From positions 1 through 64,000 of the forward strand of contig DAHVAR010000179.1 in NCBI GenBank assembly GCA_027314515.1: 64,000 bases of DNA, read 5' to 3'. Positions 1-64,000 of the stretch are shown one piece after another (positions within the stretch are counted from its first letter, which is position 1; the number at the start of each line of letters is the position of its first letter). The notes under the pieces are model-generated. The model saw nothing but the letters and a program-made list of their open reading frames with translations. It made no database searches and had not been told where the DNA came from. A program made the position numbers and the translations under genes. This DNA is from Actinomycetota bacterium (GTDB lineage Bacteria; Actinomycetota; Actinomycetes; Streptosporangiales; Streptosporangiaceae).

Positions 1-13
1 CCGGATCACCGCC

Positions 14-1450
14 ATGGCCCGCGCGCTGAAGTCCTCCGGCGCCCACGGCAGCCTCGACCTGCTCCGCGCCCACATCTTCATCGGCCTGCTGCTCGGCACC
101 CTGCCGCTCATCCCCCCGCCCGCCGGCGGCCCGCCCGACCCTCAGCCCCCACCCCCCGACGACACCCCGCCCGGCCAGGCAGACGGTGACAGCCCAGCGA
201 GCACGACTGCCGACGACCCGCCCGGCAACGCCGGCCCCGCTGAGCAGCCAGATCACGACACCTCCGGCCAGACGCCCACCGACAGCGCCGCCCTGCCCGA
301 AGACGACGGCCCCGCGGGCATGCCCGCCGACTGCCCTGCCCGGCTCGAGGCCGACGGCACCAGCGGCCCGGCACCTGCCCGGCCCGCCGCTTCCGCGAAT
401 GACAACCTGCCCTGCTGCAGACCGGCCGACCTTGGGCAGCCGGAACGCAGCCAGGAACTTAACGCCGCTGACGACCTGCCAGCCCCAGCCGACGACCTGC
501 CGGGCTGGTGGCCCGACATCCCTGGTCCCGGCGACGCGGACGCACCGCCAGACATCGGCGACCCGCCCGACCCGCCCGGCGGGGCGGCCAGCCAGCCCGA
601 CGACGCCGACGACGACGGCCCGCAGCTGCCATGCCCGGACTGGCCGCCGCTGCCACCACAGCTGCCCGCGACATTCGAGCCAGCGACATCCACCGACGGC
701 GCAGCGCAAGCCAGGGCCGGGCTGCTGGACGTGGTCTTGCCCTGGTCATCGCTGGCCGGGCACGGCCGAGAGCCGGGCCTGCTGGGCCGCATCGGGCCAG
801 TGACCGGCAGGCAAGCACAGCAGCTAGTGATCCTCGCCGCCGCCAGCCCAGCCACCGAGTGGCGGGTCATCGTCACCGGCGACGACGGCCGGGCCATCGC
901 CGTCGAACGCGCCCGGCCGGGCTGGCACCCTCACAGCCGGCACGCTGACACGCACGTGACCGGAGTGGTGGGCCGCGTCACCGTGGCCATCCGTGCCAGC
1001 TGGCTCGCCACACCTCACGCGGGCCTCCGCGGCTGCCCGCCAGCCCTCTGCGAGGTCGCCGACATGATCCTGCGCGCCGCTGAACGAGCAGCCGCACGCG
1101 CCCGCGCCCAAGCCGACCTTGATGCCAGTGCTGGCGGTTGCGCGCACACCACGGCCTCGCCGTCCTACCGGCCGCCGCCGCGGCTCCGGGAGTTCATCGC
1201 GGCCAGGGACATCACCTGCCGGTTCGCCACCTGCGGGCAGCCCGCCTGGCGGACCGACATCGACCACACCCGGCCCTGGCACAAAGGCGGTCCCACCTGC
1301 CGCTGCAACCTCGGCGGATTCTGCCGAACTCATCACCAAGTCAAGCAACTGCCCGGCTGGCACATCGAACAGCCACAGCCAGGCACCTTCGGCTGGACCA
1401 CCCCGGCCGGCCGGAGCTACCAGGTCCAGCCGGACCAGTACCCGGTCTAG
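14..1450 (+). CDS. 13E12-repeat/DUF222-type protein with C-terminal HNH endonuclease domain (5' end may lie outside the window)
   Basis: C-terminal CRFATCGQPAWRTDIDHTRPWHKGGPTCRCNLGGFCRTHHQVK is a typical HNH core of this family; long Pro/Asp-rich low-complexity middle. Confidence 0.8.
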   Translation: MARALKSSGAHGSLDLLRAHIFIGLLLGTLPLIPPPAGGPPDPQPPPPDDTPPGQADGDSPASTTADDPPGNAGPAEQPDHDTSGQTPTDSAALPEDDGPAGMPADCPARLEADGTSGPAPARPAASANDNLPCCRPADLGQPERSQELNAADDLPAPADDLPGWWPDIPGPGDADAPPDIGDPPDPPGGAASQPDDADDDGPQLPCPDWPPLPPQLPATFEPATSTDGAAQARAGLLDVVLPWSSLAGHGREPGLLGRIGPVTGRQAQQLVILAAASPATEWRVIVTGDDGRAIAVERARPGWHPHSRHADTHVTGVVGRVTVAIRASWLATPHAGLRGCPPALCEVADMILRAAERAAARARAQADLDASAGGCAHTTASPSYRPPPRLREFIAARDITCRFATCGQPAWRTDIDHTRPWHKGGPTCRCNLGGFCRTHHQVKQLPGWHIEQPQPGTFGWTTPAGRSYQVQPDQYPV

Positions 1451-1490
1451 CCTGCACCGCGCACAGGGCGGCTAAGCGCACCGGCCGACG

Positions 1491-2474
1491 TCAAGATGCG
1501 GCACGTGCCAGGCACGGCAACCCGGCTGCCTGCAGGTCACCAGCGAGCGCATGGAGCTCGGCGGCCGGCACCTGAGTGAGCGGCGGCCGGACCGGACCGC
1601 CGGACATGCCGAGAAGCCCAGCCCAGGCCTTGATATAGGGGACCGGACTGCCGCGCCGGCGGGCCGCGTCGCCGTGCAGCCATCTGGCCGCGACCGCCCG
1701 CACCGGCTCCAGCGTCGCCGAGGTCTCGGCGGCCCGCGTCACGTCCCCGGCCAGCGCCTGCGCGGTGTACTCGCGCATCGGCCGCCAGCCGGGCACCTGG
1801 TAGAGATACGGCGCTGCCGAGGACATGAACACCCGCTGACCATGCTCGACGATGTTCTCCAGCCAGGTGCCCTCATTCGGTTCGCACACCAGGATCCGGT
1901 CCCCGACCTGCCGCAGCACCTCGAGGTAACGGGCATGGTCGCGGCCAACCTTGATGCCGCACACATTCTCGATGTCAGCGAGCCGATCGATCAGTTGCAG
2001 CGACAGACTGGCCCCGGCATACCGGGTGTCAAACAGCCAGATGCCGATACTGACGTTCCGGCACAGCCAGGAGAACCAGTCATAAAGCCCGTCGTCGTCC
2101 GCGCTCGGGTAGTACGGGTTGATTACTACGGCGAAGTCGGCACCCGCCGCCTCCGCGTGCCTGGTCAGCTCTATCGCCTCGGTCACGCTGTGATGGCCGG
2201 TGTGCGCGATGACCTGGCACTTGCCGCGCGCCGCGGCGACGACGGCAGCCACGAGCTGGCGGCGCTCCGCACCGCTTAGCGCCCAGAACTCGCTCATCAC
2301 CCCGGCGCAGAACACCCCGTCGACGCCGAGGTCGCCGGTAAGCCGTTCCATGTCCGCGCCGAGCGCCGCGGTGTCTAGCTGGCCGTCGCGATCGAACGGC
2401 GTCGTCGTGGCAGCCCACAGCCCGCTGAAGCGCTCCCGCGCCGCAGCCTTCGCCTCTGCTGGTGCGTAATCCAC
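1491..2474 (-). CDS. Dihydrodipicolinate synthase (DapA/NAL) family lyase/aldolase
   Basis: (beta/alpha)8 DHDPS-like sequence; NPYYPS (Tyr) and CGIKVGRD (Schiff-base Lys) motifs. Confidence 0.85.
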   Translation of the reverse strand: MDYAPAEAKAAARERFSGLWAATTTPFDRDGQLDTAALGADMERLTGDLGVDGVFCAGVMSEFWALSGAERRQLVAAVVAAARGKCQVIAHTGHHSVTEAIELTRHAEAAGADFAVVINPYYPSADDDGLYDWFSWLCRNVSIGIWLFDTRYAGASLSLQLIDRLADIENVCGIKVGRDHARYLEVLRQVGDRILVCEPNEGTWLENIVEHGQRVFMSSAAPYLYQVPGWRPMREYTAQALAGDVTRAAETSATLEPVRAVAARWLHGDAARRRGSPVPYIKAWAGLLGMSGGPVRPPLTQVPAAELHALAGDLQAAGLPCLARAAS

Positions 2475-2486
2475 TGGTGCCTCCGG

Positions 2487-3527
2487 TCAGAGCGTCTCCG
2501 CCAGCCAGTCCGCGACCGCCGGCCTGGCCTTGTACCAGACATTGTTCAGGATGTGCACGCCGTCGTCGAAGATCAGCGTCGTGACCGGGCCGCCGTACTC
2601 CGCCGCGACCTTCTCCGCCTGCGCTGGCGGTGAGGCGGCGTCGAGACCGCCGTACACCTGAAGCAGCGGCACCGTGGCCTGGCCCGCTGCGCCGGCCAGC
2701 GTGACCGACTCCATGACCGCCGCCGGATCCGGCCCGAGGTACTGGTACTGGCCCACCTTCGACAGCGGTTCCATGGTCTCGAACCGTCCGGCCGGCGTAT
2801 ACCAGCTCGAGATCGACACCACAGCGCTCACTCGGTCGTCGATAGCCGCAGTGCGGATGGCGAAGAGCCCGCCATAGGAGATGCCGCCCACCGCCAGGCG
2901 CCCGGTGTCCAGGTCCGGCCGGTCCGCCAGTACGTCGATGATGGCCTGAACCGCCCGCTCGTAGTCCGGCCGCAGCTTGCCCTGCAAGCTCACGCTGCCC
3001 TGGCCCGGCCCGTCGAACGCCGCGACGGCCATGCCCCTGGCGACGATGTAATCGCCGAGGTTGTACAGCTCCTCCTTGGTCGAGTCGGCACCGGGAAGCA
3101 ACAGCACGACCGGCGGCCGGGCCGGGACGGCCGGGATTCGCAGGTAGCCGTTCAGCGTCAGGTGCTCGAACGGCACGGTGAGGATCTCCATCGGCGGGTC
3201 CAGGTGCGGCGCCGCCTTCTCCCAGGCCGTGGCCATGCCGGCCAGCGCAGCGCGGAACTGGTCCTGGTCGTGCGAGAACATGAAGCTGGCCCAGTGGTAG
3301 AACAGGCCGGCCCGCAGATAGGCGTCGCCCGCGGTAAGGCGCCGCCCGGCCGCCAGTGCCTCGTCGCCGCGCTCGACATGGCGCTCGGCTTGCCGGCACC
3401 AGACGGCACACCACTGCTCGTAGTCGGTCACCTCCTCGCGTAGTTGCTCGAACTCGAAGGGCGAGACGTAGTTAGACAGGATCCGCCAGGTAAAGCGGCG
3501 GTACATCGACTCCAGCCGGTCGTCCAT
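2487..3527 (-). CDS. Alpha/beta hydrolase, 2,6-dihydropseudooxynicotine hydrolase-like
   Basis: GADSTKEE motif, GISYGG nucleophile elbow, N-terminal helical cap; paralogous to 18392..19456. Confidence 0.8.
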   Translation of the reverse strand: MDDRLESMYRRFTWRILSNYVSPFEFEQLREEVTDYEQWCAVWCRQAERHVERGDEALAAGRRLTAGDAYLRAGLFYHWASFMFSHDQDQFRAALAGMATAWEKAAPHLDPPMEILTVPFEHLTLNGYLRIPAVPARPPVVLLLPGADSTKEELYNLGDYIVARGMAVAAFDGPGQGSVSLQGKLRPDYERAVQAIIDVLADRPDLDTGRLAVGGISYGGLFAIRTAAIDDRVSAVVSISSWYTPAGRFETMEPLSKVGQYQYLGPDPAAVMESVTLAGAAGQATVPLLQVYGGLDAASPPAQAEKVAAEYGGPVTTLIFDDGVHILNNVWYKARPAVADWLAETL

Positions 3528-3536
3528 GGGCCTCCT

Positions 3537-4823
3537 TCAGCTTCCTGCTGCGATCGCGGCCGTACCGCTGGCCTGCCGGCCGGCCAGCCGCTGCTCCGCC
3601 TGATGCTCGCCAACCCGCAGAGTCATCAGGGCACTGGTGCCGTTCCCGTGTGTCATCGTGAGTGCGTCGCGGGCCAGCTTCTCGGCCGGGCAGCCTGCCA
3701 TGATCCCGCGGCCGCCGAACAGGAACAGTGCCTTCTGGGTGACCTCGATGGCCACTTCGGCCGTGTACACCCGCACTCCCCAGGACAGCTCGGGGTCGAA
3801 AGACGGTGCGTGCGAGTACTCCCACGCCGCCCGGAGCAGGAAGCTGCGAGCGGCGTCCAGCAAGATGCGCATCCGGCCGAGGTCGTGGGCGACAAGCTGG
3901 TGCCGGTGAATGGGCACGCCGCCCTGCACCCGGTCCAGTGACCAGTCCAGCGCCGCCTCGTAGGCGGACCTGGCGATGCCCAGGCACATCGCGCCGTTGG
4001 TGATGTTGGCGGCGATCAGTCCCCGCTCCGCGGCGGCATACCCGTCACCGACGGCGGTCATGGCATGATCCCCGCCGATGCGGCAGCCGGTGAACCACAC
4101 GTCGGACTGCGGCGACCCACGCTGGCCCAGCTTTGCGTACAGCGGCCCGGTCGCCACCCCCGGTGACGCGGCCGGGACAGCAAACATGGTCGCGCCGCGC
4201 CGGATTCCGGCGGCCGGGTCAGTCCGGGCGAGGACGAAGTACAGCGACGCGATGGGGCCATTGGTGATCATGGCCTTATGCCCGTCCAGCACCCAGTCGC
4301 CGCCATCCGGCCGCGCTCGCAGCATGGCGCCGTGGCCGGGCGCGTCATAGGGCAGCGCGTTGTCCGAGCCAGCCGCCGGCTCAGTGCTGGCGCTGGCCGG
4401 CACGAAGCGCTCGTCCTCGGCGATGCCCCGGACAACGAGGTCGCGGATCGGGGCGGGCATGCGCGGCACCAGGCGGGCGAAGCGCCAGTAATGCCGGAAG
4501 AAGTAGGCGACTGACACGTCGCCCGCCGCGAGTTCCTCGGCTACCAGGCACTGGATCACCATGTCCGCTCCTATCCCGCCAAGCTCGGGCGGGAGCGGCA
4601 GGGCCTTAAGGCCCAGTGCCGTGCCTTCTCGCATCAGGTCGAAGGGAAACTCTTCCGCGCTGGCAAGCTGCTCCAGGCGCGGCACGGCCGGCCGTACCAC
4701 GCGCTGGGCATAGTCCCTGGTCCTGTCCACCAGGTCCCGCTGACGGCTGGTGAGCTCGAAGTCCATCTCTGGCACTTTCGTCCGGGGCCGCGCCGCGGCC
4801 AGTGGGTCAGGCCGCGATGACAT
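3537..4823 (-). CDS. Acyl-CoA dehydrogenase family protein
   Basis: Full-length ACAD architecture (ITNGPIASLYFVLARTDP; GGRGIMAGCPAEKLARDALTMTHGNGT). Confidence 0.85.
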   Translation of the reverse strand: MSSRPDPLAAARPRTKVPEMDFELTSRQRDLVDRTRDYAQRVVRPAVPRLEQLASAEEFPFDLMREGTALGLKALPLPPELGGIGADMVIQCLVAEELAAGDVSVAYFFRHYWRFARLVPRMPAPIRDLVVRGIAEDERFVPASASTEPAAGSDNALPYDAPGHGAMLRARPDGGDWVLDGHKAMITNGPIASLYFVLARTDPAAGIRRGATMFAVPAASPGVATGPLYAKLGQRGSPQSDVWFTGCRIGGDHAMTAVGDGYAAAERGLIAANITNGAMCLGIARSAYEAALDWSLDRVQGGVPIHRHQLVAHDLGRMRILLDAARSFLLRAAWEYSHAPSFDPELSWGVRVYTAEVAIEVTQKALFLFGGRGIMAGCPAEKLARDALTMTHGNGTSALMTLRVGEHQAEQRLAGRQASGTAAIAAGS

Positions 4824-4883
4824 CCTCGATGGGGTCGGGCAACTCGTGCACCGGGACCGCCGCCGGTCTCACCGCCGCCGGTC

Positions 4884-5630
4884 TCACCGGCCCCGGTCCC
4901 CCGCCGGGACTTCGCCTTCCTCGATGGTGCCGCCCAGGTACAGCGCCCGCATCTGCGGGTTCGCCAGGATCTCCGCGCCGGTGCCCTCCAGCCGTACCCG
5001 GCCTGTCTCTATCACCACGCCGTGGTCGGCCAGGCCAAGCCCGACGCGCACGTTCTGCTCCACCAGCAGGATCGTCCGGCCGTTGTCGCGCATCTGCCTG
5101 ATGCTGTCGTACATCATGGCGGCAGCCCGCGGCTCGAGGCCCATCGAAGGCTCGTCCAGTACCACCAGGGCGGGGTCCAGCATCAGCGCGCGGGCGAACT
5201 CCACCATCCGCTGCTGCCCGCCGGACAGCTGCCCGGCTCGCTCGCCCGCCCGCTCGCCCACGATCGGGAACTGCTCGGTCACCGTCGCGATGCGCGCGCG
5301 CACCGCGCTCGCGTCTCGCAGCAGGAAGCCGCCGAGCTCGACGTTCTCCCGGACGGTCAGCTCGGGAAACAGGTTCCTCGACTGCATGACCTGGACGATG
5401 CCGCACCCGAGGATCTTGCGCGGCGTGGCGCCGCCGATCTCGGCGCCGCGGAAGGTAACGCTGCCGACCCGCGGCCGGAGCAACCCGCTGACGACCTTGA
5501 GCAGAGTCGACTTCCCGGCACCGTTGGGGCCGACCACGCAGGTGATGGAACCGTCCTGCACGGTCAGGTTCACTCCGCGCAGGACGTCACCGCTGCCGTA
5601 ACCGGCGAACAGGCCGGAGATGGTCAGCAT
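4884..5630 (-). CDS. livF: Branched-chain amino acid-type ABC transporter ATP-binding protein (LivF type)
   Basis: Walker A GPNGAGKST, signature LSGGQQRMVE, Walker B LVVLDEPS; LivF-like order in operon. Confidence 0.9.
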   Translation of the reverse strand: MLTISGLFAGYGSGDVLRGVNLTVQDGSITCVVGPNGAGKSTLLKVVSGLLRPRVGSVTFRGAEIGGATPRKILGCGIVQVMQSRNLFPELTVRENVELGGFLLRDASAVRARIATVTEQFPIVGERAGERAGQLSGGQQRMVEFARALMLDPALVVLDEPSMGLEPRAAAMMYDSIRQMRDNGRTILLVEQNVRVGLGLADHGVVIETGRVRLEGTGAEILANPQMRALYLGGTIEEGEVPAGDRGR

Positions 5631-5631
5631 G

Positions 5632-6381
5632 TCAGCCCGCCTCTCTCATGTCGCTGCCCAGGTAAGCCTCGAGGACGTCAGGGTTGGCCCGCACTTCCTC
5701 GGGCGCACCAGCGGTCAGGGCGCAGCCCTGATGCATGACCAGCACCCGGTCACACAGGCCCATGACGAACTCCATGTCGTGCTCCACGATCACGAATGTG
5801 ATGCCCTCTTTGTTCAGCGCCCGGATGCGGTCTGCCAGACCTCGCAGCAGCGTCGGGTTCACTCCGCCAGCCGGCTCGTCCAGCAGCATGACCGAAGGCC
5901 TGGCAACCGTGATGAACGCGAACTCCAGCAGCTTCTGCTGGCCGTAAGACAACCCGCCGGCCGGCTCCTCCGCCAGCGGGGTAAGCCCGACGAATTCCAG
6001 CACCTCCATCGCGCGGCTGCGCTCCGCGGCGGACTTCCAGGACCGTAGCTGCGCGGCGAAACCCCGCCGCTGGGTGGCGACGTGCAGGTTCTCCAGGACC
6101 GTCAGCCGCGGGAAGATGCGGGTGATCTGGAAGGTCCGCCCGAGCCCCAGCGCGAATACCTGGTCAGCCCTGGCATTGGTGATGTCCTTCCCGCGCAGCG
6201 TGACCTGCCCGGCGTCCGCGGTCTCATACCCGCTGATGACGTTGAACAACGTGGTCTTGCCGGAACCGTTCGGCCCGATCAGGCCGTTGATCGCGCCTTC
6301 CTCGAAGGTCATCGTGCAGCCGGCTAGCGCCTGGATGCCGCCGTATGACTTCCTGACGTCGGACACCTGGAGGATGCTCAC
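5632..6381 (-). CDS. livG: Branched-chain amino acid-type ABC transporter ATP-binding protein (LivG type)
   Basis: Part of the longer ORF 5632..7563; real start likely GTG at 6381 (VSILQVSDVRKSYGG), overlapping livM by 4 nt; Walker A GPNGSGKTT. Confidence 0.85.
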   Translation of the reverse strand: MSILQVSDVRKSYGGIQALAGCTMTFEEGAINGLIGPNGSGKTTLFNVISGYETADAGQVTLRGKDITNARADQVFALGLGRTFQITRIFPRLTVLENLHVATQRRGFAAQLRSWKSAAERSRAMEVLEFVGLTPLAEEPAGGLSYGQQKLLEFAFITVARPSVMLLDEPAGGVNPTLLRGLADRIRALNKEGITFVIVEHDMEFVMGLCDRVLVMHQGCALTAGAPEEVRANPDVLEAYLGSDMREAG

Positions 6382-7556
6382 CGTGCTACCTCGTCTCCGC
6401 CCGCCTGGGGCACCGCTGCGGTCGCCGGCGGTGCCTCGGGCGGTCCGGCTGCCGGTGACTGGACCGCAGATGACTGGACCGCAGATGACTGGACCGCCAG
6501 TGCCGGGACAGCCCGCGAACGGGCCGCCGCCCGCCGCCGCGCTACCAGCACGCGCCGCCACAGCTGGGTCACGCTCGGCGCGATCCCGGCCGGCAGCAGC
6601 CGCAGGATCAGAATGAACAGGACACCGTAGGCGATCAGATACAGATTCGCGTTGCCGAACTGGAGATAGAAGTACTGCTGCAGCGGTATCAGCAGCAGCG
6701 CCCCGATGACCGGGCCGGACAGCGTGCCGATACCGCCGACGAAGACCAGCACCGCGACGGCGAGGTCGAAGGTCGGATCGAAGCCGAACTGCGGGTAGAC
6801 CGAGCCGATGAACGGCGCGTAGAGCCCGCCGGCGACGCCGACGAAGAACGCCGATATGGCGTAGGCGATCAGCTTGGTCCGGGCGGCGTTGATGCCGAGC
6901 CCTCTGGCGCGGTCCTCGTCGTCGCGGATCGACAGCAAGCCGAGGCCGTACTTGGACCTGCGGACCCACCAGGACGCTGCGCACGCCACGACGGCAGCGA
7001 CCAGGCCGACGTAGTAGAAGGGCTCGTTGAAGTAGCTCCCCTGCCACGTCGGGAACGACATCTCCAGGCCGCCCGACCCGTTCGTCCAGGACACCAGGTT
7101 GAACGCCAGCAACTGGAGGATGAACATGACCGCGACGGTCAGGATGATGAAGGTGTGCCTGCGAACCCGCAGCACCACATAGCCGATGGGTACCGCCGCC
7201 ACCGCACAAACCAGGCCTGCCACCGGAAGCAGGCCGAAGGTATCCCAGCCTGCCGGGACTTTCGCGTGCATGGCCAGCAGCGCCACCGTGTACTGACCGA
7301 TGCCGTAGTAGGCGGCGTGCCCGATCGAGATGTATCCGGAGTACCCGGAGAAGATGTTCCACCCGATCGCGGCGACCAGGAAGATCATCGTGATCACCGC
7401 GATGGACGTGACTGCCGGGTTCGGGAAGAGCAGCGGGAACACGGCCAGGAAGACCAGCAGCAGGCCGGTGCCCGTCCACCGGATCTGTCTGGGCGGCTCG
7501 TACGGGATGTGCTCGGGAGCGGCTGCGCCCGTCGGTGTCACGTCGATCGCAGTCAC
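6378..7556 (-). CDS. livM: Branched-chain amino acid-type ABC transporter permease (LivM type)
   Basis: Multi-TM; SGYSGYISIGHAAYYGIGQY motif; Ala/Val/Ser repeat tail. Confidence 0.9.
   Translation of the reverse strand: MTAIDVTPTGAAAPEHIPYEPPRQIRWTGTGLLLVFLAVFPLLFPNPAVTSIAVITMIFLVAAIGWNIFSGYSGYISIGHAAYYGIGQYTVALLAMHAKVPAGWDTFGLLPVAGLVCAVAAVPIGYVVLRVRRHTFIILTVAVMFILQLLAFNLVSWTNGSGGLEMSFPTWQGSYFNEPFYYVGLVAAVVACAASWWVRRSKYGLGLLSIRDDEDRARGLGINAARTKLIAYAISAFFVGVAGGLYAPFIGSVYPQFGFDPTFDLAVAVLVFVGGIGTLSGPVIGALLLIPLQQYFYLQFGNANLYLIAYGVLFILILRLLPAGIAPSVTQLWRRVLVARRRAAARSRAVPALAVQSSAVQSSAVQSPAAGPPEAPPATAAVPQAGGDEVAR
6457..6501. repeat. Three 15-bp in-frame repeats in livM tail (VQSSA)
   Basis: GACTGGACCGCAGAT x3, read directly. 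Confidence 0.9.
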
Positions 7557-8425
7557 TGCGCACGCACCGCCTTCCGGCCGAGCAGGCCTTGCGGCCGCAC
7601 CAGCAGGATCAGGATGAGGATCACGTAGAAGGTTGTCTGGCCCCAGGTAGGCGACCAGACCACCGCGACCACGTCCTGGATGACCAGCATGAGCACGGAC
7701 GCGATCAGCGCGCCGCTGAGGCTGCCGAAGCCGCCGAAGATGACGATCGCCAGCAGCCGGGAGATGAGGTCGTAGGAACTGGCCGCGTCGAAGGAGTTGG
7801 TGAGACCGAACACCATCCCCCCCGCCGCGGCCATTGCCACTCCGATGCCGAGGGTGTACGCGGACACCCAGTCGGTGTTGATGCCGACCAGCCGCGCCGC
7901 CGTCGGGTTCTGCATGGATGCTCGCAGGCTGCGGCCGAACCTGGTCCGGTAAAGCAGGTAGTAGACGCCGGCCAGCAGCACCACGCTCATCAGGAATGCG
8001 TAGACGTAGATGTCCGGGAAGATGAGCGAGCCGACAGTGAACGAGTTGTTGACATAGGGAGTGCTGATCTGGACCAGGTTGCTGGTGAAGACCAGGTCGA
8101 GGATTCCTTCCGCGATCGTGCCCACGGCGAACATCACCAGGAGCGACATGATTACGCGGTCTTGCTTGATCGGCCTGATCATAGACCAGTACACGGCGAT
8201 GCCGATCAGGAACATCCCCGGCATGGTGATCACCAGGCTGAGGAAGGGGTCGATGCTCAGGTGCGTGAAGAGCGCATAGCTCAGGTACGCACCAAGGACG
8301 ACCATTATCCCCTGCGCGAAGTTGACTATCTCCATCACGCCGAACACGAGCGTGAGGCCACCAGCCATCAGCGCGTAAAACCCTCCGACCAGGATTCCAT
8401 CAATGATGGCCTGGAGAACCAGCAT
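7553..8425 (-). CDS. livH: Branched-chain amino acid-type ABC transporter permease (LivH type)
   Basis: Multi-TM; DGILVGGFYALMAGGLTLVFGVMEIVNFAQG motif. Confidence 0.9.
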   Translation of the reverse strand: MLVLQAIIDGILVGGFYALMAGGLTLVFGVMEIVNFAQGIMVVLGAYLSYALFTHLSIDPFLSLVITMPGMFLIGIAVYWSMIRPIKQDRVIMSLLVMFAVGTIAEGILDLVFTSNLVQISTPYVNNSFTVGSLIFPDIYVYAFLMSVVLLAGVYYLLYRTRFGRSLRASMQNPTAARLVGINTDWVSAYTLGIGVAMAAAGGMVFGLTNSFDAASSYDLISRLLAIVIFGGFGSLSGALIASVLMLVIQDVVAVVWSPTWGQTTFYVILILILLVRPQGLLGRKAVRAQ

Positions 8426-8493
8426 CTGAAACGCTCCCTAGGTTTCTATGTCCTCGCCACGCCGGCTTCGCTCACCTTCCGCGGACTAGGCCG

Positions 8494-9762
8494 TCAGCCG
8501 CCCGCGCCCCAGGCCGGCTTCACAGCGAGGATCGGTACCGGGTGACCCACGCCGGCCGGCAGGACGTCCTCGAGAGTGCCATGCTGCCACTGGAACACGA
8601 AGGGAGTGGCCGCGCTGTTCTCGCCGTCAGGCAGGAACTTGACCGGGCCCTGAACGCTCTGGAACATGGCACCGGAGTGCAGGTAGTGCTCCAGGGCGGA
8701 GTTGCTCGTGCTCTTGATGTGATCGACCGCCTGGGTGAGCACCTGGCCGGCGGAGAAGGCTTCGGCCACGTCGGCGCTGATGTTGTTAGCGGTACCGCCG
8801 AACATCTTGATGTAGAGCGACACCATGGCGGAGTTCTGGTAGTAGGTCGAGCCGGGGAACCAGGTGTTCGGCACCATGATGCCGCCGGTGTTGTTGGCGC
8901 CCACCGCCTTGACGAACGCCGTGCCCTGGTCCGGCCCGGACGCCTCGATCAGGACCTTCGGGCTGTACCTGTCCTGGATGAAGTCCTGGATGAACGCGTA
9001 GCCGTCGGGCGGCATCGTGCCGAGCACCACGACCGGGGCCTTCGACGCGGCGATCACGGATGCGATCGGCGTGTAGTCGGTGGTCTCCAGCGGGTACAGC
9101 TTGTAGACGACGCTGGTGAAGCCGTGCGCGCTCAGGTAGGCGCGCGCGCCGTCCAGCATCGGCTGCAGGAACGGGTCGGTCATCGAGGCGTACGCGACGT
9201 CCTCCGGCTTGTGCGTGGCTACCAGCCACTTGGCGAACGTGATCAACTGATACTTCGCCGAGGCGCTGACGTCGAAGACATTGTGCAGGCCCTGCTGGAA
9301 CACCGACGGGCCACCGCCGATGGCCTCGATCATCACGTAGCCGTACCGGTTCGCGATCACTGATGAGGGCTTGGTCAGCAGGGTGGAGTAAGGGCCGAGC
9401 ACGAAGTTGACGTGATTGACGGTGATGAGCTTCTGGTAGTTGGTGACGACCTGCGTCGGGCTCGACCCGTCCGACAGGAAGTCCATCTGGATCTTCCGGC
9501 CGAGGATGCCGCCGTGTGCGTTCTGGAAGGCCGCCCAGGTCTCATAACCCTGCTTAGTCGCCAGGCCGTCGCCGGAGAAGTCACCGGACAGCGAGACCGA
9601 GACGCCGATTGTGATCGGCCCGTGGGAGGTCCCGGAGGAGCTCGGGGACGACCCGCATGCCGCGGCCGCTAGCGCTAGCACTGCCGCTCCCGCGGTCCAC
9701 CAGCCGGCGCTGCGGCTTCTGCGTCCCGGGACATGCCTTCTATCGAGTTTCATGGCAAACAA
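8494..9762 (-). CDS. livK: ABC transporter substrate-binding lipoprotein (LivK-like)
   Basis: Lipobox ALAAAACGSS; ITIGVSVSLSGDFSGDG periplasmic-binding start; heads the liv operon (start may be ATG 9753). Confidence 0.85.
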   Translation of the reverse strand: MFAMKLDRRHVPGRRSRSAGWWTAGAAVLALAAAACGSSPSSSGTSHGPITIGVSVSLSGDFSGDGLATKQGYETWAAFQNAHGGILGRKIQMDFLSDGSSPTQVVTNYQKLITVNHVNFVLGPYSTLLTKPSSVIANRYGYVMIEAIGGGPSVFQQGLHNVFDVSASAKYQLITFAKWLVATHKPEDVAYASMTDPFLQPMLDGARAYLSAHGFTSVVYKLYPLETTDYTPIASVIAASKAPVVVLGTMPPDGYAFIQDFIQDRYSPKVLIEASGPDQGTAFVKAVGANNTGGIMVPNTWFPGSTYYQNSAMVSLYIKMFGGTANNISADVAEAFSAGQVLTQAVDHIKSTSNSALEHYLHSGAMFQSVQGPVKFLPDGENSAATPFVFQWQHGTLEDVLPAGVGHPVPILAVKPAWGAGG

Positions 9763-9975
9763 TCAACCTCCTGATTCGGGCGCCGGCCAGGCCGGCCGGC
9801 CGCCTTTTCGGCTCACCGGCCGGCACAGGTCATCTGCCGCGCAGGAGCCGTTTCCTCTCGCTGCCGGGCGCTGGCATAACTGGCCTGCCAGGGCCGCCAG
9901 CACACTGTTCGCCCCAGTCGGCGCCATTGCCGCTGGCCTCGCGAATGCCGTAATCGCTGTATGAAATGGATGTAA

Positions 9976-9989
9976 CACAAACGATTGCA
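9976..9989. promoter_or_regulatory. LacI-type operator-like site, CACAAACGATTGCA
   Basis: 12/14 match to TGCAAACGnTTGCA consensus built from this window; between livK (-) and the CocE-type gene (+). Confidence 0.5.
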
Positions 9990-10139
9990 GTCATGCTACG
10001 GTCCGGGTATCAGGGTGTCAACGCTTCACCGTGCATGCCTGACAACGCCGGGCCTGCGGCTGGCGCGCGAGGGCCGGTTTAACGACCGCCGCGGCGAATG
10101 GCGGGCGTTCGCACGGGCCTGGCTCGCCTTACTGGCTAG

Positions 10140-10153
10140 TGCAAACATTTGCC
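10140..10153. promoter_or_regulatory. LacI-type operator-like site, TGCAAACATTTGCC
   Basis: Near-palindrome upstream of the CocE-type gene at 10206; 12/14 to consensus. Confidence 0.5.
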
Positions 10154-10205
10154 ATACTCCCGGCCGGAGCCGCCGGGAGCAGGCACCGGCGACAAGGAGC
10201 CCGGC

Positions 10206-11981
10206 ATGACGACAGGCGAAGCCGCGGGCCGGGCCGGCGCAGCCCGAACGACAGGCGAAGCCGCCGGCCGAACCGCGCTGCCCATGGTCGTGCAGCGGGA
10301 CCTGCCGGTCCCCATGGATGACGGCCTGATACTGCGAGCGGACGTGTTCCGGCCGCCGGGTACGGGCCCGTTCCCGGTGATCATGTCGCTCGGACCGTAC
10401 GGGAAGAGCCTGCCGTTCCAGTCCGACTGGTTCGCAAGCCGCTGGGAGCGGCTGCTGGCCGGCCATCCCGAGATCGCTGACGGGTCCAGCTGCGCGCAGA
10501 TGAACTGGGAGACGGTGGACCCGGAGCGGTGGATCCCGCTGGGCTACGCCGTGATCCGCGTCGACTCGCGCGGGGCTGGCCGCTCGCCAGGCATGCTCGA
10601 CCTGCTATCCCCGCGAGAGATCCGCGATTTCTACCTGGCCATCGAATGGGCCGGCGGGCTGCCGTGGAGCAACGGGCGGGTGGGCCTGTGCGGCATCTCC
10701 TATTACGCCATGAACCAGTGGCTGGTGGCCGCGCTGCGGCCGCCGCATCTGGCCGCCATCCTGCCCTGGGAGGGCGCCAGCGACCACTACCGGGACATGT
10801 CGCGCCACGGCGGGATCTTCAGCAACGGGTTCTTCGAGCGCTGGTATCCGCGCCAGGTGCTGCCGATGCAGCACGGCCTCGGCACCGCGGGCGCTCGCAG
10901 CCCCTGGGTCAGCGACGGACTGGCCAGCGGACCGCAGACGCTCCCGGACGCGCAGCTACGGGAGTTGCGCACCGACTACCTCGGCGGCCTTCGCTCGCAC
11001 TCGCTGGATGACGGCTGGCACGCCGAGCGCACCGCTGACCTCGGGCAGATCCAGGTGCCACTGCTGTCGGCGGCGAACTGGGGCGGCCTCGGCCTGCACA
11101 GCCGGGGCAACTTCGAGGGCTTCACGCGGGCGGGCTCGGCTGCCAAGTGGCTGGAAGTCCACACCGGCCGGCACGAGGAGCTCTTCTATACCGTGCACGG
11201 ACTGGACCTTCAGCGGCGGTTCTTCGACCGCTTCCTCAAGGGCGCGGACAACGGCTGGGACTCCGAGCCACCGGTGATGATCTCCGTCCGGCACGCGGAC
11301 GGCACCATCCACCGCCGCGGCGCGGACGCATGGCCGCTGCCCGGGACGCAGTGGACCCGCTGGCACCTGGACGCCGCCGCGGCAGCGCTGCTGACCTCGG
11401 CGGCGCCGCCCCGCGAGGCGGCCAGCGCCGCTTTCGACGGCCTCCGCGACGGAGTCACATTCAGCTCAGCCCCGTTGCCAGCCCCGCTCGAACTCACCGG
11501 ACCGCTCGTCGCCAACCTGCAGGTCAGCGCGGACGGCGACGACGCCGACCTGTTCCTGACCTTGCGGGCGTTCGGCCCCGACGGCGGCGAGGTGACCTTC
11601 CAGGGCGCGAACGACCCTCGCGCACCGCTGTCGCAGGGCTGGCTCCGGCTGTCCCACCGCGCTGTCGATCCGGCCCGGTCGCTGCCCTGGCGCCCCTGGC
11701 ACAGTCACATCCGGGCCGAGCCGGCCAGCCCTGGCCAGGTCTACCCGGCGGCCGTGGAGATGTGGCCGACGTGTGTCGTGCTGCCGGCCGGCTACCGGCT
11801 GGCGCTGACGGTGGCCGGCCGCGACTTTGCCCGGCCGGCCGGGCAGGACGGTTTCCACGGCTCCGGGCCGTTCGCGCATGATGACCCGGCAGACCGGCCG
11901 CCGTCGCGACGGGCCGTCGTCGCTCGCGTGCACACCGGCGGCCGCGCGCCGTCCGCCCTGCTGCTGCCCGTCATCAGGTAA
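10206..11981 (+). CDS. CocE/NonD family hydrolase (X-Pro dipeptidyl-peptidase-like)
   Basis: RADVFRPPGTGPFPVIMSLGPYGK; VRVDSRGAGRSPG; GLCGISYYAMNQW; C-terminal jelly-roll region. Start ATG 10206 with AAGGAG upstream. Confidence 0.85.
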   Translation: MTTGEAAGRAGAARTTGEAAGRTALPMVVQRDLPVPMDDGLILRADVFRPPGTGPFPVIMSLGPYGKSLPFQSDWFASRWERLLAGHPEIADGSSCAQMNWETVDPERWIPLGYAVIRVDSRGAGRSPGMLDLLSPREIRDFYLAIEWAGGLPWSNGRVGLCGISYYAMNQWLVAALRPPHLAAILPWEGASDHYRDMSRHGGIFSNGFFERWYPRQVLPMQHGLGTAGARSPWVSDGLASGPQTLPDAQLRELRTDYLGGLRSHSLDDGWHAERTADLGQIQVPLLSAANWGGLGLHSRGNFEGFTRAGSAAKWLEVHTGRHEELFYTVHGLDLQRRFFDRFLKGADNGWDSEPPVMISVRHADGTIHRRGADAWPLPGTQWTRWHLDAAAAALLTSAAPPREAASAAFDGLRDGVTFSSAPLPAPLELTGPLVANLQVSADGDDADLFLTLRAFGPDGGEVTFQGANDPRAPLSQGWLRLSHRAVDPARSLPWRPWHSHIRAEPASPGQVYPAAVEMWPTCVVLPAGYRLALTVAGRDFARPAGQDGFHGSGPFAHDDPADRPPSRRAVVARVHTGGRAPSALLLPVIR

Positions 11982-12080
11982 CGGGCTCGCCTGCTGCCGG
12001 TCAGTCGGCTCACTGACTCGGGTCGGCGGGTCATCGGCTCACTGGCGCGGGCCGACTGGTCCCGGGCACCGCAGCCAGCG

Positions 12081-13010
12081 TCAGCCCCAGCCGTGCGGCT
12101 CGCTGTCCAGCAGGCCAAGGTCGGCCAGGCCACGGCGCAGCCGCCCGGTCGCCTCCTCGTCGAGGTCCAGCAACGGCAGCCGGACTCCGCCGGCGGGCCG
12201 GCCGAATATCGCCATTGCCGCCTTGACCGACGCCGGGTAGCCGGTCTCGCGGAGCAGGTGCCACAGCGCCGACGCCCGGTACTGCAGCGGCCGGGCGCGG
12301 TCCGTGGCGCCGTCGCGGCAGGCCTCATACAGGCTGGTCACCAGCCCCGGCGCGAGAACAGCCGAGGGCGAGAAGCAGCCTGCTCCGCCGACCGGCATGG
12401 AGGTGAGCAAGTACTCGATCCCGGTGAGCATGGCGAAGCCTGGCCGCAGCGCGCTGGTGCGTGCGCAAGCCTCCGTGAAGGACTGCATGTCATAGCTGGC
12501 ATCTTTTACCCCGGCGAAGTTGTCGCACCGGCCGATCAGCTCCGCCAGCAGGTCGGCGTCCAGTCCCACGCCGAGCCGGCTCGGGAAGTTGTAGGCGAGC
12601 ACGTCAACCGATACGGCCCTGGCGACCGCGGTGAAGTGAGCCAGCAGGGCCTTCCGCGGCGGCCGCCAGTGGTAGGGAGTGACGACCACGACAGCCGCGG
12701 CACCTGCCTTCTCGGCATGCTGGGCCAGCTCGATCACCTGGTCGGTGCCGGGCAGGCTGACGTGCGCGACGACGGGAACTCGCCCGCCCGCGGCACCGAC
12801 TGCCGTCTCGACCAGGCGCATGCGCTCGGCCATGCCCAGGTTGAGCGACTCGCCCGTGTGCATCGGCAGCGCCAGGCCGTGCACGCCGCGGGCGATGAGG
12901 AAGTCGCAGATCAGCTCGAGCGTGTCCAGGTCCAGGTCGCCGGCCTGGGTGAACGGGGTGACCGGGGCGCCGATGACGCCACCGATCCCGGCTGCCGGTG
13001 GTACGGGCAT
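12081..13010 (-). CDS. Dihydrodipicolinate synthase (DapA/NAL) family lyase/aldolase (second paralog)
   Basis: GVIGAPVTPFTQAGDLDLDTL; TPYHWRPP; FAGVKDASYD Schiff-base Lys. Confidence 0.85.
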   Translation of the reverse strand: MPVPPAAGIGGVIGAPVTPFTQAGDLDLDTLELICDFLIARGVHGLALPMHTGESLNLGMAERMRLVETAVGAAGGRVPVVAHVSLPGTDQVIELAQHAEKAGAAAVVVVTPYHWRPPRKALLAHFTAVARAVSVDVLAYNFPSRLGVGLDADLLAELIGRCDNFAGVKDASYDMQSFTEACARTSALRPGFAMLTGIEYLLTSMPVGGAGCFSPSAVLAPGLVTSLYEACRDGATDRARPLQYRASALWHLLRETGYPASVKAAMAIFGRPAGGVRLPLLDLDEEATGRLRRGLADLGLLDSEPHGWG

Positions 13011-13053
13011 GAATCTCTCCTTCGGGCCGACTCCAGACTGAGCGAAGGGCGTG

Positions 13054-14151
13054 TCAGCCTGACGCGCTCGCGGTGTCGGGCCGGGTCATGGTGATGATCG
13101 GCCGGATCGCCTCCCTGCCAGCCAGCGCCGCGAACGCGGCCGCGACGTCGGGCAGCGCGTACTGCTGTGCGGTGAGCGGTCCGGTCACGACCGCGCCAGC
13201 GGCCAGCAGCGAGATCATGGCCGGGTAGGCACTCGGGCTGGAGCGAACGCCAAGCACAGTCAGCTCGTCGAGCACCAGCGGATCGGCTGGCAGCTCGGCG
13301 CTCCGGCCGCCGGCCAGGCCGAGTACCGCGATCGTCCCGCCGCGCCGGGCCGCGCGCATGGCCTGCGCCAGCACCGCGGGATTGCCCGAGCAGTCGAAGA
13401 CGTAGTCCGCGCCGCGGCCGTCAGCCGCTGCGCGAACCGCGGCAACCGGATCGGCGGTGCTGTAATCGACAACTTCGGTGCTGCCCAGTTCGCGGGCGGT
13501 GACTAGCCGCTTGCCGCGGCCTACCGTGATCACCCTGGTTGCGCCGGCGGCTCGCGCCACCTGCAGCATCAGCAAGCCGAGCAGGCCAGGGCCGAACACG
13601 GCCACGCATGACCCGGCTTCCAGCCGGGCGCGCCTGGCCGCGTGCACGGTCAGCGCGCCCTGGTTGACGAGCGCCGCCGCCACGTCGCTCACCTGCGGCG
13701 GCACCGTGTGCAGGGCAACTGCCGGCCGGACCGCGTACTCGGCCAGCGCGCCGGGAGCGGTGTGGCCGTACAGCTTGAAACCTGGTTCGCGCACCCGCTC
13801 GCACAGGTTGTACCGGCCGGACCGGCACATCGGGCACATCCCGCAGCCGGTGTGGTTTTCGGCCACCACCCGATCGCCGAGAGCAAGGCCGCTGCGCTCG
13901 GTACCTGGGCCGAGCGCGGCCACCTCGCCGGACCACTCGTGCCCGATGATGAAAGGCAACGCGGGCGGCCAGGTCCCGCGGTAGTCTCCGGCCACGATCT
14001 TCAGGTCGGTGCCGCAGATCCCGCAGGCCAGCACCCGGCACAGGACCTCGCCGTGGCCGGGCTGCGGCACCGGCAGCCGCTCGACGGTCAGCCGGCCGAA
14101 ATCCCGCAGCACGGCCGCGTCCATCTCGGCCGGGACGCTGCCTGCGGTCAT
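13054..14151 (-). CDS. Zn-dependent MDR alcohol/polyol dehydrogenase
   Basis: ACGICGTDLKI, GHEWSGEV, NHTGCGMCPMCRSGRYNLC structural Zn site, VFGPGLLGLL Rossmann motif. Confidence 0.9.
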   Translation of the reverse strand: MTAGSVPAEMDAAVLRDFGRLTVERLPVPQPGHGEVLCRVLACGICGTDLKIVAGDYRGTWPPALPFIIGHEWSGEVAALGPGTERSGLALGDRVVAENHTGCGMCPMCRSGRYNLCERVREPGFKLYGHTAPGALAEYAVRPAVALHTVPPQVSDVAAALVNQGALTVHAARRARLEAGSCVAVFGPGLLGLLMLQVARAAGATRVITVGRGKRLVTARELGSTEVVDYSTADPVAAVRAAADGRGADYVFDCSGNPAVLAQAMRAARRGGTIAVLGLAGGRSAELPADPLVLDELTVLGVRSSPSAYPAMISLLAAGAVVTGPLTAQQYALPDVAAAFAALAGREAIRPIITMTRPDTASASG

Positions 14152-14999
14152 CGCTGCGACCCGGATCCGGCGGCGCTCAGCCCGTCGGCGGCAGGACTGT
14201 CCGGTGCCTCGGGCGACTCGACGGCCCCGTGCTGGCTGGCCCCGCCGAGCGCGGCCCAGATCTCGCTGGCCCGGCGCACCACGTGATCGGCCACCGCCTC
14301 CGCGATTTCCTCAGCTCGTGCCTCGTCGGCCAGCTCCGGCCGCCCGTACCAGCCGGTCGGCGCGATGTCATGGAAGTCCTGCAGCACCGGGTAGACGTCC
14401 GGCCGCCGGAACAAGCCGTGCGCGGTCTCGCCCGCGGCCAGGTTGCTGGCCTCGATCCGGCGGTCGAGCCGGACCAGGCCGGGCTCGTAGGCCAGCACCG
14501 CCGCCGTCTCCATCGACCCGGCGTGGGTGAACTCCATCTCCTCCGGATACATGCTGTGGGTGATCACGTGCGTCTCGGCGATCACGATCTGCACCCGGTG
14601 CCGCTGCTGCGCCTCGGCTGCCGCCAGCCGCAGCGTCGCCGAGTTACCCTCGTGCCAGTTCACCAGCACGATACGGGACACCCCGGCGTGGCTGAGCGCA
14701 GCGCAGACGTCGGCGACAACGGCCGACATCGTGGCTGGCGACAGCGACAGCGATCCTGGCCACGGCAGGTGATAGGGCGCCACGCCGACCGGACCGAGTG
14801 GCGCGACAACGGTGTCCAGCCGGAATGCCACCCGTTCGGCGATGGACTGCGCCGCGAAGGCATCGGTGCCGAGCGGCAGATGACCGCCGTGCTGTTCGAC
14901 GCTGCCAGCCGCGATGACCGCCGTGCCGGTCGCCGCCAGCATCCTGGCGGCCACCGGCTGCGAGAGCCGCTCGAGCTGGCGATCGGGGTGGCGCGGCAT
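14148..14999 (-). CDS. Creatininase/creatinine amidohydrolase family protein
   Basis: AAGSVEQHGGHLPLGTDAF and NWHEGNSATLRLAAAEA motifs; 4-nt overlap with the dehydrogenase. Confidence 0.85.
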   Translation of the reverse strand: MPRHPDRQLERLSQPVAARMLAATGTAVIAAGSVEQHGGHLPLGTDAFAAQSIAERVAFRLDTVVAPLGPVGVAPYHLPWPGSLSLSPATMSAVVADVCAALSHAGVSRIVLVNWHEGNSATLRLAAAEAQQRHRVQIVIAETHVITHSMYPEEMEFTHAGSMETAAVLAYEPGLVRLDRRIEASNLAAGETAHGLFRRPDVYPVLQDFHDIAPTGWYGRPELADEARAEEIAEAVADHVVRRASEIWAALGGASQHGAVESPEAPDSPAADGLSAAGSGSQR

Positions 15000-15005
15000 G
15001 GGCTG

Positions 15006-16925
15006 TCAGCCTCCGTATCCCGCGGTAGCGCCCTGCGCGACCGCCTTGCGGTGAGCGCCAATCGGCGTTTCCCAAGCTTCGGTGACGACGTCGACCAGCG
15101 CCGGGCCGTCGCTGCGCAGCGCGGACGCCAGCGCCGCGGCCAGCCCGGCGGGCTCGGTGACGCGCTCGGCCCGCAGCCCGAAGCCACGGGCGACCTCGGC
15201 ATAGGCGATGTCGGCGAAGTCGTCGTCTTCGTAGCCGCGGCCGAAGGTGATCCGCCGGTACCAGCGGATCCAGCCGAGCGAGCGGTTGTTCAGCACGACG
15301 ATGGAAACGGGCAGTCCGAGCTCGGTCAGTGTGGCCAGCTCGCCGACTGCGTAGCCAAGCGCGCCATCGCCGGTCAGCACCACCGTGCGGCCGGCCGGCC
15401 CGTCCGTCGCCGCGGCGGCAGTGGCAGCGCCGATCGCGGCCGGCACAGCGTAGCCAAGCCCCGCCAGCCCGCGCGGGCTCACGACCTGGCGCCCCGGCAT
15501 CCGCTGCTCGAAGTAGACGCCGCCCCAGCCGCTGGCCAGGCTGGCGTCACAGATGAGCCGGTCGGCTGGCCCGAGGGCCTGCTCCAGCGCGGCGAGCACG
15601 CGCTGCGGCGCGATGGGCACGGCGTCGCTGGCCCGCTCCCGGTCACGCGCCGCCCGCCAGTCTGCCGCGAGTTCCGCCAGCCGGGCCCGCCACTGGCCGC
15701 GGTCCGGTTCGCTCTCGCCGCGGTCCGGTTCGCCCTCGGCGCGGCCGCCAGCCGTGGCCGCGCCACCGGTCTCCGCGCCACCGGTCTCCGCGCCGTTACC
15801 GAGTTCGGCCAGCAGGGCCTCCAGGCCCGCCCGCGCGTCGGCGAGCAGCCCGGCGGTGAGGCCGAACGCCCTGCCCAGCTCTGCCGGGTCGATGTCAAGC
15901 TGAACCACATCCTGGCCGGGCCGCGGAAGCGCCCATCCGTACGTGGCGCCGCCGCTGGCCTTGGCCCCGGCGAGCAGCACGACGTCGGCTTCAGCGAGTG
16001 CGGCGGCGGCCGCGCTGCTGCCCATCGTGCCGGTCACGCCGACACTCAGTGGATGGTCCTCAGCGATCGCTCCCTTGCCGGTCAGCGTCGTCCCGACGGC
16101 TGCCGACAGGCGCTGCGCCAGTGCCGTGACCGCCGGACCGGCGCCCGAGTGCATGACTCCGCCGCCGGCCAGCAGGAATGGGCGGGCAGCACGACGGAGC
16201 ACGTGCGCCGCGGCGACGACGTCGGCAGGCTCGGGCGGCGGGCGGAACGCCGGGTAGGCGCCGAACCGGAGCGAGCCCGCCTGCGGTACCGCCGGCGCAG
16301 CCGGACCGTCAAGCACGTCCTGCGGCAGCAGCAGCGCGACCGGGCCCGGGCGGCCGCTTGTCGCGGTCCTGAATGCCTGCCGGACAAGACCGGGCATCGA
16401 GGCCGCGTCCGGGATGGCGGCCAGCCATTTGGTTACCGGTGCCAGCAGCGCTGCCTGGTCGAGCGCCTGCGACGCGGCACCCCGGTACCGGTGTGCCGCC
16501 ATCCGTGTGGGCAGATCGCTGACCAGAGCAATGACCGGGACCGACGCGCCCAGCGCTTCGCCGAGCCCGGAGGGCAGCTTGGCCGCGCCCGGCCCGACCG
16601 TCGCATCGCAGATGCCGGCCCGCCCGGTCACCCGCGCGTAACCGTCGGCCGCGTAGGCGGCCGACCGCTCATCCCGCGTCAGCACGTGCACGATGGCCGG
16701 CTCCCGGTCCAGGATCGCGTCGTACAGCGCCAGCGTCTGCCCGCCGGGAACGCCGAAAACGTGCCGGACACCGTGCTCGGCCAGCAGGCTCACCAGGAGC
16801 GCCCCGCCGTGGCTGGCGGGCCCCTGCCCGCTGTCACCTGGCGCCGGCGCCCGGCCCGCTACCGCGATCCGGGTGCCTTGCCCGCCTGGGTGCGGATCCA
16901 CGCCGACGACCGGCCTTTCCGGCAT
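15006..16925 (-). CDS. Thiamine-pyrophosphate-dependent enzyme (acetolactate synthase/benzoylformate decarboxylase-like)
   Basis: RDERSAAYAADGYARVTG (Glu), GDGALGYAVGELATL...NN TPP motif; start likely ATG 16925 (ORF track 17006). Confidence 0.85.
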   Translation of the reverse strand: MPERPVVGVDPHPGGQGTRIAVAGRAPAPGDSGQGPASHGGALLVSLLAEHGVRHVFGVPGGQTLALYDAILDREPAIVHVLTRDERSAAYAADGYARVTGRAGICDATVGPGAAKLPSGLGEALGASVPVIALVSDLPTRMAAHRYRGAASQALDQAALLAPVTKWLAAIPDAASMPGLVRQAFRTATSGRPGPVALLLPQDVLDGPAAPAVPQAGSLRFGAYPAFRPPPEPADVVAAAHVLRRAARPFLLAGGGVMHSGAGPAVTALAQRLSAAVGTTLTGKGAIAEDHPLSVGVTGTMGSSAAAAALAEADVVLLAGAKASGGATYGWALPRPGQDVVQLDIDPAELGRAFGLTAGLLADARAGLEALLAELGNGAETGGAETGGAATAGGRAEGEPDRGESEPDRGQWRARLAELAADWRAARDRERASDAVPIAPQRVLAALEQALGPADRLICDASLASGWGGVYFEQRMPGRQVVSPRGLAGLGYAVPAAIGAATAAAATDGPAGRTVVLTGDGALGYAVGELATLTELGLPVSIVVLNNRSLGWIRWYRRITFGRGYEDDDFADIAYAEVARGFGLRAERVTEPAGLAAALASALRSDGPALVDVVTEAWETPIGAHRKAVAQGATAGYGG

Positions 16926-16960
16926 CCGACCTGCACGAGATGCCCGCAGAGGGTAGGAAG

Positions 16961-16974
16961 TGCAACCGTTTGCA
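16961..16974. promoter_or_regulatory. LacI-type operator-like site, TGCAACCGTTTGCA
   Basis: Near-perfect palindrome about 36 nt upstream of the TPP enzyme start. Confidence 0.6.
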
Positions 16975-17107
16975 GAATGCTCGCGCACCCGCGCCTGGAT
17001 TGTCAAGGGCGGGCGCCCGGTCCAGTCCGCGGCCCGGCGTCAGGCGCTCCCGGCGTACCTCCGCGGCCCGGCGCCAGGCGCTTCCCCGGCGCCAGGAACT
17101 TCCGGCG

Positions 17108-18139
17108 TCAGTCCGCGGCGCGTGGCGCCGCGGTGGATCCGCGGATGACCAATTCGCCGGAGATCAGCACCGTTTCGGGATTCCGGTCCGGATCGTCGAC
17201 CAGCGACATGAGCAACTCCGCCGCCCGCGCGCCGACGTCGTACTGCGGGATCCGGATCGTGGTCAGGGGCGGCTGCAGGCGGCCGGCCAGCAGCATGTCG
17301 TTGAAGCCCACTACTGAGATGTCCTGCGGGCACGCAATCCCTCGCTCTGCGGCTGCGGCGATGATGCCGATCGCCAGCAGGTCGTTGCCCGCGACCACCC
17401 CGGTGACGCGCGGGTGCCTGGTGAGCAGGTCCTGCGCTGTGGCATAGCCCGCATCCTCGTCGAAGGCGACAGCCTCGAGTGCCGCCACCTCTTTCAGGCC
17501 GAGCCGGGCCACCGTCTGGTCGAAGCTGGCCCGGCGCCGGGCGCCGTTGGAGGTGGCCAGCGGTCCGCCGACGAACGCCAGCCGGCGATGGCCGAGGGAG
17601 TACAGGTGCTCGGCTGCCTCGAGCGCGCCGTGGAAGTCATCCGGGACAACCGCAGACACGCCGCCGCGGTCGATGGTCCTGTTGACCAGCACGAGTGGAG
17701 CGTTGCCCGATCGCAGCTCGTTCACCAGCGGGTCGTCGCGAAGCGCCATGGCCAGGAGCAGGCCATCCACCTGGCTTTCCAGCATGGCCGCGACCTGGCG
17801 CCTGGCCTTGCCCAGGTCGTTGTCGGTGCTGGACAGCAGCAGCGAGTAGCCCGCTCGGTCCAGAACGTCCTCAGCGCCGCGCACCGTGGGCGGGAAGAAC
17901 GGGTTGGTGATGTCCGGGACGACCATCCCTATGGACAGCGAGCGCCTGGTCTTCAAGGCTCGCGCCATCCCGTTCACCCGGTAACCGAGACCGTCGGCGG
18001 TCTCCCGCACGCGCTCCAGGGTCTGCGGATTGAGCAGCGCGGCGGTCCGCTCGTTCAGCGCGCGGGATGCGGTGGAGATGTGCACCCCGGCCGCCTCGGC
18101 GACATCCTTGAGCCGGGGAGAACGGCGCGCAGCGGCCAT
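17108..18139 (-). CDS. LacI family transcriptional regulator
   Basis: RLKDVAEAAGVHISTASRALN HTH; periplasmic-binding effector domain. Confidence 0.95.
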   Translation of the reverse strand: MAAARRSPRLKDVAEAAGVHISTASRALNERTAALLNPQTLERVRETADGLGYRVNGMARALKTRRSLSIGMVVPDITNPFFPPTVRGAEDVLDRAGYSLLLSSTDNDLGKARRQVAAMLESQVDGLLLAMALRDDPLVNELRSGNAPLVLVNRTIDRGGVSAVVPDDFHGALEAAEHLYSLGHRRLAFVGGPLATSNGARRRASFDQTVARLGLKEVAALEAVAFDEDAGYATAQDLLTRHPRVTGVVAGNDLLAIGIIAAAAERGIACPQDISVVGFNDMLLAGRLQPPLTTIRIPQYDVGARAAELLMSLVDDPDRNPETVLISGELVIRGSTAAPRAAD

Positions 18140-18165
18140 CGCCCACCCCGCCTTCCGCGTCGGAT

Positions 18166-18179
18166 CGCAAACGCTAGCA
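18166..18179. promoter_or_regulatory. LacI-type operator-like site, CGCAAACGCTAGCA
   Basis: 12/14 to consensus, about 27 nt upstream of the lacI-type gene start at 18139. Confidence 0.45.
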
Positions 18180-18311
18180 CTAAACGATAACTAAATTGTA
18201 CCAGCCGCTGACCACGCGGTTCTCTGGCCGTGAGCAGGCACCCCGGCCGCGACCTGCGCCCGGGCGGCCCGGCGGGCCTTGACAGTGCGGGACAGCCATC
18301 GCTAGCGTCGA

Positions 18312-18325
18312 TGCAAACGGTTGCC
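18312..18325. promoter_or_regulatory. LacI-type operator-like site, TGCAAACGGTTGCC
   Basis: 13/14 match; upstream of the alpha/beta hydrolase at 18392. Confidence 0.55.
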
Positions 18326-18391
18326 GGCAGACATGCCCCCTAGTACGCCGGCCTGCGCGCGTTCCTGCCCTGGCGACGGAAGGAGACGGTA

Positions 18392-19456
18392 GTGCCGGAC
18401 GTCGAGATCACCTCGGCAGTGGCCAACTGGGGCCCGCGGTTCACGGCCCAGGGCGTCGACCCCGGCGACTTCGCCCGGGTAACCGGTCCGCTCGAGCGCT
18501 GGGCGGACTGGCTCGGGGCCTGGAGTGCTAACGGTGACCTGCACGCGACGCTCGCGCGTGAGGCCGAGGATGCGGGCCGGTTCCTTACTGCGGGGCAAGC
18601 CTGGGTCCACGCCGCGCTCAGTTATCACTTCGCCAAGTTCGTCTGGATGCTTGACCTGGACAGGCACCGGGTTGCCGCCGACCAGGCGGTGGCAGCGATG
18701 AACCGCGCGCACCGGCTGCTCGATGCCACCGCCGAGCGGGTGGAGATCGACTTCGATGGCGCCACCATGATCGGTAACCTGCGCAGGCCGGCGGGCGCGC
18801 AGCGGCCGCCGCTGGTGCTGCTGATCGCCGGCCTTGACTCGACCAAGGAAGAGTTCTTCGCGGTGGAGAACGTGTTCCTGGCGCGCGGAATGGCAACGTT
18901 CTCGCTGGACGGCCCTGGTCAGGGCGAGACGGGCTATGCCCTCAAGATCCGCCCGGACTTCGAGGCGCCGGTGGCCGCCGTGCTGGACGTGCTGTGCGCC
19001 CGCAGCGACCTCGACGGGAGCCGGGTAGGCCTGCTGGGAGTGAGCCTCGGCGGCTACTACGGTGCCAGGGCGGCCGCCTTCGAGCCGCGCATCAGGGCGG
19101 TGGTGATCTCCGGCGGTCCCTACGACTACGGCGCGCTCATCCGCGACCGGGCGCCGCACAGCTTCGCGACGTTCGCGCACAACAGCGGAACTGCCACGCC
19201 GGAGGAGACCTACGAGTTCGCCGCCCGGCTGACCCTGGCGGGCGTGCTCGATCAGCTGAGCCAGCCCATGATCGTGGTCTTCGGCAAGCGTGACCGGCTC
19301 ATCCCCTGGCAGCACGCCGAACGGGTAGCGCGCGAGGCCAGAAACGCCGACCTGTGGCTCTTCGAGGAGGGCAACCACGTCTGCATGAACCTCACCTACC
19401 GATGGCGACCGCAGGCGGCGGACTGGCTGGCCGAGCGGCTGGGTGAGATCTCCTGA
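18392..19456 (+). CDS. Alpha/beta hydrolase, 2,6-dihydropseudooxynicotine hydrolase-like (paralog of 2487..3527)
   Basis: GLDSTKEEF motif, GVSLGG nucleophile elbow, same N-terminal cap layout. Confidence 0.8.
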   Translation: MPDVEITSAVANWGPRFTAQGVDPGDFARVTGPLERWADWLGAWSANGDLHATLAREAEDAGRFLTAGQAWVHAALSYHFAKFVWMLDLDRHRVAADQAVAAMNRAHRLLDATAERVEIDFDGATMIGNLRRPAGAQRPPLVLLIAGLDSTKEEFFAVENVFLARGMATFSLDGPGQGETGYALKIRPDFEAPVAAVLDVLCARSDLDGSRVGLLGVSLGGYYGARAAAFEPRIRAVVISGGPYDYGALIRDRAPHSFATFAHNSGTATPEETYEFAARLTLAGVLDQLSQPMIVVFGKRDRLIPWQHAERVAREARNADLWLFEEGNHVCMNLTYRWRPQAADWLAERLGEIS

Positions 19457-19486
19457 CCGGGCACCCGCCAGCCCGGCGGGTGCTCA

Positions 19487-20860
19487 GTGACTACTCCGGC
19501 GGAACCGGCGACGGAACCGACCACACCACGGGAACCGCTGTTGCGCGCAGCGCGGGATCGCCGTGCGCTCACCGTGATGACCGTGGCGCACGGCATCCAG
19601 CATCTTTACGTCGGCGGCCTGGCCCTCAGCTACCCGTTCGTGGTCGCGCAGTTTCATCTCTCCTACGCCGTGCTCGGCGTAGTGCTGACGGCGGCGGGCT
19701 TGCTCGGCGGATTCCTGCAGGGCACCGCCGGCCTGCTGCGGCAGATGAGTGCCCGCGCGATCATCGCCGCGCAGGATACCGGGCTGGCCGTGGCGAGCTT
19801 GCTGGCCGCGGTAGCGCCGGCCTTTGGCCTGTTCGCCGCCGCCCGGGTGCTGGGCGCGGCGGTGAGCTGGCCGCAGCATCCGGTCGGCTCGGCATATCTG
19901 TCGCAACGGTTCCCGCACCGTCGGGCTACCGTGCTGAGCTGGCATACCGCAGGCGGCAGCATCGGGACCGTGGCGGCGCCGCTGATCCTGTCAGCGGTGA
20001 TCGCAACGGCCGGCTGGCGCACCGGGCTGCTCGTGCTCGGCGCCTTGCTGCTGGCCGGCGCGGTCATCGTCCGGGTGGCGCTGCCAGCGGAGCGGCGGGC
20101 CGCGGCAGCCGGCCACGGCAGTACCGGCGGACAGGACGGGGCCGCCAGCCAGGACATGGCTGCCGGCGACCACAGCACCGCCAGCTACGACAGCGCTGTC
20201 GGCGACCACAGCGCCAGCCACCACAGCACCCCCGGCCACGACAGCACCCCCGGCCACGACGAGTCCACCCTCCCGGCGGGGCCCGCGCCGCTGCGCACGG
20301 TGCTGCGCGGCCGACGCGTGATAGCGCTCCTGATCGCCTCGACTATCGCGGCCGGAGGTCGCGGGCTAGGCGTGCTGACCACCTACGTTCCCGCCTACCT
20401 GCATAGCGGGCTGCACCTGCCGACGCTGACGGTCGGAGCCCTGTTCACCGCGGTAGTGGCGGCGAGCGTGGCCGGACCGGTGGTAGGCGGCATGCTGGCC
20501 GACCGCTTCGGCAGGCTGCGGACTCTGGTCACCACGTATGCCTGCGGAGCCGTGGCGCTGGTGGCATTCGGTTTCGCCGGCAGCAATGTCGCCCTGCTGG
20601 CCGTGTTCGGGGTCTGCGTCGGCGTCCTGGCCTACACCGAGTCGCCGCTGCTCCAGGCCGTGTTCTCCGACTTCACCCAGCACGGCAGCGCGCGGTCTTC
20701 GTTCGGGGCGTTCTTCGCCATCTCGTTCGGCGTCGGATCGCTGTGGACGGCGGCGCTCGGCTGGGTCATCACCGCGGCCGGCTTCAGCGTCGCGTTCGCC
20801 GTCATGGCCGGGTCGTTCGTCGTCGCCGCAGCCGTCATCGTGGCGTTCGTCCGGGAGTGA
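19487..20860 (+). CDS. MFS transporter
   Basis: 12-TM MFS-like; GGMLADRFGRLRTL motif; His/Ser/Asp-rich central linker. Confidence 0.85.
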   Translation: MTTPAEPATEPTTPREPLLRAARDRRALTVMTVAHGIQHLYVGGLALSYPFVVAQFHLSYAVLGVVLTAAGLLGGFLQGTAGLLRQMSARAIIAAQDTGLAVASLLAAVAPAFGLFAAARVLGAAVSWPQHPVGSAYLSQRFPHRRATVLSWHTAGGSIGTVAAPLILSAVIATAGWRTGLLVLGALLLAGAVIVRVALPAERRAAAAGHGSTGGQDGAASQDMAAGDHSTASYDSAVGDHSASHHSTPGHDSTPGHDESTLPAGPAPLRTVLRGRRVIALLIASTIAAGGRGLGVLTTYVPAYLHSGLHLPTLTVGALFTAVVAASVAGPVVGGMLADRFGRLRTLVTTYACGAVALVAFGFAGSNVALLAVFGVCVGVLAYTESPLLQAVFSDFTQHGSARSSFGAFFAISFGVGSLWTAALGWVITAAGFSVAFAVMAGSFVVAAAVIVAFVRE

Positions 20861-20871
20861 CGACCCACGCC

Positions 20872-21861
20872 TTAGCGGTTCACCGTGCTCATGTCCGCGT
20901 ACCGGTCACCCGCCGCGGTGCCGGGCGGGAAGGCGGCGCTGATGCTCGCCAGTTCCTCCTGCGTGAGCTGCAGGGACGCGGCAGCGATGTTCTGCTCGAG
21001 GTGCTCCACGCTGGCCGTGCCGGGAATCGGGACGATATCGTCGCCGCGAGCCAGCAGCCAGGCGAGCGCGAGCTGCGCAGGGGTGACACCGCGCGCATCG
21101 GCGATGGCGCGCAACCGCGCGGCGACCCCGGCGTTCGAGCGCAAGTTATCGCCCACGAACCGGGGATGCTGCCGACGCACGTCACCGTCCGCCAGTTGCG
21201 CCGGGTCACTGAACCGCCCGGCGAGGAAGCCCCGCCCGATCGGCGCGTAGGCGACGAACCCGATGCCGAGGTCGCGGACCACGGAGAGGGTCTCCGCCTC
21301 GGGCTCCCGCGACCACAAGCTGTACTCGGTCTGCAACGCGGTGATGGGATACACCGCGTGCGCCCGCCTGATGGTGGCCGGTGCGGCCTCCGAGATCGCC
21401 AGGTGGCCGACCTTGCCGGCCGCGACAAGCTCGGCCATCGCGCCGATCGTCTCCTCGATCGGCACCTGCGGATCCACCCGGTGCAGGTAGTACAGGTCGA
21501 TGTAGTCAACGCCCAGCCGCCGCAGCGACGCGTCACAGGCCTGCGGAACGTACGCCGGATCGCCGTTGGCCCGAAGGAATGCGCCGCCAGGCTTGCGGAC
21601 GTTCCCGAACTTCGTGGCGAGCACAACCTGATCACGGCGGCCCGCGAGCGCTCGTCCGAGCAACTCCTCGTTGGTGAACGGGCCATAGGCATCGGAGGTG
21701 TCGAGAAGCGTGCATCCCAGCTCGAGCGCACGGTCCAGCACCCGCAGCGAGATGCTCTCCTCCGGGGTGCCGTACATCCCGGACAAGCTCATGCAACCCA
21801 GCCCGACAGCGGGTACCGCCAGCCGCGCCGCGCCGAGATAGCGAGTCGGAAGCGCGCTCAC
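20872..21861 (-). CDS. Aldo/keto reductase
   Basis: [57 protein letters not shown]. Confidence 0.95.
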
Positions 21862-21896
21862 TGTCCCTCCATCGCCAGAGTCGTTGCGACCGTTGC

Positions 21897-21910
21897 TGCA
21901 ATCGTTTGCC
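21897..21910. promoter_or_regulatory. LacI-type operator-like site, TGCAATCGTTTGCC
   Basis: Near-palindrome between the aldo/keto reductase (-) and lacI-type gene (+), 36 nt upstream of the AKR start. Confidence 0.55.
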
Positions 21911-22051
21911 CTGAGCCTAGCAGTGGCCTGTCAGGCCCGCCAGGACCCGGTCGTCGCCCCGGCTGCGGGTGCGGCGTCCCCATCGCCCGTTCCGGAGGAT
22001 ACGATTCGGGCAAGCACCACGCCATGCAAAGCCCGCGGAGCGGGAGCGCCG

Positions 22052-23122
22052 ATGCCCGAGCCAGCCGTGAAGCTGCGCGATGTCGCCCGCCTGGCTGGCG
22101 TGCACCCAGCCACCGCATCAAGGGCGCTGAACCCGGATACCAGGCTGCTGGTCAGTGAGGACACCGCGAACCGGGTGCTCGCCGCGGCAGCCGAGCTCGG
22201 TTACCAGCCGAACGCCGTTGCCCGCAGCTTGCGCACCCGCCGGTCGCATACCATCGGCGTGCTCATCCCTGACCTGAACAACCCGCTCTTCCCGCCGATC
22301 GTCCGCGGCCTGGAGGACCGGCTCGAGGCTGACGGCTACGTCGCGCTCATCGGGAATACCGACGGCGACGACGCACGGGAGCGCCGCGTGTTCGAGCAGA
22401 TGCGCGCCCGGCACGTGGACGGTTACGTGCTGGCCACCGCTCACCTGCGCAACCCATTGCTGACCGAGGCCATCCGGGCCGGGGTGCCGGTCGTCCTGAT
22501 GAACCGGATCGCGGAAGATAACAGCCTGCCGTCGGTAACCGTCGACAATGAGCGCGGCGTCAGGATGGCGGTCAGTCACCTGACCTCGCTCGGCCATCGC
22601 GACATCGCGTGCATCGCCGGCCCGCAGGATGTGTCGACCGGGCTCGCCAGGTACCGGGGCTTCCGGGCCGGCATGGCGGCGGCCGGCCTGGAGGTTCCCG
22701 CCCACCGGCTGGCGTTCGCCAGCGCGTTCTCGATCGAGGAAGGCTACCGCTGCCTGCGGCAGATCCTTGCGGCCGGGCGGCCGTGCACAGCGGTAGCAGC
22801 CGGCAACGACATGCTCGCGGTCGGCTGCTATCTCGCGCTGGACGAGGCCGGGCTGAGCTGCCCGGACGAGATGTCCGTCGTCGGCTTCAACGACATGCCG
22901 TTCATCAACATGCTGCGGCCGCCGCTGACGACGCTGGCGTTCTCTCATTACCAGGTCGGCACGCAAGCCGCCCGGCTGCTGCTCGAGCGGCTGAGCGGCG
23001 GCGCCGGGCCGGCGAAGGTACTCTACCTGACCCCCGAGCTCATCGTCAGGGGCTCAACCGCGCCGCCAGCCCGGCTGCCCAGCTACTTCGAACTGAAGAA
23101 GTCGGGGCGTGGCGGTCCGTGA
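22052..23122 (+). CDS. LacI family transcriptional regulator (second)
   Basis: KLRDVARLAGVHPATASRALN HTH; start likely ATG 22052 rather than 21884. Confidence 0.9.
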   Translation: MPEPAVKLRDVARLAGVHPATASRALNPDTRLLVSEDTANRVLAAAAELGYQPNAVARSLRTRRSHTIGVLIPDLNNPLFPPIVRGLEDRLEADGYVALIGNTDGDDARERRVFEQMRARHVDGYVLATAHLRNPLLTEAIRAGVPVVLMNRIAEDNSLPSVTVDNERGVRMAVSHLTSLGHRDIACIAGPQDVSTGLARYRGFRAGMAAAGLEVPAHRLAFASAFSIEEGYRCLRQILAAGRPCTAVAAGNDMLAVGCYLALDEAGLSCPDEMSVVGFNDMPFINMLRPPLTTLAFSHYQVGTQAARLLLERLSGGAGPAKVLYLTPELIVRGSTAPPARLPSYFELKKSGRGGP

Positions 23123-23169
23123 TCTTGGTGCACTGAACAGGGGGGATGGCCTCGAACCCTAGGGCTCAG

Positions 23170-23239
23170 GTGAGTAGCCGGGGGAATCGCACCCCCCGGC
23201 TCTCGCGGAGCCCGGCGTGAGAATCTCCCCGCACCTCTC
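23170..23239 (-). mobile_element. Degraded group II intron 3' end (domains V and VI)
   Basis: Reverse complement GAGAGGTGCGGGGAGATTCTCACGCCGGGCTC-CGCGA-GAGCCGGGGGGTGCGATTCCCCCGGCTACTCAC resembles bacterial group II intron DV (..GGGGAGATTCTCACGTCCGGTTC) followed by a DVI hairpin with the CTACTC end; no RT ORF adjacent. Confidence 0.6.
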
Positions 23240-23331
23240 CTACGTTGGCATCGAGGGATGGCAGTTTCGGATTTAGCTCGTCAGCAGACTCGCGCTGTTC
23301 ACGGGGGCATGGCCCCAGAGGAGGTGCGTCG

Positions 23332-24036
23332 TTGAGTTCTTTCATCAGTAGTGACGATGCGAGCATGCTCGAGGCGGTCCGCGCCGACCTGACTGCGGCT
23401 CAGTACGGTCAATCAGTGCGTATGCGGGTCGCGCCGCAAGTGATCATCGCCAGGGGCAGGCGCCGACTGCGACGGCGACGGCGAAGTGCCCTGGTTGCCG
23501 CCGCGGTTGTCGCGGTCGCCGGTGGCATCTTGCTGGCAGTACGTCCCTGGCCAGTGCCGCTGCCAGGACATGCGCACAATCCGATGCTGCAGATTCACAC
23601 GACCGCGTGGACGGTCACTCGCCGTACCGACGGCATCGTGACGCTGAGCATGCGCCAGGACGAGAACTTCGGACTGCTGCGCCGGGCACTGGCCGAAGCC
23701 GGTGTACCGGCGGTCGTGCTCGACCGCACCGTCTGCCCGTTTCCGGCAGCGGGCCAGCCGGAGGTTCCGGCGGTGTTCCCTGCGATTCCGGTAAGCAGCA
23801 CCAGGGATTGGTTCGAGATCAGGCCATCAGCGATGCCTCGCGGGGCCAAGATCCTTATCGGTTTCCACGCCGCCAACGGCCTTGTGCTGTTCCAGGCTCA
23901 CAAGCCACTGAGCCAGGCAGCGAAACGCCGACTTGCCGGCAGCGAACAGAAAGTAAACCTTACGACCTTCGCGCTGCTCGTCTGGGACAGTTCGGCGGCC
24001 CTGGCGACTCCTGTGAACGGCCACTGCAGCACCTAG
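23332..24036 (+). CDS. Hypothetical protein with one N-terminal TM segment (anti-sigma-like topology)
   Basis: TTG start preceded by GAGGAGG; RRRLRRRRRSALVAAAVVAVAGGILLAV TM; codon usage consistent with coding. Confidence 0.55.
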   Translation: MSSFISSDDASMLEAVRADLTAAQYGQSVRMRVAPQVIIARGRRRLRRRRRSALVAAAVVAVAGGILLAVRPWPVPLPGHAHNPMLQIHTTAWTVTRRTDGIVTLSMRQDENFGLLRRALAEAGVPAVVLDRTVCPFPAAGQPEVPAVFPAIPVSSTRDWFEIRPSAMPRGAKILIGFHAANGLVLFQAHKPLSQAAKRRLAGSEQKVNLTTFALLVWDSSAALATPVNGHCST

Positions 24037-24133
24037 CGAACCCGCGAAGTTGACGACGATGCGGCCCGCCGGTGCGGACCGCATCTGCCTGCCGAGCTGT
24101 CGGGCTGACCTAGGAGATCGCGTCACCTAGCAT

Positions 24134-24847
24134 GTGCTGATGGCGCTTCCTGCTCAGTGCGGCCCGGCCGTCGTGGCGGATATCCCGGACCCGACGCCCG
24201 CGCGCAATCTCCGGGCCGACGCGACGCGCAATCGGGTGGCAATTCTGTCTGCCGCCAGGGAAGTCTTCGCAGAGCAGGGCTTGCGGGCGCCACTGGAGGA
24301 GATCGCGAGGCGTGCCCAGGTCGGCATCGCCACCCTCTACCGGAGGTTCCCGACCCGGGAGCGGCTGATCGCTGCCGCGCTGATGGAAAAGCTTATCCAG
24401 TACGAGGCAGCAGCCAGCCAGGCACTGGCCGAGCCAGACCCGTGGGACGGGTTCGCCGGCCTGATTCGCCGGATCTGCGAGCTGCAAGCAGGCGACAGGG
24501 GTCTCAGTGATCTGCTCTCGATGACACTGCCAGCCAGCGAGGACGTCGAGAAGTTGCGGACCGCGGCGCACGCGCACGTGAGCCAGCTCGTGGAGAACGC
24601 CAAGGCAGCAGGACGCCTCAGGCCGGACTTCGCCGCCGAGGATCTCCTGCTGGTCCTGATTGCCAACGCCGCGGTCGCGCACGTCACCGGTGCTGACGCG
24701 CCGGGCGCCTGGCAGCGATTCGTGGCGCTCGTTCTCGACGCATTTCAGCACACCGGCGGTGCGAGCCTGCCGGACGCGCCGTCGGCTGACCAGATGAGGC
24801 GGGCCATGGCGCGACTCGCCAGGGACCGAGGCTGCGGACCGCTCTAG
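24134..24847 (+). CDS. TetR/AcrR family transcriptional regulator
   Basis: LRADATRNRVAILSAAREVFAEQGLRAPLEEIARRAQVGIATLYRRFPTRERL. Confidence 0.95.
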   Translation: MLMALPAQCGPAVVADIPDPTPARNLRADATRNRVAILSAAREVFAEQGLRAPLEEIARRAQVGIATLYRRFPTRERLIAAALMEKLIQYEAAASQALAEPDPWDGFAGLIRRICELQAGDRGLSDLLSMTLPASEDVEKLRTAAHAHVSQLVENAKAAGRLRPDFAAEDLLLVLIANAAVAHVTGADAPGAWQRFVALVLDAFQHTGGASLPDAPSADQMRRAMARLARDRGCGPL

Positions 24848-24849
24848 GC

Positions 24850-25400
24850 TGCCGGGGATTGCCAGGGCACCGGCAATCGCGATAGCCGGTCCGGCGAAGG
24901 CCAGCCCCGCCATTTCCGCCGGATGGTAGACGTTCATCAGGTTGGCAGGCACTCCAACGTCGGCCGCGCTGGCCATCGCCGGCAGCACGACCCGGTGGAG
25001 CCGGACGTCGGCCGGCCCGGCGATCAGCCCTGCCACTAGTCCCGTTCCGGAGGGCGACCATCAGGCCGACCACCTGAGAGCTCCGCTGGTTGCGGAAGAC
25101 GGCATAGTCCTGCCCGAGCCTGTTGCTGAGGCCCTGTACGTAGCCGCCTCGTCGATGCCGGGTCGCAGCCCGACGTCGTACCGGATGGGCGTCAGGCCGG
25201 GCTGGATCGCGGCCAGCGTCTGCCAGCCGGGCGCAACGCGGCCGCCCGGCGTCACCCAGCCTGCCGCCGATCCGGTGACCGAGCTGGCAAAGCCGACCAC
25301 GGTCAGCCTCGGCTTTCCTGGCACGCCGGGCAGGGTCAGCTTGGTACCGAGCGGAAGCACGCCGCTTCCGGGGGCGCGGCGCTGCTCGCGCTTGCTCCGG
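24850..25400 (-). pseudogene. FtsX/MacB-type ABC transporter permease remnant (frameshifted, truncated both ends)
   Basis: Three minus frames carry consecutive pieces: LGTKLTLPGVPGKPRLTVVGFASSVTGSAAGWVTPGG; YVQGLSNRLGQDYAVFRNQRSSQVVGLMVAL; GLIAGPADVRLHRVVLPAMASAADVGVPANLMNVYHPAEMAGLAFAGPAIAIAGALA. Confidence 0.7.
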
Positions 25401-25431
25401 CCGGCGTGGTCGTGGCCGCCGCCTGCAGTCC

Positions 25432-25971
25432 GAGATCCTCGCCGCTCCGTCGGCAAGCGGCTGCCGGGTCCTCATCCTGACGACCTTCGGCCTTGACCAG
25501 TACGTCTATGCGGCGCTCACGGCTGGTGCAAGCGGTTTCCTGCTCAAGGATGTCTCGCCCGAACAGCTTGTCCCCGCCGTCCGGATGGTGCGCTCAGGCG
25601 ACGCCCTGCTGGCCCCGTCTATTACCCGGCGCCTGGTCGAGCGGTTCGCGCCGCCGGCGGCAGGGCGTACTGCCGCCCATGCGAACTTGTCCGAGCTGAC
25701 GCCACGCGAGCTTGAAGTGCTGCGCCTGATGGCACATGGCCTGAGCAACGCCGACCTTGCCGTGGAGCTAACGCCGAGCGAGGCGACGATCAAGACGCAC
25801 GTGGCGCGGATCCTGGCCAAGCTGCAGCTACGCGACCGGGTTCAGGCAGTCGTCGCGGCCTACGAGACGGGACTGGTCGGCCCCGGCAGCCAGCGGTCCC
25901 GACGGACACCGGCCCGGGAGCCGCAGCCCAGCACGGTCCGGAGTGAGTCGGACCGGGCGGTCGCCTGCTAA
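25432..25971 (+). pseudogene. Truncated NarL/LuxR-family response regulator (receiver N-terminus missing, HTH retained)
   Basis: Frame continuous upstream of the listed ORF 25585: RVLILTTFGLDQYVYAALTAGASGFLLKDVSPEQLVPAVRM... then LTPRELEVLRLMAHGLSNADLAVELTPSEATIKTHVARILAKL; no N-terminal Asp phosphoacceptor part. Confidence 0.65.
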
Positions 25972-27077
25972 CCCGCTGCCGCTCCCTCTCCTTCTCCCGC
26001 TCCCTCTCCCGGTCCCGGAGAGGGCGACGTGCGGCTGCTCTCACCTGCCGAAGTCTCCCGGATCATGGTGCGACGGCGTTTCGCGATGAACAGGACGCAG
26101 ACCCAGCCGACCGCGATAGCGAGCCAGAAGTTCACCATCCGGAAGGCGAGGGCCGCCGACACCGCACTGACCCGCCCGGCGCCGTAGGCGGCGAGCACGA
26201 CAGCGAGACTTCCCTCCACGATGCCAAGGCCACCCGGCACGAGCGGGAACGACCCGGCTACCTGAGCCACCCCGTACGCCAGCAGCACTCCGTACCACGG
26301 AATGGCGGCGTGCACCGCGCGGAAGCCGCAGAGCAGGCAGAGGAAGTCGGCGCCCCAGACAGCGGTGGCGATCGCCACGATCCCTGCCATCGCCCTGCTG
26401 GTCAGCGGGATCTCCCGCATCCGTGCCAGGGTGGCATCGATGCGGGCGCCAATGCTGCCGCGCGGGTAGCCGGTCAGCCGCCGCAGCAACCGCAGTACCG
26501 CCCCGGCCAGCCGTAGCACCAGGTCACGGCGGATCAGGATGGCCCCGGCCGCGGCTACGATCAGCAAGCCCGCTACGGTGACGCCCGCGTCGGCCAGGCT
26601 GGTGCTGCCCGCGAGCGCGACGACCACGCCGAGTAGCAGCACCAGCGACATCCCGATCGCCTGTGCGAGCAGGATCGTGAAGATAGTCCAGCCCGCGCTC
26701 GCGCCGCTCGCCCCGTTGCGCCGGTAATACCGGTACCGGTAAGCGCTGGACACAGCCGGCTCGCCCGGCACGGTATTCGCGATGGCGTCGTTCCCGAGCG
26801 ACAGCGCGAACAGCCCTGGCAGCCGCGCCCGGGCGCCGCTCAGCCGCAGCACCCGCCGCTGCAGCCAGGCGAACGTCAGCAACGACAGCGCCTCGGCCCC
26901 GATCGCGGCGGCCAGCCAGCCCGGACTGGCGCTGCCGAGCTGATGCCAGGCCGCGATGAGCTCGCTCCGCTTCGGCAGCAGCAGCGCCAGCGCAAGGCAC
27001 CCGACGGCCACGCCGATGAGGTAACGGGCTGCCACCTGCCAGCCGCTTCCCCTCGGGGCTGCCAGTTCGCCCGCCAC
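25968..27077 (-). CDS. YbhN/LPG-synthase TM-region (UPF0104) family membrane protein
   Basis: Multi-TM; SLGNDAIANTVPGEPAVSSAYRYRYYRR; GVAQVAGSFPLVPGGLGIVEGSLAVVL. Confidence 0.85.
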   Translation of the reverse strand: MAGELAAPRGSGWQVAARYLIGVAVGCLALALLLPKRSELIAAWHQLGSASPGWLAAAIGAEALSLLTFAWLQRRVLRLSGARARLPGLFALSLGNDAIANTVPGEPAVSSAYRYRYYRRNGASGASAGWTIFTILLAQAIGMSLVLLLGVVVALAGSTSLADAGVTVAGLLIVAAAGAILIRRDLVLRLAGAVLRLLRRLTGYPRGSIGARIDATLARMREIPLTSRAMAGIVAIATAVWGADFLCLLCGFRAVHAAIPWYGVLLAYGVAQVAGSFPLVPGGLGIVEGSLAVVLAAYGAGRVSAVSAALAFRMVNFWLAIAVGWVCVLFIAKRRRTMIRETSAGESSRTSPSPGPGEGAGEGEGAAAG

Positions 27078-27190
27078 GGGTCAACGGTACCGACCAGGCT
27101 CTGGCAGCATGAGCCGATACGGCAGCAGAACCGGGCAGCGGCAGAACCGGACAGCAGCAGAACCGGCCGACCGCCACGATCGGAGAGGCA

Positions 27191-29638
27191 GTGCAGGTGA
27201 CAGCAGACTTCGGCGGCCGCATCGGCACCACCTGGCGGGATAGCCAGCCATGGTGGCCGGCCGAGCCCGCTCCCCCGGCCGGGGCACCCAACATCGTGCT
27301 CGTCGTCCTCGATGACGTCGGCTACGCGCAGATCGGCTGCTACGGCTCGGACATCGAGACGCCGGTACTCGACGGCCTGGCCGCCTCGGGTGTCCGGCTG
27401 GCGAACTTTCACACCACCGCGCTGTGCTCGCCGACCCGCGCCTGCCTGCTGACCGGCCGCAACCACCACCGCAGTGGAATGGGCCGGGTCGCCGACCTGG
27501 CTATCGGCTATCCCGGCTACTGGGGGAAGCCACCGCGGGAGAACGGCTATCTGCCGGAGATCCTGCGCGCCGCCGGCTATGCAAGCTACGCGGTCGGTAA
27601 ATGGCACCTGTCACCCGAAGACGAGACCAGCATGGCGGCATCTCGGGCCAGCTGGCCGCTGGCGCGGGGCTTCGACCGCTGGTACGGGTTCCATGGCGGC
27701 GAGACGCACCAGTTCGTGCCCGCCCTGTATCACGACAACCACGCGGTGCGCCCGCCCAGGTCCGCCGGAGACGGCTACCACCTCACCGAAGACCTCGCCG
27801 ACCGCGCCATCGAGTTTCTCGGCGACCTGCGGGCCGTCGATGCTGCCAAGCCGTTCTTTCTGTACTTCGCGACCGGGGCGTGCCACTCACCGCACCAGCC
27901 GCCGGCCCGCTGGCTCGAGCGCTATCGCGGCCGGTTCGAAGCGGGCTGGGACTCCTGGCGCGACCAGGTCTTCGCCCGCCAGCTGGCAACGGGCCTGCTC
28001 CCGGCCGGCACAGCGCTGTCGCCGCGGCCACCGTGGGTGCCCGCGTGGGACTCGCTGGCCCCGCGCGAGCGCCAGGTCGCCGCGCGCTTCATGGAGTGCT
28101 TCGCGGGGTTCCTGTCGCATGCCGACGAGCAGGTCGGCCGTCTCCTGGACTTTCTGCGGGAACGGGGTGAACTCGGCAACACCATAGTCTGCGTGGTCTC
28201 GGATAACGGCGCCAGCGCCGAGGGCGGTGCCGAGGGCTCGATCAACGACGTGCGGCTGGTGAACATCGACCCCGCACCGCCAGACGAGATGTTCGCCCGG
28301 CTCGGCGACATCGGCGGTCCGCTGACGCACAACAACTATCCGTGGGGCTGGACGATGGCCGGCAATACCCCGTTCCGGCGGTGGAAGCGGGAGGTGCACG
28401 AGGGCGGTGTAGCCGATCCTTGCATCATCTCCTGGCCGCGCGGCGGGCAGCGGGGACTGCTCGCCGCCGGTGCGATCCGGCACCAGTTCGCGCACGCCAT
28501 CGACGTCCTGCCGACGCTGACCGAACTGGCCGGCATCCCGCTGCCCGGGCAGATCGACGGCATCGCGCAGGCACCCGTCGACGGCATCAGCTTCGCCTAC
28601 CTGCTGCCGCCGGGCACGCAGGCCGAGCCGGGACGGCACGAGACGCAGTACTTCGAGATGTTCGGGTCGCGGGCGATCTACCACCGCGGCTGGAAGGCGG
28701 TCACTTTCCACCCGGTAGGGCCGCTGTATGACGATCAGAACCCGAACGCGCCGTTCGAGGACGACGTCTGGGAGCTCTACCACGTGGCCGAGGACTTGTC
28801 CGAGTCACGGGACCTGGCGCGAGACCACCCCGGCTTGCTGGCTGAGCTGATCGAGCTGTGGTGGGCGCAGGCCCGCCGCAACCAGGTCCTGCCGCTCGAC
28901 AACCGGGTGCTGTGGGCGCTGGTGCATCCCAAGCCGGACCGCCGCGAGCCGCGCGACGAGTTCCGCTATCACCAGGGCGGGGCACCGGTTCCGGAGGCGG
29001 TCGCGGTCAACGTCCGTAACAGGTCGCATCTCATCACGGTCGACCTCACGACTCCGGCTGCGACGAGCCCCGGCGCGGCCATTCCCGGCGCGGCCATTCC
29101 CGGCGCGGCCATTCCCGGCGCGGCTAGCCCCGGTTCGGCTAGCCCCAGTGCCGACGACACGGGCGGTGCTGGCGACGCGGGCGGTGCCGACGACACGGGC
29201 GGTGCCGACGGCGTGCTGCTGGCGCTCGGCTCGGCCCTCGGCGGCTGGTCGCTGCACATCCTGCGCGGCAGGGTTCGTTACGTGCACAACCTTTACGGGA
29301 AGGAGCGGCACGTCGTGGAGGCCAGCGAGATCATCCCGCCGGGCGACCATCGAGTCGAGTACGAGTTCAGCAAGGACGACGGTCTCGGCGGCATCGGAGT
29401 GCTGCGCTGTGACGGGCGCGAAATCGGCCGCGGCGTGATCCCCAGGTTCACCCCGTCCGGCTTCAGCGGCACCGGAGTGGGCCTGACCTGCGGCTACGAG
29501 TGGGGTCCTGCGATCGGCACTGGCTACACAGCGCCGTTCCCGTTCCCCGGCATGATCCGCCGGGCTGTTGTCAGGACCACTGGCCCGGTCGTCCGCGACC
29601 CGCTTGCCGAGCTCGAGGCAATCCTCTCGGAACAGTAG
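27191..29638 (+). CDS. Arylsulfatase (sulfatase family)
   Basis: NIVLVVLDDVGYAQIGCYGSDIETPVLDGLA; formylglycine motif LCSPTRACLLTGRN. Confidence 0.95.
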   Translation: MQVTADFGGRIGTTWRDSQPWWPAEPAPPAGAPNIVLVVLDDVGYAQIGCYGSDIETPVLDGLAASGVRLANFHTTALCSPTRACLLTGRNHHRSGMGRVADLAIGYPGYWGKPPRENGYLPEILRAAGYASYAVGKWHLSPEDETSMAASRASWPLARGFDRWYGFHGGETHQFVPALYHDNHAVRPPRSAGDGYHLTEDLADRAIEFLGDLRAVDAAKPFFLYFATGACHSPHQPPARWLERYRGRFEAGWDSWRDQVFARQLATGLLPAGTALSPRPPWVPAWDSLAPRERQVAARFMECFAGFLSHADEQVGRLLDFLRERGELGNTIVCVVSDNGASAEGGAEGSINDVRLVNIDPAPPDEMFARLGDIGGPLTHNNYPWGWTMAGNTPFRRWKREVHEGGVADPCIISWPRGGQRGLLAAGAIRHQFAHAIDVLPTLTELAGIPLPGQIDGIAQAPVDGISFAYLLPPGTQAEPGRHETQYFEMFGSRAIYHRGWKAVTFHPVGPLYDDQNPNAPFEDDVWELYHVAEDLSESRDLARDHPGLLAELIELWWAQARRNQVLPLDNRVLWALVHPKPDRREPRDEFRYHQGGAPVPEAVAVNVRNRSHLITVDLTTPAATSPGAAIPGAAIPGAAIPGAASPGSASPSADDTGGAGDAGGADDTGGADGVLLALGSALGGWSLHILRGRVRYVHNLYGKERHVVEASEIIPPGDHRVEYEFSKDDGLGGIGVLRCDGREIGRGVIPRFTPSGFSGTGVGLTCGYEWGPAIGTGYTAPFPFPGMIRRAVVRTTGPVVRDPLAELEAILSEQ
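29072..29146. repeat. Five 15-bp in-frame repeats in sulfatase linker (GAAIP/GAASP)
   Basis: GGCGCGGCCATTCCC units, read directly. Confidence 0.9.
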
Positions 29639-29698
29639 GCCCGTCACCGGCCAGGCGCATAACCGACCAGCAGCCAACCCCGGCCAACCCAGATCCCA

Positions 29699-29738
29699 GC
29701 GAACCAAAACCCCAGCAGCCGACTCCCTGTTGGTTCGC
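29699..29738. terminator. Candidate bidirectional stem-loop between convergent genes
   Basis: GCGAACCAA...TTGGTTCGC perfect 9-bp stem; lies between sulfatase (+) and ASCH-like gene (-); no clear U-tract. Confidence 0.4.
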
Positions 29739-29821
29739 CGGGGATAAAAGGACTATTTCAGGCGGCAGAAGCCTGGAAAGTAACAGGATGTGCGCCGGAC
29801 CGGCCGGGCAGCGCTCGCCAG

Positions 29822-30118
29822 CTAGGTCTCGCCGTCGGCGAGGTGGAACTCGACCCGGTACACCAGCGTGTCGTCGCCGATCGGCCCGGCGTGCGCGGCC
29901 CGCTGCCGCAGCGTGTCCCGGTCGGCCTCACCGGACCGCTGGACGTCCTCCGCGCTGACCGAACTGAACGGCACAAGCTCGACGGCGTCCACCTCGATCA
30001 TCGCCGGGCCGACCCGGTACCGGCCGCCGACGCGCACCCTGGGCCGCTGCCAGAGCCGGATAGAGACCGTCACCTCGCCAGCGATAACCGCGGGCCGCAG
30101 GTCCGGACTGAAGTCCAC
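29822..30118 (-). CDS. Small ASCH-domain-like protein
   Basis: Compact 98 aa beta-rich sequence PAVIAGEVTVSIRLWQRPRVRVGGRYRVGPAMIEVDAVELV; family call tentative. Confidence 0.55.
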   Translation of the reverse strand: MDFSPDLRPAVIAGEVTVSIRLWQRPRVRVGGRYRVGPAMIEVDAVELVPFSSVSAEDVQRSGEADRDTLRQRAAHAGPIGDDTLVYRVEFHLADGET

Positions 30119-30152
30119 TCATCCACATTAGCTTCCGCCGGTCCCGGCACTG

Positions 30153-30194
30153 CCCTGACCGGCGGCCCCTGACCGGCGGCCCCTGACCGGCGGC
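30153..30194. repeat. Three perfect 14-bp tandem repeats CCCTGACCGGCGGC
   Basis: Read directly, intergenic. Confidence 0.9.
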
Positions 30195-30245
30195 GGTAGC
30201 CGATGACCGGTGGCCGATGACCCGGATCTACCGCGCGCCGGTGCG

Positions 30246-30743
30246 CTACCCGTTGGCGAGCTGCTCGCGAAGGATGTCGGCGTGTCCGCAGTGCTGGGCA
30301 AGCTCGCGCAGTACGTGCAGGTACACCCAGCGCAGCGGAAGCGGGCCGCGGCGATTCCCGCGGACGATGTCGTCGAGCCCCAGGCCTGAGGTTGCCTTCC
30401 GCGATGCCTCGCATGCCTCGCGGTGTGCTTGCCGGACAGCGGCGATGGTGTCGTCGTCAGCGAGGATGAACGACTCGTCCGGGGTCGCCGGGATGCCGAT
30501 CTCGGCGCGTGACCGGCAGGTGATCGCCTCATCGAACCAGACCTTCTCGACGAACGTCGCGTGCTTGACCAGGCCCAGCAGCGTGGTGCGCGACGGCACC
30601 AGCGACCGCCTCGCCTGCTCCTGCGTCAGCCCGTCCAGGCAGCCGTTGAGCGCACTGCGATGCTCGTCAAGGAAGGCCTCGAACTGGGCCTTGGCTGGCC
30701 GACCGATAACGTCATCGGCGAAGGTCGCTGGGAACGAAGACAT
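30246..30743 (-). CDS. DinB/DUF664 family protein
   Basis: FEAFLDEHRSALNGCLDGLTQEQARRSLVPSRTTLLGLVKHATFVEKVWF; LRELAQHCGHADILREQL. Confidence 0.85.
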   Translation of the reverse strand: MSSFPATFADDVIGRPAKAQFEAFLDEHRSALNGCLDGLTQEQARRSLVPSRTTLLGLVKHATFVEKVWFDEAITCRSRAEIGIPATPDESFILADDDTIAAVRQAHREACEASRKATSGLGLDDIVRGNRRGPLPLRWVYLHVLRELAQHCGHADILREQLANG

Positions 30744-30773
30744 GACCGCATCATCGCAGCACCGGTCCGGGGG

Positions 30774-31553
30774 CTAGTGATGGGTGCTCTCCTCCGGCTC
30801 CTGATACCAGCGGACCCGGTCCCCGACTCGCGCGCGCAGCTTCCAGCGCCGTGATTTCGGGGCGTCCTCCGCCGCCGCGATGAGGACGGCGCTCTGAGCG
30901 GCGGGATCATGACTCGCGCCGGACGGCACCAGCTCCGGCTTCTCGGCAGTGAGCCCGCGGATCTTGTCCAGGTTCATCGTGACCGTGCGCCACCAGCCCC
31001 AGTCGTCCCCGACGATGGGCCGGAACAAGCCGAGGGAGATCGTGCCTGCTTCAGCGCCATCCCGCACCGGGTAGCCGGAGAGCAAGTACACGATGTCGCG
31101 GACGTCCTTCTCGTTCAGCTTGACGATCTGCAGTTTGGACAGCAGCACGTCAAGCGGGTCAAGGGTGTACGGCATGCGGGCGATCCGGTCACGGAAATCG
31201 AGCTCGTGGCACATGGCCAGCTTGTCGATCAGCACGTCGATGGGCCGGCCGCTGACGGCCGACACGAAGTAGAGCTGCTTGTGCCCGTACAGCGCGTTGA
31301 AGTTCTTGTCCGGCTGGTGGCCCTGCTCGAGCATGAAGCTCTGCAGCGCCTTCCGGGAGGAGGTCACGGAGGCCAGGTCGATATCCTGCAGGCCGGCGGC
31401 CGGACGGGGCGGGTAGTCCGGGCACAGCACGCGTACCGCCATGCCGCCGAGCAGGCGCACCGTAATGCCTTGCTGCGCGGCGGCCTGGATCAGGCTCATG
31501 GCCTCGGCCATTGCCTCCGGCGGGGCGGCGGGCACCTGGGCTGCATCTGTCAT
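30774..31553 (-). CDS. Nucleotidyltransferase-fold protein
   Basis: VRLLGGMAVRVLCPDYPPRPAAGLQDIDLAS (GG..., DxD-like); start likely ATG 31553. Confidence 0.65.
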   Translation of the reverse strand: MTDAAQVPAAPPEAMAEAMSLIQAAAQQGITVRLLGGMAVRVLCPDYPPRPAAGLQDIDLASVTSSRKALQSFMLEQGHQPDKNFNALYGHKQLYFVSAVSGRPIDVLIDKLAMCHELDFRDRIARMPYTLDPLDVLLSKLQIVKLNEKDVRDIVYLLSGYPVRDGAEAGTISLGLFRPIVGDDWGWWRTVTMNLDKIRGLTAEKPELVPSGASHDPAAQSAVLIAAAEDAPKSRRWKLRARVGDRVRWYQEPEESTHH

Positions 31554-31561
31554 TGGCACGC

Positions 31562-32545
31562 TCAGCCTTCCACTCGGAAAAAGCGCTCGATCCCGTCGGC
31601 GCTCACGTCGACCAGGTAGCCGCGCACGATCCCGTAGGCAGCCTCGCTGCCGGGATTGAGGCACAGTGTCGGGCCGATCTTCGCATCCCCTGCCGATTCG
31701 TGAATATGGCCGTGCAGGCTGAGCAGCGGGTGCAGTTGCTCGACGGCTTCACGCACGCCGGTCGAGCCGACCGGGCCGCGCAACAGGTCGCCGGCCGACA
31801 CGATCGGGCGCATGTTGTCATCAAGCACCGGCGCGATGTCGAGCCCGGAGTCGTACGGCGGGCAGTGCGTCAGCAAGATCGTGCGGCGCGGGTCCTTCAC
31901 CTGGTCACCGAGACGGAAGATCGCCTCACGGAAGTCGTGCTCGGAGATCTCGCGCGGGGTGGACCAGGGGGTAGGGCTGGACAGGCCCAGCCCGATCACC
32001 TCCAGGCCACCGGGCAATTCGGCCACCCTGCGGTCGACGTTGATGACGCGCTCACTGGCGGACAGCGGTTCGTCGATCTCATACGGATCGTCATTGCCGG
32101 GGATCAGGAAGACCGGAACATCGCAGCCCTCCAGCCGGTCGGCTGCCACCGTCATCCATTCGGTCACCTGGTCACGGATCTGCCGGGCGAACAGCTTGCT
32201 GAGCTCGCCGGCATCGCCGTGCAGGGCATCCACCTCAGCGCGGGTGGTGTGGAACGGGTAGTAGCCGAGCGCGGCGATGTCCCGGTCCAGGTCCTGCAGT
32301 TCCCGCTCGTTCCTCGGCCGTCGCTTCTGGCCGAGCAACTCTGCCGCCCACCCGTCGTCGTCCTGAACCACTGGCACGATCGCCTTGCCGGTGAGATCAC
32401 CCGCATACAGCACAGCATCTGCCTTGTAGATGTTCATCCGCACGGCGTTCAGCATCTTCCGCCAGGCCGGCGCGGACGCGTGGAAGTCCGAGACCACGTA
32501 CAGCCGGACGACGTCCTTCTTTGGTTTCCTGCCAAGAAACGGCAT
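31562..32545 (-). CDS. Calcineurin-like metallophosphoesterase
   Basis: VVSDFHA, AGDLTG, GNDD, LTHCPPYDSG, LHGHIHES motifs. Confidence 0.9.
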   Translation of the reverse strand: MPFLGRKPKKDVVRLYVVSDFHASAPAWRKMLNAVRMNIYKADAVLYAGDLTGKAIVPVVQDDDGWAAELLGQKRRPRNERELQDLDRDIAALGYYPFHTTRAEVDALHGDAGELSKLFARQIRDQVTEWMTVAADRLEGCDVPVFLIPGNDDPYEIDEPLSASERVINVDRRVAELPGGLEVIGLGLSSPTPWSTPREISEHDFREAIFRLGDQVKDPRRTILLTHCPPYDSGLDIAPVLDDNMRPIVSAGDLLRGPVGSTGVREAVEQLHPLLSLHGHIHESAGDAKIGPTLCLNPGSEAAYGIVRGYLVDVSADGIERFFRVEG

Positions 32546-32580
32546 GCTGCCTCTTCCTCACTCGGCCCGCGGCAGCACGC

Positions 32581-34287
32581 TCACTCGCTGGCACCGGGCC
32601 TGGCATACACGATACGGCCGCCCGCCATGGTCAGGTCCACCTGCGCAGTCCCGATCTCCCCGGCCGGGTAGTCGAACAGGTTGCGGTCCAGGACCGTCAG
32701 ATCCGCGCGGTAACCAGCCTGGATGGTGCCGGTGTCATCGAAATGATTGACGCGCGCGGAGCCTGCCGTGGCGGCGGCCAGAGCGGTCGGCAGGTCGAGC
32801 CGCTCGGCCGGCAGGAACGGCTCGCGGCTACGCGGCTCCGGATCGGCCGCGATGTCCCACGGTGCCATCCGGTTGACCGCCACATGCAGCAGCCACAACG
32901 GGTTGGGGCTGGAGACCGGCCAGTCGCTGCCGATCGCGAGGCTCGCGCCGCCCCGGGCCAGGCTGCCGAACGGGTACTGCCGGGCCGAGCGCTCCGGCCC
33001 CAGGAACGGCAGGGTGAGTTCCGTCATCTGGCGGTCGTAGCAGGCCCACAGGGTCTGGGCATTCGCGGTGACATCAAGCTGCCTGAACCTGGCCAGGTCA
33101 TCCGGATGCACGACCTGCAAGTGCGCGATGTGGTGCCGCAGGTCATTCGGGCCGTTGGCGGAGCGCGCCGCCGTGAATGCGTCCAGGGCATCACGGACCG
33201 CGCGGTCGCCGATCGCGTGCACATGAACCTGGAAGCCGAGCCCGTCCAGCCGGACTATCACTCGCCGCAGCAGGGCCGGCTCGAGGTAGCTGAGTCCCGC
33301 GCTGTGGCTCGCCGGGGCGACTCCGCCCAGGTAATCGGCCTGCAAAGCGGCGGTGAAGTTCTCGCAGACGCCGTCCTGCATGATCTTTACGGTGCCCGCG
33401 CTGAAGGAGCCATGCGTGGCGGCAGCACGTCGCTCGACAAGCTCGGCGACCTGCTCCTCGACGTGATCTTCGCCTCGCGTCCGGTCCCACCACAGTGCCC
33501 CGACGACGCGGCCGGTAAGACGGCCGTCCGCCGCCACCTGCTGATAGGCCTCGTAACAATCGGGAACGCCGGGATAGTCGCCGACGATTGCCTCCTGCCA
33601 CGCGGTAATTCCGAGCTCGTGCAGGTATCGCTGGCCTTCCAGCACGCCGGCGATCCGCTGTTGCAGGGTGGGCGCCGGGATCACCGATTCCACCAGCCGC
33701 ATCGCGCCCTCTTGCAGGGCACCGACAGGCCGGCCCTCGCTGTCCCGCTCGATCCGGCCATCCGGCGGGTCCGGCGTGCCGGCGTCTACGCCCGCCCGCC
33801 GCAGCGCTGCCGAGTTCGCCCAGCCGCCGTGGTGATCCCGGTTGATCAGGAACGCCGGGCGGTCCCCGGTGACCTCGTCCAGGGCGGCGGCGGTCGGAAT
33901 GCCGCCGGGGAAGGCGTCCATGTGCCAGCCAGCGCCGGTGATCCACTCCTCGCCTGGATGACTGCTGGCGTAGGCGGCAACGTGCCGCAGGTACCCGGCG
34001 CGCCCGTGCACCTGCGTGAGGTCACAGCGGAGCCGGTCGAGCCCGCCGCCGGAGGCGTGCACGTGCGCGTCCTGAAAGCCGGGCACCAGCATCCGGCCGC
34101 GCAGGTCGATGACCGTCGTGCCGGCGCCGATGAACGGGCGCACGTCCGACTCTGAGCCGACTGCCATGATCCTGTCGCCGTTGACTGCCACGGCCTGAGC
34201 CCAGCTGCGGGCAGCGTTGACCCGATAGATGGCACCGCTGACGAAGGCGAAGTCGGCCGGCCTGGCCGCGCCGGAGATGCTCACCAT
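32581..34287 (-). CDS. Amidohydrolase family protein (YtcJ-like)
   Basis: LVPGFQDAHVHASGGG; HVHAIGDRAVRDALDAF; LAIGSDWPVSSPNP; start likely ATG 34287. Confidence 0.9.
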   Translation of the reverse strand: MVSISGAARPADFAFVSGAIYRVNAARSWAQAVAVNGDRIMAVGSESDVRPFIGAGTTVIDLRGRMLVPGFQDAHVHASGGGLDRLRCDLTQVHGRAGYLRHVAAYASSHPGEEWITGAGWHMDAFPGGIPTAAALDEVTGDRPAFLINRDHHGGWANSAALRRAGVDAGTPDPPDGRIERDSEGRPVGALQEGAMRLVESVIPAPTLQQRIAGVLEGQRYLHELGITAWQEAIVGDYPGVPDCYEAYQQVAADGRLTGRVVGALWWDRTRGEDHVEEQVAELVERRAAATHGSFSAGTVKIMQDGVCENFTAALQADYLGGVAPASHSAGLSYLEPALLRRVIVRLDGLGFQVHVHAIGDRAVRDALDAFTAARSANGPNDLRHHIAHLQVVHPDDLARFRQLDVTANAQTLWACYDRQMTELTLPFLGPERSARQYPFGSLARGGASLAIGSDWPVSSPNPLWLLHVAVNRMAPWDIAADPEPRSREPFLPAERLDLPTALAAATAGSARVNHFDDTGTIQAGYRADLTVLDRNLFDYPAGEIGTAQVDLTMAGGRIVYARPGASE

Positions 34288-34316
34288 GCGATTACTGGCA
34301 CCACGCGATCGCCGGC

Positions 34317-36146
34317 TCAGTCCGGCGGGACGGTCTTGTACAGCAGCGACAGGTCGATGCCGTTTATCCGGTTCTGGATGTCGCGGATCCAGTAGATGAT
34401 GACGGCGATCACCACGACGCCGAGCATGAACGTCACGCCGGAGGTGTTCAGGTAGCTCAGCACGCTCTGCGATGCGCCAGGCTTGAGCAGGTGCTTGATC
34501 GCGGTAATGATCGGATCGATGCCCGCGTACCAGTACACGATCGCGCCGAACGCCAGCCACACCACACCCATCACCGGAAGCCATCTTCGCCATGGCGCGC
34601 TGCGAAGCAGGTCAGGCCGGGTGAACGGGGCGACGATGGCATTGACGCCAGGCATGAGCCAGGCGAGCAGCGCACACAGCCCGCTGAACCACGCCGACCC
34701 GGCCAGGTCCAGCTTGCCGCCTGGCGCGACGCTGGCGGGCAGGAAGGAGAAGTTCTCCAAGACCACCAGCGCCACGGAGATGCCGACGAGGGTCAGGATC
34801 GCGTTCAGCGGGGCGCGGACCCGTTCGTTGATCTTGCAGAACCAGCTCGGCACCTGCCGGTCCAGGCCCCATGCCAGCACTATCCGGCTCATGAAGTTGA
34901 TGTAGACGGGGATCAGCACGAACGGCAGGATGCCGCCGAAGAAGTTGATCACCAGGAACAGGAACCAGCCGCCGGGCCGCGACATGGCGGCCAGCAAAGG
35001 CGCCGCATTCGGCTGGCCCAGCGGCGTCTTCGGGCTGCCTGACCAGAACAGCGCGCTCCAGCCGAGCTGAAGCTTGAAGCCGAGCCGCCGGGACAGCAGG
35101 TCGATGTAGACCGAGTTCAGCAGGACGCCGATGGACAGCGCGCCCAGCACCGCGATCATGATGCCGCGCTTGATGTTGCCGCGGACCTCGCCGGCGATGT
35201 AGGCGCTGTACTGGAAACCGATGTAATTGAACAGCACCAGGAAGACGAAGATCGACAGCGTTGACGGAACGAAACTCACGCCGTGCCCGGCGACCCCGTA
35301 GGTGTCGGCCGCCTTCTGGATCTGCGCCACCGTCATGCCGGTGTAGCGCGGCAGGTTCGCGTCCAGGTGCGACGGGCTGATGAGTGGCAGCCCCGCGAAG
35401 AACATCAGGAGGGCCGCAGCGACGCCGGCCGCTGCTAGCACCGTGACGATGCGATGCAGCCTGCGGGTGGGCTGGATGACGACGATCACCACCAGCAGCA
35501 GCACGACCAGGCTGGCAATGAAGCCTGGCCACTCGGTGATCGCGCCGCCCTGGCTGAACCAGTTGTCGGCGCCCTTGAAGAACGAGGACCCGGTGCCAAC
35601 CCAGACGATCAGACCGTCGATCTGCAGGTTGCGCAGTATGACCGGGATCTCGAACGCGATGACGGCAAGCGAGGCGAAGCACAGCGTGAATCCCTCTAGC
35701 CAGCCCAGGAACGGCCCGGCCTTCGGGATGAACCGGCTGGTGAACACGTAGTCACCGCCGGACCGGGGCATGACCGTGGCCAGCGACGAGAAGATCAGCG
35801 CGAGCAGGACGCCGAAGCACGCGGTGATGATGGCCGCCCAGCCGTAGGTGGAGAACGGGCCGAGCAGCCCGACCGGCAGGAACGCCAGCCCGTAGAACGC
35901 CGTGTACCAGCCGACGCCGGTTCCGATGAACGCGGCTGTGTTATAGAACAGCGCGTTGAGGACGCTGACCTCGCGCACCAAACCGGATGACTGCCGAACG
36001 AACAGGCTCGCCCCGCCTGGCGACGGGGCTGCTGACTGTCCGCTGGGAACGGCGCCTTCGGCCACCGCGCATCCCTTCCCCGGCGGCGCCACGCCAGGCG
36101 CGATTGCCGGTTCTCTGCCCTGCCCAGGTTCTCTTTTAGTTCGCAC
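34317..36146 (-). CDS. APC-superfamily amino acid permease
   Basis: 12-TM-like; ATVMPRSGGDYVFTSRFIPKAGPFLGWLEG. Confidence 0.9.
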   Translation of the reverse strand: MRTKREPGQGREPAIAPGVAPPGKGCAVAEGAVPSGQSAAPSPGGASLFVRQSSGLVREVSVLNALFYNTAAFIGTGVGWYTAFYGLAFLPVGLLGPFSTYGWAAIITACFGVLLALIFSSLATVMPRSGGDYVFTSRFIPKAGPFLGWLEGFTLCFASLAVIAFEIPVILRNLQIDGLIVWVGTGSSFFKGADNWFSQGGAITEWPGFIASLVVLLLVVIVVIQPTRRLHRIVTVLAAAGVAAALLMFFAGLPLISPSHLDANLPRYTGMTVAQIQKAADTYGVAGHGVSFVPSTLSIFVFLVLFNYIGFQYSAYIAGEVRGNIKRGIMIAVLGALSIGVLLNSVYIDLLSRRLGFKLQLGWSALFWSGSPKTPLGQPNAAPLLAAMSRPGGWFLFLVINFFGGILPFVLIPVYINFMSRIVLAWGLDRQVPSWFCKINERVRAPLNAILTLVGISVALVVLENFSFLPASVAPGGKLDLAGSAWFSGLCALLAWLMPGVNAIVAPFTRPDLLRSAPWRRWLPVMGVVWLAFGAIVYWYAGIDPIITAIKHLLKPGASQSVLSYLNTSGVTFMLGVVVIAVIIYWIRDIQNRINGIDLSLLYKTVPPD

Positions 36147-36266
36147 GATTGCGGGATCGGATTTCCAAGTTAACAGCGTGACTTCTGCATCGCAATGGTC
36201 CTGCGGAGGGCCAGATTCCGCGCCCCGCGCCGCTGAGCCGCAGCCGACCGCCGGCCGATTGAGCCG

Positions 36267-37187
36267 CTAACGGTGAGCGCCGCCGGTCAGCGCGGCTGCC
36301 GGGTTGGCGGTCACCAGGCTCTGCGCTTCCTGGCGGTCGAGCCCGGCATCGATGAGCAGCGGCAGGAAATCGGTCAGCAGATAGCCGTAGCCAGGGCCGC
36401 CGTCAGCCCGCAGGTGCCCGCGCAGGAAGACATCGTGCGACAGCAGCACCTGGGCGCCGAAGCCGGCCCGCACCAGGGCCAGCACGTAGTCCACCGCCCG
36501 GCGCAGATCGTAGGCAGTGCCGGTGCCGATCGAGTCGAAGGAGACATAGCTGCCCTGCCGAGCGAGCGCCAGATGGTAGTCCGGGATCGGGACCGTGTCG
36601 GCGTGACCGACGATGACCCGCCGCGGGTCCACGCCCTCCTCGCCGAGCAGCCGCAGTTGCTCCAGGCCGACCGGCCACCGGGCCGCGTGCGTGCTGATCG
36701 TCAGCCCGGTCCGCAGGTGCGCGCGTGCCGCCGCCCGGAAGGACCGCTCTTCAGCCGCCGAGATATACCACTTGTCGGCGCCGATCTCGCCGATGATGCC
36801 GGCCCGGATGCCGGTCTGGTGCACGCCTTCCTCGATGTCCGCGACCATCTCATCCGCGATGGCATCAACGGCGTGCCGGTCGAACCACTCGCGGTTCAGG
36901 TACGGATCCCGGTAATGGCCGCAGCCCATGATGATGGTGACGCCAGCCGCCCTGGCGACTCGCTGGAGCGCTGCGGGATCCCGGCCGATCTCGTCCGGCG
37001 TCAGGTCGACCAGGGTCTGCCCGCCTGCCTCGCGCAGCAAGCCGAGTTCCTGGCGCGCCAGGTGCTCGTCGTTGAGCAGTCCGGTACCCCGGTACTCCCG
37101 GACCAGGTCAGCGAACACGTGCTCGTGCGGCAGCACGACTCCGAGGTCGGACGCCTCGACGGGGCCGGTGACAGACATGACCTGCAT
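36267..37187 (-). CDS. Phosphotriesterase-family metal-dependent hydrolase
   Basis: GVVLPHEHVFADL; GIIGEIGADKW; STHAARW; VIVGHADTVP; LLSHDVFLRG. Confidence 0.85.
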   Translation of the reverse strand: MQVMSVTGPVEASDLGVVLPHEHVFADLVREYRGTGLLNDEHLARQELGLLREAGGQTLVDLTPDEIGRDPAALQRVARAAGVTIIMGCGHYRDPYLNREWFDRHAVDAIADEMVADIEEGVHQTGIRAGIIGEIGADKWYISAAEERSFRAAARAHLRTGLTISTHAARWPVGLEQLRLLGEEGVDPRRVIVGHADTVPIPDYHLALARQGSYVSFDSIGTGTAYDLRRAVDYVLALVRAGFGAQVLLSHDVFLRGHLRADGGPGYGYLLTDFLPLLIDAGLDRQEAQSLVTANPAAALTGGAHR

Positions 37188-37257
37188 GGCGTCATTGTGC
37201 CCGCTGGCCGGCCTAAACTCATGGCCAGCGCGTCAGCGGCCGACAGCCTGGAGTGGC

Positions 37258-37884
37258 ATGTACCTCAGCCCGACCGAGGAAGACCGGCTCCGCATCTTCA
37301 CGGCCGCCGAGCTGGCCCGCCGCACCCGAGGCGACGGCGTCAGGCTCAATGCGCCGGAGGCGACCGCGCTGATCTGCGATGAGATGCACCGCGCCGCCCG
37401 GGCGGGCGCGTCGCTTGACGCCGTTCTCGCGGCCGGCCGGTCAGCCGTCGGGCCGGACGAGGTGCTGGACGGGGTGCCGGCCCTGGTGGCGGAGATCAGG
37501 ATCGAAGTACTGCTCGAGGACGGGACGCGCCTGGCGGTGCTGCGTGACCCGCTCGGCACCGGCACTGGCAGTCAGCCAGGCAACATCGCGCGGCCGGGCG
37601 AGATCCGGGTGCCCGCCGGTGAGATCCCGCTCACCCCTGGTCAGCCCAGGCTGCGGATCCGGGTTACCAGCTCCTCGGCCAGGCCGATCCGGGTGTCGTC
37701 GCATTACCCGTTCTGGCGCGTCAACTCCCGGCTGGAGTTCGACCGCGCCGCGGCAGTGGGTTACCGGCTGGACATACCGGCCGGCGCGTCGGTTCGCTGG
37801 GCGCCCGGCGAGATCAGGGAGGTCGACCTCGTGCCATTCCGTCCCGAATCCGTGACCACCGCGCCCGTCGCCGGCCCGGCCTGA
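37258..37884 (+). CDS. ureAB: Urease-like gamma-beta fusion subunit
   Basis: MYLSPTEEDRLRIFTAAELARR (gamma) fused to PGEIRVPAGEIPLTPGQ...PIRVSSHYPFWRVNSRLEFDRAAAVGYRLDIPAGASVRWAPGEIREVDLVPF (beta); lacks the usual beta C-terminus. Confidence 0.85.
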   Translation: MYLSPTEEDRLRIFTAAELARRTRGDGVRLNAPEATALICDEMHRAARAGASLDAVLAAGRSAVGPDEVLDGVPALVAEIRIEVLLEDGTRLAVLRDPLGTGTGSQPGNIARPGEIRVPAGEIPLTPGQPRLRIRVTSSSARPIRVSSHYPFWRVNSRLEFDRAAAVGYRLDIPAGASVRWAPGEIREVDLVPFRPESVTTAPVAGPA

Positions 37885-37888
37885 AACG

Positions 37889-39634
37889 GTGGCCGGCGTG
37901 CGCCAGGATGCCTACACCCTGAGGTTCGGCCCGACGACCGGTGACCGCGTCCGGCTCGCGGACACCGATCTGTGGCTGCGGGTGGAAGCCGATCACGTCG
38001 GCTACGGCGACGAGCCGCTCTGGGGGTACGCCAAGAACATCCGGTCCCGGATGACGCAGCAGGACAGCGCGACCTCCGCGAGCGAGCTGGACGTGCTGAT
38101 CGCCGGCGTACTCGTCGTTGATCCGCTGCTCGGCGTGCTGAAGGCCAGCATCGGCATATCCGGCGGACGCATCGTGGGCATCGGCCGGGCCGGCAACCCC
38201 GACATCACGGCCGGCGTGGACATGACGATCGGGCCCAACACGCTGCCGATCATGGGTTACGGGCTCATCGCCACCGCGGGCGCTGTCGACTCGCACGTGC
38301 ACCTCATCACGCCGCGGCTAGTCCCGGTCGCGCTCAGCGCCGGAGTCACCACCTTGATCACCGCCGGCTTCGAGGAGCCGCCGGCCGCGATGAGCGCCAC
38401 GCTCCGCGCGTTCGAGCAGCTTCCCGTCAACCTCGGGCTGCAGGCGAGCGCCAGGACGCAGGCTCCCGCCGCGCTCGAACGGGTGCTGGCAGCCGGCGCC
38501 GTCGGCCTCAAGATCCACGAAGACTGGGGGGCCTATCCGGAGATCGTCGACGCAGTGCTGCGCCTCGCCGACTCCCACGACGTCGCCGTCGCGCTGCACA
38601 CTGACGGGCTCAACGAGTCGTGCGAACTGCAGGACACCGTCGCCGCGATCGGCGGCCGCGCCATTCACGCCTACCACGTCGAGGGCTCCGGCGGCGGCCA
38701 CATTCCGGACCTGATCGGGCTCGTCCGCGAGCACAACGTCATCTGCTCGTCGACCACGCCGACCATCCCGTACGGCGTGCACGCCGCGGCCGAGCATCCC
38801 GAGATGATCATCGCCGTGCACGGCGGCTCGGGAACCGACCCCGGCGACCGCCTCCTGGCGGCGGAGCGGGTGCACCCGCCGACGATGGCTGCCGAAGGAC
38901 CACTGCACGACCTCGGTGCTATCGCCATCATCAACAGCGACTCCCAGGGCATGGGCCGGATCGGCGAGACCGTGCGCCGCACCTGGCAGCTCGCCCATGC
39001 CATGAAGGCCTGGCGGGCGACCGAGGCCGGGACAGGCTGGCCGGACGGCCCGGCCGTCGCCCGGCTTGCCCCGCGGCGGCCAGGCTCACTGTGCGACGAC
39101 GGCCTCGGCCCGGACGACAACGAGCGGGTGCTGCGATACCTCGCCAAGTACACGATCGAGCCGGCGCTGACGCACGGCATCGCGGCCGAGGTCGGCACGC
39201 TGGCACCCGGCCGGCTGGCCGACATAGTGCTCTGGCGTCCCGCCTTCTTCGGCGTGCGCCCGGAGCTGATCCTTAAGTCCGGTCACTTCGCCTGGGGTGC
39301 CATCGGCGAGGGAAACGCATCGGTCGAGGCCGCCGAGCCGCGCCGCTACGGCGCCCACTGGGGCGGCCTGGGCAACGCGCCGCCGTCGCTGTCGGTGACC
39401 TTCGTCTCGCAGGCGGCACTGGACGACGGCGTCGCCGGCAAGATCGGCAGCAGACGCCGCTTCGCCGCCGTGCACGGCACGCGATCGGTCCGGCGGGGCG
39501 ACCTGATCGCCGGGCGCGCCTGGCCGCAGGTCGATGTCGACCCGGCCGACGGCACCGTCAGCCTCGGTGGCCGGATGCTGGCAGCGCCGCCAGCCGCTAC
39601 CGTGCCGATGTCCCGCCGGTACCTGCTCGCCTGA
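37889..39634 (+). CDS. ureC: Divergent urease-like alpha subunit (UreC homolog)
   Basis: DSHVH, GLKIHEDWGA, VALHTDGLNE, GGGHIPD, NSDSQGMGR conserved; flap MVCHHLDP replaced by IAVHGGSGTDP; the ATTCTPGPW segment absent. Confidence 0.85.
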   Translation: MAGVRQDAYTLRFGPTTGDRVRLADTDLWLRVEADHVGYGDEPLWGYAKNIRSRMTQQDSATSASELDVLIAGVLVVDPLLGVLKASIGISGGRIVGIGRAGNPDITAGVDMTIGPNTLPIMGYGLIATAGAVDSHVHLITPRLVPVALSAGVTTLITAGFEEPPAAMSATLRAFEQLPVNLGLQASARTQAPAALERVLAAGAVGLKIHEDWGAYPEIVDAVLRLADSHDVAVALHTDGLNESCELQDTVAAIGGRAIHAYHVEGSGGGHIPDLIGLVREHNVICSSTTPTIPYGVHAAAEHPEMIIAVHGGSGTDPGDRLLAAERVHPPTMAAEGPLHDLGAIAIINSDSQGMGRIGETVRRTWQLAHAMKAWRATEAGTGWPDGPAVARLAPRRPGSLCDDGLGPDDNERVLRYLAKYTIEPALTHGIAAEVGTLAPGRLADIVLWRPAFFGVRPELILKSGHFAWGAIGEGNASVEAAEPRRYGAHWGGLGNAPPSLSVTFVSQAALDDGVAGKIGSRRRFAAVHGTRSVRRGDLIAGRAWPQVDVDPADGTVSLGGRMLAAPPAATVPMSRRYLLA

Positions 39635-39653
39635 CATCGTCTACGGTGGCTGC

Positions 39654-41105
39654 GTGACCGGCCTGTGCCTGCAGGATGCCGTCGTGCTCGCTGAGATGCT
39701 GCGCCGACGCGAGGTGTCGGCGCGCGAGGTGATCTCGGCGCACGTCGCCCGCATCGAGGCGTTCGACCCGGCCATCAACGCCATCGTCACCCGCACGTTC
39801 GAGGCGGCAATGGCACGGGCCGCGCAGGCCGACGAGACAGCCGCCCGCGGCGGCCCGCTTGGCCTGCTGCACGGGCTGCCGGTGGCGCACAAGGATCTGG
39901 CCGACACCGCGGGCGTCCGGACCACCTACGGCTCGCCGTTGTTCGCGAGCAACGTGCCACAGCGCGACGCGCTCGTCGTGCAGCGGATGGCGCGGGCAGG
40001 CGCGATCAGCCTGGGCAAGACCAACGTGCCGGAGTTCGGAGCCGGCTCGCATACCGTCAACCCGGTGTTTGGCGCCACCCGCAACCCTTATCAGCTAGAC
40101 CGTAGCGCAGGCGGCAGCAGCGGCGGCGCGGCGGCGGCGCTCGCTGCCCGCTTCGTCGCCCTGGCCGACGGCAGTGACCTGGGCGGATCCTTGCGCAACC
40201 CGGCCAGTTTCTGCAACGTCGTCGGGCTGCGCCCGAGCCCGGGCAGGGTGCCGGACTGGCCGCTGGCCGATGTCGCCGACCAGTTCGCCGTGGCCGGGCC
40301 GATGGGACGCACGGTCGCGGACACGGCGCTGCTGCTGGCTGTCCTGGCCGGGCCGGACCCGCGGGTTCCGCTGGCCCTGGACCAGCCGCCGCCTGCGATA
40401 GCCAGCCCCGCGCAGATCGGCGCGCTGCTCGACAGGGACCTGGCCGGGCTGAGGATCGCCTGGAGTCCCGATCTCGGCCTGCCGGTCGAGCCCGATGTGC
40501 TCGAGGTGCTCGCTCCCGCGCGGCAGATCCTGGCCGGACTTGGCGGCAGTGTCACCGACGCCGCGCCGGACCTGTCCGGTGCCGACGAGGTGTTCCGCAC
40601 CTTCCGGGCCTTCGCCTTCGCGACGTTCCGCGCCGGGCTGGTGGCCGGGCATCCGGACCTGGTCGGCCCCAACGTCACCTGGAACACCCAGCGTGGCCTC
40701 GAGCTCGCCACCACCGACCTCAGCCGGGCGACAGTGCTGCGCGCCGGGCTGGCCGAGCGGATCAGCGCGTTCTTCGCCGACTTTGACGTGCTCGCCTGCC
40801 CGGTCACCCAGGTCGCGCCGTTCGACGTGACACTCGACTGGGTGCACGAGATCAACGGCCGTCCGCTGCGGACGTACCTGGACTGGATGGCGTCGTGCTA
40901 CCTGATCTCCGCGACCGGCCTGCCGGCCGTCAGCGTGCCAGCGGGTTTCACCCGCACGGGCCTGCCGGTCGGGCTGCAACTGGTCGGCTGCCGCCGGGGC
41001 GACTGGGACCTGCTCGCCGTTGCCCGCGCGTTCGAGTCGGCCACCGGCTACGCCGCGAGGCTGCCGGACTGCGCACCCGCACTGACGCTCGCCCCTCCTG
41101 ACTAG
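39654..41105 (+). CDS. Amidase-signature family amidase
   Basis: LPVAHKDLADTAGVRTTYGS (Lys), LDRSAGGSSGGAAAALAARFVALADGSDLGGSLRNPA (Ser-Ser-Lys signature). Confidence 0.95.
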   Translation: MTGLCLQDAVVLAEMLRRREVSAREVISAHVARIEAFDPAINAIVTRTFEAAMARAAQADETAARGGPLGLLHGLPVAHKDLADTAGVRTTYGSPLFASNVPQRDALVVQRMARAGAISLGKTNVPEFGAGSHTVNPVFGATRNPYQLDRSAGGSSGGAAAALAARFVALADGSDLGGSLRNPASFCNVVGLRPSPGRVPDWPLADVADQFAVAGPMGRTVADTALLLAVLAGPDPRVPLALDQPPPAIASPAQIGALLDRDLAGLRIAWSPDLGLPVEPDVLEVLAPARQILAGLGGSVTDAAPDLSGADEVFRTFRAFAFATFRAGLVAGHPDLVGPNVTWNTQRGLELATTDLSRATVLRAGLAERISAFFADFDVLACPVTQVAPFDVTLDWVHEINGRPLRTYLDWMASCYLISATGLPAVSVPAGFTRTGLPVGLQLVGCRRGDWDLLAVARAFESATGYAARLPDCAPALTLAPPD

Positions 41106-41314
41106 GCCGACGGCCGGGTCGGCACCAGCTGGTTCCGGCCCGGCCGGCGGCTATTGCTGCCGGTATCAGGCGGTAGTACCGTCGCCAGAGGGCGGGCCAG
41201 TGCGCGCAGGGCCGGCCATGGCGGGACGGCAGCGCCGCACCCCGTTCGCCGCTGCCAGTGCCTCCGCCGGGCCGCCAGTCCGGGATCAGTACGCGACGAG
41301 CCGCGGAGGCAGGC

Positions 41315-42408
<1,094 letters not shown>

Positions 42409-42612
42409 TAAGGCGAAGGATGTTGCACCGTTTTGGGCTAAAGAATTTACCGGCTAACCGCCCTGGCGCCTGGCGCGGCGCCGGCGGGCCGCAGGGCGCA
42501 GGGCGCACCAAGCCGAAACATGGAATCAACTTGAATGTCACGTTAATGTAACGGTTGCCTCATGGTCTTGTAGCCCTCGGCTGGTCGCCGTAGTCTCCAG
42601 GCAGTTGTTCAA

Positions 42613-42624
42613 GTAAGCGCTTTC
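42613..42624. promoter_or_regulatory. LacI-type operator-like site, GTAAGCGCTTTC
   Basis: Near-palindrome upstream of the lacI-type gene at 42728. Confidence 0.6.
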
Positions 42625-42638
42625 TTCAATGCTGACAG

Positions 42639-42660
42639 CCCCGGCGATGGGTCGCCGGGG
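42639..42660. other. Perfect 9-bp stem-loop CCCCGGCGA-TGGG-TCGCCGGGG between the two operators
   Basis: Read directly; function unknown (terminator, attenuator or UTR structure). Confidence 0.5.
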
Positions 42661-42678
42661 CACTTAAAGCCACGTCGG

Positions 42679-42690
42679 GTAAGCGCTTAC
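42679..42690. promoter_or_regulatory. LacI-type operator-like site, GTAAGCGCTTAC (perfect palindrome)
   Basis: About 38 nt upstream of the lacI-type gene start. Confidence 0.65.
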
Positions 42691-42727
42691 TTCGGACGGC
42701 CTTAGTGCCTCGACTAACGGAGGACAT

Positions 42728-43837
42728 GTGAGCCAGGAGGTCGGCTCCGGCAGCCAGCCGCCCACGATCTATGACGTGGCCAGGGCCGCCGGTGTGTCCA
42801 TCGCCTCGGTCTCGCGCGTACTCAACGACCAGGGCAACCCGCGCGCCGACACCAGGGAACGGGTCCTGCACGCGGTAGCCGAGCTTGGCTTCGTGCCTGA
42901 CGGCGCCGCTCGGGCACTGAGCGCCCGGCTCAAGGAAGTGGTCGGCGTGGTCGTCCGGCGGCCCCAATGGCTTGACGGCAGCCTGTTCACCGACGAGGAC
43001 GAGAACCTCCAGTTCCCCGACATGATCAACCGCGGCATGGAGATCGTCGCCCAGCGGCATGGCTTCGACCTGCTGATCAGGTCAGTCGACCTGGACGAGG
43101 CGAACGCGGGCAGCCGGATCTTCGCGCTCGCCCGGAAGAGCGACGGGATCATCCTGCACGACCGGGTGCTGGACCCTGATCAGCTCGACCGGCTCGCCCG
43201 GCAGCTTCCCGTCGTCACGCTGGCCGGCCTGCCGACCGCCGCGACGGCGAACGTCCACGGCGACAACGACAGCGGCATGCGGGCCGTGGCACGGCACCTG
43301 ATCCATGACCATGGCTACCGCACGCTGGCCTACCTGGCTGGCCACGAGGGCAGCCCGGACAGCATCACCCGCGGTCGCGCGCTCGCCGACGAAGCCCGGG
43401 CCGCGGGTGTGACGCTTCAGGCGGGCGACGCGTGGCAGGGCGGCTACCAGGCGGCGGGCGGCGCGGCCGCGATCGAGCGCCTGATCGCGGCGGGCACCCG
43501 GCTCCCCCGCGCGATCGTCTGCGCGAACGACCAGTCCGCCATCGGCGTGCTGCACGCCCTCGCCCAGCACGGCATCTCGGTTCCCGGCGACGTGGCTGTC
43601 ACCGGATTCGACGACATGCCGGTGGCACGACACCTGCGTCCGCAGCTCACCAGCGTCCGGCAGTCCATCCAGGACCTCGGCGCCACCGCGTTCGAGACGT
43701 TGTACTCCATGATCTGCGGAGACGGCTCCGGGGTCCGTGGCCAGGACATTGCGCTGCCGACCCAGCTCGTCCGGCGGCGAAGCTGCGGTTGCGACCCGCA
43801 GCTCTTGGTACCGCGTAATGCACAGGAGGCCGGATAG
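42728..43837 (+). CDS. LacI family transcriptional regulator (third)
   Basis: TIYDVARAAGVSIASVSRVLNDQGNPRADTRERV HTH. Confidence 0.95.
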   Translation: MSQEVGSGSQPPTIYDVARAAGVSIASVSRVLNDQGNPRADTRERVLHAVAELGFVPDGAARALSARLKEVVGVVVRRPQWLDGSLFTDEDENLQFPDMINRGMEIVAQRHGFDLLIRSVDLDEANAGSRIFALARKSDGIILHDRVLDPDQLDRLARQLPVVTLAGLPTAATANVHGDNDSGMRAVARHLIHDHGYRTLAYLAGHEGSPDSITRGRALADEARAAGVTLQAGDAWQGGYQAAGGAAAIERLIAAGTRLPRAIVCANDQSAIGVLHALAQHGISVPGDVAVTGFDDMPVARHLRPQLTSVRQSIQDLGATAFETLYSMICGDGSGVRGQDIALPTQLVRRRSCGCDPQLLVPRNAQEAG

Positions 43838-44818
43838 ATGCTGGTGATAGCCCGGCGGCTGTTCTTCTACCTAGTTACCGCAGCCATAGCGATCAGCCTG
43901 GACTTCCTGATTCCGCGGATGATTCCCGGCAACCCGGTGGACGCGATCTTGTCCAAGATGCAGGGCGTGACCATCACGCCAGCCACCATCCACGCCCTGG
44001 ACTTGCAGTTCGGCGTCAACACCAGCGCGAGCCTATGGGGCCAGTACACACACTTCTGGAACAACGTGCTGCATGGCAACCTCGGCGTTTCGACCGCTAA
44101 CGCGTTCGAGCCGGTCAGCACTGTCATCCGGCAGGCGCTGCCGTACACACTCGGACTGGTCGGTGTCGCTACGCTGATCAGCTTCGTGCTCGGTACCGCG
44201 ATCGGCGCGATCGTCGCCTGGAAGCGCGGTAGCTGGCTGGATAACCTGCTGCCGGTAGTCACGTTCTTCCAGGCGGCGCCGTATTTCTTCCTCGCGTTCC
44301 TGGCCATCGACGTGTTCGCCGTCACGCTCGGCTGGTTCCCGTCCGCACGGGCCGCCAACGCCACCGACTTCCCGGCCTTCAACTGGACATACATCAGCGA
44401 CGTGCTCGACCACTCGCTGCTGCCTGCCATGACGATTGTCGTCGCCTCTGCGGCCGGCTGGATCGTGGGCATGCGCAACGTGATGCTCACCACGATGGAC
44501 GAGGACTACGTGCTGATCGCCGCCGCGAAGGGACTCCCGAAACGCCGAGTGATCTGGTACGCCGCCCGCAACGCGATCTTGCCGAGCGTCTCCGGATTCG
44601 CGCTGGCGATCGGCTTCATCGTGTCTGGCGCGTTGCTGACCGAGATCGTGTTCAGCTATCCGGGACTCGGCTCGCTGCTGCTGCAGGCGGTGCAGAACAA
44701 CGACTACGAGCTGATGCAGGGCCTGTTCCTGATCATCACGTTCGCGGTACTAGCGGCCAACCTCATCGCCGACTTCGTCTATGTCTTCCTCGACCCGCGT
44801 ACCCGGCAGGAGGCCTGA
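43838..44818 (+). CDS. Opp/Dpp-type ABC transporter permease (DppB-like)
   Basis: Multi-TM; RNAILPSVSGFALAIGFIVSGALLTEIVFSYPGLG. Confidence 0.9.
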   Translation: MLVIARRLFFYLVTAAIAISLDFLIPRMIPGNPVDAILSKMQGVTITPATIHALDLQFGVNTSASLWGQYTHFWNNVLHGNLGVSTANAFEPVSTVIRQALPYTLGLVGVATLISFVLGTAIGAIVAWKRGSWLDNLLPVVTFFQAAPYFFLAFLAIDVFAVTLGWFPSARAANATDFPAFNWTYISDVLDHSLLPAMTIVVASAAGWIVGMRNVMLTTMDEDYVLIAAAKGLPKRRVIWYAARNAILPSVSGFALAIGFIVSGALLTEIVFSYPGLGSLLLQAVQNNDYELMQGLFLIITFAVLAANLIADFVYVFLDPRTRQEA

Positions 44819-44821
44819 GCC

Positions 44822-45904
44822 ATGGCGGTAGGCATCGGCACCGAGCAGGTCACGGGCGGCGCGCCAGTGCCAGGCGCCGCGCTGCTGGGCACAGGCTCGC
44901 CGCGGCGGCGGCAGCGGGCGCTGCGACTGCCCCGCTCACCGAAGATCATCGTGGGCCTGGCCATGCTGACGTTCTTCGTGCTGTTGTCGGTCATCGGGCC
45001 GCTAGTCGCGCCGTACAGCCCGGACCAGATCTTTGCCAACTCACCAGTGCCGCTGCCGCCGTCAAGCGCGCACTGGCTCGGCACCACCAACCTGCAGCAG
45101 GACGTGTTCTCCCAGTTGCTGGCCGGCGGCAGCGACATGCTGCTGGTGTCGTTCATCGCCGGGGTCATCGCCACAGCGCTTTCGGTGGTCATCGGCGTGA
45201 CCGCTGGCTACCTCGGCGGCCTGGCGGACGACCTGCTGTCCATGCTCGCCAACATCTTCCTGGTGATGCCCGCGCTGCCGCTGCTGGTCATCCTGTTCGG
45301 CTTTCTCGGGAAGACGGGCAGCAACGACCTCTTCCTGATCGGCTTCATCATCTCGGTAACGGGCTGGGCCTGGGGCGCCCGCGTGTTGCGCGCGCAGACG
45401 CTTTCGCTGCGAAACAGGGACTACGTCGACTCGGCCAAGATCATCGGTGAGCGCCGGTCCCGGATCATCTTCGCGGAAATCCTGCCGAACCTGACTCCGA
45501 TCGTCGCGAGCTCGTTCCTGTTCACCGTGCTGTATGCGGTGGGGACCTATACCGCGATGGCGTTCCTCGGCCTGGTCAACCCCAACTGGAGCTGGGGCGG
45601 CATCCTCTACTACGCCCAGGGTGCCAACGCGGAGCTGACCGGGTACTGGTGGTGGTACATCCCGCCTGGTCTCGCCGTCGCCCTGCTGGGCACGTCGCTA
45701 GTGCTGCTGAACTTCGGCATCGACGAGTTCATCAACCCGCGGTTGCGCGCGGCCGGGCTGAGCCGCCGCGGCGGCGACCGGAAGCGTGCTCGGGCGCTGC
45801 GCAGCCAGCAGTTCGCGCTGACCCCAGTGCTCCCGGTCTCGCGACCGCCCGCCGCGCCTCTGGACACGACCGCCGCAACCGCCGGGAACGGAGGCCGGGC
45901 ATGA
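44822..45904 (+). CDS. Opp/Dpp-type ABC transporter permease (DppC-like)
   Basis: HWLGTTNLQQDVFSQLLAGG; GWAWGARVLRAQTLSLRNRDYVDSAKIIGE. Confidence 0.9.
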   Translation: MAVGIGTEQVTGGAPVPGAALLGTGSPRRRQRALRLPRSPKIIVGLAMLTFFVLLSVIGPLVAPYSPDQIFANSPVPLPPSSAHWLGTTNLQQDVFSQLLAGGSDMLLVSFIAGVIATALSVVIGVTAGYLGGLADDLLSMLANIFLVMPALPLLVILFGFLGKTGSNDLFLIGFIISVTGWAWGARVLRAQTLSLRNRDYVDSAKIIGERRSRIIFAEILPNLTPIVASSFLFTVLYAVGTYTAMAFLGLVNPNWSWGGILYYAQGANAELTGYWWWYIPPGLAVALLGTSLVLLNFGIDEFINPRLRAAGLSRRGGDRKRARALRSQQFALTPVLPVSRPPAAPLDTTAATAGNGGRA

Positions 45905-47079
45905 TCGGCGAGCGGCTGCTGGAGATTCGCGGCCTGTGCGTGGACTACGGGACCGGGCCCGATGCCGTGCACGCCGTCGCAGGCGCTGACCTGGTCCTGC
46001 ACCGCGGCGAGGTTCTCGGCCTGGCCGGCGAGAGTGGCAGCGGCAAGTCCACCCTGGTGATGGCCGCTACCCGGCTGCTGCGGGCACCGGGCGTGATCAC
46101 CGGCGGTGAGGTGCGTTTCTACCCCGCGGACGGTCCGTCAGTCGACCTGCTGGCGGCCGACTACCCGAGCTTGCGGGTACTTCGCTGGTCGCAGGTGTCC
46201 CTGGTGCTGCAGAGCGCGATGAACGCGCTCAACCCGGTGATGACGATCCGCACCCAGCTCACCGACGCGCTGGCAGCGCACTCACCCCGGATGTCACGGC
46301 GCCAGCGCCAGGCTCGTGCTGTCGAACTGCTGGAAATGGTCGGAATCAGCAGCGACCGGCTGAACAGCCATCCGCACGAACTATCCGGCGGCATGCGGCA
46401 GCGCGTGATGATCGCGATGGCGCTGGCACTGCGGCCGCAGGTCGTCATCATGGACGAGCCAACCACGGCGCTCGACGTAGTCACCCAGCGGGAAATCCTG
46501 GAAGAGCTGAAGGACCTGCGGGACCAGTTCGGGTTCGCCGTCTTGTTCATCACGCACGACCTGTCGCTGCTCATCGAGATTGCGGACGCCATCGCGGTGA
46601 TGTACGCGGGTTCCCTGGTCGAACGCGCCGCAGCGAGCGCACTGTTCAACGCGCCGCGCCATCCCTACACGCTCGGCCTGCTGAGCTCGTTCCCGCCGCT
46701 GCACGGTCCGCGTGCGCCGATGACCGGCATCCCTGGCTCGCCGCCTGACTTGCGGGCGCTGCCATCTGGCTGCGTGTTCCATCCGCGCTGCCGGTTTGCC
46801 TTCGACCGGTGCGCGCAGCAGGCTCCGCCGCTGGAGGTCGCCGGTGCCAGCGAAGGACGCCTGGTCGCATGCTGGCTGCAGCACGGCGATACGCCAGTTC
46901 CGGCCGATCTGGCGGCCCCTGAGCCGGACCTGACGACGCCAGCGGCGAGCGGCAGCACAAGCCAGCCGAGCTGGGAAGGGCCCGGCGCAGGCCAGCCGGC
47001 CGCAGTAGCTGCGCGGGCCGCGGTCGCCGAGCGGGCCGCGGTCGCCGAAGAGCAAGTCCAGCAAGGGAGATCGGCATGA
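45901..47079 (+). CDS. Opp/Dpp-type ABC transporter ATP-binding protein (DppD-like)
   Basis: Walker A GESGSGKST; LSGGMRQRVMIAMAL; start ATG 45901 with ATGA overlap (ORF track start 45649 is too long). Confidence 0.9.
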   Translation: MIGERLLEIRGLCVDYGTGPDAVHAVAGADLVLHRGEVLGLAGESGSGKSTLVMAATRLLRAPGVITGGEVRFYPADGPSVDLLAADYPSLRVLRWSQVSLVLQSAMNALNPVMTIRTQLTDALAAHSPRMSRRQRQARAVELLEMVGISSDRLNSHPHELSGGMRQRVMIAMALALRPQVVIMDEPTTALDVVTQREILEELKDLRDQFGFAVLFITHDLSLLIEIADAIAVMYAGSLVERAAASALFNAPRHPYTLGLLSSFPPLHGPRAPMTGIPGSPPDLRALPSGCVFHPRCRFAFDRCAQQAPPLEVAGASEGRLVACWLQHGDTPVPADLAAPEPDLTTPAASGSTSQPSWEGPGAGQPAAVAARAAVAERAAVAEEQVQQGRSA

Positions 47080-48281
47080 CTGCACCGATGCTGGCAGCGC
47101 CCGGCACGACCACGGCAGTGCTGGAAGCGCGCAGCCTTACCAAGCACTTTCCGGTGCACGGCCGCGTGCCGGGCGCCGGCCGGCGCCTGGCGCGGGCCGG
47201 ACGGCCAGCGCCGGTAGTGCACGCCGTCGACGATGTATCGCTCGCGCTGACCGCCGGATCGGTGACGGCGGTTGTCGGCGAGAGCGGGTCGGGCAAGTCC
47301 ACACTCGCCCGGCTGATGTCCAGGCTGATCACGCCGACCTCGGGCGAGTTGCTGCTGCACGGCCGCGCGGTGCCGCGCAGCCAGCGGCGGCACCTCGACT
47401 ACGCCAAGACCGTGCAGATGGTGCTGCAGGATCCGTTCGCGTCGCTGAACCCGATCCACGATGTGCACTACCACCTGAGCCGCCCGTTCAAGGTACACGG
47501 GATGGCCGGCTCAGCCGCGGACCTCGACGCCAAGATCGCGACCGTGCTCGATCGGGTCGCGCTGACTCCGGCCGACCTGTTCGTGCACAAGTACCCGCAC
47601 GAACTGTCCGGCGGCCAGCGGCAGCGCGTCGCGATCGCCCGCGCTCTGGCCGTGCAGCCACGGGTGCTGGTGGCCGACGAGCCGGTCTCGATGCTTGACG
47701 TATCGATCCGCCTTGGCGTCCTGAACCTGCTCGCCGATCTGCGGGATCGCGACGAGCTGGCCATCTTGTACATCACCCACGACATCGCGTCGGCAAGATA
47801 CCTGGCCGACCGGATCGTGGTCATGTACGCGGGCCAGGTGGTGGAGTCCGGGCCAGCCGTCGAGGTCACTGACGCGCCCGCGCATCCCTATACGCAGCTG
47901 CTGCTCAGCGCTGCGCCAGACCCGCAGCGGGTCACGCCGGTCGCGCTGCGCGGCGCAGGCGCGCCGCCGAGCGCGGTGGCTCCGCCGTCGGGCTGCCGCT
48001 TCAGGCTGCGGTGCCCCTACGCCATGGCCATCTGCGCCGAGCAGGCGCCGCCAACGTTTCCTGCCGGGAACGGGCAGGAAAGTGCGTGCTGGCTGCTCGG
48101 CGAAGGCAATGAGTCGTCCGCTGCGCACGGTCAGGGCACGAAGCCCGTTCCCGCCACGACATCGGCCGGCGAGGCGACCTCCCGCGTTCCGGCTCTGCCG
48201 GGGCGGCGGCCAACGGTTCCTGGTGCCGGCGAGGACACGCCTGACACCGACCGAGGAGAGGTGATGAGTACTGACGAGTGA
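47076..48281 (+). CDS. Opp/Dpp-type ABC transporter ATP-binding protein (DppF-like)
   Basis: VVGESGSGKSTLARLM; LSGGQRQRVAIARAL. Confidence 0.9.
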   Translation: MTAPMLAAPGTTTAVLEARSLTKHFPVHGRVPGAGRRLARAGRPAPVVHAVDDVSLALTAGSVTAVVGESGSGKSTLARLMSRLITPTSGELLLHGRAVPRSQRRHLDYAKTVQMVLQDPFASLNPIHDVHYHLSRPFKVHGMAGSAADLDAKIATVLDRVALTPADLFVHKYPHELSGGQRQRVAIARALAVQPRVLVADEPVSMLDVSIRLGVLNLLADLRDRDELAILYITHDIASARYLADRIVVMYAGQVVESGPAVEVTDAPAHPYTQLLLSAAPDPQRVTPVALRGAGAPPSAVAPPSGCRFRLRCPYAMAICAEQAPPTFPAGNGQESACWLLGEGNESSAAHGQGTKPVPATTSAGEATSRVPALPGRRPTVPGAGEDTPDTDRGEVMSTDE

Positions 48282-48471
48282 TGAGCCCTAACCGAACCGA
48301 TCTCTGACATCACCGGCACGCCCGGCCAGCAGGTCCGCGGAAGATCTGGGACACCCCCAGGCACATCCCGACCCGGCCGGCCAGCGCCGCGACGAGAACA
48401 GACCCCGACACGGTCACATCACGACAGGCCGACGCACAGCCGGCCGGGCACTCTTTGGAGTCTAGAGGCAA

Positions 48472-50166
48472 ATGAATCGCAAAATCGCAGGCAGCGTAGC
48501 TGCGGCTGCGGTCCTCGGACTGGGGATCGCAGCCTGTGGCTCCTCGCCGAGCTCATCCAGCAACAGTTCGGGCAAGCCGCTGTCGATCGTCACGACGGCG
48601 CTCTCACCGATGACCGACAACTTCAACCCGTTCCTGCCAACTTCGACCGGGTACCTGACGCACTCAGTGAACCTGTACGACGAGCCGCTGATGGTGTACA
48701 ACACCCAGAACACCGGCGAGCAGCCGGTGCCCGAGCTGGCCACCGGGGCCGTATGGTCTAACGGCGGCAGGACGCTCACGATCACCACCAGATCAGGCGT
48801 GAAGTGGAGCGACGGCAAGCCGTTTAGCTCAAGCGACGTCGCGTTCACGTTCAACCTGATCAAGAACAACCCAGCGCTGAACGCCAACTGGTCGATCCCG
48901 ATCCCCGCCAGCGTGACCACGACGAATTCCACGACGACCGTGCTGACCTTCGCGCAGCCGGAGCTGGCCAGCGCTTACTACATCTTGCAGACGCCCATCG
49001 TGCCCGAGCACATCTGGCAGAGTGTCTCCAACCCGGTGACCTATCCCGACGCCAACCCCGTTGGCACCGGCCCGTACGTGCTCGACCGCTTCAGCTCGAC
49101 GGGCTACACCATGAAGGTCAACCCTGACTACTACGCCAAGGCCAGCCTGCACGTGCCGGAGCTCAGCTTCCCCGCGTACGCGGGCAACGCCAACCTGCTG
49201 CCGCCTTGCTCAAACGGCACGATCGACTGGTGCGGGATCTCGATCTTCGGTGTCCCGCAGAACTACCTGTCCAAGAGCACTGACAACAAGACCTGGACCG
49301 CATCGGCGCCGTACTTCAGTGACAACAACGTCGTCGGCCTCTGGTTCAACGTCACCAAGGCACCACTGAACGACCCGGCCGTGCGCCAGGCGATCAGTTA
49401 CGCCATCAACCGCCAGCAGCTGTCGACGGACGGCGAGTCCAACAACGAACCGCCCGAGACCAGCACGGCAGGGATGATCCTGCCTGCCCAGAACAGCTTC
49501 CTGCCGTCCTCGCTCGCCGGCAACATCCCGGCGGCCGGCGACCAGTCCAAGGTCAGCTCCATCCTGACCGCCGACGGCTACAAGCAGGCTGGCGGCAAGT
49601 GGGAGAAGAGCGGAAAGCAGATCACGTTCAGCATCTCGGTGCCAGTCGCCTATAGCGACTACTACGCCGACGCGCAGCTGCTCGTGAAGCAACTGAACGC
49701 GGCGGGCTTCAACGCCTCGGTCGATGGCGTTCCGGGTAGCAACGGCGGCACCGTCTGGGCGCAGCAGCTCGGGAGCGGCAACTTCGACACCGCCATCCAC
49801 TGGGGAGCCCAGGGGCTCACCCCGTACTTCACCTACAACAACTGGATGAACTACACGCTGTCGGCACCGATCGGCAAGACCGCTGGCGCCGACTACGGCC
49901 GGTTTAACGACCCGGCGGCACAAGCCGCGCTCAACGCCTACCAGGCCGCCACCACCCCCGCTGAGCTCAGCGCCGCGCTTGCGACGCTGGCGAACATCGA
50001 GTCCACCCAGGTCCCGGTGGCGCCGCTGCTTCAGGGCGCGTCGTGGGCGGAGTTCTCCACTCGCGACTACACCGGCTGGCCCAGCAAGGCCAACCCGTAC
50101 ATGGACCCAGGTCCGAACATCCCGGAGATGCTCGCCGTGATCCAGCAGCTCAAGCCAGTTTCCTGA
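48472..50166 (+). CDS. Opp/Dpp-type ABC substrate-binding lipoprotein (SBP family 5)
   Basis: Lipobox GLGIAACGSS; VKWSDGKPFSSSDVAFTFNL; YVLDRFSSTGYTMKVNPDYY. Confidence 0.9.
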   Translation: MNRKIAGSVAAAAVLGLGIAACGSSPSSSSNSSGKPLSIVTTALSPMTDNFNPFLPTSTGYLTHSVNLYDEPLMVYNTQNTGEQPVPELATGAVWSNGGRTLTITTRSGVKWSDGKPFSSSDVAFTFNLIKNNPALNANWSIPIPASVTTTNSTTTVLTFAQPELASAYYILQTPIVPEHIWQSVSNPVTYPDANPVGTGPYVLDRFSSTGYTMKVNPDYYAKASLHVPELSFPAYAGNANLLPPCSNGTIDWCGISIFGVPQNYLSKSTDNKTWTASAPYFSDNNVVGLWFNVTKAPLNDPAVRQAISYAINRQQLSTDGESNNEPPETSTAGMILPAQNSFLPSSLAGNIPAAGDQSKVSSILTADGYKQAGGKWEKSGKQITFSISVPVAYSDYYADAQLLVKQLNAAGFNASVDGVPGSNGGTVWAQQLGSGNFDTAIHWGAQGLTPYFTYNNWMNYTLSAPIGKTAGADYGRFNDPAAQAALNAYQAATTPAELSAALATLANIESTQVPVAPLLQGASWAEFSTRDYTGWPSKANPYMDPGPNIPEMLAVIQQLKPVS

Positions 50167-50280
50167 GCACTGCCCCGACCACTACGACATCCCTCACGGG
50201 CGCTGCCTGCCCGGCCGGACTCCCGGCCGGGCAGGCGGCCAGCGCCCGGAAATCACGTTCAGCCAGGGACCAGATGCCTC

Positions 50281-52902
50281 ATGACCAGCCAGCCACTGAC
50301 AACCCGCACGTTCGGTGACACCGAGCCTGCCTTCCTGCCACCAACCGCAAGCGGCGCTAGCGAGCGCAGCCTCGTCGCGAGACTGTCACTAGCTGAGAAG
50401 GTACAGCTGCTGACAGGCGCCGACAGCTGGCGAACCTATGCTTGTCCGGCCATCAGGCTGCGCTCCATGGTCACCTCGGACGGCCCAGCGGGCGTGCGGG
50501 GCACCACGAAGGACGAGCGCAAGCCGTCGGCATGCCTGCCCTGCCCGTCTGCCCTCGGCGCGACCTGGGATCAAGAGCTCGTCTACCGGCTGGCAGCAGC
50601 ACTCGGCGCCGAGGCCCGGAGCAAGGGTGTAGACGTGCTGCTGGCGCCAACAGTAAACCTGTTGCGCTCCCCTCTCGGCGGCCGCGGTTTCGAGTTCTTC
50701 GGCGAAGATCCCGTGCTCACGGCGGTGCTGGCGGCGAGTTACGTGCGCGGCGTCCAGTCCGCCGGCGTGGCGGCTACCGTCAAGCACTTCGTGGCGAATG
50801 ACACCGAGACCGGGCGACGAACATATGACGTCCGGATCAGCGAGAGCGTGCTGCGAGAGCTCTACCTCATGCCGTTCGAGGCATGCGTGCGCGAGGCTGG
50901 TGCCTGGCTCGTGATGGCCGCCTATAACAAGGTGAACGGCACTGGGATGACCGAGAGCGTCCGCCTGTTGCGCGACGTGCTCAAGAAAGAGTGGGGCTTC
51001 GACGGAGTCGTTACCTCGGACTGGGACGCCGCCCGCAGCACGCAGGCGACCGCGCTCGCGACACTTGACCTATCGATGCCCGGACCGGACGGGCCCTGGG
51101 GCGAACTGCTGCTCCGCGCGGTCGCCGACGGATCCATCAGCGAGGACGTGATCGACGACAAGGTGGTCAGGCTCCTCCGGCTGGCCCGCCGGGTCGGCGC
51201 GCTTGGTGGCCCGGACGACGGGCTGGCCGACGGGCTGGCCGCCAAGGTATCGTCCGGCTACGGCCCGGCCGCGGCGGCCGCCGCGGTCGCCGCGCCAGCC
51301 GGCGACAGCCACGCTGCCCCCGCGCTCGTCGATGACGGCCTGCTGCGGGAGGCCGCCGCGGCGTCCTTCGTGCTGCTGCGCAATCGTGATAACGCTCTGC
51401 CCCTCGACGTCAGCGCAGTGGCCAGCGTGGCCATCATCGGCCCCAATGCGCTCTATCCAGTCATCCAGGGCGGCGGCAGCGCCGGCGTGATTCCGGTGTC
51501 CGTAGCGGTCCCGGCCGAGGCCATCGGCGCCGCACTGGCCGGGCAGGCCGCTGTTCGCACGGCCGCCGGCTGCCGGACCTGGCACTCGGTGCCGGAGCCA
51601 CCGGCTGGCTCGCTGCACGACCCGGTCACCGGAGAGCCAGGTGTCCGGCTGGAATTCATCGACCGGGACGGGTCGATCATCGCCGGCGAGCACCGGTCGT
51701 CGACGAACCTGGCCTGGTGGGATGGTGTCCCGAAGGGCATCGGCTGGGGCGAGCCAGGCCTGATTGCGCTGACAGCTACATTCCGGGCCAGCACGCCGGG
51801 AAACTATATGTTCGGCGCTGCCGGAGTCGGCGGGCTGCAACTGGTCGCGGACGGGGTTACTGTCATCGACGGCGAGACTGACGTCCCTGGCGATCCGGTC
51901 GAGGCCATGACCAGGCCGGGCGAGCTGCGGGCGGCGCTCTGGCTGGAGGCCGGGTCACAGACACGGCTGCGGCTGGAGTTCAGGCCAGCCGCGGACGGAG
52001 CCGGCCCGCTCGCCGTCCGGCTCGGCATAGTCCCGGTGGCCGACGACGACAACTTGCTGGCGGCGGCCGTGGCGGCCGCCAAGTCAGCCGACGTCGCGAT
52101 CGTCGTCGTTGGCTCCGCGGAACTGACCGAGAGCGAAGGCTTCGACCGGTCGACGCTCGCGTTGCCTGGCCGTCAGGACGAGCTCATCAGCCGGGTCACG
52201 GCAGTCAACAGCAACACGGTAGTCGTGGTGAACTCCGGGACTCCGGTTCTGATGCCGTGGGCCGCGGAGGCGGCAGCGGTCCTGCTCGCCTGGCTGCCCG
52301 GACAGGCCTTTGGCGCGGCGCTGGCAGATGTGCTGCTCGGACGCACCGAACCTGGCGGCAGGCTACCGGTGACCCTTCCGGCCGCGGAGTCGGACAGCCC
52401 GGTGCTGCACGCGGTCCCCGCCGCCGATGGCACGCTCAGCTATTCGGAAGGGCCGCTGATCGGCTACCGCGGGTACGACGCCGCGGGCGTCGCGCCGGGA
52501 TACCCGTTCGGCTACGGCCTGGGCTACACGGCGTGGAGCTACGAGTCGATCACCTGCGCCCGGGAGCTGGCCGCAGGCGAGGACCTCCAGGTCACCGTGA
52601 CCATTGCCAACACCGGCACCCGGCCCGGTAAGGAAGTGGTGCAGGCTTACCTGGCTGCGCCACCCGCGCCTGCCGCGCCTGCAAGGTCCCGCTGGCCGGT
52701 ACGGGTGCTGGCCGGGTTTGCCGTGACACGAGCCGCTCCCGGTGAGTCGGTCCAGGTTCGCCTGACGATTCCGGCCAGGCTCTTCGCCAGGTACAGTGAG
52801 GAGCTGGCTACCTGGATGACGCCGGAGTGCGAGTACACCGTCCATATCGGCAGGTCCTCGCGGGACCTGTTGCTCGCTGCCACTGTGCAGGTCGGCGCCT
52901 GA
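50281..52902 (+). CDS. Glycoside hydrolase family 3 (beta-glucosidase-like) with PA14-like insert
   Basis: RSPLGGRGFEFFGEDPVL; TVKHFVANDTE; GVVTSDWDA nucleophile region; PA14-like segment about 51620-51960; fibronectin-like C-terminus. Confidence 0.92.
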   Translation: MTSQPLTTRTFGDTEPAFLPPTASGASERSLVARLSLAEKVQLLTGADSWRTYACPAIRLRSMVTSDGPAGVRGTTKDERKPSACLPCPSALGATWDQELVYRLAAALGAEARSKGVDVLLAPTVNLLRSPLGGRGFEFFGEDPVLTAVLAASYVRGVQSAGVAATVKHFVANDTETGRRTYDVRISESVLRELYLMPFEACVREAGAWLVMAAYNKVNGTGMTESVRLLRDVLKKEWGFDGVVTSDWDAARSTQATALATLDLSMPGPDGPWGELLLRAVADGSISEDVIDDKVVRLLRLARRVGALGGPDDGLADGLAAKVSSGYGPAAAAAAVAAPAGDSHAAPALVDDGLLREAAAASFVLLRNRDNALPLDVSAVASVAIIGPNALYPVIQGGGSAGVIPVSVAVPAEAIGAALAGQAAVRTAAGCRTWHSVPEPPAGSLHDPVTGEPGVRLEFIDRDGSIIAGEHRSSTNLAWWDGVPKGIGWGEPGLIALTATFRASTPGNYMFGAAGVGGLQLVADGVTVIDGETDVPGDPVEAMTRPGELRAALWLEAGSQTRLRLEFRPAADGAGPLAVRLGIVPVADDDNLLAAAVAAAKSADVAIVVVGSAELTESEGFDRSTLALPGRQDELISRVTAVNSNTVVVVNSGTPVLMPWAAEAAAVLLAWLPGQAFGAALADVLLGRTEPGGRLPVTLPAAESDSPVLHAVPAADGTLSYSEGPLIGYRGYDAAGVAPGYPFGYGLGYTAWSYESITCARELAAGEDLQVTVTIANTGTRPGKEVVQAYLAAPPAPAAPARSRWPVRVLAGFAVTRAAPGESVQVRLTIPARLFARYSEELATWMTPECEYTVHIGRSSRDLLLAATVQVGA

Positions 52903-52974
52903 TCATTGGCAGTCCGCGAACTCCGGGAACAGCTCCGCGGTGCGGAGCACGCCAGGCTCGGGGCAAGGCCGCAA

Positions 52975-54174
52975 CTAGGCCCCGATGATCCCTGAGATCA
53001 CGTGCTCGGCGATGGCCAGGCTCGCCGTCGCGGCCGGGGACGGGGCATTGCGGACAAGGATCACGCGGCCTTCGGACTGCAGCACGAAGTCGTCTTCCAG
53101 GCTGCCGTCGCGGCGCACCGCCTGGGCGCGGACTCCCGACTTCGACCGGACCAGGTCGTCGAGCCTGAGGTCGGGCAGGTATGCCCTGGCCCTGGCCAGG
53201 TAACGGCGCTTGGACAGCGAGCCGGCGATTTCGCTGATGCCACTGCGCCAGTGCCGCCGGGCGAGTTGCCAGGTGCCCGGCCACCAGGCAAGCGGCGCGA
53301 GCTCGCGCACGCTGACGTTCGTCCACCGGTAGCCCTCGAGCGCGAGCGCCAGGACCGCGTTCGGTCCGACATGCACGGTGTCGTCGACGTGCCGGGTCAG
53401 ATGCACGCCAAGGAACGGGTAGCGCGGGTCGGGCACCGGGTAGACCATTCCGCGGACCCGTTGCCGGGCGTCCGGCTGCAGCTCGTAGTACTCACCGCGG
53501 AACGGGACGATGCGCAGGTCGCCGGGCCGGCCCAGGCTCGCGGCGAAGTGATCGCCGTTAAGCCCGGCGCAGACGATCAGGTAATCGAAGTCCCGGGCTC
53601 CGGCGGCCGAGCTCACCCGCACCGCGGACGCGTTCTCGCGCACGCCGGTTACGCGCGTGCTCAGCAGCACCTCGCCGCCGGACGACTGCACCGCACGGGC
53701 GAGTTCCTCGCACAGCGCGACGTAGTCGACTGCCGCCGTATACGGCGAGTGCACCGCTGCCAGGCCGCGGACGTGCGGCTCAATCTCGGCGATCTCCGCC
53801 TGGCCGAGGCGGCGGATGCCGGGCACCCGGTTGAGCGCGGCGCGGCGCTCGATCTCGGCGAGACCGGGCAATTCCTGCTCTGCGACAGCCACGATCAGCT
53901 TGCCGAGCTCGCGGAACCGGACGCCGTGCTGCTGGCAGAACTCGCGGATCTGCCCGGCGCCGCGGCGGCACAGCGACGCCTTGAGACTGCCCGGCGGGTA
54001 GTACACACCCGCGTGCACTACCCCGCTGTTGTGGCCGCTTTGATGCGCGGCCACCCGGCCCTCCTTCTCCAGGACCGTTACCGCGACCCCGGGGAAGCGG
54101 ATGGTCAGCTCCCGTGCGATCGCAAGGCCCAGGATCCCGGCGCCGACAACTCCCACCGACTTAAGCGACCTCAC
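52975..54174 (-). CDS. lhgO: FAD-dependent L-2-hydroxyglutarate oxidase
   Basis: VVGAGILGLAIARELTIRFPGVAVTVLEKEGRVAAHQSGHNSGVVHAGVYYPPGSLKA. Confidence 0.9.
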   Translation of the reverse strand: MRSLKSVGVVGAGILGLAIARELTIRFPGVAVTVLEKEGRVAAHQSGHNSGVVHAGVYYPPGSLKASLCRRGAGQIREFCQQHGVRFRELGKLIVAVAEQELPGLAEIERRAALNRVPGIRRLGQAEIAEIEPHVRGLAAVHSPYTAAVDYVALCEELARAVQSSGGEVLLSTRVTGVRENASAVRVSSAAGARDFDYLIVCAGLNGDHFAASLGRPGDLRIVPFRGEYYELQPDARQRVRGMVYPVPDPRYPFLGVHLTRHVDDTVHVGPNAVLALALEGYRWTNVSVRELAPLAWWPGTWQLARRHWRSGISEIAGSLSKRRYLARARAYLPDLRLDDLVRSKSGVRAQAVRRDGSLEDDFVLQSEGRVILVRNAPSPAATASLAIAEHVISGIIGA

Positions 54175-54371
54175 ATCCGTGAGCCTGGTAGATGGCGGTG
54201 CTCAACGCAATCCCGGCTGTGCCGCCAGCAACTGACGCGGGCCCGGCAACGGCCCCTGGCGGCACTTGTTACTCGATACGGCCCTCAGCGGCGGCCTTAT
54301 CGACCCATATGCCAGGTTCCCGGCGACCAGATCGGATGCTATGTGCAGGAGTCGCCTGTCTGGACGCCCGA

Positions 54372-55832
54372 TCAGCCGACGGCCAACGCGCGCGCGCGCC
54401 GACGGCCGGCACCTAATCCGCGGCCAGCACTCGTGCGGTTCGTCCCGCCCGGCCAGTGCCTGTTCGCCGACCCGGTCCCCTCTTCCGAGCGGAGGCTGGT
54501 AACGGTCCGGAGGCTGGTAGCCGATCGCCGTCCGGGTGCCATGCCAGCGCGGTTGCCGCCTCCGCGGTTGCCGCGCCAGTGGCTCGCGCCCCAGTGGCTC
54601 GCGCCCCCGCGGCTCACGCCCCCGCGGCTCACGCCCCCGCGGCTCACGCCCCCGCGGCTCACGCCCCAGGCGGGCCTGAGGCGACGGGCGAGCATGGCGG
54701 CTTCCTGATCCCGCAGCCGCGGGAACCGGGTACGCCTGACCACACTCGGCGCCTCGCCGGGCCCCGGTCGTGCGTTGGCGCTATCCGCGCCCCCGCGCGC
54801 AGTAGCCGGGCCACCTCGAGCGGCAGCCAGGCCCCCGCGCGCAGTAGCCAGGCCACCTCGCGCAGTAGCCAGGCCACCTCGAGCGGCAGCAGGACCACTG
54901 TGAGCGGCAGCCCACGCGAGGTCAGCCTCGGCTGTCCCGCTTGCCAGTGCCGGGGCGGCGCCGCGGCGGCGCTCGCTGCGAACAACCTGGTAGCTGCTCA
55001 GTCCGATGCCAGCGACGATGGCGAGGCCACCGGCGACCTGAACTGGTCCAATCGGATCGGCGAAGAAGGCCGCCCCGAGGACGGCGCCCACCAGCGGCTC
55101 GATGTTCAGGAAAGCACCGGCCACGTCGGCGGCGACCTTGCTCTGGCCGAGGGCGAACAGCGCTGTCGGGCCCACGGTGCCGGCCAGCACCAGGGCGGCA
55201 GCCGCAAGCAGTGCCGTTGGGCTCGCCGGTCCGGTCAGGTGATGCTCCGCGATCAGGGCTACCGGGAGGACCATTACCGCCGCGGACAGCAACTGCAGCC
55301 CGGTCACCGCGAGGGGATCGCGCCCGCGCAGCAGCCTGGCCTGCGAGACGGTGAAACCGGCCGATACCAGTTGCGCGGCTAGCACCAGTCCGTCGCCGCC
55401 GAGAGTCGATCCCGAACCCTGGCCGCCGGCGATGAACGCGACGCCTACGAGTGACAGGCCGAAGCCAGCCCAGGCAAGAGGTCGCGCCACGCTGTGCCGC
55501 AGCATGGCTGCGAGGACCGCGACGAGCACCGGAGTGGCACCTATCAGCAGCGCCGCATGCGTCACACTGGTGCGCTCGATGCCCAGGTTCTGCAGGAGTA
55601 CCGATCCGCCGTAACCGAGGCCGCCGCTGATCAGGATCGCCGGGCTGCACGCCGCCCGCAGCCGGGACCGGTTCGCCGCCATCAAGATGGCGGCCGCGAA
55701 AGCGAACCTGGCGAACGCCAGCCAGGCGGGCGGCAGCCAGCCGAGGGCAACCTTCGAGAGCGGCACCGTAGTGCCCCACAGGACGCCGGCGGCTATCAGA
55801 GCCGGGAATATCAGGCGACGGTTGTAGGTCAT
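54372..55832 (-). CDS. EamA/DMT-family transporter with long basic repeat-rich C-terminal tail
   Basis: Two EamA halves, about 290 aa; then about 190 aa Gly/Arg/Ala-rich tail (ARGGLAT, GVSRG repeats). Confidence 0.8.
   Translation of the reverse strand: MTYNRRLIFPALIAAGVLWGTTVPLSKVALGWLPPAWLAFARFAFAAAILMAANRSRLRAACSPAILISGGLGYGGSVLLQNLGIERTSVTHAALLIGATPVLVAVLAAMLRHSVARPLAWAGFGLSLVGVAFIAGGQGSGSTLGGDGLVLAAQLVSAGFTVSQARLLRGRDPLAVTGLQLLSAAVMVLPVALIAEHHLTGPASPTALLAAAALVLAGTVGPTALFALGQSKVAADVAGAFLNIEPLVGAVLGAAFFADPIGPVQVAGGLAIVAGIGLSSYQVVRSERRRGAAPALASGTAEADLAWAAAHSGPAAARGGLATARGGLATARGGLAAARGGPATARGGADSANARPGPGEAPSVVRRTRFPRLRDQEAAMLARRLRPAWGVSRGGVSRGGVSRGGVSRGGASHWGASHWRGNRGGGNRAGMAPGRRSATSLRTVTSLRSEEGTGSANRHWPGGTNRTSAGRGLGAGRRRARALAVG
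54576..54665. repeat. Six 15-bp in-frame repeats in EamA tail (GVSRG/GASHW)
   Basis: CCCGCGGCTCACGCC units, read directly. Confidence 0.9.
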
Positions 55833-55833
55833 G

Positions 55834-55876
55834 ATCCAGAATCACCCGGCAGCCCACTCAATTCGGGATTCTGGAT
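55834..55876. promoter_or_regulatory. Perfect 10-bp inverted repeat ATCCAGAATC-N23-GATTCTGGAT in divergent intergenic region
   Basis: Read directly; between the EamA start (55832) and Lrp/AsnC start (55902). Confidence 0.65.
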
Positions 55877-55901
55877 AGATAACGAGATATTATTTGGGGT
55901 T

Positions 55902-56384
55902 ATGACTGTTCTACTTGATGAAATTGATCTGCAGCTGCTCTCGGAGCTGCAGGCAGACGCGGACCGAACTAACGTCGAGCTGTCCAGGATGGTGGGACTG
56001 TCGCCGGCCGCTACCTTGAACCGGGTTCGCCGCCTGAAGGCGTCGGGAGTGATCAAGGTCATCAGTGCGCGGCTGGACGCGACCGCGGTCGGGTTCCCGC
56101 TGCAGATGTACGTCGGTGCCACACTCGGCCGGCACGACCCGCGATCGACCCGCGTGTTCGAGGACCAGGTCAGGGCCCTGCCGCAGATCATCGCGGCGGA
56201 CAATGTCACTGGCGAGATGGACTACCTGCTGACGGTAGTGGCCCGGAACGTGGCCGAATTGCAGCAACTGCTAGCCACGCTCGCGGCGCGCGGTGGTCAG
56301 CGGCTGGTGACCTACCTGCGGCTGGAGGAGATCAAGCCGCCGTCCCGGCTTCCGCTGCTGCCAGGTACGCCGGTCTCCGGCTGA
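55902..56384 (+). CDS. Lrp/AsnC family transcriptional regulator
   Basis: LDEIDLQLLSELQADADRTNVELSRMVGLSPAATLNRVRRLKASGVI; start ATG 55902 (ORF track 55494). Confidence 0.95.
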   Translation: MTVLLDEIDLQLLSELQADADRTNVELSRMVGLSPAATLNRVRRLKASGVIKVISARLDATAVGFPLQMYVGATLGRHDPRSTRVFEDQVRALPQIIAADNVTGEMDYLLTVVARNVAELQQLLATLAARGGQRLVTYLRLEEIKPPSRLPLLPGTPVSG

Positions 56385-56395
56385 GACCGCCGCTA

Positions 56396-56422
56396 CCCCA
56401 GGCGCCCCAGGCGCCCCAGGCG
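56396..56422. repeat. Three 9-bp tandem repeats CCCCAGGCG
   Basis: Read directly, intergenic. Confidence 0.85.
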
Positions 56423-56478
56423 CCACGGGCGCCCGGTCGGCGCGCTACGAAGGCGCACCTAGTTAACGCCGGACGCGG

Positions 56479-57399
56479 TTAATGCACCGGCGGCGGCACG
56501 CCGTGCGCGCTCGCCGCCAGCGAGTCGTCCCACCGGCAGACTGAGCACGCATGCGTAAACACCGACCGGACGAATTCCAGAGCCGTTGCGTGCGGATCGC
56601 TACTGGCGCGTGCCTCGTCCTGGTTCAGGATGTACTCGCCCAGAGCGCTGTCCCAGTACGCGGCAGCCGGCCGGATCGGCCCATCGCTGAAGCCCGGCGG
56701 GGCAGGGTGCGCGTAGGCGTAGAACGCGGCGACCGGGTGCCGAGGATCTCCTGGCCACCAGCCGACGGCGACCTCCTGGGCATCCATCGCGTTGCGCATG
56801 ATGAAGTCGGCCGACGGCGGCTCGGCTGGCTGGCCGGAGAACAGGCTGACTGCCAGATCGAACGATCCCCACCACGCATTGACCGGAGTTGACCGGCCCC
56901 GGTAAGGCGCGCGGAACTCCGTCAGCACGCTGGCAGCCCGGCCGGCTGCGGCAAAGTAGGCCGCCACCTGATCGCGGTCATAGGTCGCGTGCTCGTCGTC
57001 GGCATCAAGCGGGACGCTCCATGGCACCTCCTGTGGCGCTGGGTCAATGTGCACGTCCCCCGCCAGCCTGCGAACGCCAGCCAGCAAATCGCGGGCGACG
57101 TCGCCAACGGGCCGGTCTGGCGTCAGCGGCACGCGCTCGACCCCGCCGTCGCTGTGCTCAGCGACCGCCTCGTGGGCGTGCAGATCCAGCAGGACCACAA
57201 AGCGCCCGGAACCGTCCGGGGCGGGCAGTGGAAAGGTCTCCCACCCTCGGGCGGTCAGCCTGAGCGCCGCATGCTGCAACTGCGGCTCTGGCGGCGCAAG
57301 CGCGACGGCGAATTTGCCGAGTACCTGAGTATGCGCGTGCAATGTGTCGCAGGTCGCGGCCCACTGCTCATAGGAAGCGGCCGGCCAGGCATCAGTCAT
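56479..57399 (-). CDS. DUF5996 family protein
   Basis: WAATCDTLHAHTQVLGKFAVALAPPEPQLQHAALRLTARGWETFPLP matches the family pattern as remembered. Confidence 0.7.
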   Translation of the reverse strand: MTDAWPAASYEQWAATCDTLHAHTQVLGKFAVALAPPEPQLQHAALRLTARGWETFPLPAPDGSGRFVVLLDLHAHEAVAEHSDGGVERVPLTPDRPVGDVARDLLAGVRRLAGDVHIDPAPQEVPWSVPLDADDEHATYDRDQVAAYFAAAGRAASVLTEFRAPYRGRSTPVNAWWGSFDLAVSLFSGQPAEPPSADFIMRNAMDAQEVAVGWWPGDPRHPVAAFYAYAHPAPPGFSDGPIRPAAAYWDSALGEYILNQDEARASSDPHATALEFVRSVFTHACSVCRWDDSLAASAHGVPPPVH

Positions 57400-57772
57400 A
57401 ACTGCAACCTAGTTCGTCGTCTCCCGGCGCTCTCGGGCGACCCGCGTGAGCCGCCGTCGGCGACCGGGCGCTGCAGCGAACCAAGGCGTACAAGCCTGCG
57501 GGAACGCTGATTGCGAAGCGAGCGCTTTGAGCCGTCGCCGTGGTGCCGGCACAGCAGAAGTACCGGTCCTGTGGCTTGAGCGATCAGCCTGGTCGGCCGA
57601 AAGCCCAACAAACTTCGCGTAGGGCCAATCGCTGCGGGCGGTCAGCGACCAGGTTTTCCCGCCGCTAGCCAGTGAGACGCACGCCGTAGCCGGACCTATG
57701 TGCCACTGATGGCCTCGGCAGCGTCGGTGCACACGAAGCGCCCTTGCGTGGTTACGGAGCGGATCCGCTCGC

Positions 57773-57803
57773 TTGACATATTGTGCGCTGCGCTTGATAT
57801 AGT
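57773..57803 (+). promoter_or_regulatory. Candidate promoter TTGACA-N19-TATAGT
   Basis: Unusually AT-rich for the locus; about 28 nt upstream of ATG 57832; AGGAGG RBS between. Confidence 0.5.
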
Positions 57804-57831
57804 ATGCACATGACCTTAAGAGGAGGCCGTC

Positions 57832-58803
57832 ATGATTGATACCCGCGCACTGGCGCAGGAAGTCCAGGATCAGCTGGTCGCTGCCGTGCACCGCGGCCAG
57901 GACCAGGTCCGCAAGAGCCAGGACCAGGTCCGCAAGGGCCGTGACCAGGTCCGCAAGGGCCGTGAGGTGGTGGTAGACGCCCTTCGCACGGGTAATGAGC
58001 GGGCGAAGGCAGCCCGGCCGACCATGCCGGAGCTGAGCACTCTGGCGGATCCGGCCAAGTTGCGAGCCAGGTCGCAGGAGCTTGCCGACCAGTTCCTGGC
58101 CAGTCAGCGGCAGCTTGCCGACCGGGCTATCGCCAGGCAGCGGCACCTCGCCGATCAGGTTGTCGCCAGCCAGCGGCACCTCGCCGACCAGGTTGTGGCA
58201 CGACAGCGCCAGGCGCTACGGTCTGCCAGCCCCGTCGTCGCCCAGCGTGTTGCGCAGTTGACCCAGGCGTTCGAGGTGCTGCCAGGTCTGCGGAGGCTCG
58301 TGCAGCCAGAGACCGCTAACCGGGTAACCGTCAGGGCAGAGCCCACCCCATCTCCGGTCGAGACCGGACCAGCCGGGCTCCACATCACAAGGCTCGACGT
58401 CACCGACACTGGCCGCGTCGAGGCCGAGGTCACCGCGCCCGCACAGGCTCGCAAGCCACGAACCTCGCGAGCCAGCGCAAAGTCCGCAGACGGGATTAAG
58501 ACCGGACGGGCGGCTGGGCCGGAGCAGGCTGCCCGCTCCGCCAAGCCGGCTGGCTCCGCGAATCGGGCTAGCACCGCCAAGGCCGGAGGCGGCGCCAAAG
58601 CCGCGGGTGCCGGCAAGACCGCGGGTGCGGGCAAGACCACAGGTGCCGGCAAGACCGTGACCACAGGTGCGGGCAAGACCACAGGTGCGGGCAAAGCCAC
58701 GACCGCCAGCAAATCAGCTGCAGCCAAGCGGCCTGGCAGCGCCGGACGGTCTGGCACCACCAGGTCAGCCGGCCAGGCTAAGGCCCGCAGACCCAAGCCC
58801 TGA
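57832..58803 (+). CDS. HbhA/phasin-like coiled-coil protein with Ala/Lys/Gly-rich (histone H1-like) tail
   Basis: Heptad (QDQVRKS) and 11-residue (LADQVVASQRH) repeats, basic AGAGKT repeat tail; neighbouring XRE gene. Confidence 0.7.
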   Translation: MIDTRALAQEVQDQLVAAVHRGQDQVRKSQDQVRKGRDQVRKGREVVVDALRTGNERAKAARPTMPELSTLADPAKLRARSQELADQFLASQRQLADRAIARQRHLADQVVASQRHLADQVVARQRQALRSASPVVAQRVAQLTQAFEVLPGLRRLVQPETANRVTVRAEPTPSPVETGPAGLHITRLDVTDTGRVEAEVTAPAQARKPRTSRASAKSADGIKTGRAAGPEQAARSAKPAGSANRASTAKAGGGAKAAGAGKTAGAGKTTGAGKTVTTGAGKTTGAGKATTASKSAAAKRPGSAGRSGTTRSAGQAKARRPKP

Positions 58804-58845
58804 CGACGCTAACGGCAGCCCTGCTCACCGCGACGGGACCCGGCA

Positions 58846-58890
58846 GGGCTGCCGACCAGCGGGCTGCCGACCAGCGGGCTGCCGACCGGC
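58846..58890. repeat. Three tandem 15-bp repeats GGGCTGCCGACCAGC
   Basis: Read directly, intergenic. Confidence 0.9.
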
Positions 58891-58949
58891 AGCGTTACCT
58901 GTCGCGCAGCCCCGACGTCGGACGATTTGTCCGGCAGAGCATCTCGCGT

Positions 58950-59345
58950 ATGAAAAAGAGAAACGACATGGCCGATCCGTGGGACTCGCAAATGCAGGCG
59001 CTGGGCGCCTTCATCCGGGACAAGCGCAAGATGGCCAACTTGTCGCTGCGACAGCTCGCCGAGCGGACCAAGCTCTCCAATCCCTACCTGAGCCAGATCG
59101 AGCGCGGACTGCACCAGCCTTCGGTGCGGGTAATCCGGCTGATCTCCGACGCCCTGAACGTCTCTGCCGAGACGTTGCTAGCGCAGGCGGGCCTGCTGCA
59201 CAAGGACATCAGCGCCGATCCGGCAGCGCGCAGTGCGCCGCCGGATATCGAGGCGGCGATCAGAGCCGAGCAGCGGCTCACCGCGGACCAGAAGGCCGCG
59301 CTGATTGCCGTGGTCAGGAGCATGCTGCCAGCTGAATCGCGCTAG
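58950..59345 (+). CDS. XRE family helix-turn-helix regulator
   Basis: LGAFIRDKRKMANLSLRQLAERTKLSNPYLSQIERGLHQPSVRVIRLISDAL. Confidence 0.95.
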   Translation: MKKRNDMADPWDSQMQALGAFIRDKRKMANLSLRQLAERTKLSNPYLSQIERGLHQPSVRVIRLISDALNVSAETLLAQAGLLHKDISADPAARSAPPDIEAAIRAEQRLTADQKAALIAVVRSMLPAESR

Positions 59346-59424
59346 CGGGCGAAACCGGCAGCTTTGGCGTGAAGATCCTGGAAGGCGCGTCAACCGCTCT
59401 GCGGGCCTATTACGATCTGACAGC

Positions 59425-60636
59425 GTGACGGAGCCGAGGCAGCCAGCAGAGCCGCAGCCAGGAGACGGGCTGCCCCCGCAGGGCGACGAACTTCCGCGGC
59501 GCAAGCCAGCGGGCCAGTCGCTACCTCAGCGCGGAGGGTCGCTATTCGAGCGCCCGGAGTCGTTGTCGTCGCCTACTTCGCAGTCGTCGCCCTGGAGCGG
59601 ACTGCCGAAACGACCGTCTGTCTGGGAACCTCAGCCACCCGAGGACGGTCAGCAGCGGCATGATGTGACTTTGGCAGCGCAGGGAGGCGGTGCCGTCTCC
59701 GAGGGTGCTGAGCTGCCCCGGCGAGGCGGGGCCCTCCCCCAGCGCGAGCCCGGCCTCCCCCAGCGCGACCCCGGCCTCCCCCAGCGCGAGCCCGCGGCGA
59801 ACAGCGGAGCTCTGCCGAAAAGGACTAACCGGACCCGCCCAGTCGGCCGTCATCGCAGTCCCCACCGGCTCTCGGTGGCATCGGACGCGCCCGCCCTCGT
59901 AATCGCCGTGCCCGGCCGGGCCCAAGCCGACTCGGCCGAGATCGGCCCGCAGGTGGCCGCTACCGTCGGCCTCTCCTGCCCAGGAGTCGACATTCGCCTC
60001 GGCTATCTCGAGGGGACCGAGCTGACGCTGCCGGAGTGCCTGTTCCCGGACGGACCACAGTCGGACAGCCAGGATCAGTTCCCGAGCGTGATCGTCCCGC
60101 TGCTGCTCAGCCCGAACTCCGCTATCGACGGCAGGCTACGACAGCTTGCTGCGGTTCCGGCCATACCCGCGGTGCTGGCCGCGCACCTCGGGCCGCATCC
60201 GCTGGTGGCTGAAGCGCTGCACGCACGGCTGGCTGAGGCGGGTCTTGCCAGGTCCGCGCGATCCACCGGGCTCAGCATCTCTGCGGACAGCCGCGGCGTG
60301 GTGGTCCTGGCAGACGTTGGCGAGCAGGCCGAGAGTGCCGCCGGAGTTACTGCGGTCCTGCTGGCCTCCCGACTTTCGGTACCGGTAGTGCCCGCCTCGC
60401 TTGGCGACCCGGCCAGCATCGTTGATGCGGTCAACCGGCTCAGTGAGTCCGGCGCTGCCCGGCCCGTGCTGGCCCCCTGCCTGATCGGACCGGAAATCAA
60501 CATCTCGGTGCTCGAGGACCTGGCCGCGGCGCTCGGCGCGCCGTGCGCGCCCACGCTGGGCGCCCATCAGGCCATCGGCCAGCTCGTCGCGATCCGGTAT
60601 GGCGCTGCGCTGGCCAGCCTGAGCCTGGCCGGCTAA
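59425..60636 (+). CDS. CbiX/SirB-like (sirohydrochlorin chelatase-like) protein with disordered N-terminus
   Basis: Two-lobe chelatase-like pattern (VPLLLSPNS; LGPHPLVAEALHARLAEAG; LGAHQAIGQLVAIRY); start likely GTG 59425. Confidence 0.7.
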   Translation: MTEPRQPAEPQPGDGLPPQGDELPRRKPAGQSLPQRGGSLFERPESLSSPTSQSSPWSGLPKRPSVWEPQPPEDGQQRHDVTLAAQGGGAVSEGAELPRRGGALPQREPGLPQRDPGLPQREPAANSGALPKRTNRTRPVGRHRSPHRLSVASDAPALVIAVPGRAQADSAEIGPQVAATVGLSCPGVDIRLGYLEGTELTLPECLFPDGPQSDSQDQFPSVIVPLLLSPNSAIDGRLRQLAAVPAIPAVLAAHLGPHPLVAEALHARLAEAGLARSARSTGLSISADSRGVVVLADVGEQAESAAGVTAVLLASRLSVPVVPASLGDPASIVDAVNRLSESGAARPVLAPCLIGPEINISVLEDLAAALGAPCAPTLGAHQAIGQLVAIRYGAALASLSLAG

Positions 60637-60655
60637 CGGCCACCTGGCGGCGCGA

Positions 60656-60740
60656 CAGGCCCGCAGGCCCGCTCTCCCGCAGGCCCGCTCTCCCGCAGCC
60701 CGCAGGCCCGCACTCCCGCAGGCCCGCAGGCCCGCATTCC
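60656..60740. repeat. Imperfect tandem repeats of CCCGCAGGCCCGC(T/A)CT type
   Basis: Read directly, intergenic. Confidence 0.8.
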
Positions 60741-60949
60741 GGGGCTGACATTCCGGGAGCTCGACATTCCGGGCACCAGCGCTCGGGCCGACTGCAAAGC
60801 CGTGGCCAGGGAACTGGCGCGAGCGGCTAAATGCGCGTTCCCAGTCTTAGCGGGTTCGTTGACACGGCGTCCGGCGTGCGCTGGGCTTACCATCTGTGGA
60901 CCGCACAGCAGTTCACATTCCGAACCTGAGGAAGAGAAGAGGTCGGGAC

Positions 60950-61765
60950 ATGGGCGAGTGGAACGCCATGACCTACGAAGGCAAGGACACGATCCTGCGC
61001 GTCGTCCGCCGGGAAGCGGACCAGATGTTCGCGCTGGCGGAGCAGCCGGGCGCCTGGGACGCGCCGACGGCATGCGAGAGCTGGCGAGTCAAAGACGTCA
61101 TCGGGCACATCGTCGATACCACCGAGGGGTATTTCGCTGCCTTCGACACCGCCAGGGCCGGGGCTGAGCCGCCGGCTCCGCATGGACTCGTCGTCATGCA
61201 CGAGCGGGCCGGGCAGTCCGCGCAGGCGTTCGGCGAGCTGTCCCAGCAGGAGATGCTCGCCCGGGCTCGTGCCGATCTCGACAAGATGATGGGCATACTC
61301 GAGCCGCTGACCGCGGATGAGTGGACCGGCATGCTGGTGTCGCATGCCTACATGGGCCCGGTACCGGCGTTCGTGTACGCGGGCGGCCAGCTGATGGACT
61401 ACGGCGTCCATACCTGGGACATCCGGCAGGGCAGCGGCCGGGCGCATGCGCTGCCGGCGGACACCGCTGACCTGCTGGTCCCGTTCATGTTCATCATCTG
61501 GCAGTCGACCATCAGGCCGGACGCCGACCTCACCCCGTTCAGCATCGGCATCCGGGTCAGCGGCCGGAACGCGGGCGACACCAGGGTCTCGATCAGCGAT
61601 GCTGGCATGAACTACGAGCCCGGCAGCATCGACGACCTGCCCGCCATGCTGGAGTTCGACCCCGGCAGCATGGTGCTGACCGCGTTCGGCCGGGTCAACG
61701 GCGGCACCGCGAGCGGCGACACGGCCCTCGCCGACCGGTTCCTGAACCTCTTCTTCCGCATCTGA
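60950..61765 (+). CDS. Mycothiol-dependent maleylpyruvate isomerase/DinB-like family protein
   Basis: CESWRVKDVIGHIVDTTEGYF; DYGVHTWDIRQG; start likely ATG 60950. Confidence 0.8.
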   Translation: MGEWNAMTYEGKDTILRVVRREADQMFALAEQPGAWDAPTACESWRVKDVIGHIVDTTEGYFAAFDTARAGAEPPAPHGLVVMHERAGQSAQAFGELSQQEMLARARADLDKMMGILEPLTADEWTGMLVSHAYMGPVPAFVYAGGQLMDYGVHTWDIRQGSGRAHALPADTADLLVPFMFIIWQSTIRPDADLTPFSIGIRVSGRNAGDTRVSISDAGMNYEPGSIDDLPAMLEFDPGSMVLTAFGRVNGGTASGDTALADRFLNLFFRI

Positions 61766-61979
61766 CGCGCGATGGCGGCGGCTGGGTCGCTTGGCCCAGC
61801 CGCCGCCGCGTCCTTTCGAGCCGCCTCGACGACCCGTCCTGCCGGGAACGGGCTAGGTCCCGCCAATCGCACCCGCCAGGCCGCGCGCTTCAGGCTCAGG
61901 GCTGGCCGCGTGCGACATCCGGTAGGCCGGAACCGGCGACGGGAGCAGCAGCATGGCAGCCCGGCTGAGTTCCGGGCGG

Positions 61980-62768
61980 TTACGGCTCCGGCGGCGGCAC
62001 GTAGCGGACGGCCTCGTCGACCTCGCGGTAGATACCCTGGCCCGCCGGGTTGCGCATTTCCTCGGCCAGGTGCCCGAGCAGGCCGGCAGTCCGTGCCAGC
62101 AGCGCGAACCCCCTCAGCAGATCCGGCGGGAAGCCGAGGTCGGCGAGCGCGGCGCCGCAGACTCCGGCCCCGTTCAGCGGCAGTGTCCGGCCGATGATCG
62201 CCGGGTGCACCCGGCCGACGGCCGCGAACAGCTGCAGGTGCGGTCCGAGCACGCCGGCCTGCGCGGCGATCCGGAAGATGACCGGCGTGCGCGGATCACC
62301 GTCCTTATGCACCGGATGGCCGAGTCCGGGAACCAGCCGTCCGGCTGCCCGCTGTGCCCTGACGGCGGTTGTCGCCAGCTCATCGAAGCCCGCGTCGGTG
62401 TCCGGCAACGGGCCGTCATGCCCGGCAATCGCGGCCGCGAGGAAGCGGCCGCAGTCCTCGGTGACGCCCAGGTACCGCGAACCGCCGCCGAGCAGGCCCG
62501 CCGCCAGCGCGCCCTGCACCGACTCCGGCGCGCCGGTCAGGGTAAGCCGCGCCGCGATCACTGACGGGGTGAAGCCGTGATCGGCCAGTGCTACCAGCAC
62601 CGACTCGAACAGCGTCAGCTCGCCAGGCGTCGGCCGCCGCAGCGCAGCCAGCCAGAAGGCCAGCTCGCCGAAGCTGATCTGCCCCATCAGGTCTTCGGCA
62701 AGGTTCTGGCCGAGGACTGTGATAGTGGTGGCGTCCGCGGTGCCGATCGAGGTCGGGTAGTCAGTCAC
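61980..62768 (-). CDS. Citryl-CoA lyase/citrate synthase-like protein
   Basis: PGLGHPVHKDGDPRTPVIFRIA; LARTAGLLGHLAEEMRNP; start likely GTG 62768 overlapping the upstream gene by 8 nt. Confidence 0.8.
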   Translation of the reverse strand: MTDYPTSIGTADATTITVLGQNLAEDLMGQISFGELAFWLAALRRPTPGELTLFESVLVALADHGFTPSVIAARLTLTGAPESVQGALAAGLLGGGSRYLGVTEDCGRFLAAAIAGHDGPLPDTDAGFDELATTAVRAQRAAGRLVPGLGHPVHKDGDPRTPVIFRIAAQAGVLGPHLQLFAAVGRVHPAIIGRTLPLNGAGVCGAALADLGFPPDLLRGFALLARTAGLLGHLAEEMRNPAGQGIYREVDEAVRYVPPPEP

Positions 62769-64000
62769 TGTTCTCCTTGATAGCTTGCGCCGCCGCGTGG
62801 CTGGGCTGCGCTGCGTCAGCGTCGTACTCACCGTCCGGGTGGCCTGCCGGGAGCCGGTGCTTGGCGATTCGCGCCGTCGGCGTCCGCGGCAGGTCGGCGG
62901 CCTGCTGCCAGTATCGCGGCACCTTGAACGGGGCCAGCCGGGCCGCCGCGAACGACCGCAACTCGGCGAAGTCCAGCTGCGCGCCCGCCGCCGGGACGAC
63001 GAACGCCTTGACGTCTTCCTCCGACAGCTCCGATGGGACGCCGACGACCGCCGACTCCAGCACCGCCGGGTGCGAGTTCAGCACCTCTTCGACCTCGAGC
63101 GGCGACAGGTTCTCACCGCGCCGCCTGATCACTTCCTTAACACGGGAAATAAACGTGTAGGTACCGTCATCCCCGACCGCTACCAGGTCTCCGGTGCGCA
63201 GCCAGCCGTCATGCATCAGCGCCGCGGTCTCGGCCGGCATCCCCCAGTAGCCCGGCGTCAGTACCGGATTGCGCAGCTCGAGCTCACCCGTCCCGCCGGG
63301 GCCGGCGACCGCGCCCGACTCGCCGATTACCCGCGCGTGATTGACGGTTCCGAGCTCCGGGTGCTGCCGCACCGAGCCCAGCGTGCCGAACGGCCGGGTT
63401 CCGCGAGCCCAGATGAGCCCGTACGGAGACTCCGACATGGCGTACCCCACCACGATTCGCAGGCCGAAGCGCCGCTCCATGGCCAGTTGCCGGTCCCGCT
63501 CCGGCGCCGGGCCGGTGTAGCACAGCCGCAACGGCGTGTCCGCGTCGCCGGCGCGCTCGGGCTGGCGCATCAGGATCTCCAGCATGGCGCCGATCGCGTT
63601 GAACTCGGTCGCCCCGTGCCGCCGCGCCGTGTCCAGGAACGTGCTCGCCGAGAACCGTTCGGCCAGTACCAGCCCGGCACCGCAGGCCAGCGATCCCATC
63701 ACCGAGTACGCGGGCGCGTTGACGTGGAACAGCGGAAGCGTGGTCAGCATCCGGTCGGCAGCGGTCAGCTCCATCCAGAAGCCGAAGCCCTCGCCTGCCA
63801 TCGCGTACGCCCGGTGCGTCTGGATCACGAGCTTGGACCGGCCGGTGGTGCCCGACGTCGGAATCAGCACGGCGATGTCGTCCGGCCGCACCCCGGCGTC
63901 CGGCAGCCTCGCGTGCCGTGCCGCCGTCGCCATCGCGGCCGGGTCCGCCCAGTCGGGCGGGACCAGCGAGTGCACGTCACATTCGTCCGGGAACGGGCCT
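62761..64000 (-). CDS. AMP-binding acyl-CoA synthetase/ligase (5' end outside window)
   Basis: VLIPTSGTTGRSKLVIQTHRA; LRTGDLVAVGDDGTYTFISRVKEVIRRRGENLSPLEVEEVLNSHP. Confidence 0.92.
   Translation of the reverse strand, partial: GPFPDECDVHSLVPPDWADPAAMATAARHARLPDAGVRPDDIAVLIPTSGTTGRSKLVIQTHRAYAMAGEGFGFWMELTAADRMLTTLPLFHVNAPAYSVMGSLACGAGLVLAERFSASTFLDTARRHGATEFNAIGAMLEILMRQPERAGDADTPLRLCYTGPAPERDRQLAMERRFGLRIVVGYAMSESPYGLIWARGTRPFGTLGSVRQHPELGTVNHARVIGESGAVAGPGGTGELELRNPVLTPGYWGMPAETAALMHDGWLRTGDLVAVGDDGTYTFISRVKEVIRRRGENLSPLEVEEVLNSHPAVLESAVVGVPSELSEEDVKAFVVPAAGAQLDFAELRSFAAARLAPFKVPRYWQQAADLPRTPTARIAKHRLPAGHPDGEYDADAAQPSHAAAQAIKENSD

Follow-up and report, generated by a model that had tools for sequence, protein, structure and literature searches.

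Among nickel enzymes urease is the textbook case, and it is generally held to require chaperones of its own. The window analysed here, a stretch of 64,000 nucleotides of an actinobacterial genome, carries a two-gene urease-like locus, and the question that it raises is whether this pair is a urease of that kind or, if not, on what it acts and how it acquires its metal.

The urease-like gene pair and its active site

The earlier note had read the locus as a divergent urease-like enzyme, and we find both open reading frames intact in the window, four bases separating the stop of the first from the start of the second:

37258..37884, + strand: urease gamma-beta fusion homologue (208 aa, P0001)
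37889..39634, + strand: urease alpha (UreC) homologue, flap variant (581 aa, GTG start, P0002)

The gamma, beta and alpha domains of a canonical nickel urease are all recognised by Pfam (E values of 1e-26 to 1e-36 over the two frames), with PF00547 at residues 1-98 and PF00699 at residues 113-195 of the fusion, and PF00449 and PF01979 in alpha. Divergence is apparent in the NCBIfam scores, as alpha reaches 573.6 bits against the urease-alpha equivalog TIGR01792 (cut-off 680) and the fusion 223.1 bits against the gamma/beta fusion model (cut-off 243); with the broader subfamily model NF009686, alpha does exceed the cut-off (659.8 bits against 354). The top PDB match of the fusion is H. pylori UreA, and the 33 distinct PDB sequence matches of alpha are ureases without exception. 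An AlphaFold2 model of alpha (pTM 0.91) matches K. aerogenes UreC with a TM score of 0.91 at 42% identity. Its structural matches include Helicobacter UreA2B2 (3qga, 38% identity in the structural alignment), and the closest non-urease folds are of the allantoinase, hydantoinase and prolidase types.

We aligned alpha with K. aerogenes UreC, whose numbering is used for all residue claims. The segments that bear on the active site, all on the + strand, are as follows:

38294..38302: HVH metal ligands, alpha residues 136-138 (K. aerogenes H134, H136)
38354..38392: shortened loop LITAGFEEPPAAM without the Ala167 segment, alpha residues 156-168
38510..38524: KIHED, with the carbamylated-Lys position K208 (K217), H210 (H219) and D212 (D221)
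38813..38869: mobile flap, residues 309-327, with V310 (C319), H311 (H320), G312 (H321) and R327 (R336)
38939..38950: D351 (the D360 metal ligand) to G354 (the Ala363 position)

The dinuclear site is complete: the metal ligands H134, H136, H246, H272 and D360 and the carbamylated-Lys position K217 are all kept, in agreement with the earlier note, as are the catalytic H320 and the flap R336 that it had named; H219 and D221 are conserved as well. Its reading of the flap substitutions (Cys319 to Val, His321 to Gly) and of a shortened GTGPAAGTHATTCTPGPW loop is borne out by the alignment, the loop having lost the Ala167 segment, and a further change that it had not mentioned is Ala363 to Gly. Within the canonical shell and flap (Ala167, Ala363, Cys319-His320-His321), His320 is the one residue kept. 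The insertion that had been placed in the flap is absent: the aligned segments, one of 22 residues and the other IAVHGGSGTDPGDRLLAAERVH, are equally long, and the flap is therefore substituted only, not lengthened.

In the urease of S. pasteurii, the urea nitrogens are bound by the backbone carbonyls of Ala170 and Ala366, and His222, Asp224, His323 and Arg339 participate in the chemistry, the flap being set by the Asp224-His323-Arg339 triad (PMC7433671). The counterparts of these last four residues are all kept in alpha; those of Ala170 and Ala366 are the lost Ala167 and the Gly-substituted Ala363. Taken with the alignment, these roles indicate that the set of residues performing the chemistry is kept and the set holding urea is changed. 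We infer that the substrate pocket of alpha is enlarged.

Relatives, phylogeny and gene integrity

A scan of 85,462 species genomes recovered six loci besides the window at 62-97% identity, below which there is a gap down to the canonical ureases at 45%. These seven sequences form clade C, whose members include Pseudonocardia acaciae, Egibacteraceae and Euzebyaceae. Surveying 395 genomes of the class and inspecting 60 loci, we found three clades of flap-variant UreC in Actinomycetota:

Clade C: loop AGFEEPP, flap VHGG
Clade B1: loop GVWDVG, flap VHR
Clade B2: loop QEFGPVWGVGVNS or close, flap VHG, VHD, VHA or similar

In a tree of 92 UreC sequences, the 50 flap variants lie on one side of a branch with an SH-aLRT of 100, and each of the clades C, B1 and B2 has the same support; the root is arbitrary, and the tree is hence silent on descent of the flap variants from canonical urease. 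Phylogeny, which the earlier note had named as a check, thus places alpha outside the known ureases on a separate, fully supported branch. Every one of the 50 variants has Gly at 363 and has lost the Ala167 loop, whereas the canonical controls retain Ala363 and the full-length loop; no variation occurs at the metal ligands, His219, His320 or Arg336 in about 50 flap-variant sequences. The window's alpha shares the features of the group, namely its place on the single branch, a residue other than His at 321, Gly at 363, the short loop and the gamma-beta fusion. These flap and loop traits define a larger actinobacterial group, to which Streptomyces genes annotated as urease appear to belong.

Several variations within and beside the group were seen. 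Clade B1 (L034, L037, L038, L039, L156, L157, L161, L172, L175, L176) has Arg after the catalytic flap His, which might have a role in binding an anionic substrate, and eight of its ten loci carry a related, divergently transcribed gene whose product has a C-terminus like that of PucR-type regulators. Most Streptomyces-group members of clade B2 (L164-L168, L190, L192, L193) have Asp at 321 in place of His, and this Asp could bind the amine of an N-carbamoylpolyamine. A partial variant (L182, L183 and L186, in G093, G332 and G422) keeps VCHH, has Gly at the Ala363 position and an altered loop GLGPVTVGITSSG, and bears accessory genes, with ureD adjacent.

Purifying selection acts on the alpha gene. 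In comparison with a copy from the same genus (97% identity), alpha has a dN/dS of 0.067 and the gamma-beta fusion one of 0.35, and more distant copies give about 0.3 for alpha; the value of 0.067 and the relatives in six other genomes indicate that the alpha gene is more than a chance occurrence. The beta domain of the fusion stops about 15-20 residues early. This loss of the C-terminus, stated in the earlier note, recurs in a comparison across clades: the tail is absent in the readable members of clades C and B1 and present in B2 (a K. aerogenes beta sequence served as the ruler, and the B2 rows show the tail independently). A frame or assembly error is ruled out because clades C and B1 have the loss in common, and the missing tail is a feature of the lineage.

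Maturation genes

The window's alpha is the sole ureC homologue of its genome (G000, 98% complete), and profile searches of the whole assembly for UreD, UreF and UreG returned no match to any of the three accessory proteins of a canonical nickel urease. The earlier statement that ureD, ureE, ureF and ureG homologues are missing from the 64 kb therefore holds for ureD, ureF and ureG, the genes that the searches took in, and is extended for these to the entire assembly. Six of the seven clade C genomes carry flap-variant UreC alone and no UreD; the exception is P. acaciae, with two further UreC genes and UreD.

This pattern extends to the other clades. By the UreD profile, UreD is absent from all 28 genomes (roughly 17 genera) that carry flap-variant UreC alone and present in all 26 canonical-urease control genomes (Fisher 5e-16, a value that is too small because the genomes are related and not independent samples). 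Many of the surveyed genomes are MAGs; near-complete ones among the 28 include G319 (three contigs), G299 and G099, one (G036) is 84% complete, and in four (G087, G280, G337, G413) the variant type was assigned from the score and from same-genus relatives. The profile is sensitive enough to reach canonical partners down to 48 bits. UreG over the cut-off was found in none of the 28, with a truncated UreG-like match at a contig edge in G330, and it was found in four of four canonical controls and in P. acaciae, whose genome holds a canonical urease besides the flap variant. The absence of ureD is systematic across the flap-variant group and is not peculiar to the window's genome. In G038, a genome with two variants, one of clade B1 and one of B2 (L037, L040), UreD and UreG are both lacking.

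Sister clade B2 and the proposed function

The product of agmatine deiminase, N-carbamoylputrescine, is a substituted urea. A gene of the agmatine deiminase family lies near 18 of the 34 clade B2 loci, mostly directly downstream on the same strand; some of these are bona fide AguA, and the Streptomyces type falls under the equivalog cut-off. Agmatine deiminase is present in 28 of 36 B2 genomes versus 6 of 44 others (Fisher 5e-9), and all five sampled AguA genes that exceed the equivalog cut-off belong to B2 genomes. No AguB over the cut-off was found among the sampled genomes. Many B2 genomes encode AguB-like nitrilases of 240-265 bits, which could do the same job as that proposed for B2 UreC; since such sub-cut-off nitrilases are common both with and without B2, replacement of AguB by the clade B2 enzyme is suggestive only.

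N-carbamoylputrescine itself is unsupported as the substrate of the window's enzyme. G000 has no agmatine deiminase, either linked to the pair or elsewhere in the genome, and P. acaciae is the single clade C genome to carry one; the B2 substrate is for that reason not transferable to the window's enzyme.

A different urea-like substrate or a different metal is the most economical reading of these data, and the genome context of the sister clades supports its substrate part. This urease relative probably acts on another urea-like molecule and acquires its metal in another way. More specifically, and tentatively, we propose that the pair is a flap-variant urease homologue that hydrolyses an N-substituted urea (R-NH-CO-NH2) rather than urea and is matured without UreDFG, the N-substituted urea being suggested mainly by clade B2. 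The altered pocket would admit a substituent on the urea nitrogen, the metal-bridging hydroxide would attack the carbonyl as in urease, and His320 would assist the leaving amine. The metal site would fill by itself, taking up CO2 and one of the common divalent metals (Zn, Fe, Mn or Co), instead of being supplied with nickel by UreDFG. Such spontaneous loading is known from allantoinase, hydantoinase and phosphotriesterase, which belong to the same superfamily. For the group as a whole we suggest, with somewhat greater reserve, that a widespread actinobacterial branch of urease lost its dependence on UreDFG and nickel and switched from urea to N-substituted ureas, that the specialisation of its subclades lies in the residue that follows the flap His (Gly, Asp, Ala, Ser or Arg), and that the window's clade acts on a ureido compound that no urease is known to degrade.

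Neighbouring genes and alternative readings

The genes that surround the pair in the window are these:

32581..34155, - strand: amidohydrolase family 3 protein (PF07969, 1.8e-84; true start uncertain, frame open to 34593)
34317..36146, - strand: amino-acid permease family protein (PF13520)
36267..37187, - strand: phosphotriesterase-homology protein (PF02126), divergent from the urease-like pair; top PDB match phosphotriesterase homology protein (4lef/1bf6)
39654..41105, + strand: amidase-signature protein (PF01425; PRK07486 above cut-off; PDB amidase matches), downstream of alpha on the same strand; longest frame from 39534, likely start GTG at 39654

Neighbours vary among the seven clade C loci, and the one that recurs is the family-3 amidohydrolase: a protein 59% identical to the window's is adjacent in G036, where a hydantoinase B/oxoprolinase gene adjoins it, and family-3 amidohydrolases also adjoin six of ten B1 loci (about 30% identical to the window's) and some B2 loci. 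An amino-acid permease and a deiminase lie near the P. acaciae clade C locus. Each of the two deepest clade C genes is adjoined by a divergent gene (L045:5291-7837, L046:5362-8331) that encodes a fusion of kinase, M23 and class-III aminotransferase, and the two fusion proteins are 73% identical.

Together with the allantoinase, hydantoinase and prolidase folds closest to the alpha model outside the ureases, the amidase, family-3 amidohydrolase, phosphotriesterase-like and hydantoinase genes near clade C members would fit a metallohydrolase of another amide class, acting on cyclic ureides (e.g. hydantoins), carbamates or simple amides. Such a vicinity is weak evidence because amidohydrolase genes are common in these genomes, and the gamma-beta fusion, the alpha N-terminal domain and the flap triad, all retained from urease, favour urea-type chemistry; we regard this reading as unlikely.

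Somewhat less likely still is a true urease that acts on urea with a metal other than nickel and needs no accessory proteins, as in the Helicobacter iron urease UreA2B2. It would share the metal ligands, His219, His320 and Arg336, UreA2B2 is among the structural matches, and there is a precedent in the iron-cofactored ureA2B2 expressed under nickel scarcity (PMC11541087; PMC6247508). Against this reading stand the change of Ala363 and the loss of the Ala167 loop, universal among the 50 variants of the tree and foreign to the canonical controls; moreover, many Streptomyces genomes and P. acaciae carry the flap variant beside a canonical urease, where a second plain urease would be redundant.

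The metal-site ligands, identical to those of nickel urease, would also suit a nickel urease of the ordinary kind whose maturation depends on nickel proteins, whether unknown, diverged or general (e.g. HypA/HypB), that searches for UreD, UreF and UreG would miss. We consider it improbable, given that G000 has no match to UreD, UreF or UreG with a UreD profile that reaches 48-bit canonical partners, and that UreD is consistently lacking across the 28 genomes. A nickel-specific transporter beside the pair was also considered: the ABC operon at 43838-50166 stays far under the cut-offs of the nickel families and has a GH3 glycosidase gene after it, and it therefore looks like one for sugar or peptide uptake. 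A catalytically dead structural or regulatory relic, as the altered flap and truncated beta subunit might suggest, is very improbable in view of the invariant catalytic residues and the alpha dN/dS.

The region 42728-52902 holds in a row a LacI regulator, two ABC permeases, two ATPases, a family-5 solute-binding protein and the GH3 glycosidase; it resembles an operon for the uptake of beta-glucosides or oligosaccharides and is probably unrelated to the urease-like pair. Elsewhere in the window, two dihydrodipicolinate-synthase-family proteins (1491-2474, 12081-13010) flank transporter genes of the branched-chain amino-acid type, and two FrsA-like esterases are encoded (2487-3527, 18392-19456).

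A natural branch with the metal ligands of urease but no chaperone genes would make the tie of urease to UreDFG directly testable, and with it the question of what limits urease to urea. If our reading is true, a 'urease' annotation may be no sign of urea use in Streptomyces and many other actinobacteria.

Comparison with known systems

In the open-licence literature we found no characterised member of the flap-variant group and no test of substrate or metal for the Streptomyces ure(AB)C genes. The Streptomyces cluster was noted in 2008 to consist of ure(AB)C only (PMC2492869), and like the window's locus it has a gamma-beta fusion and an alpha gene in a cluster without accessory genes. S. coelicolor SCO5525-5526 and S. 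avermitilis SAV2715 apparently belong to clade B2, judged by gene order. Clade B2 of Streptomyces is altered in flap and loop in the same manner as the window's alpha; it differs from clade C in its sequence (about 45-50% identity), in keeping the beta tail and in its flap, VHG or VHD. SCO5525-5526 are listed as a urea-utilising ureABC, and the adjoining SCO5527 as a homologue of the arginine decarboxylase pathway (PMC3293853).

Iron-cofactored ureases are made from a two-gene ureA2B2 locus under nickel scarcity (PMC11541087; PMC6247508). Helicobacter mustelae UreA2B2 resembles the window pair in being a two-gene locus (gamma-beta and alpha) outside an accessory cluster; however, its genome also holds a canonical urease cluster, and its use of iron is established. 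AguB, the N-carbamoylputrescine amidohydrolase of the nitrilase family, catalyses the reaction proposed for B2, from R-NH-CO-NH2 to amine, CO2 and NH3, but its fold is unrelated to urease and its partner AguA is missing from the window's genome. From the K. aerogenes UreABC nickel urease (EC 3.5.1.5), the window pair differs in the changed Cys319, His321, Ala363 and Ala167 loop, the gamma-beta fusion, the missing beta tail and a genome without ureD, ureF and ureG, whereas the two share the gamma, beta and alpha domains, the fold, the metal ligands, the carbamylated-Lys position and His219, Asp221, His320 and Arg336.
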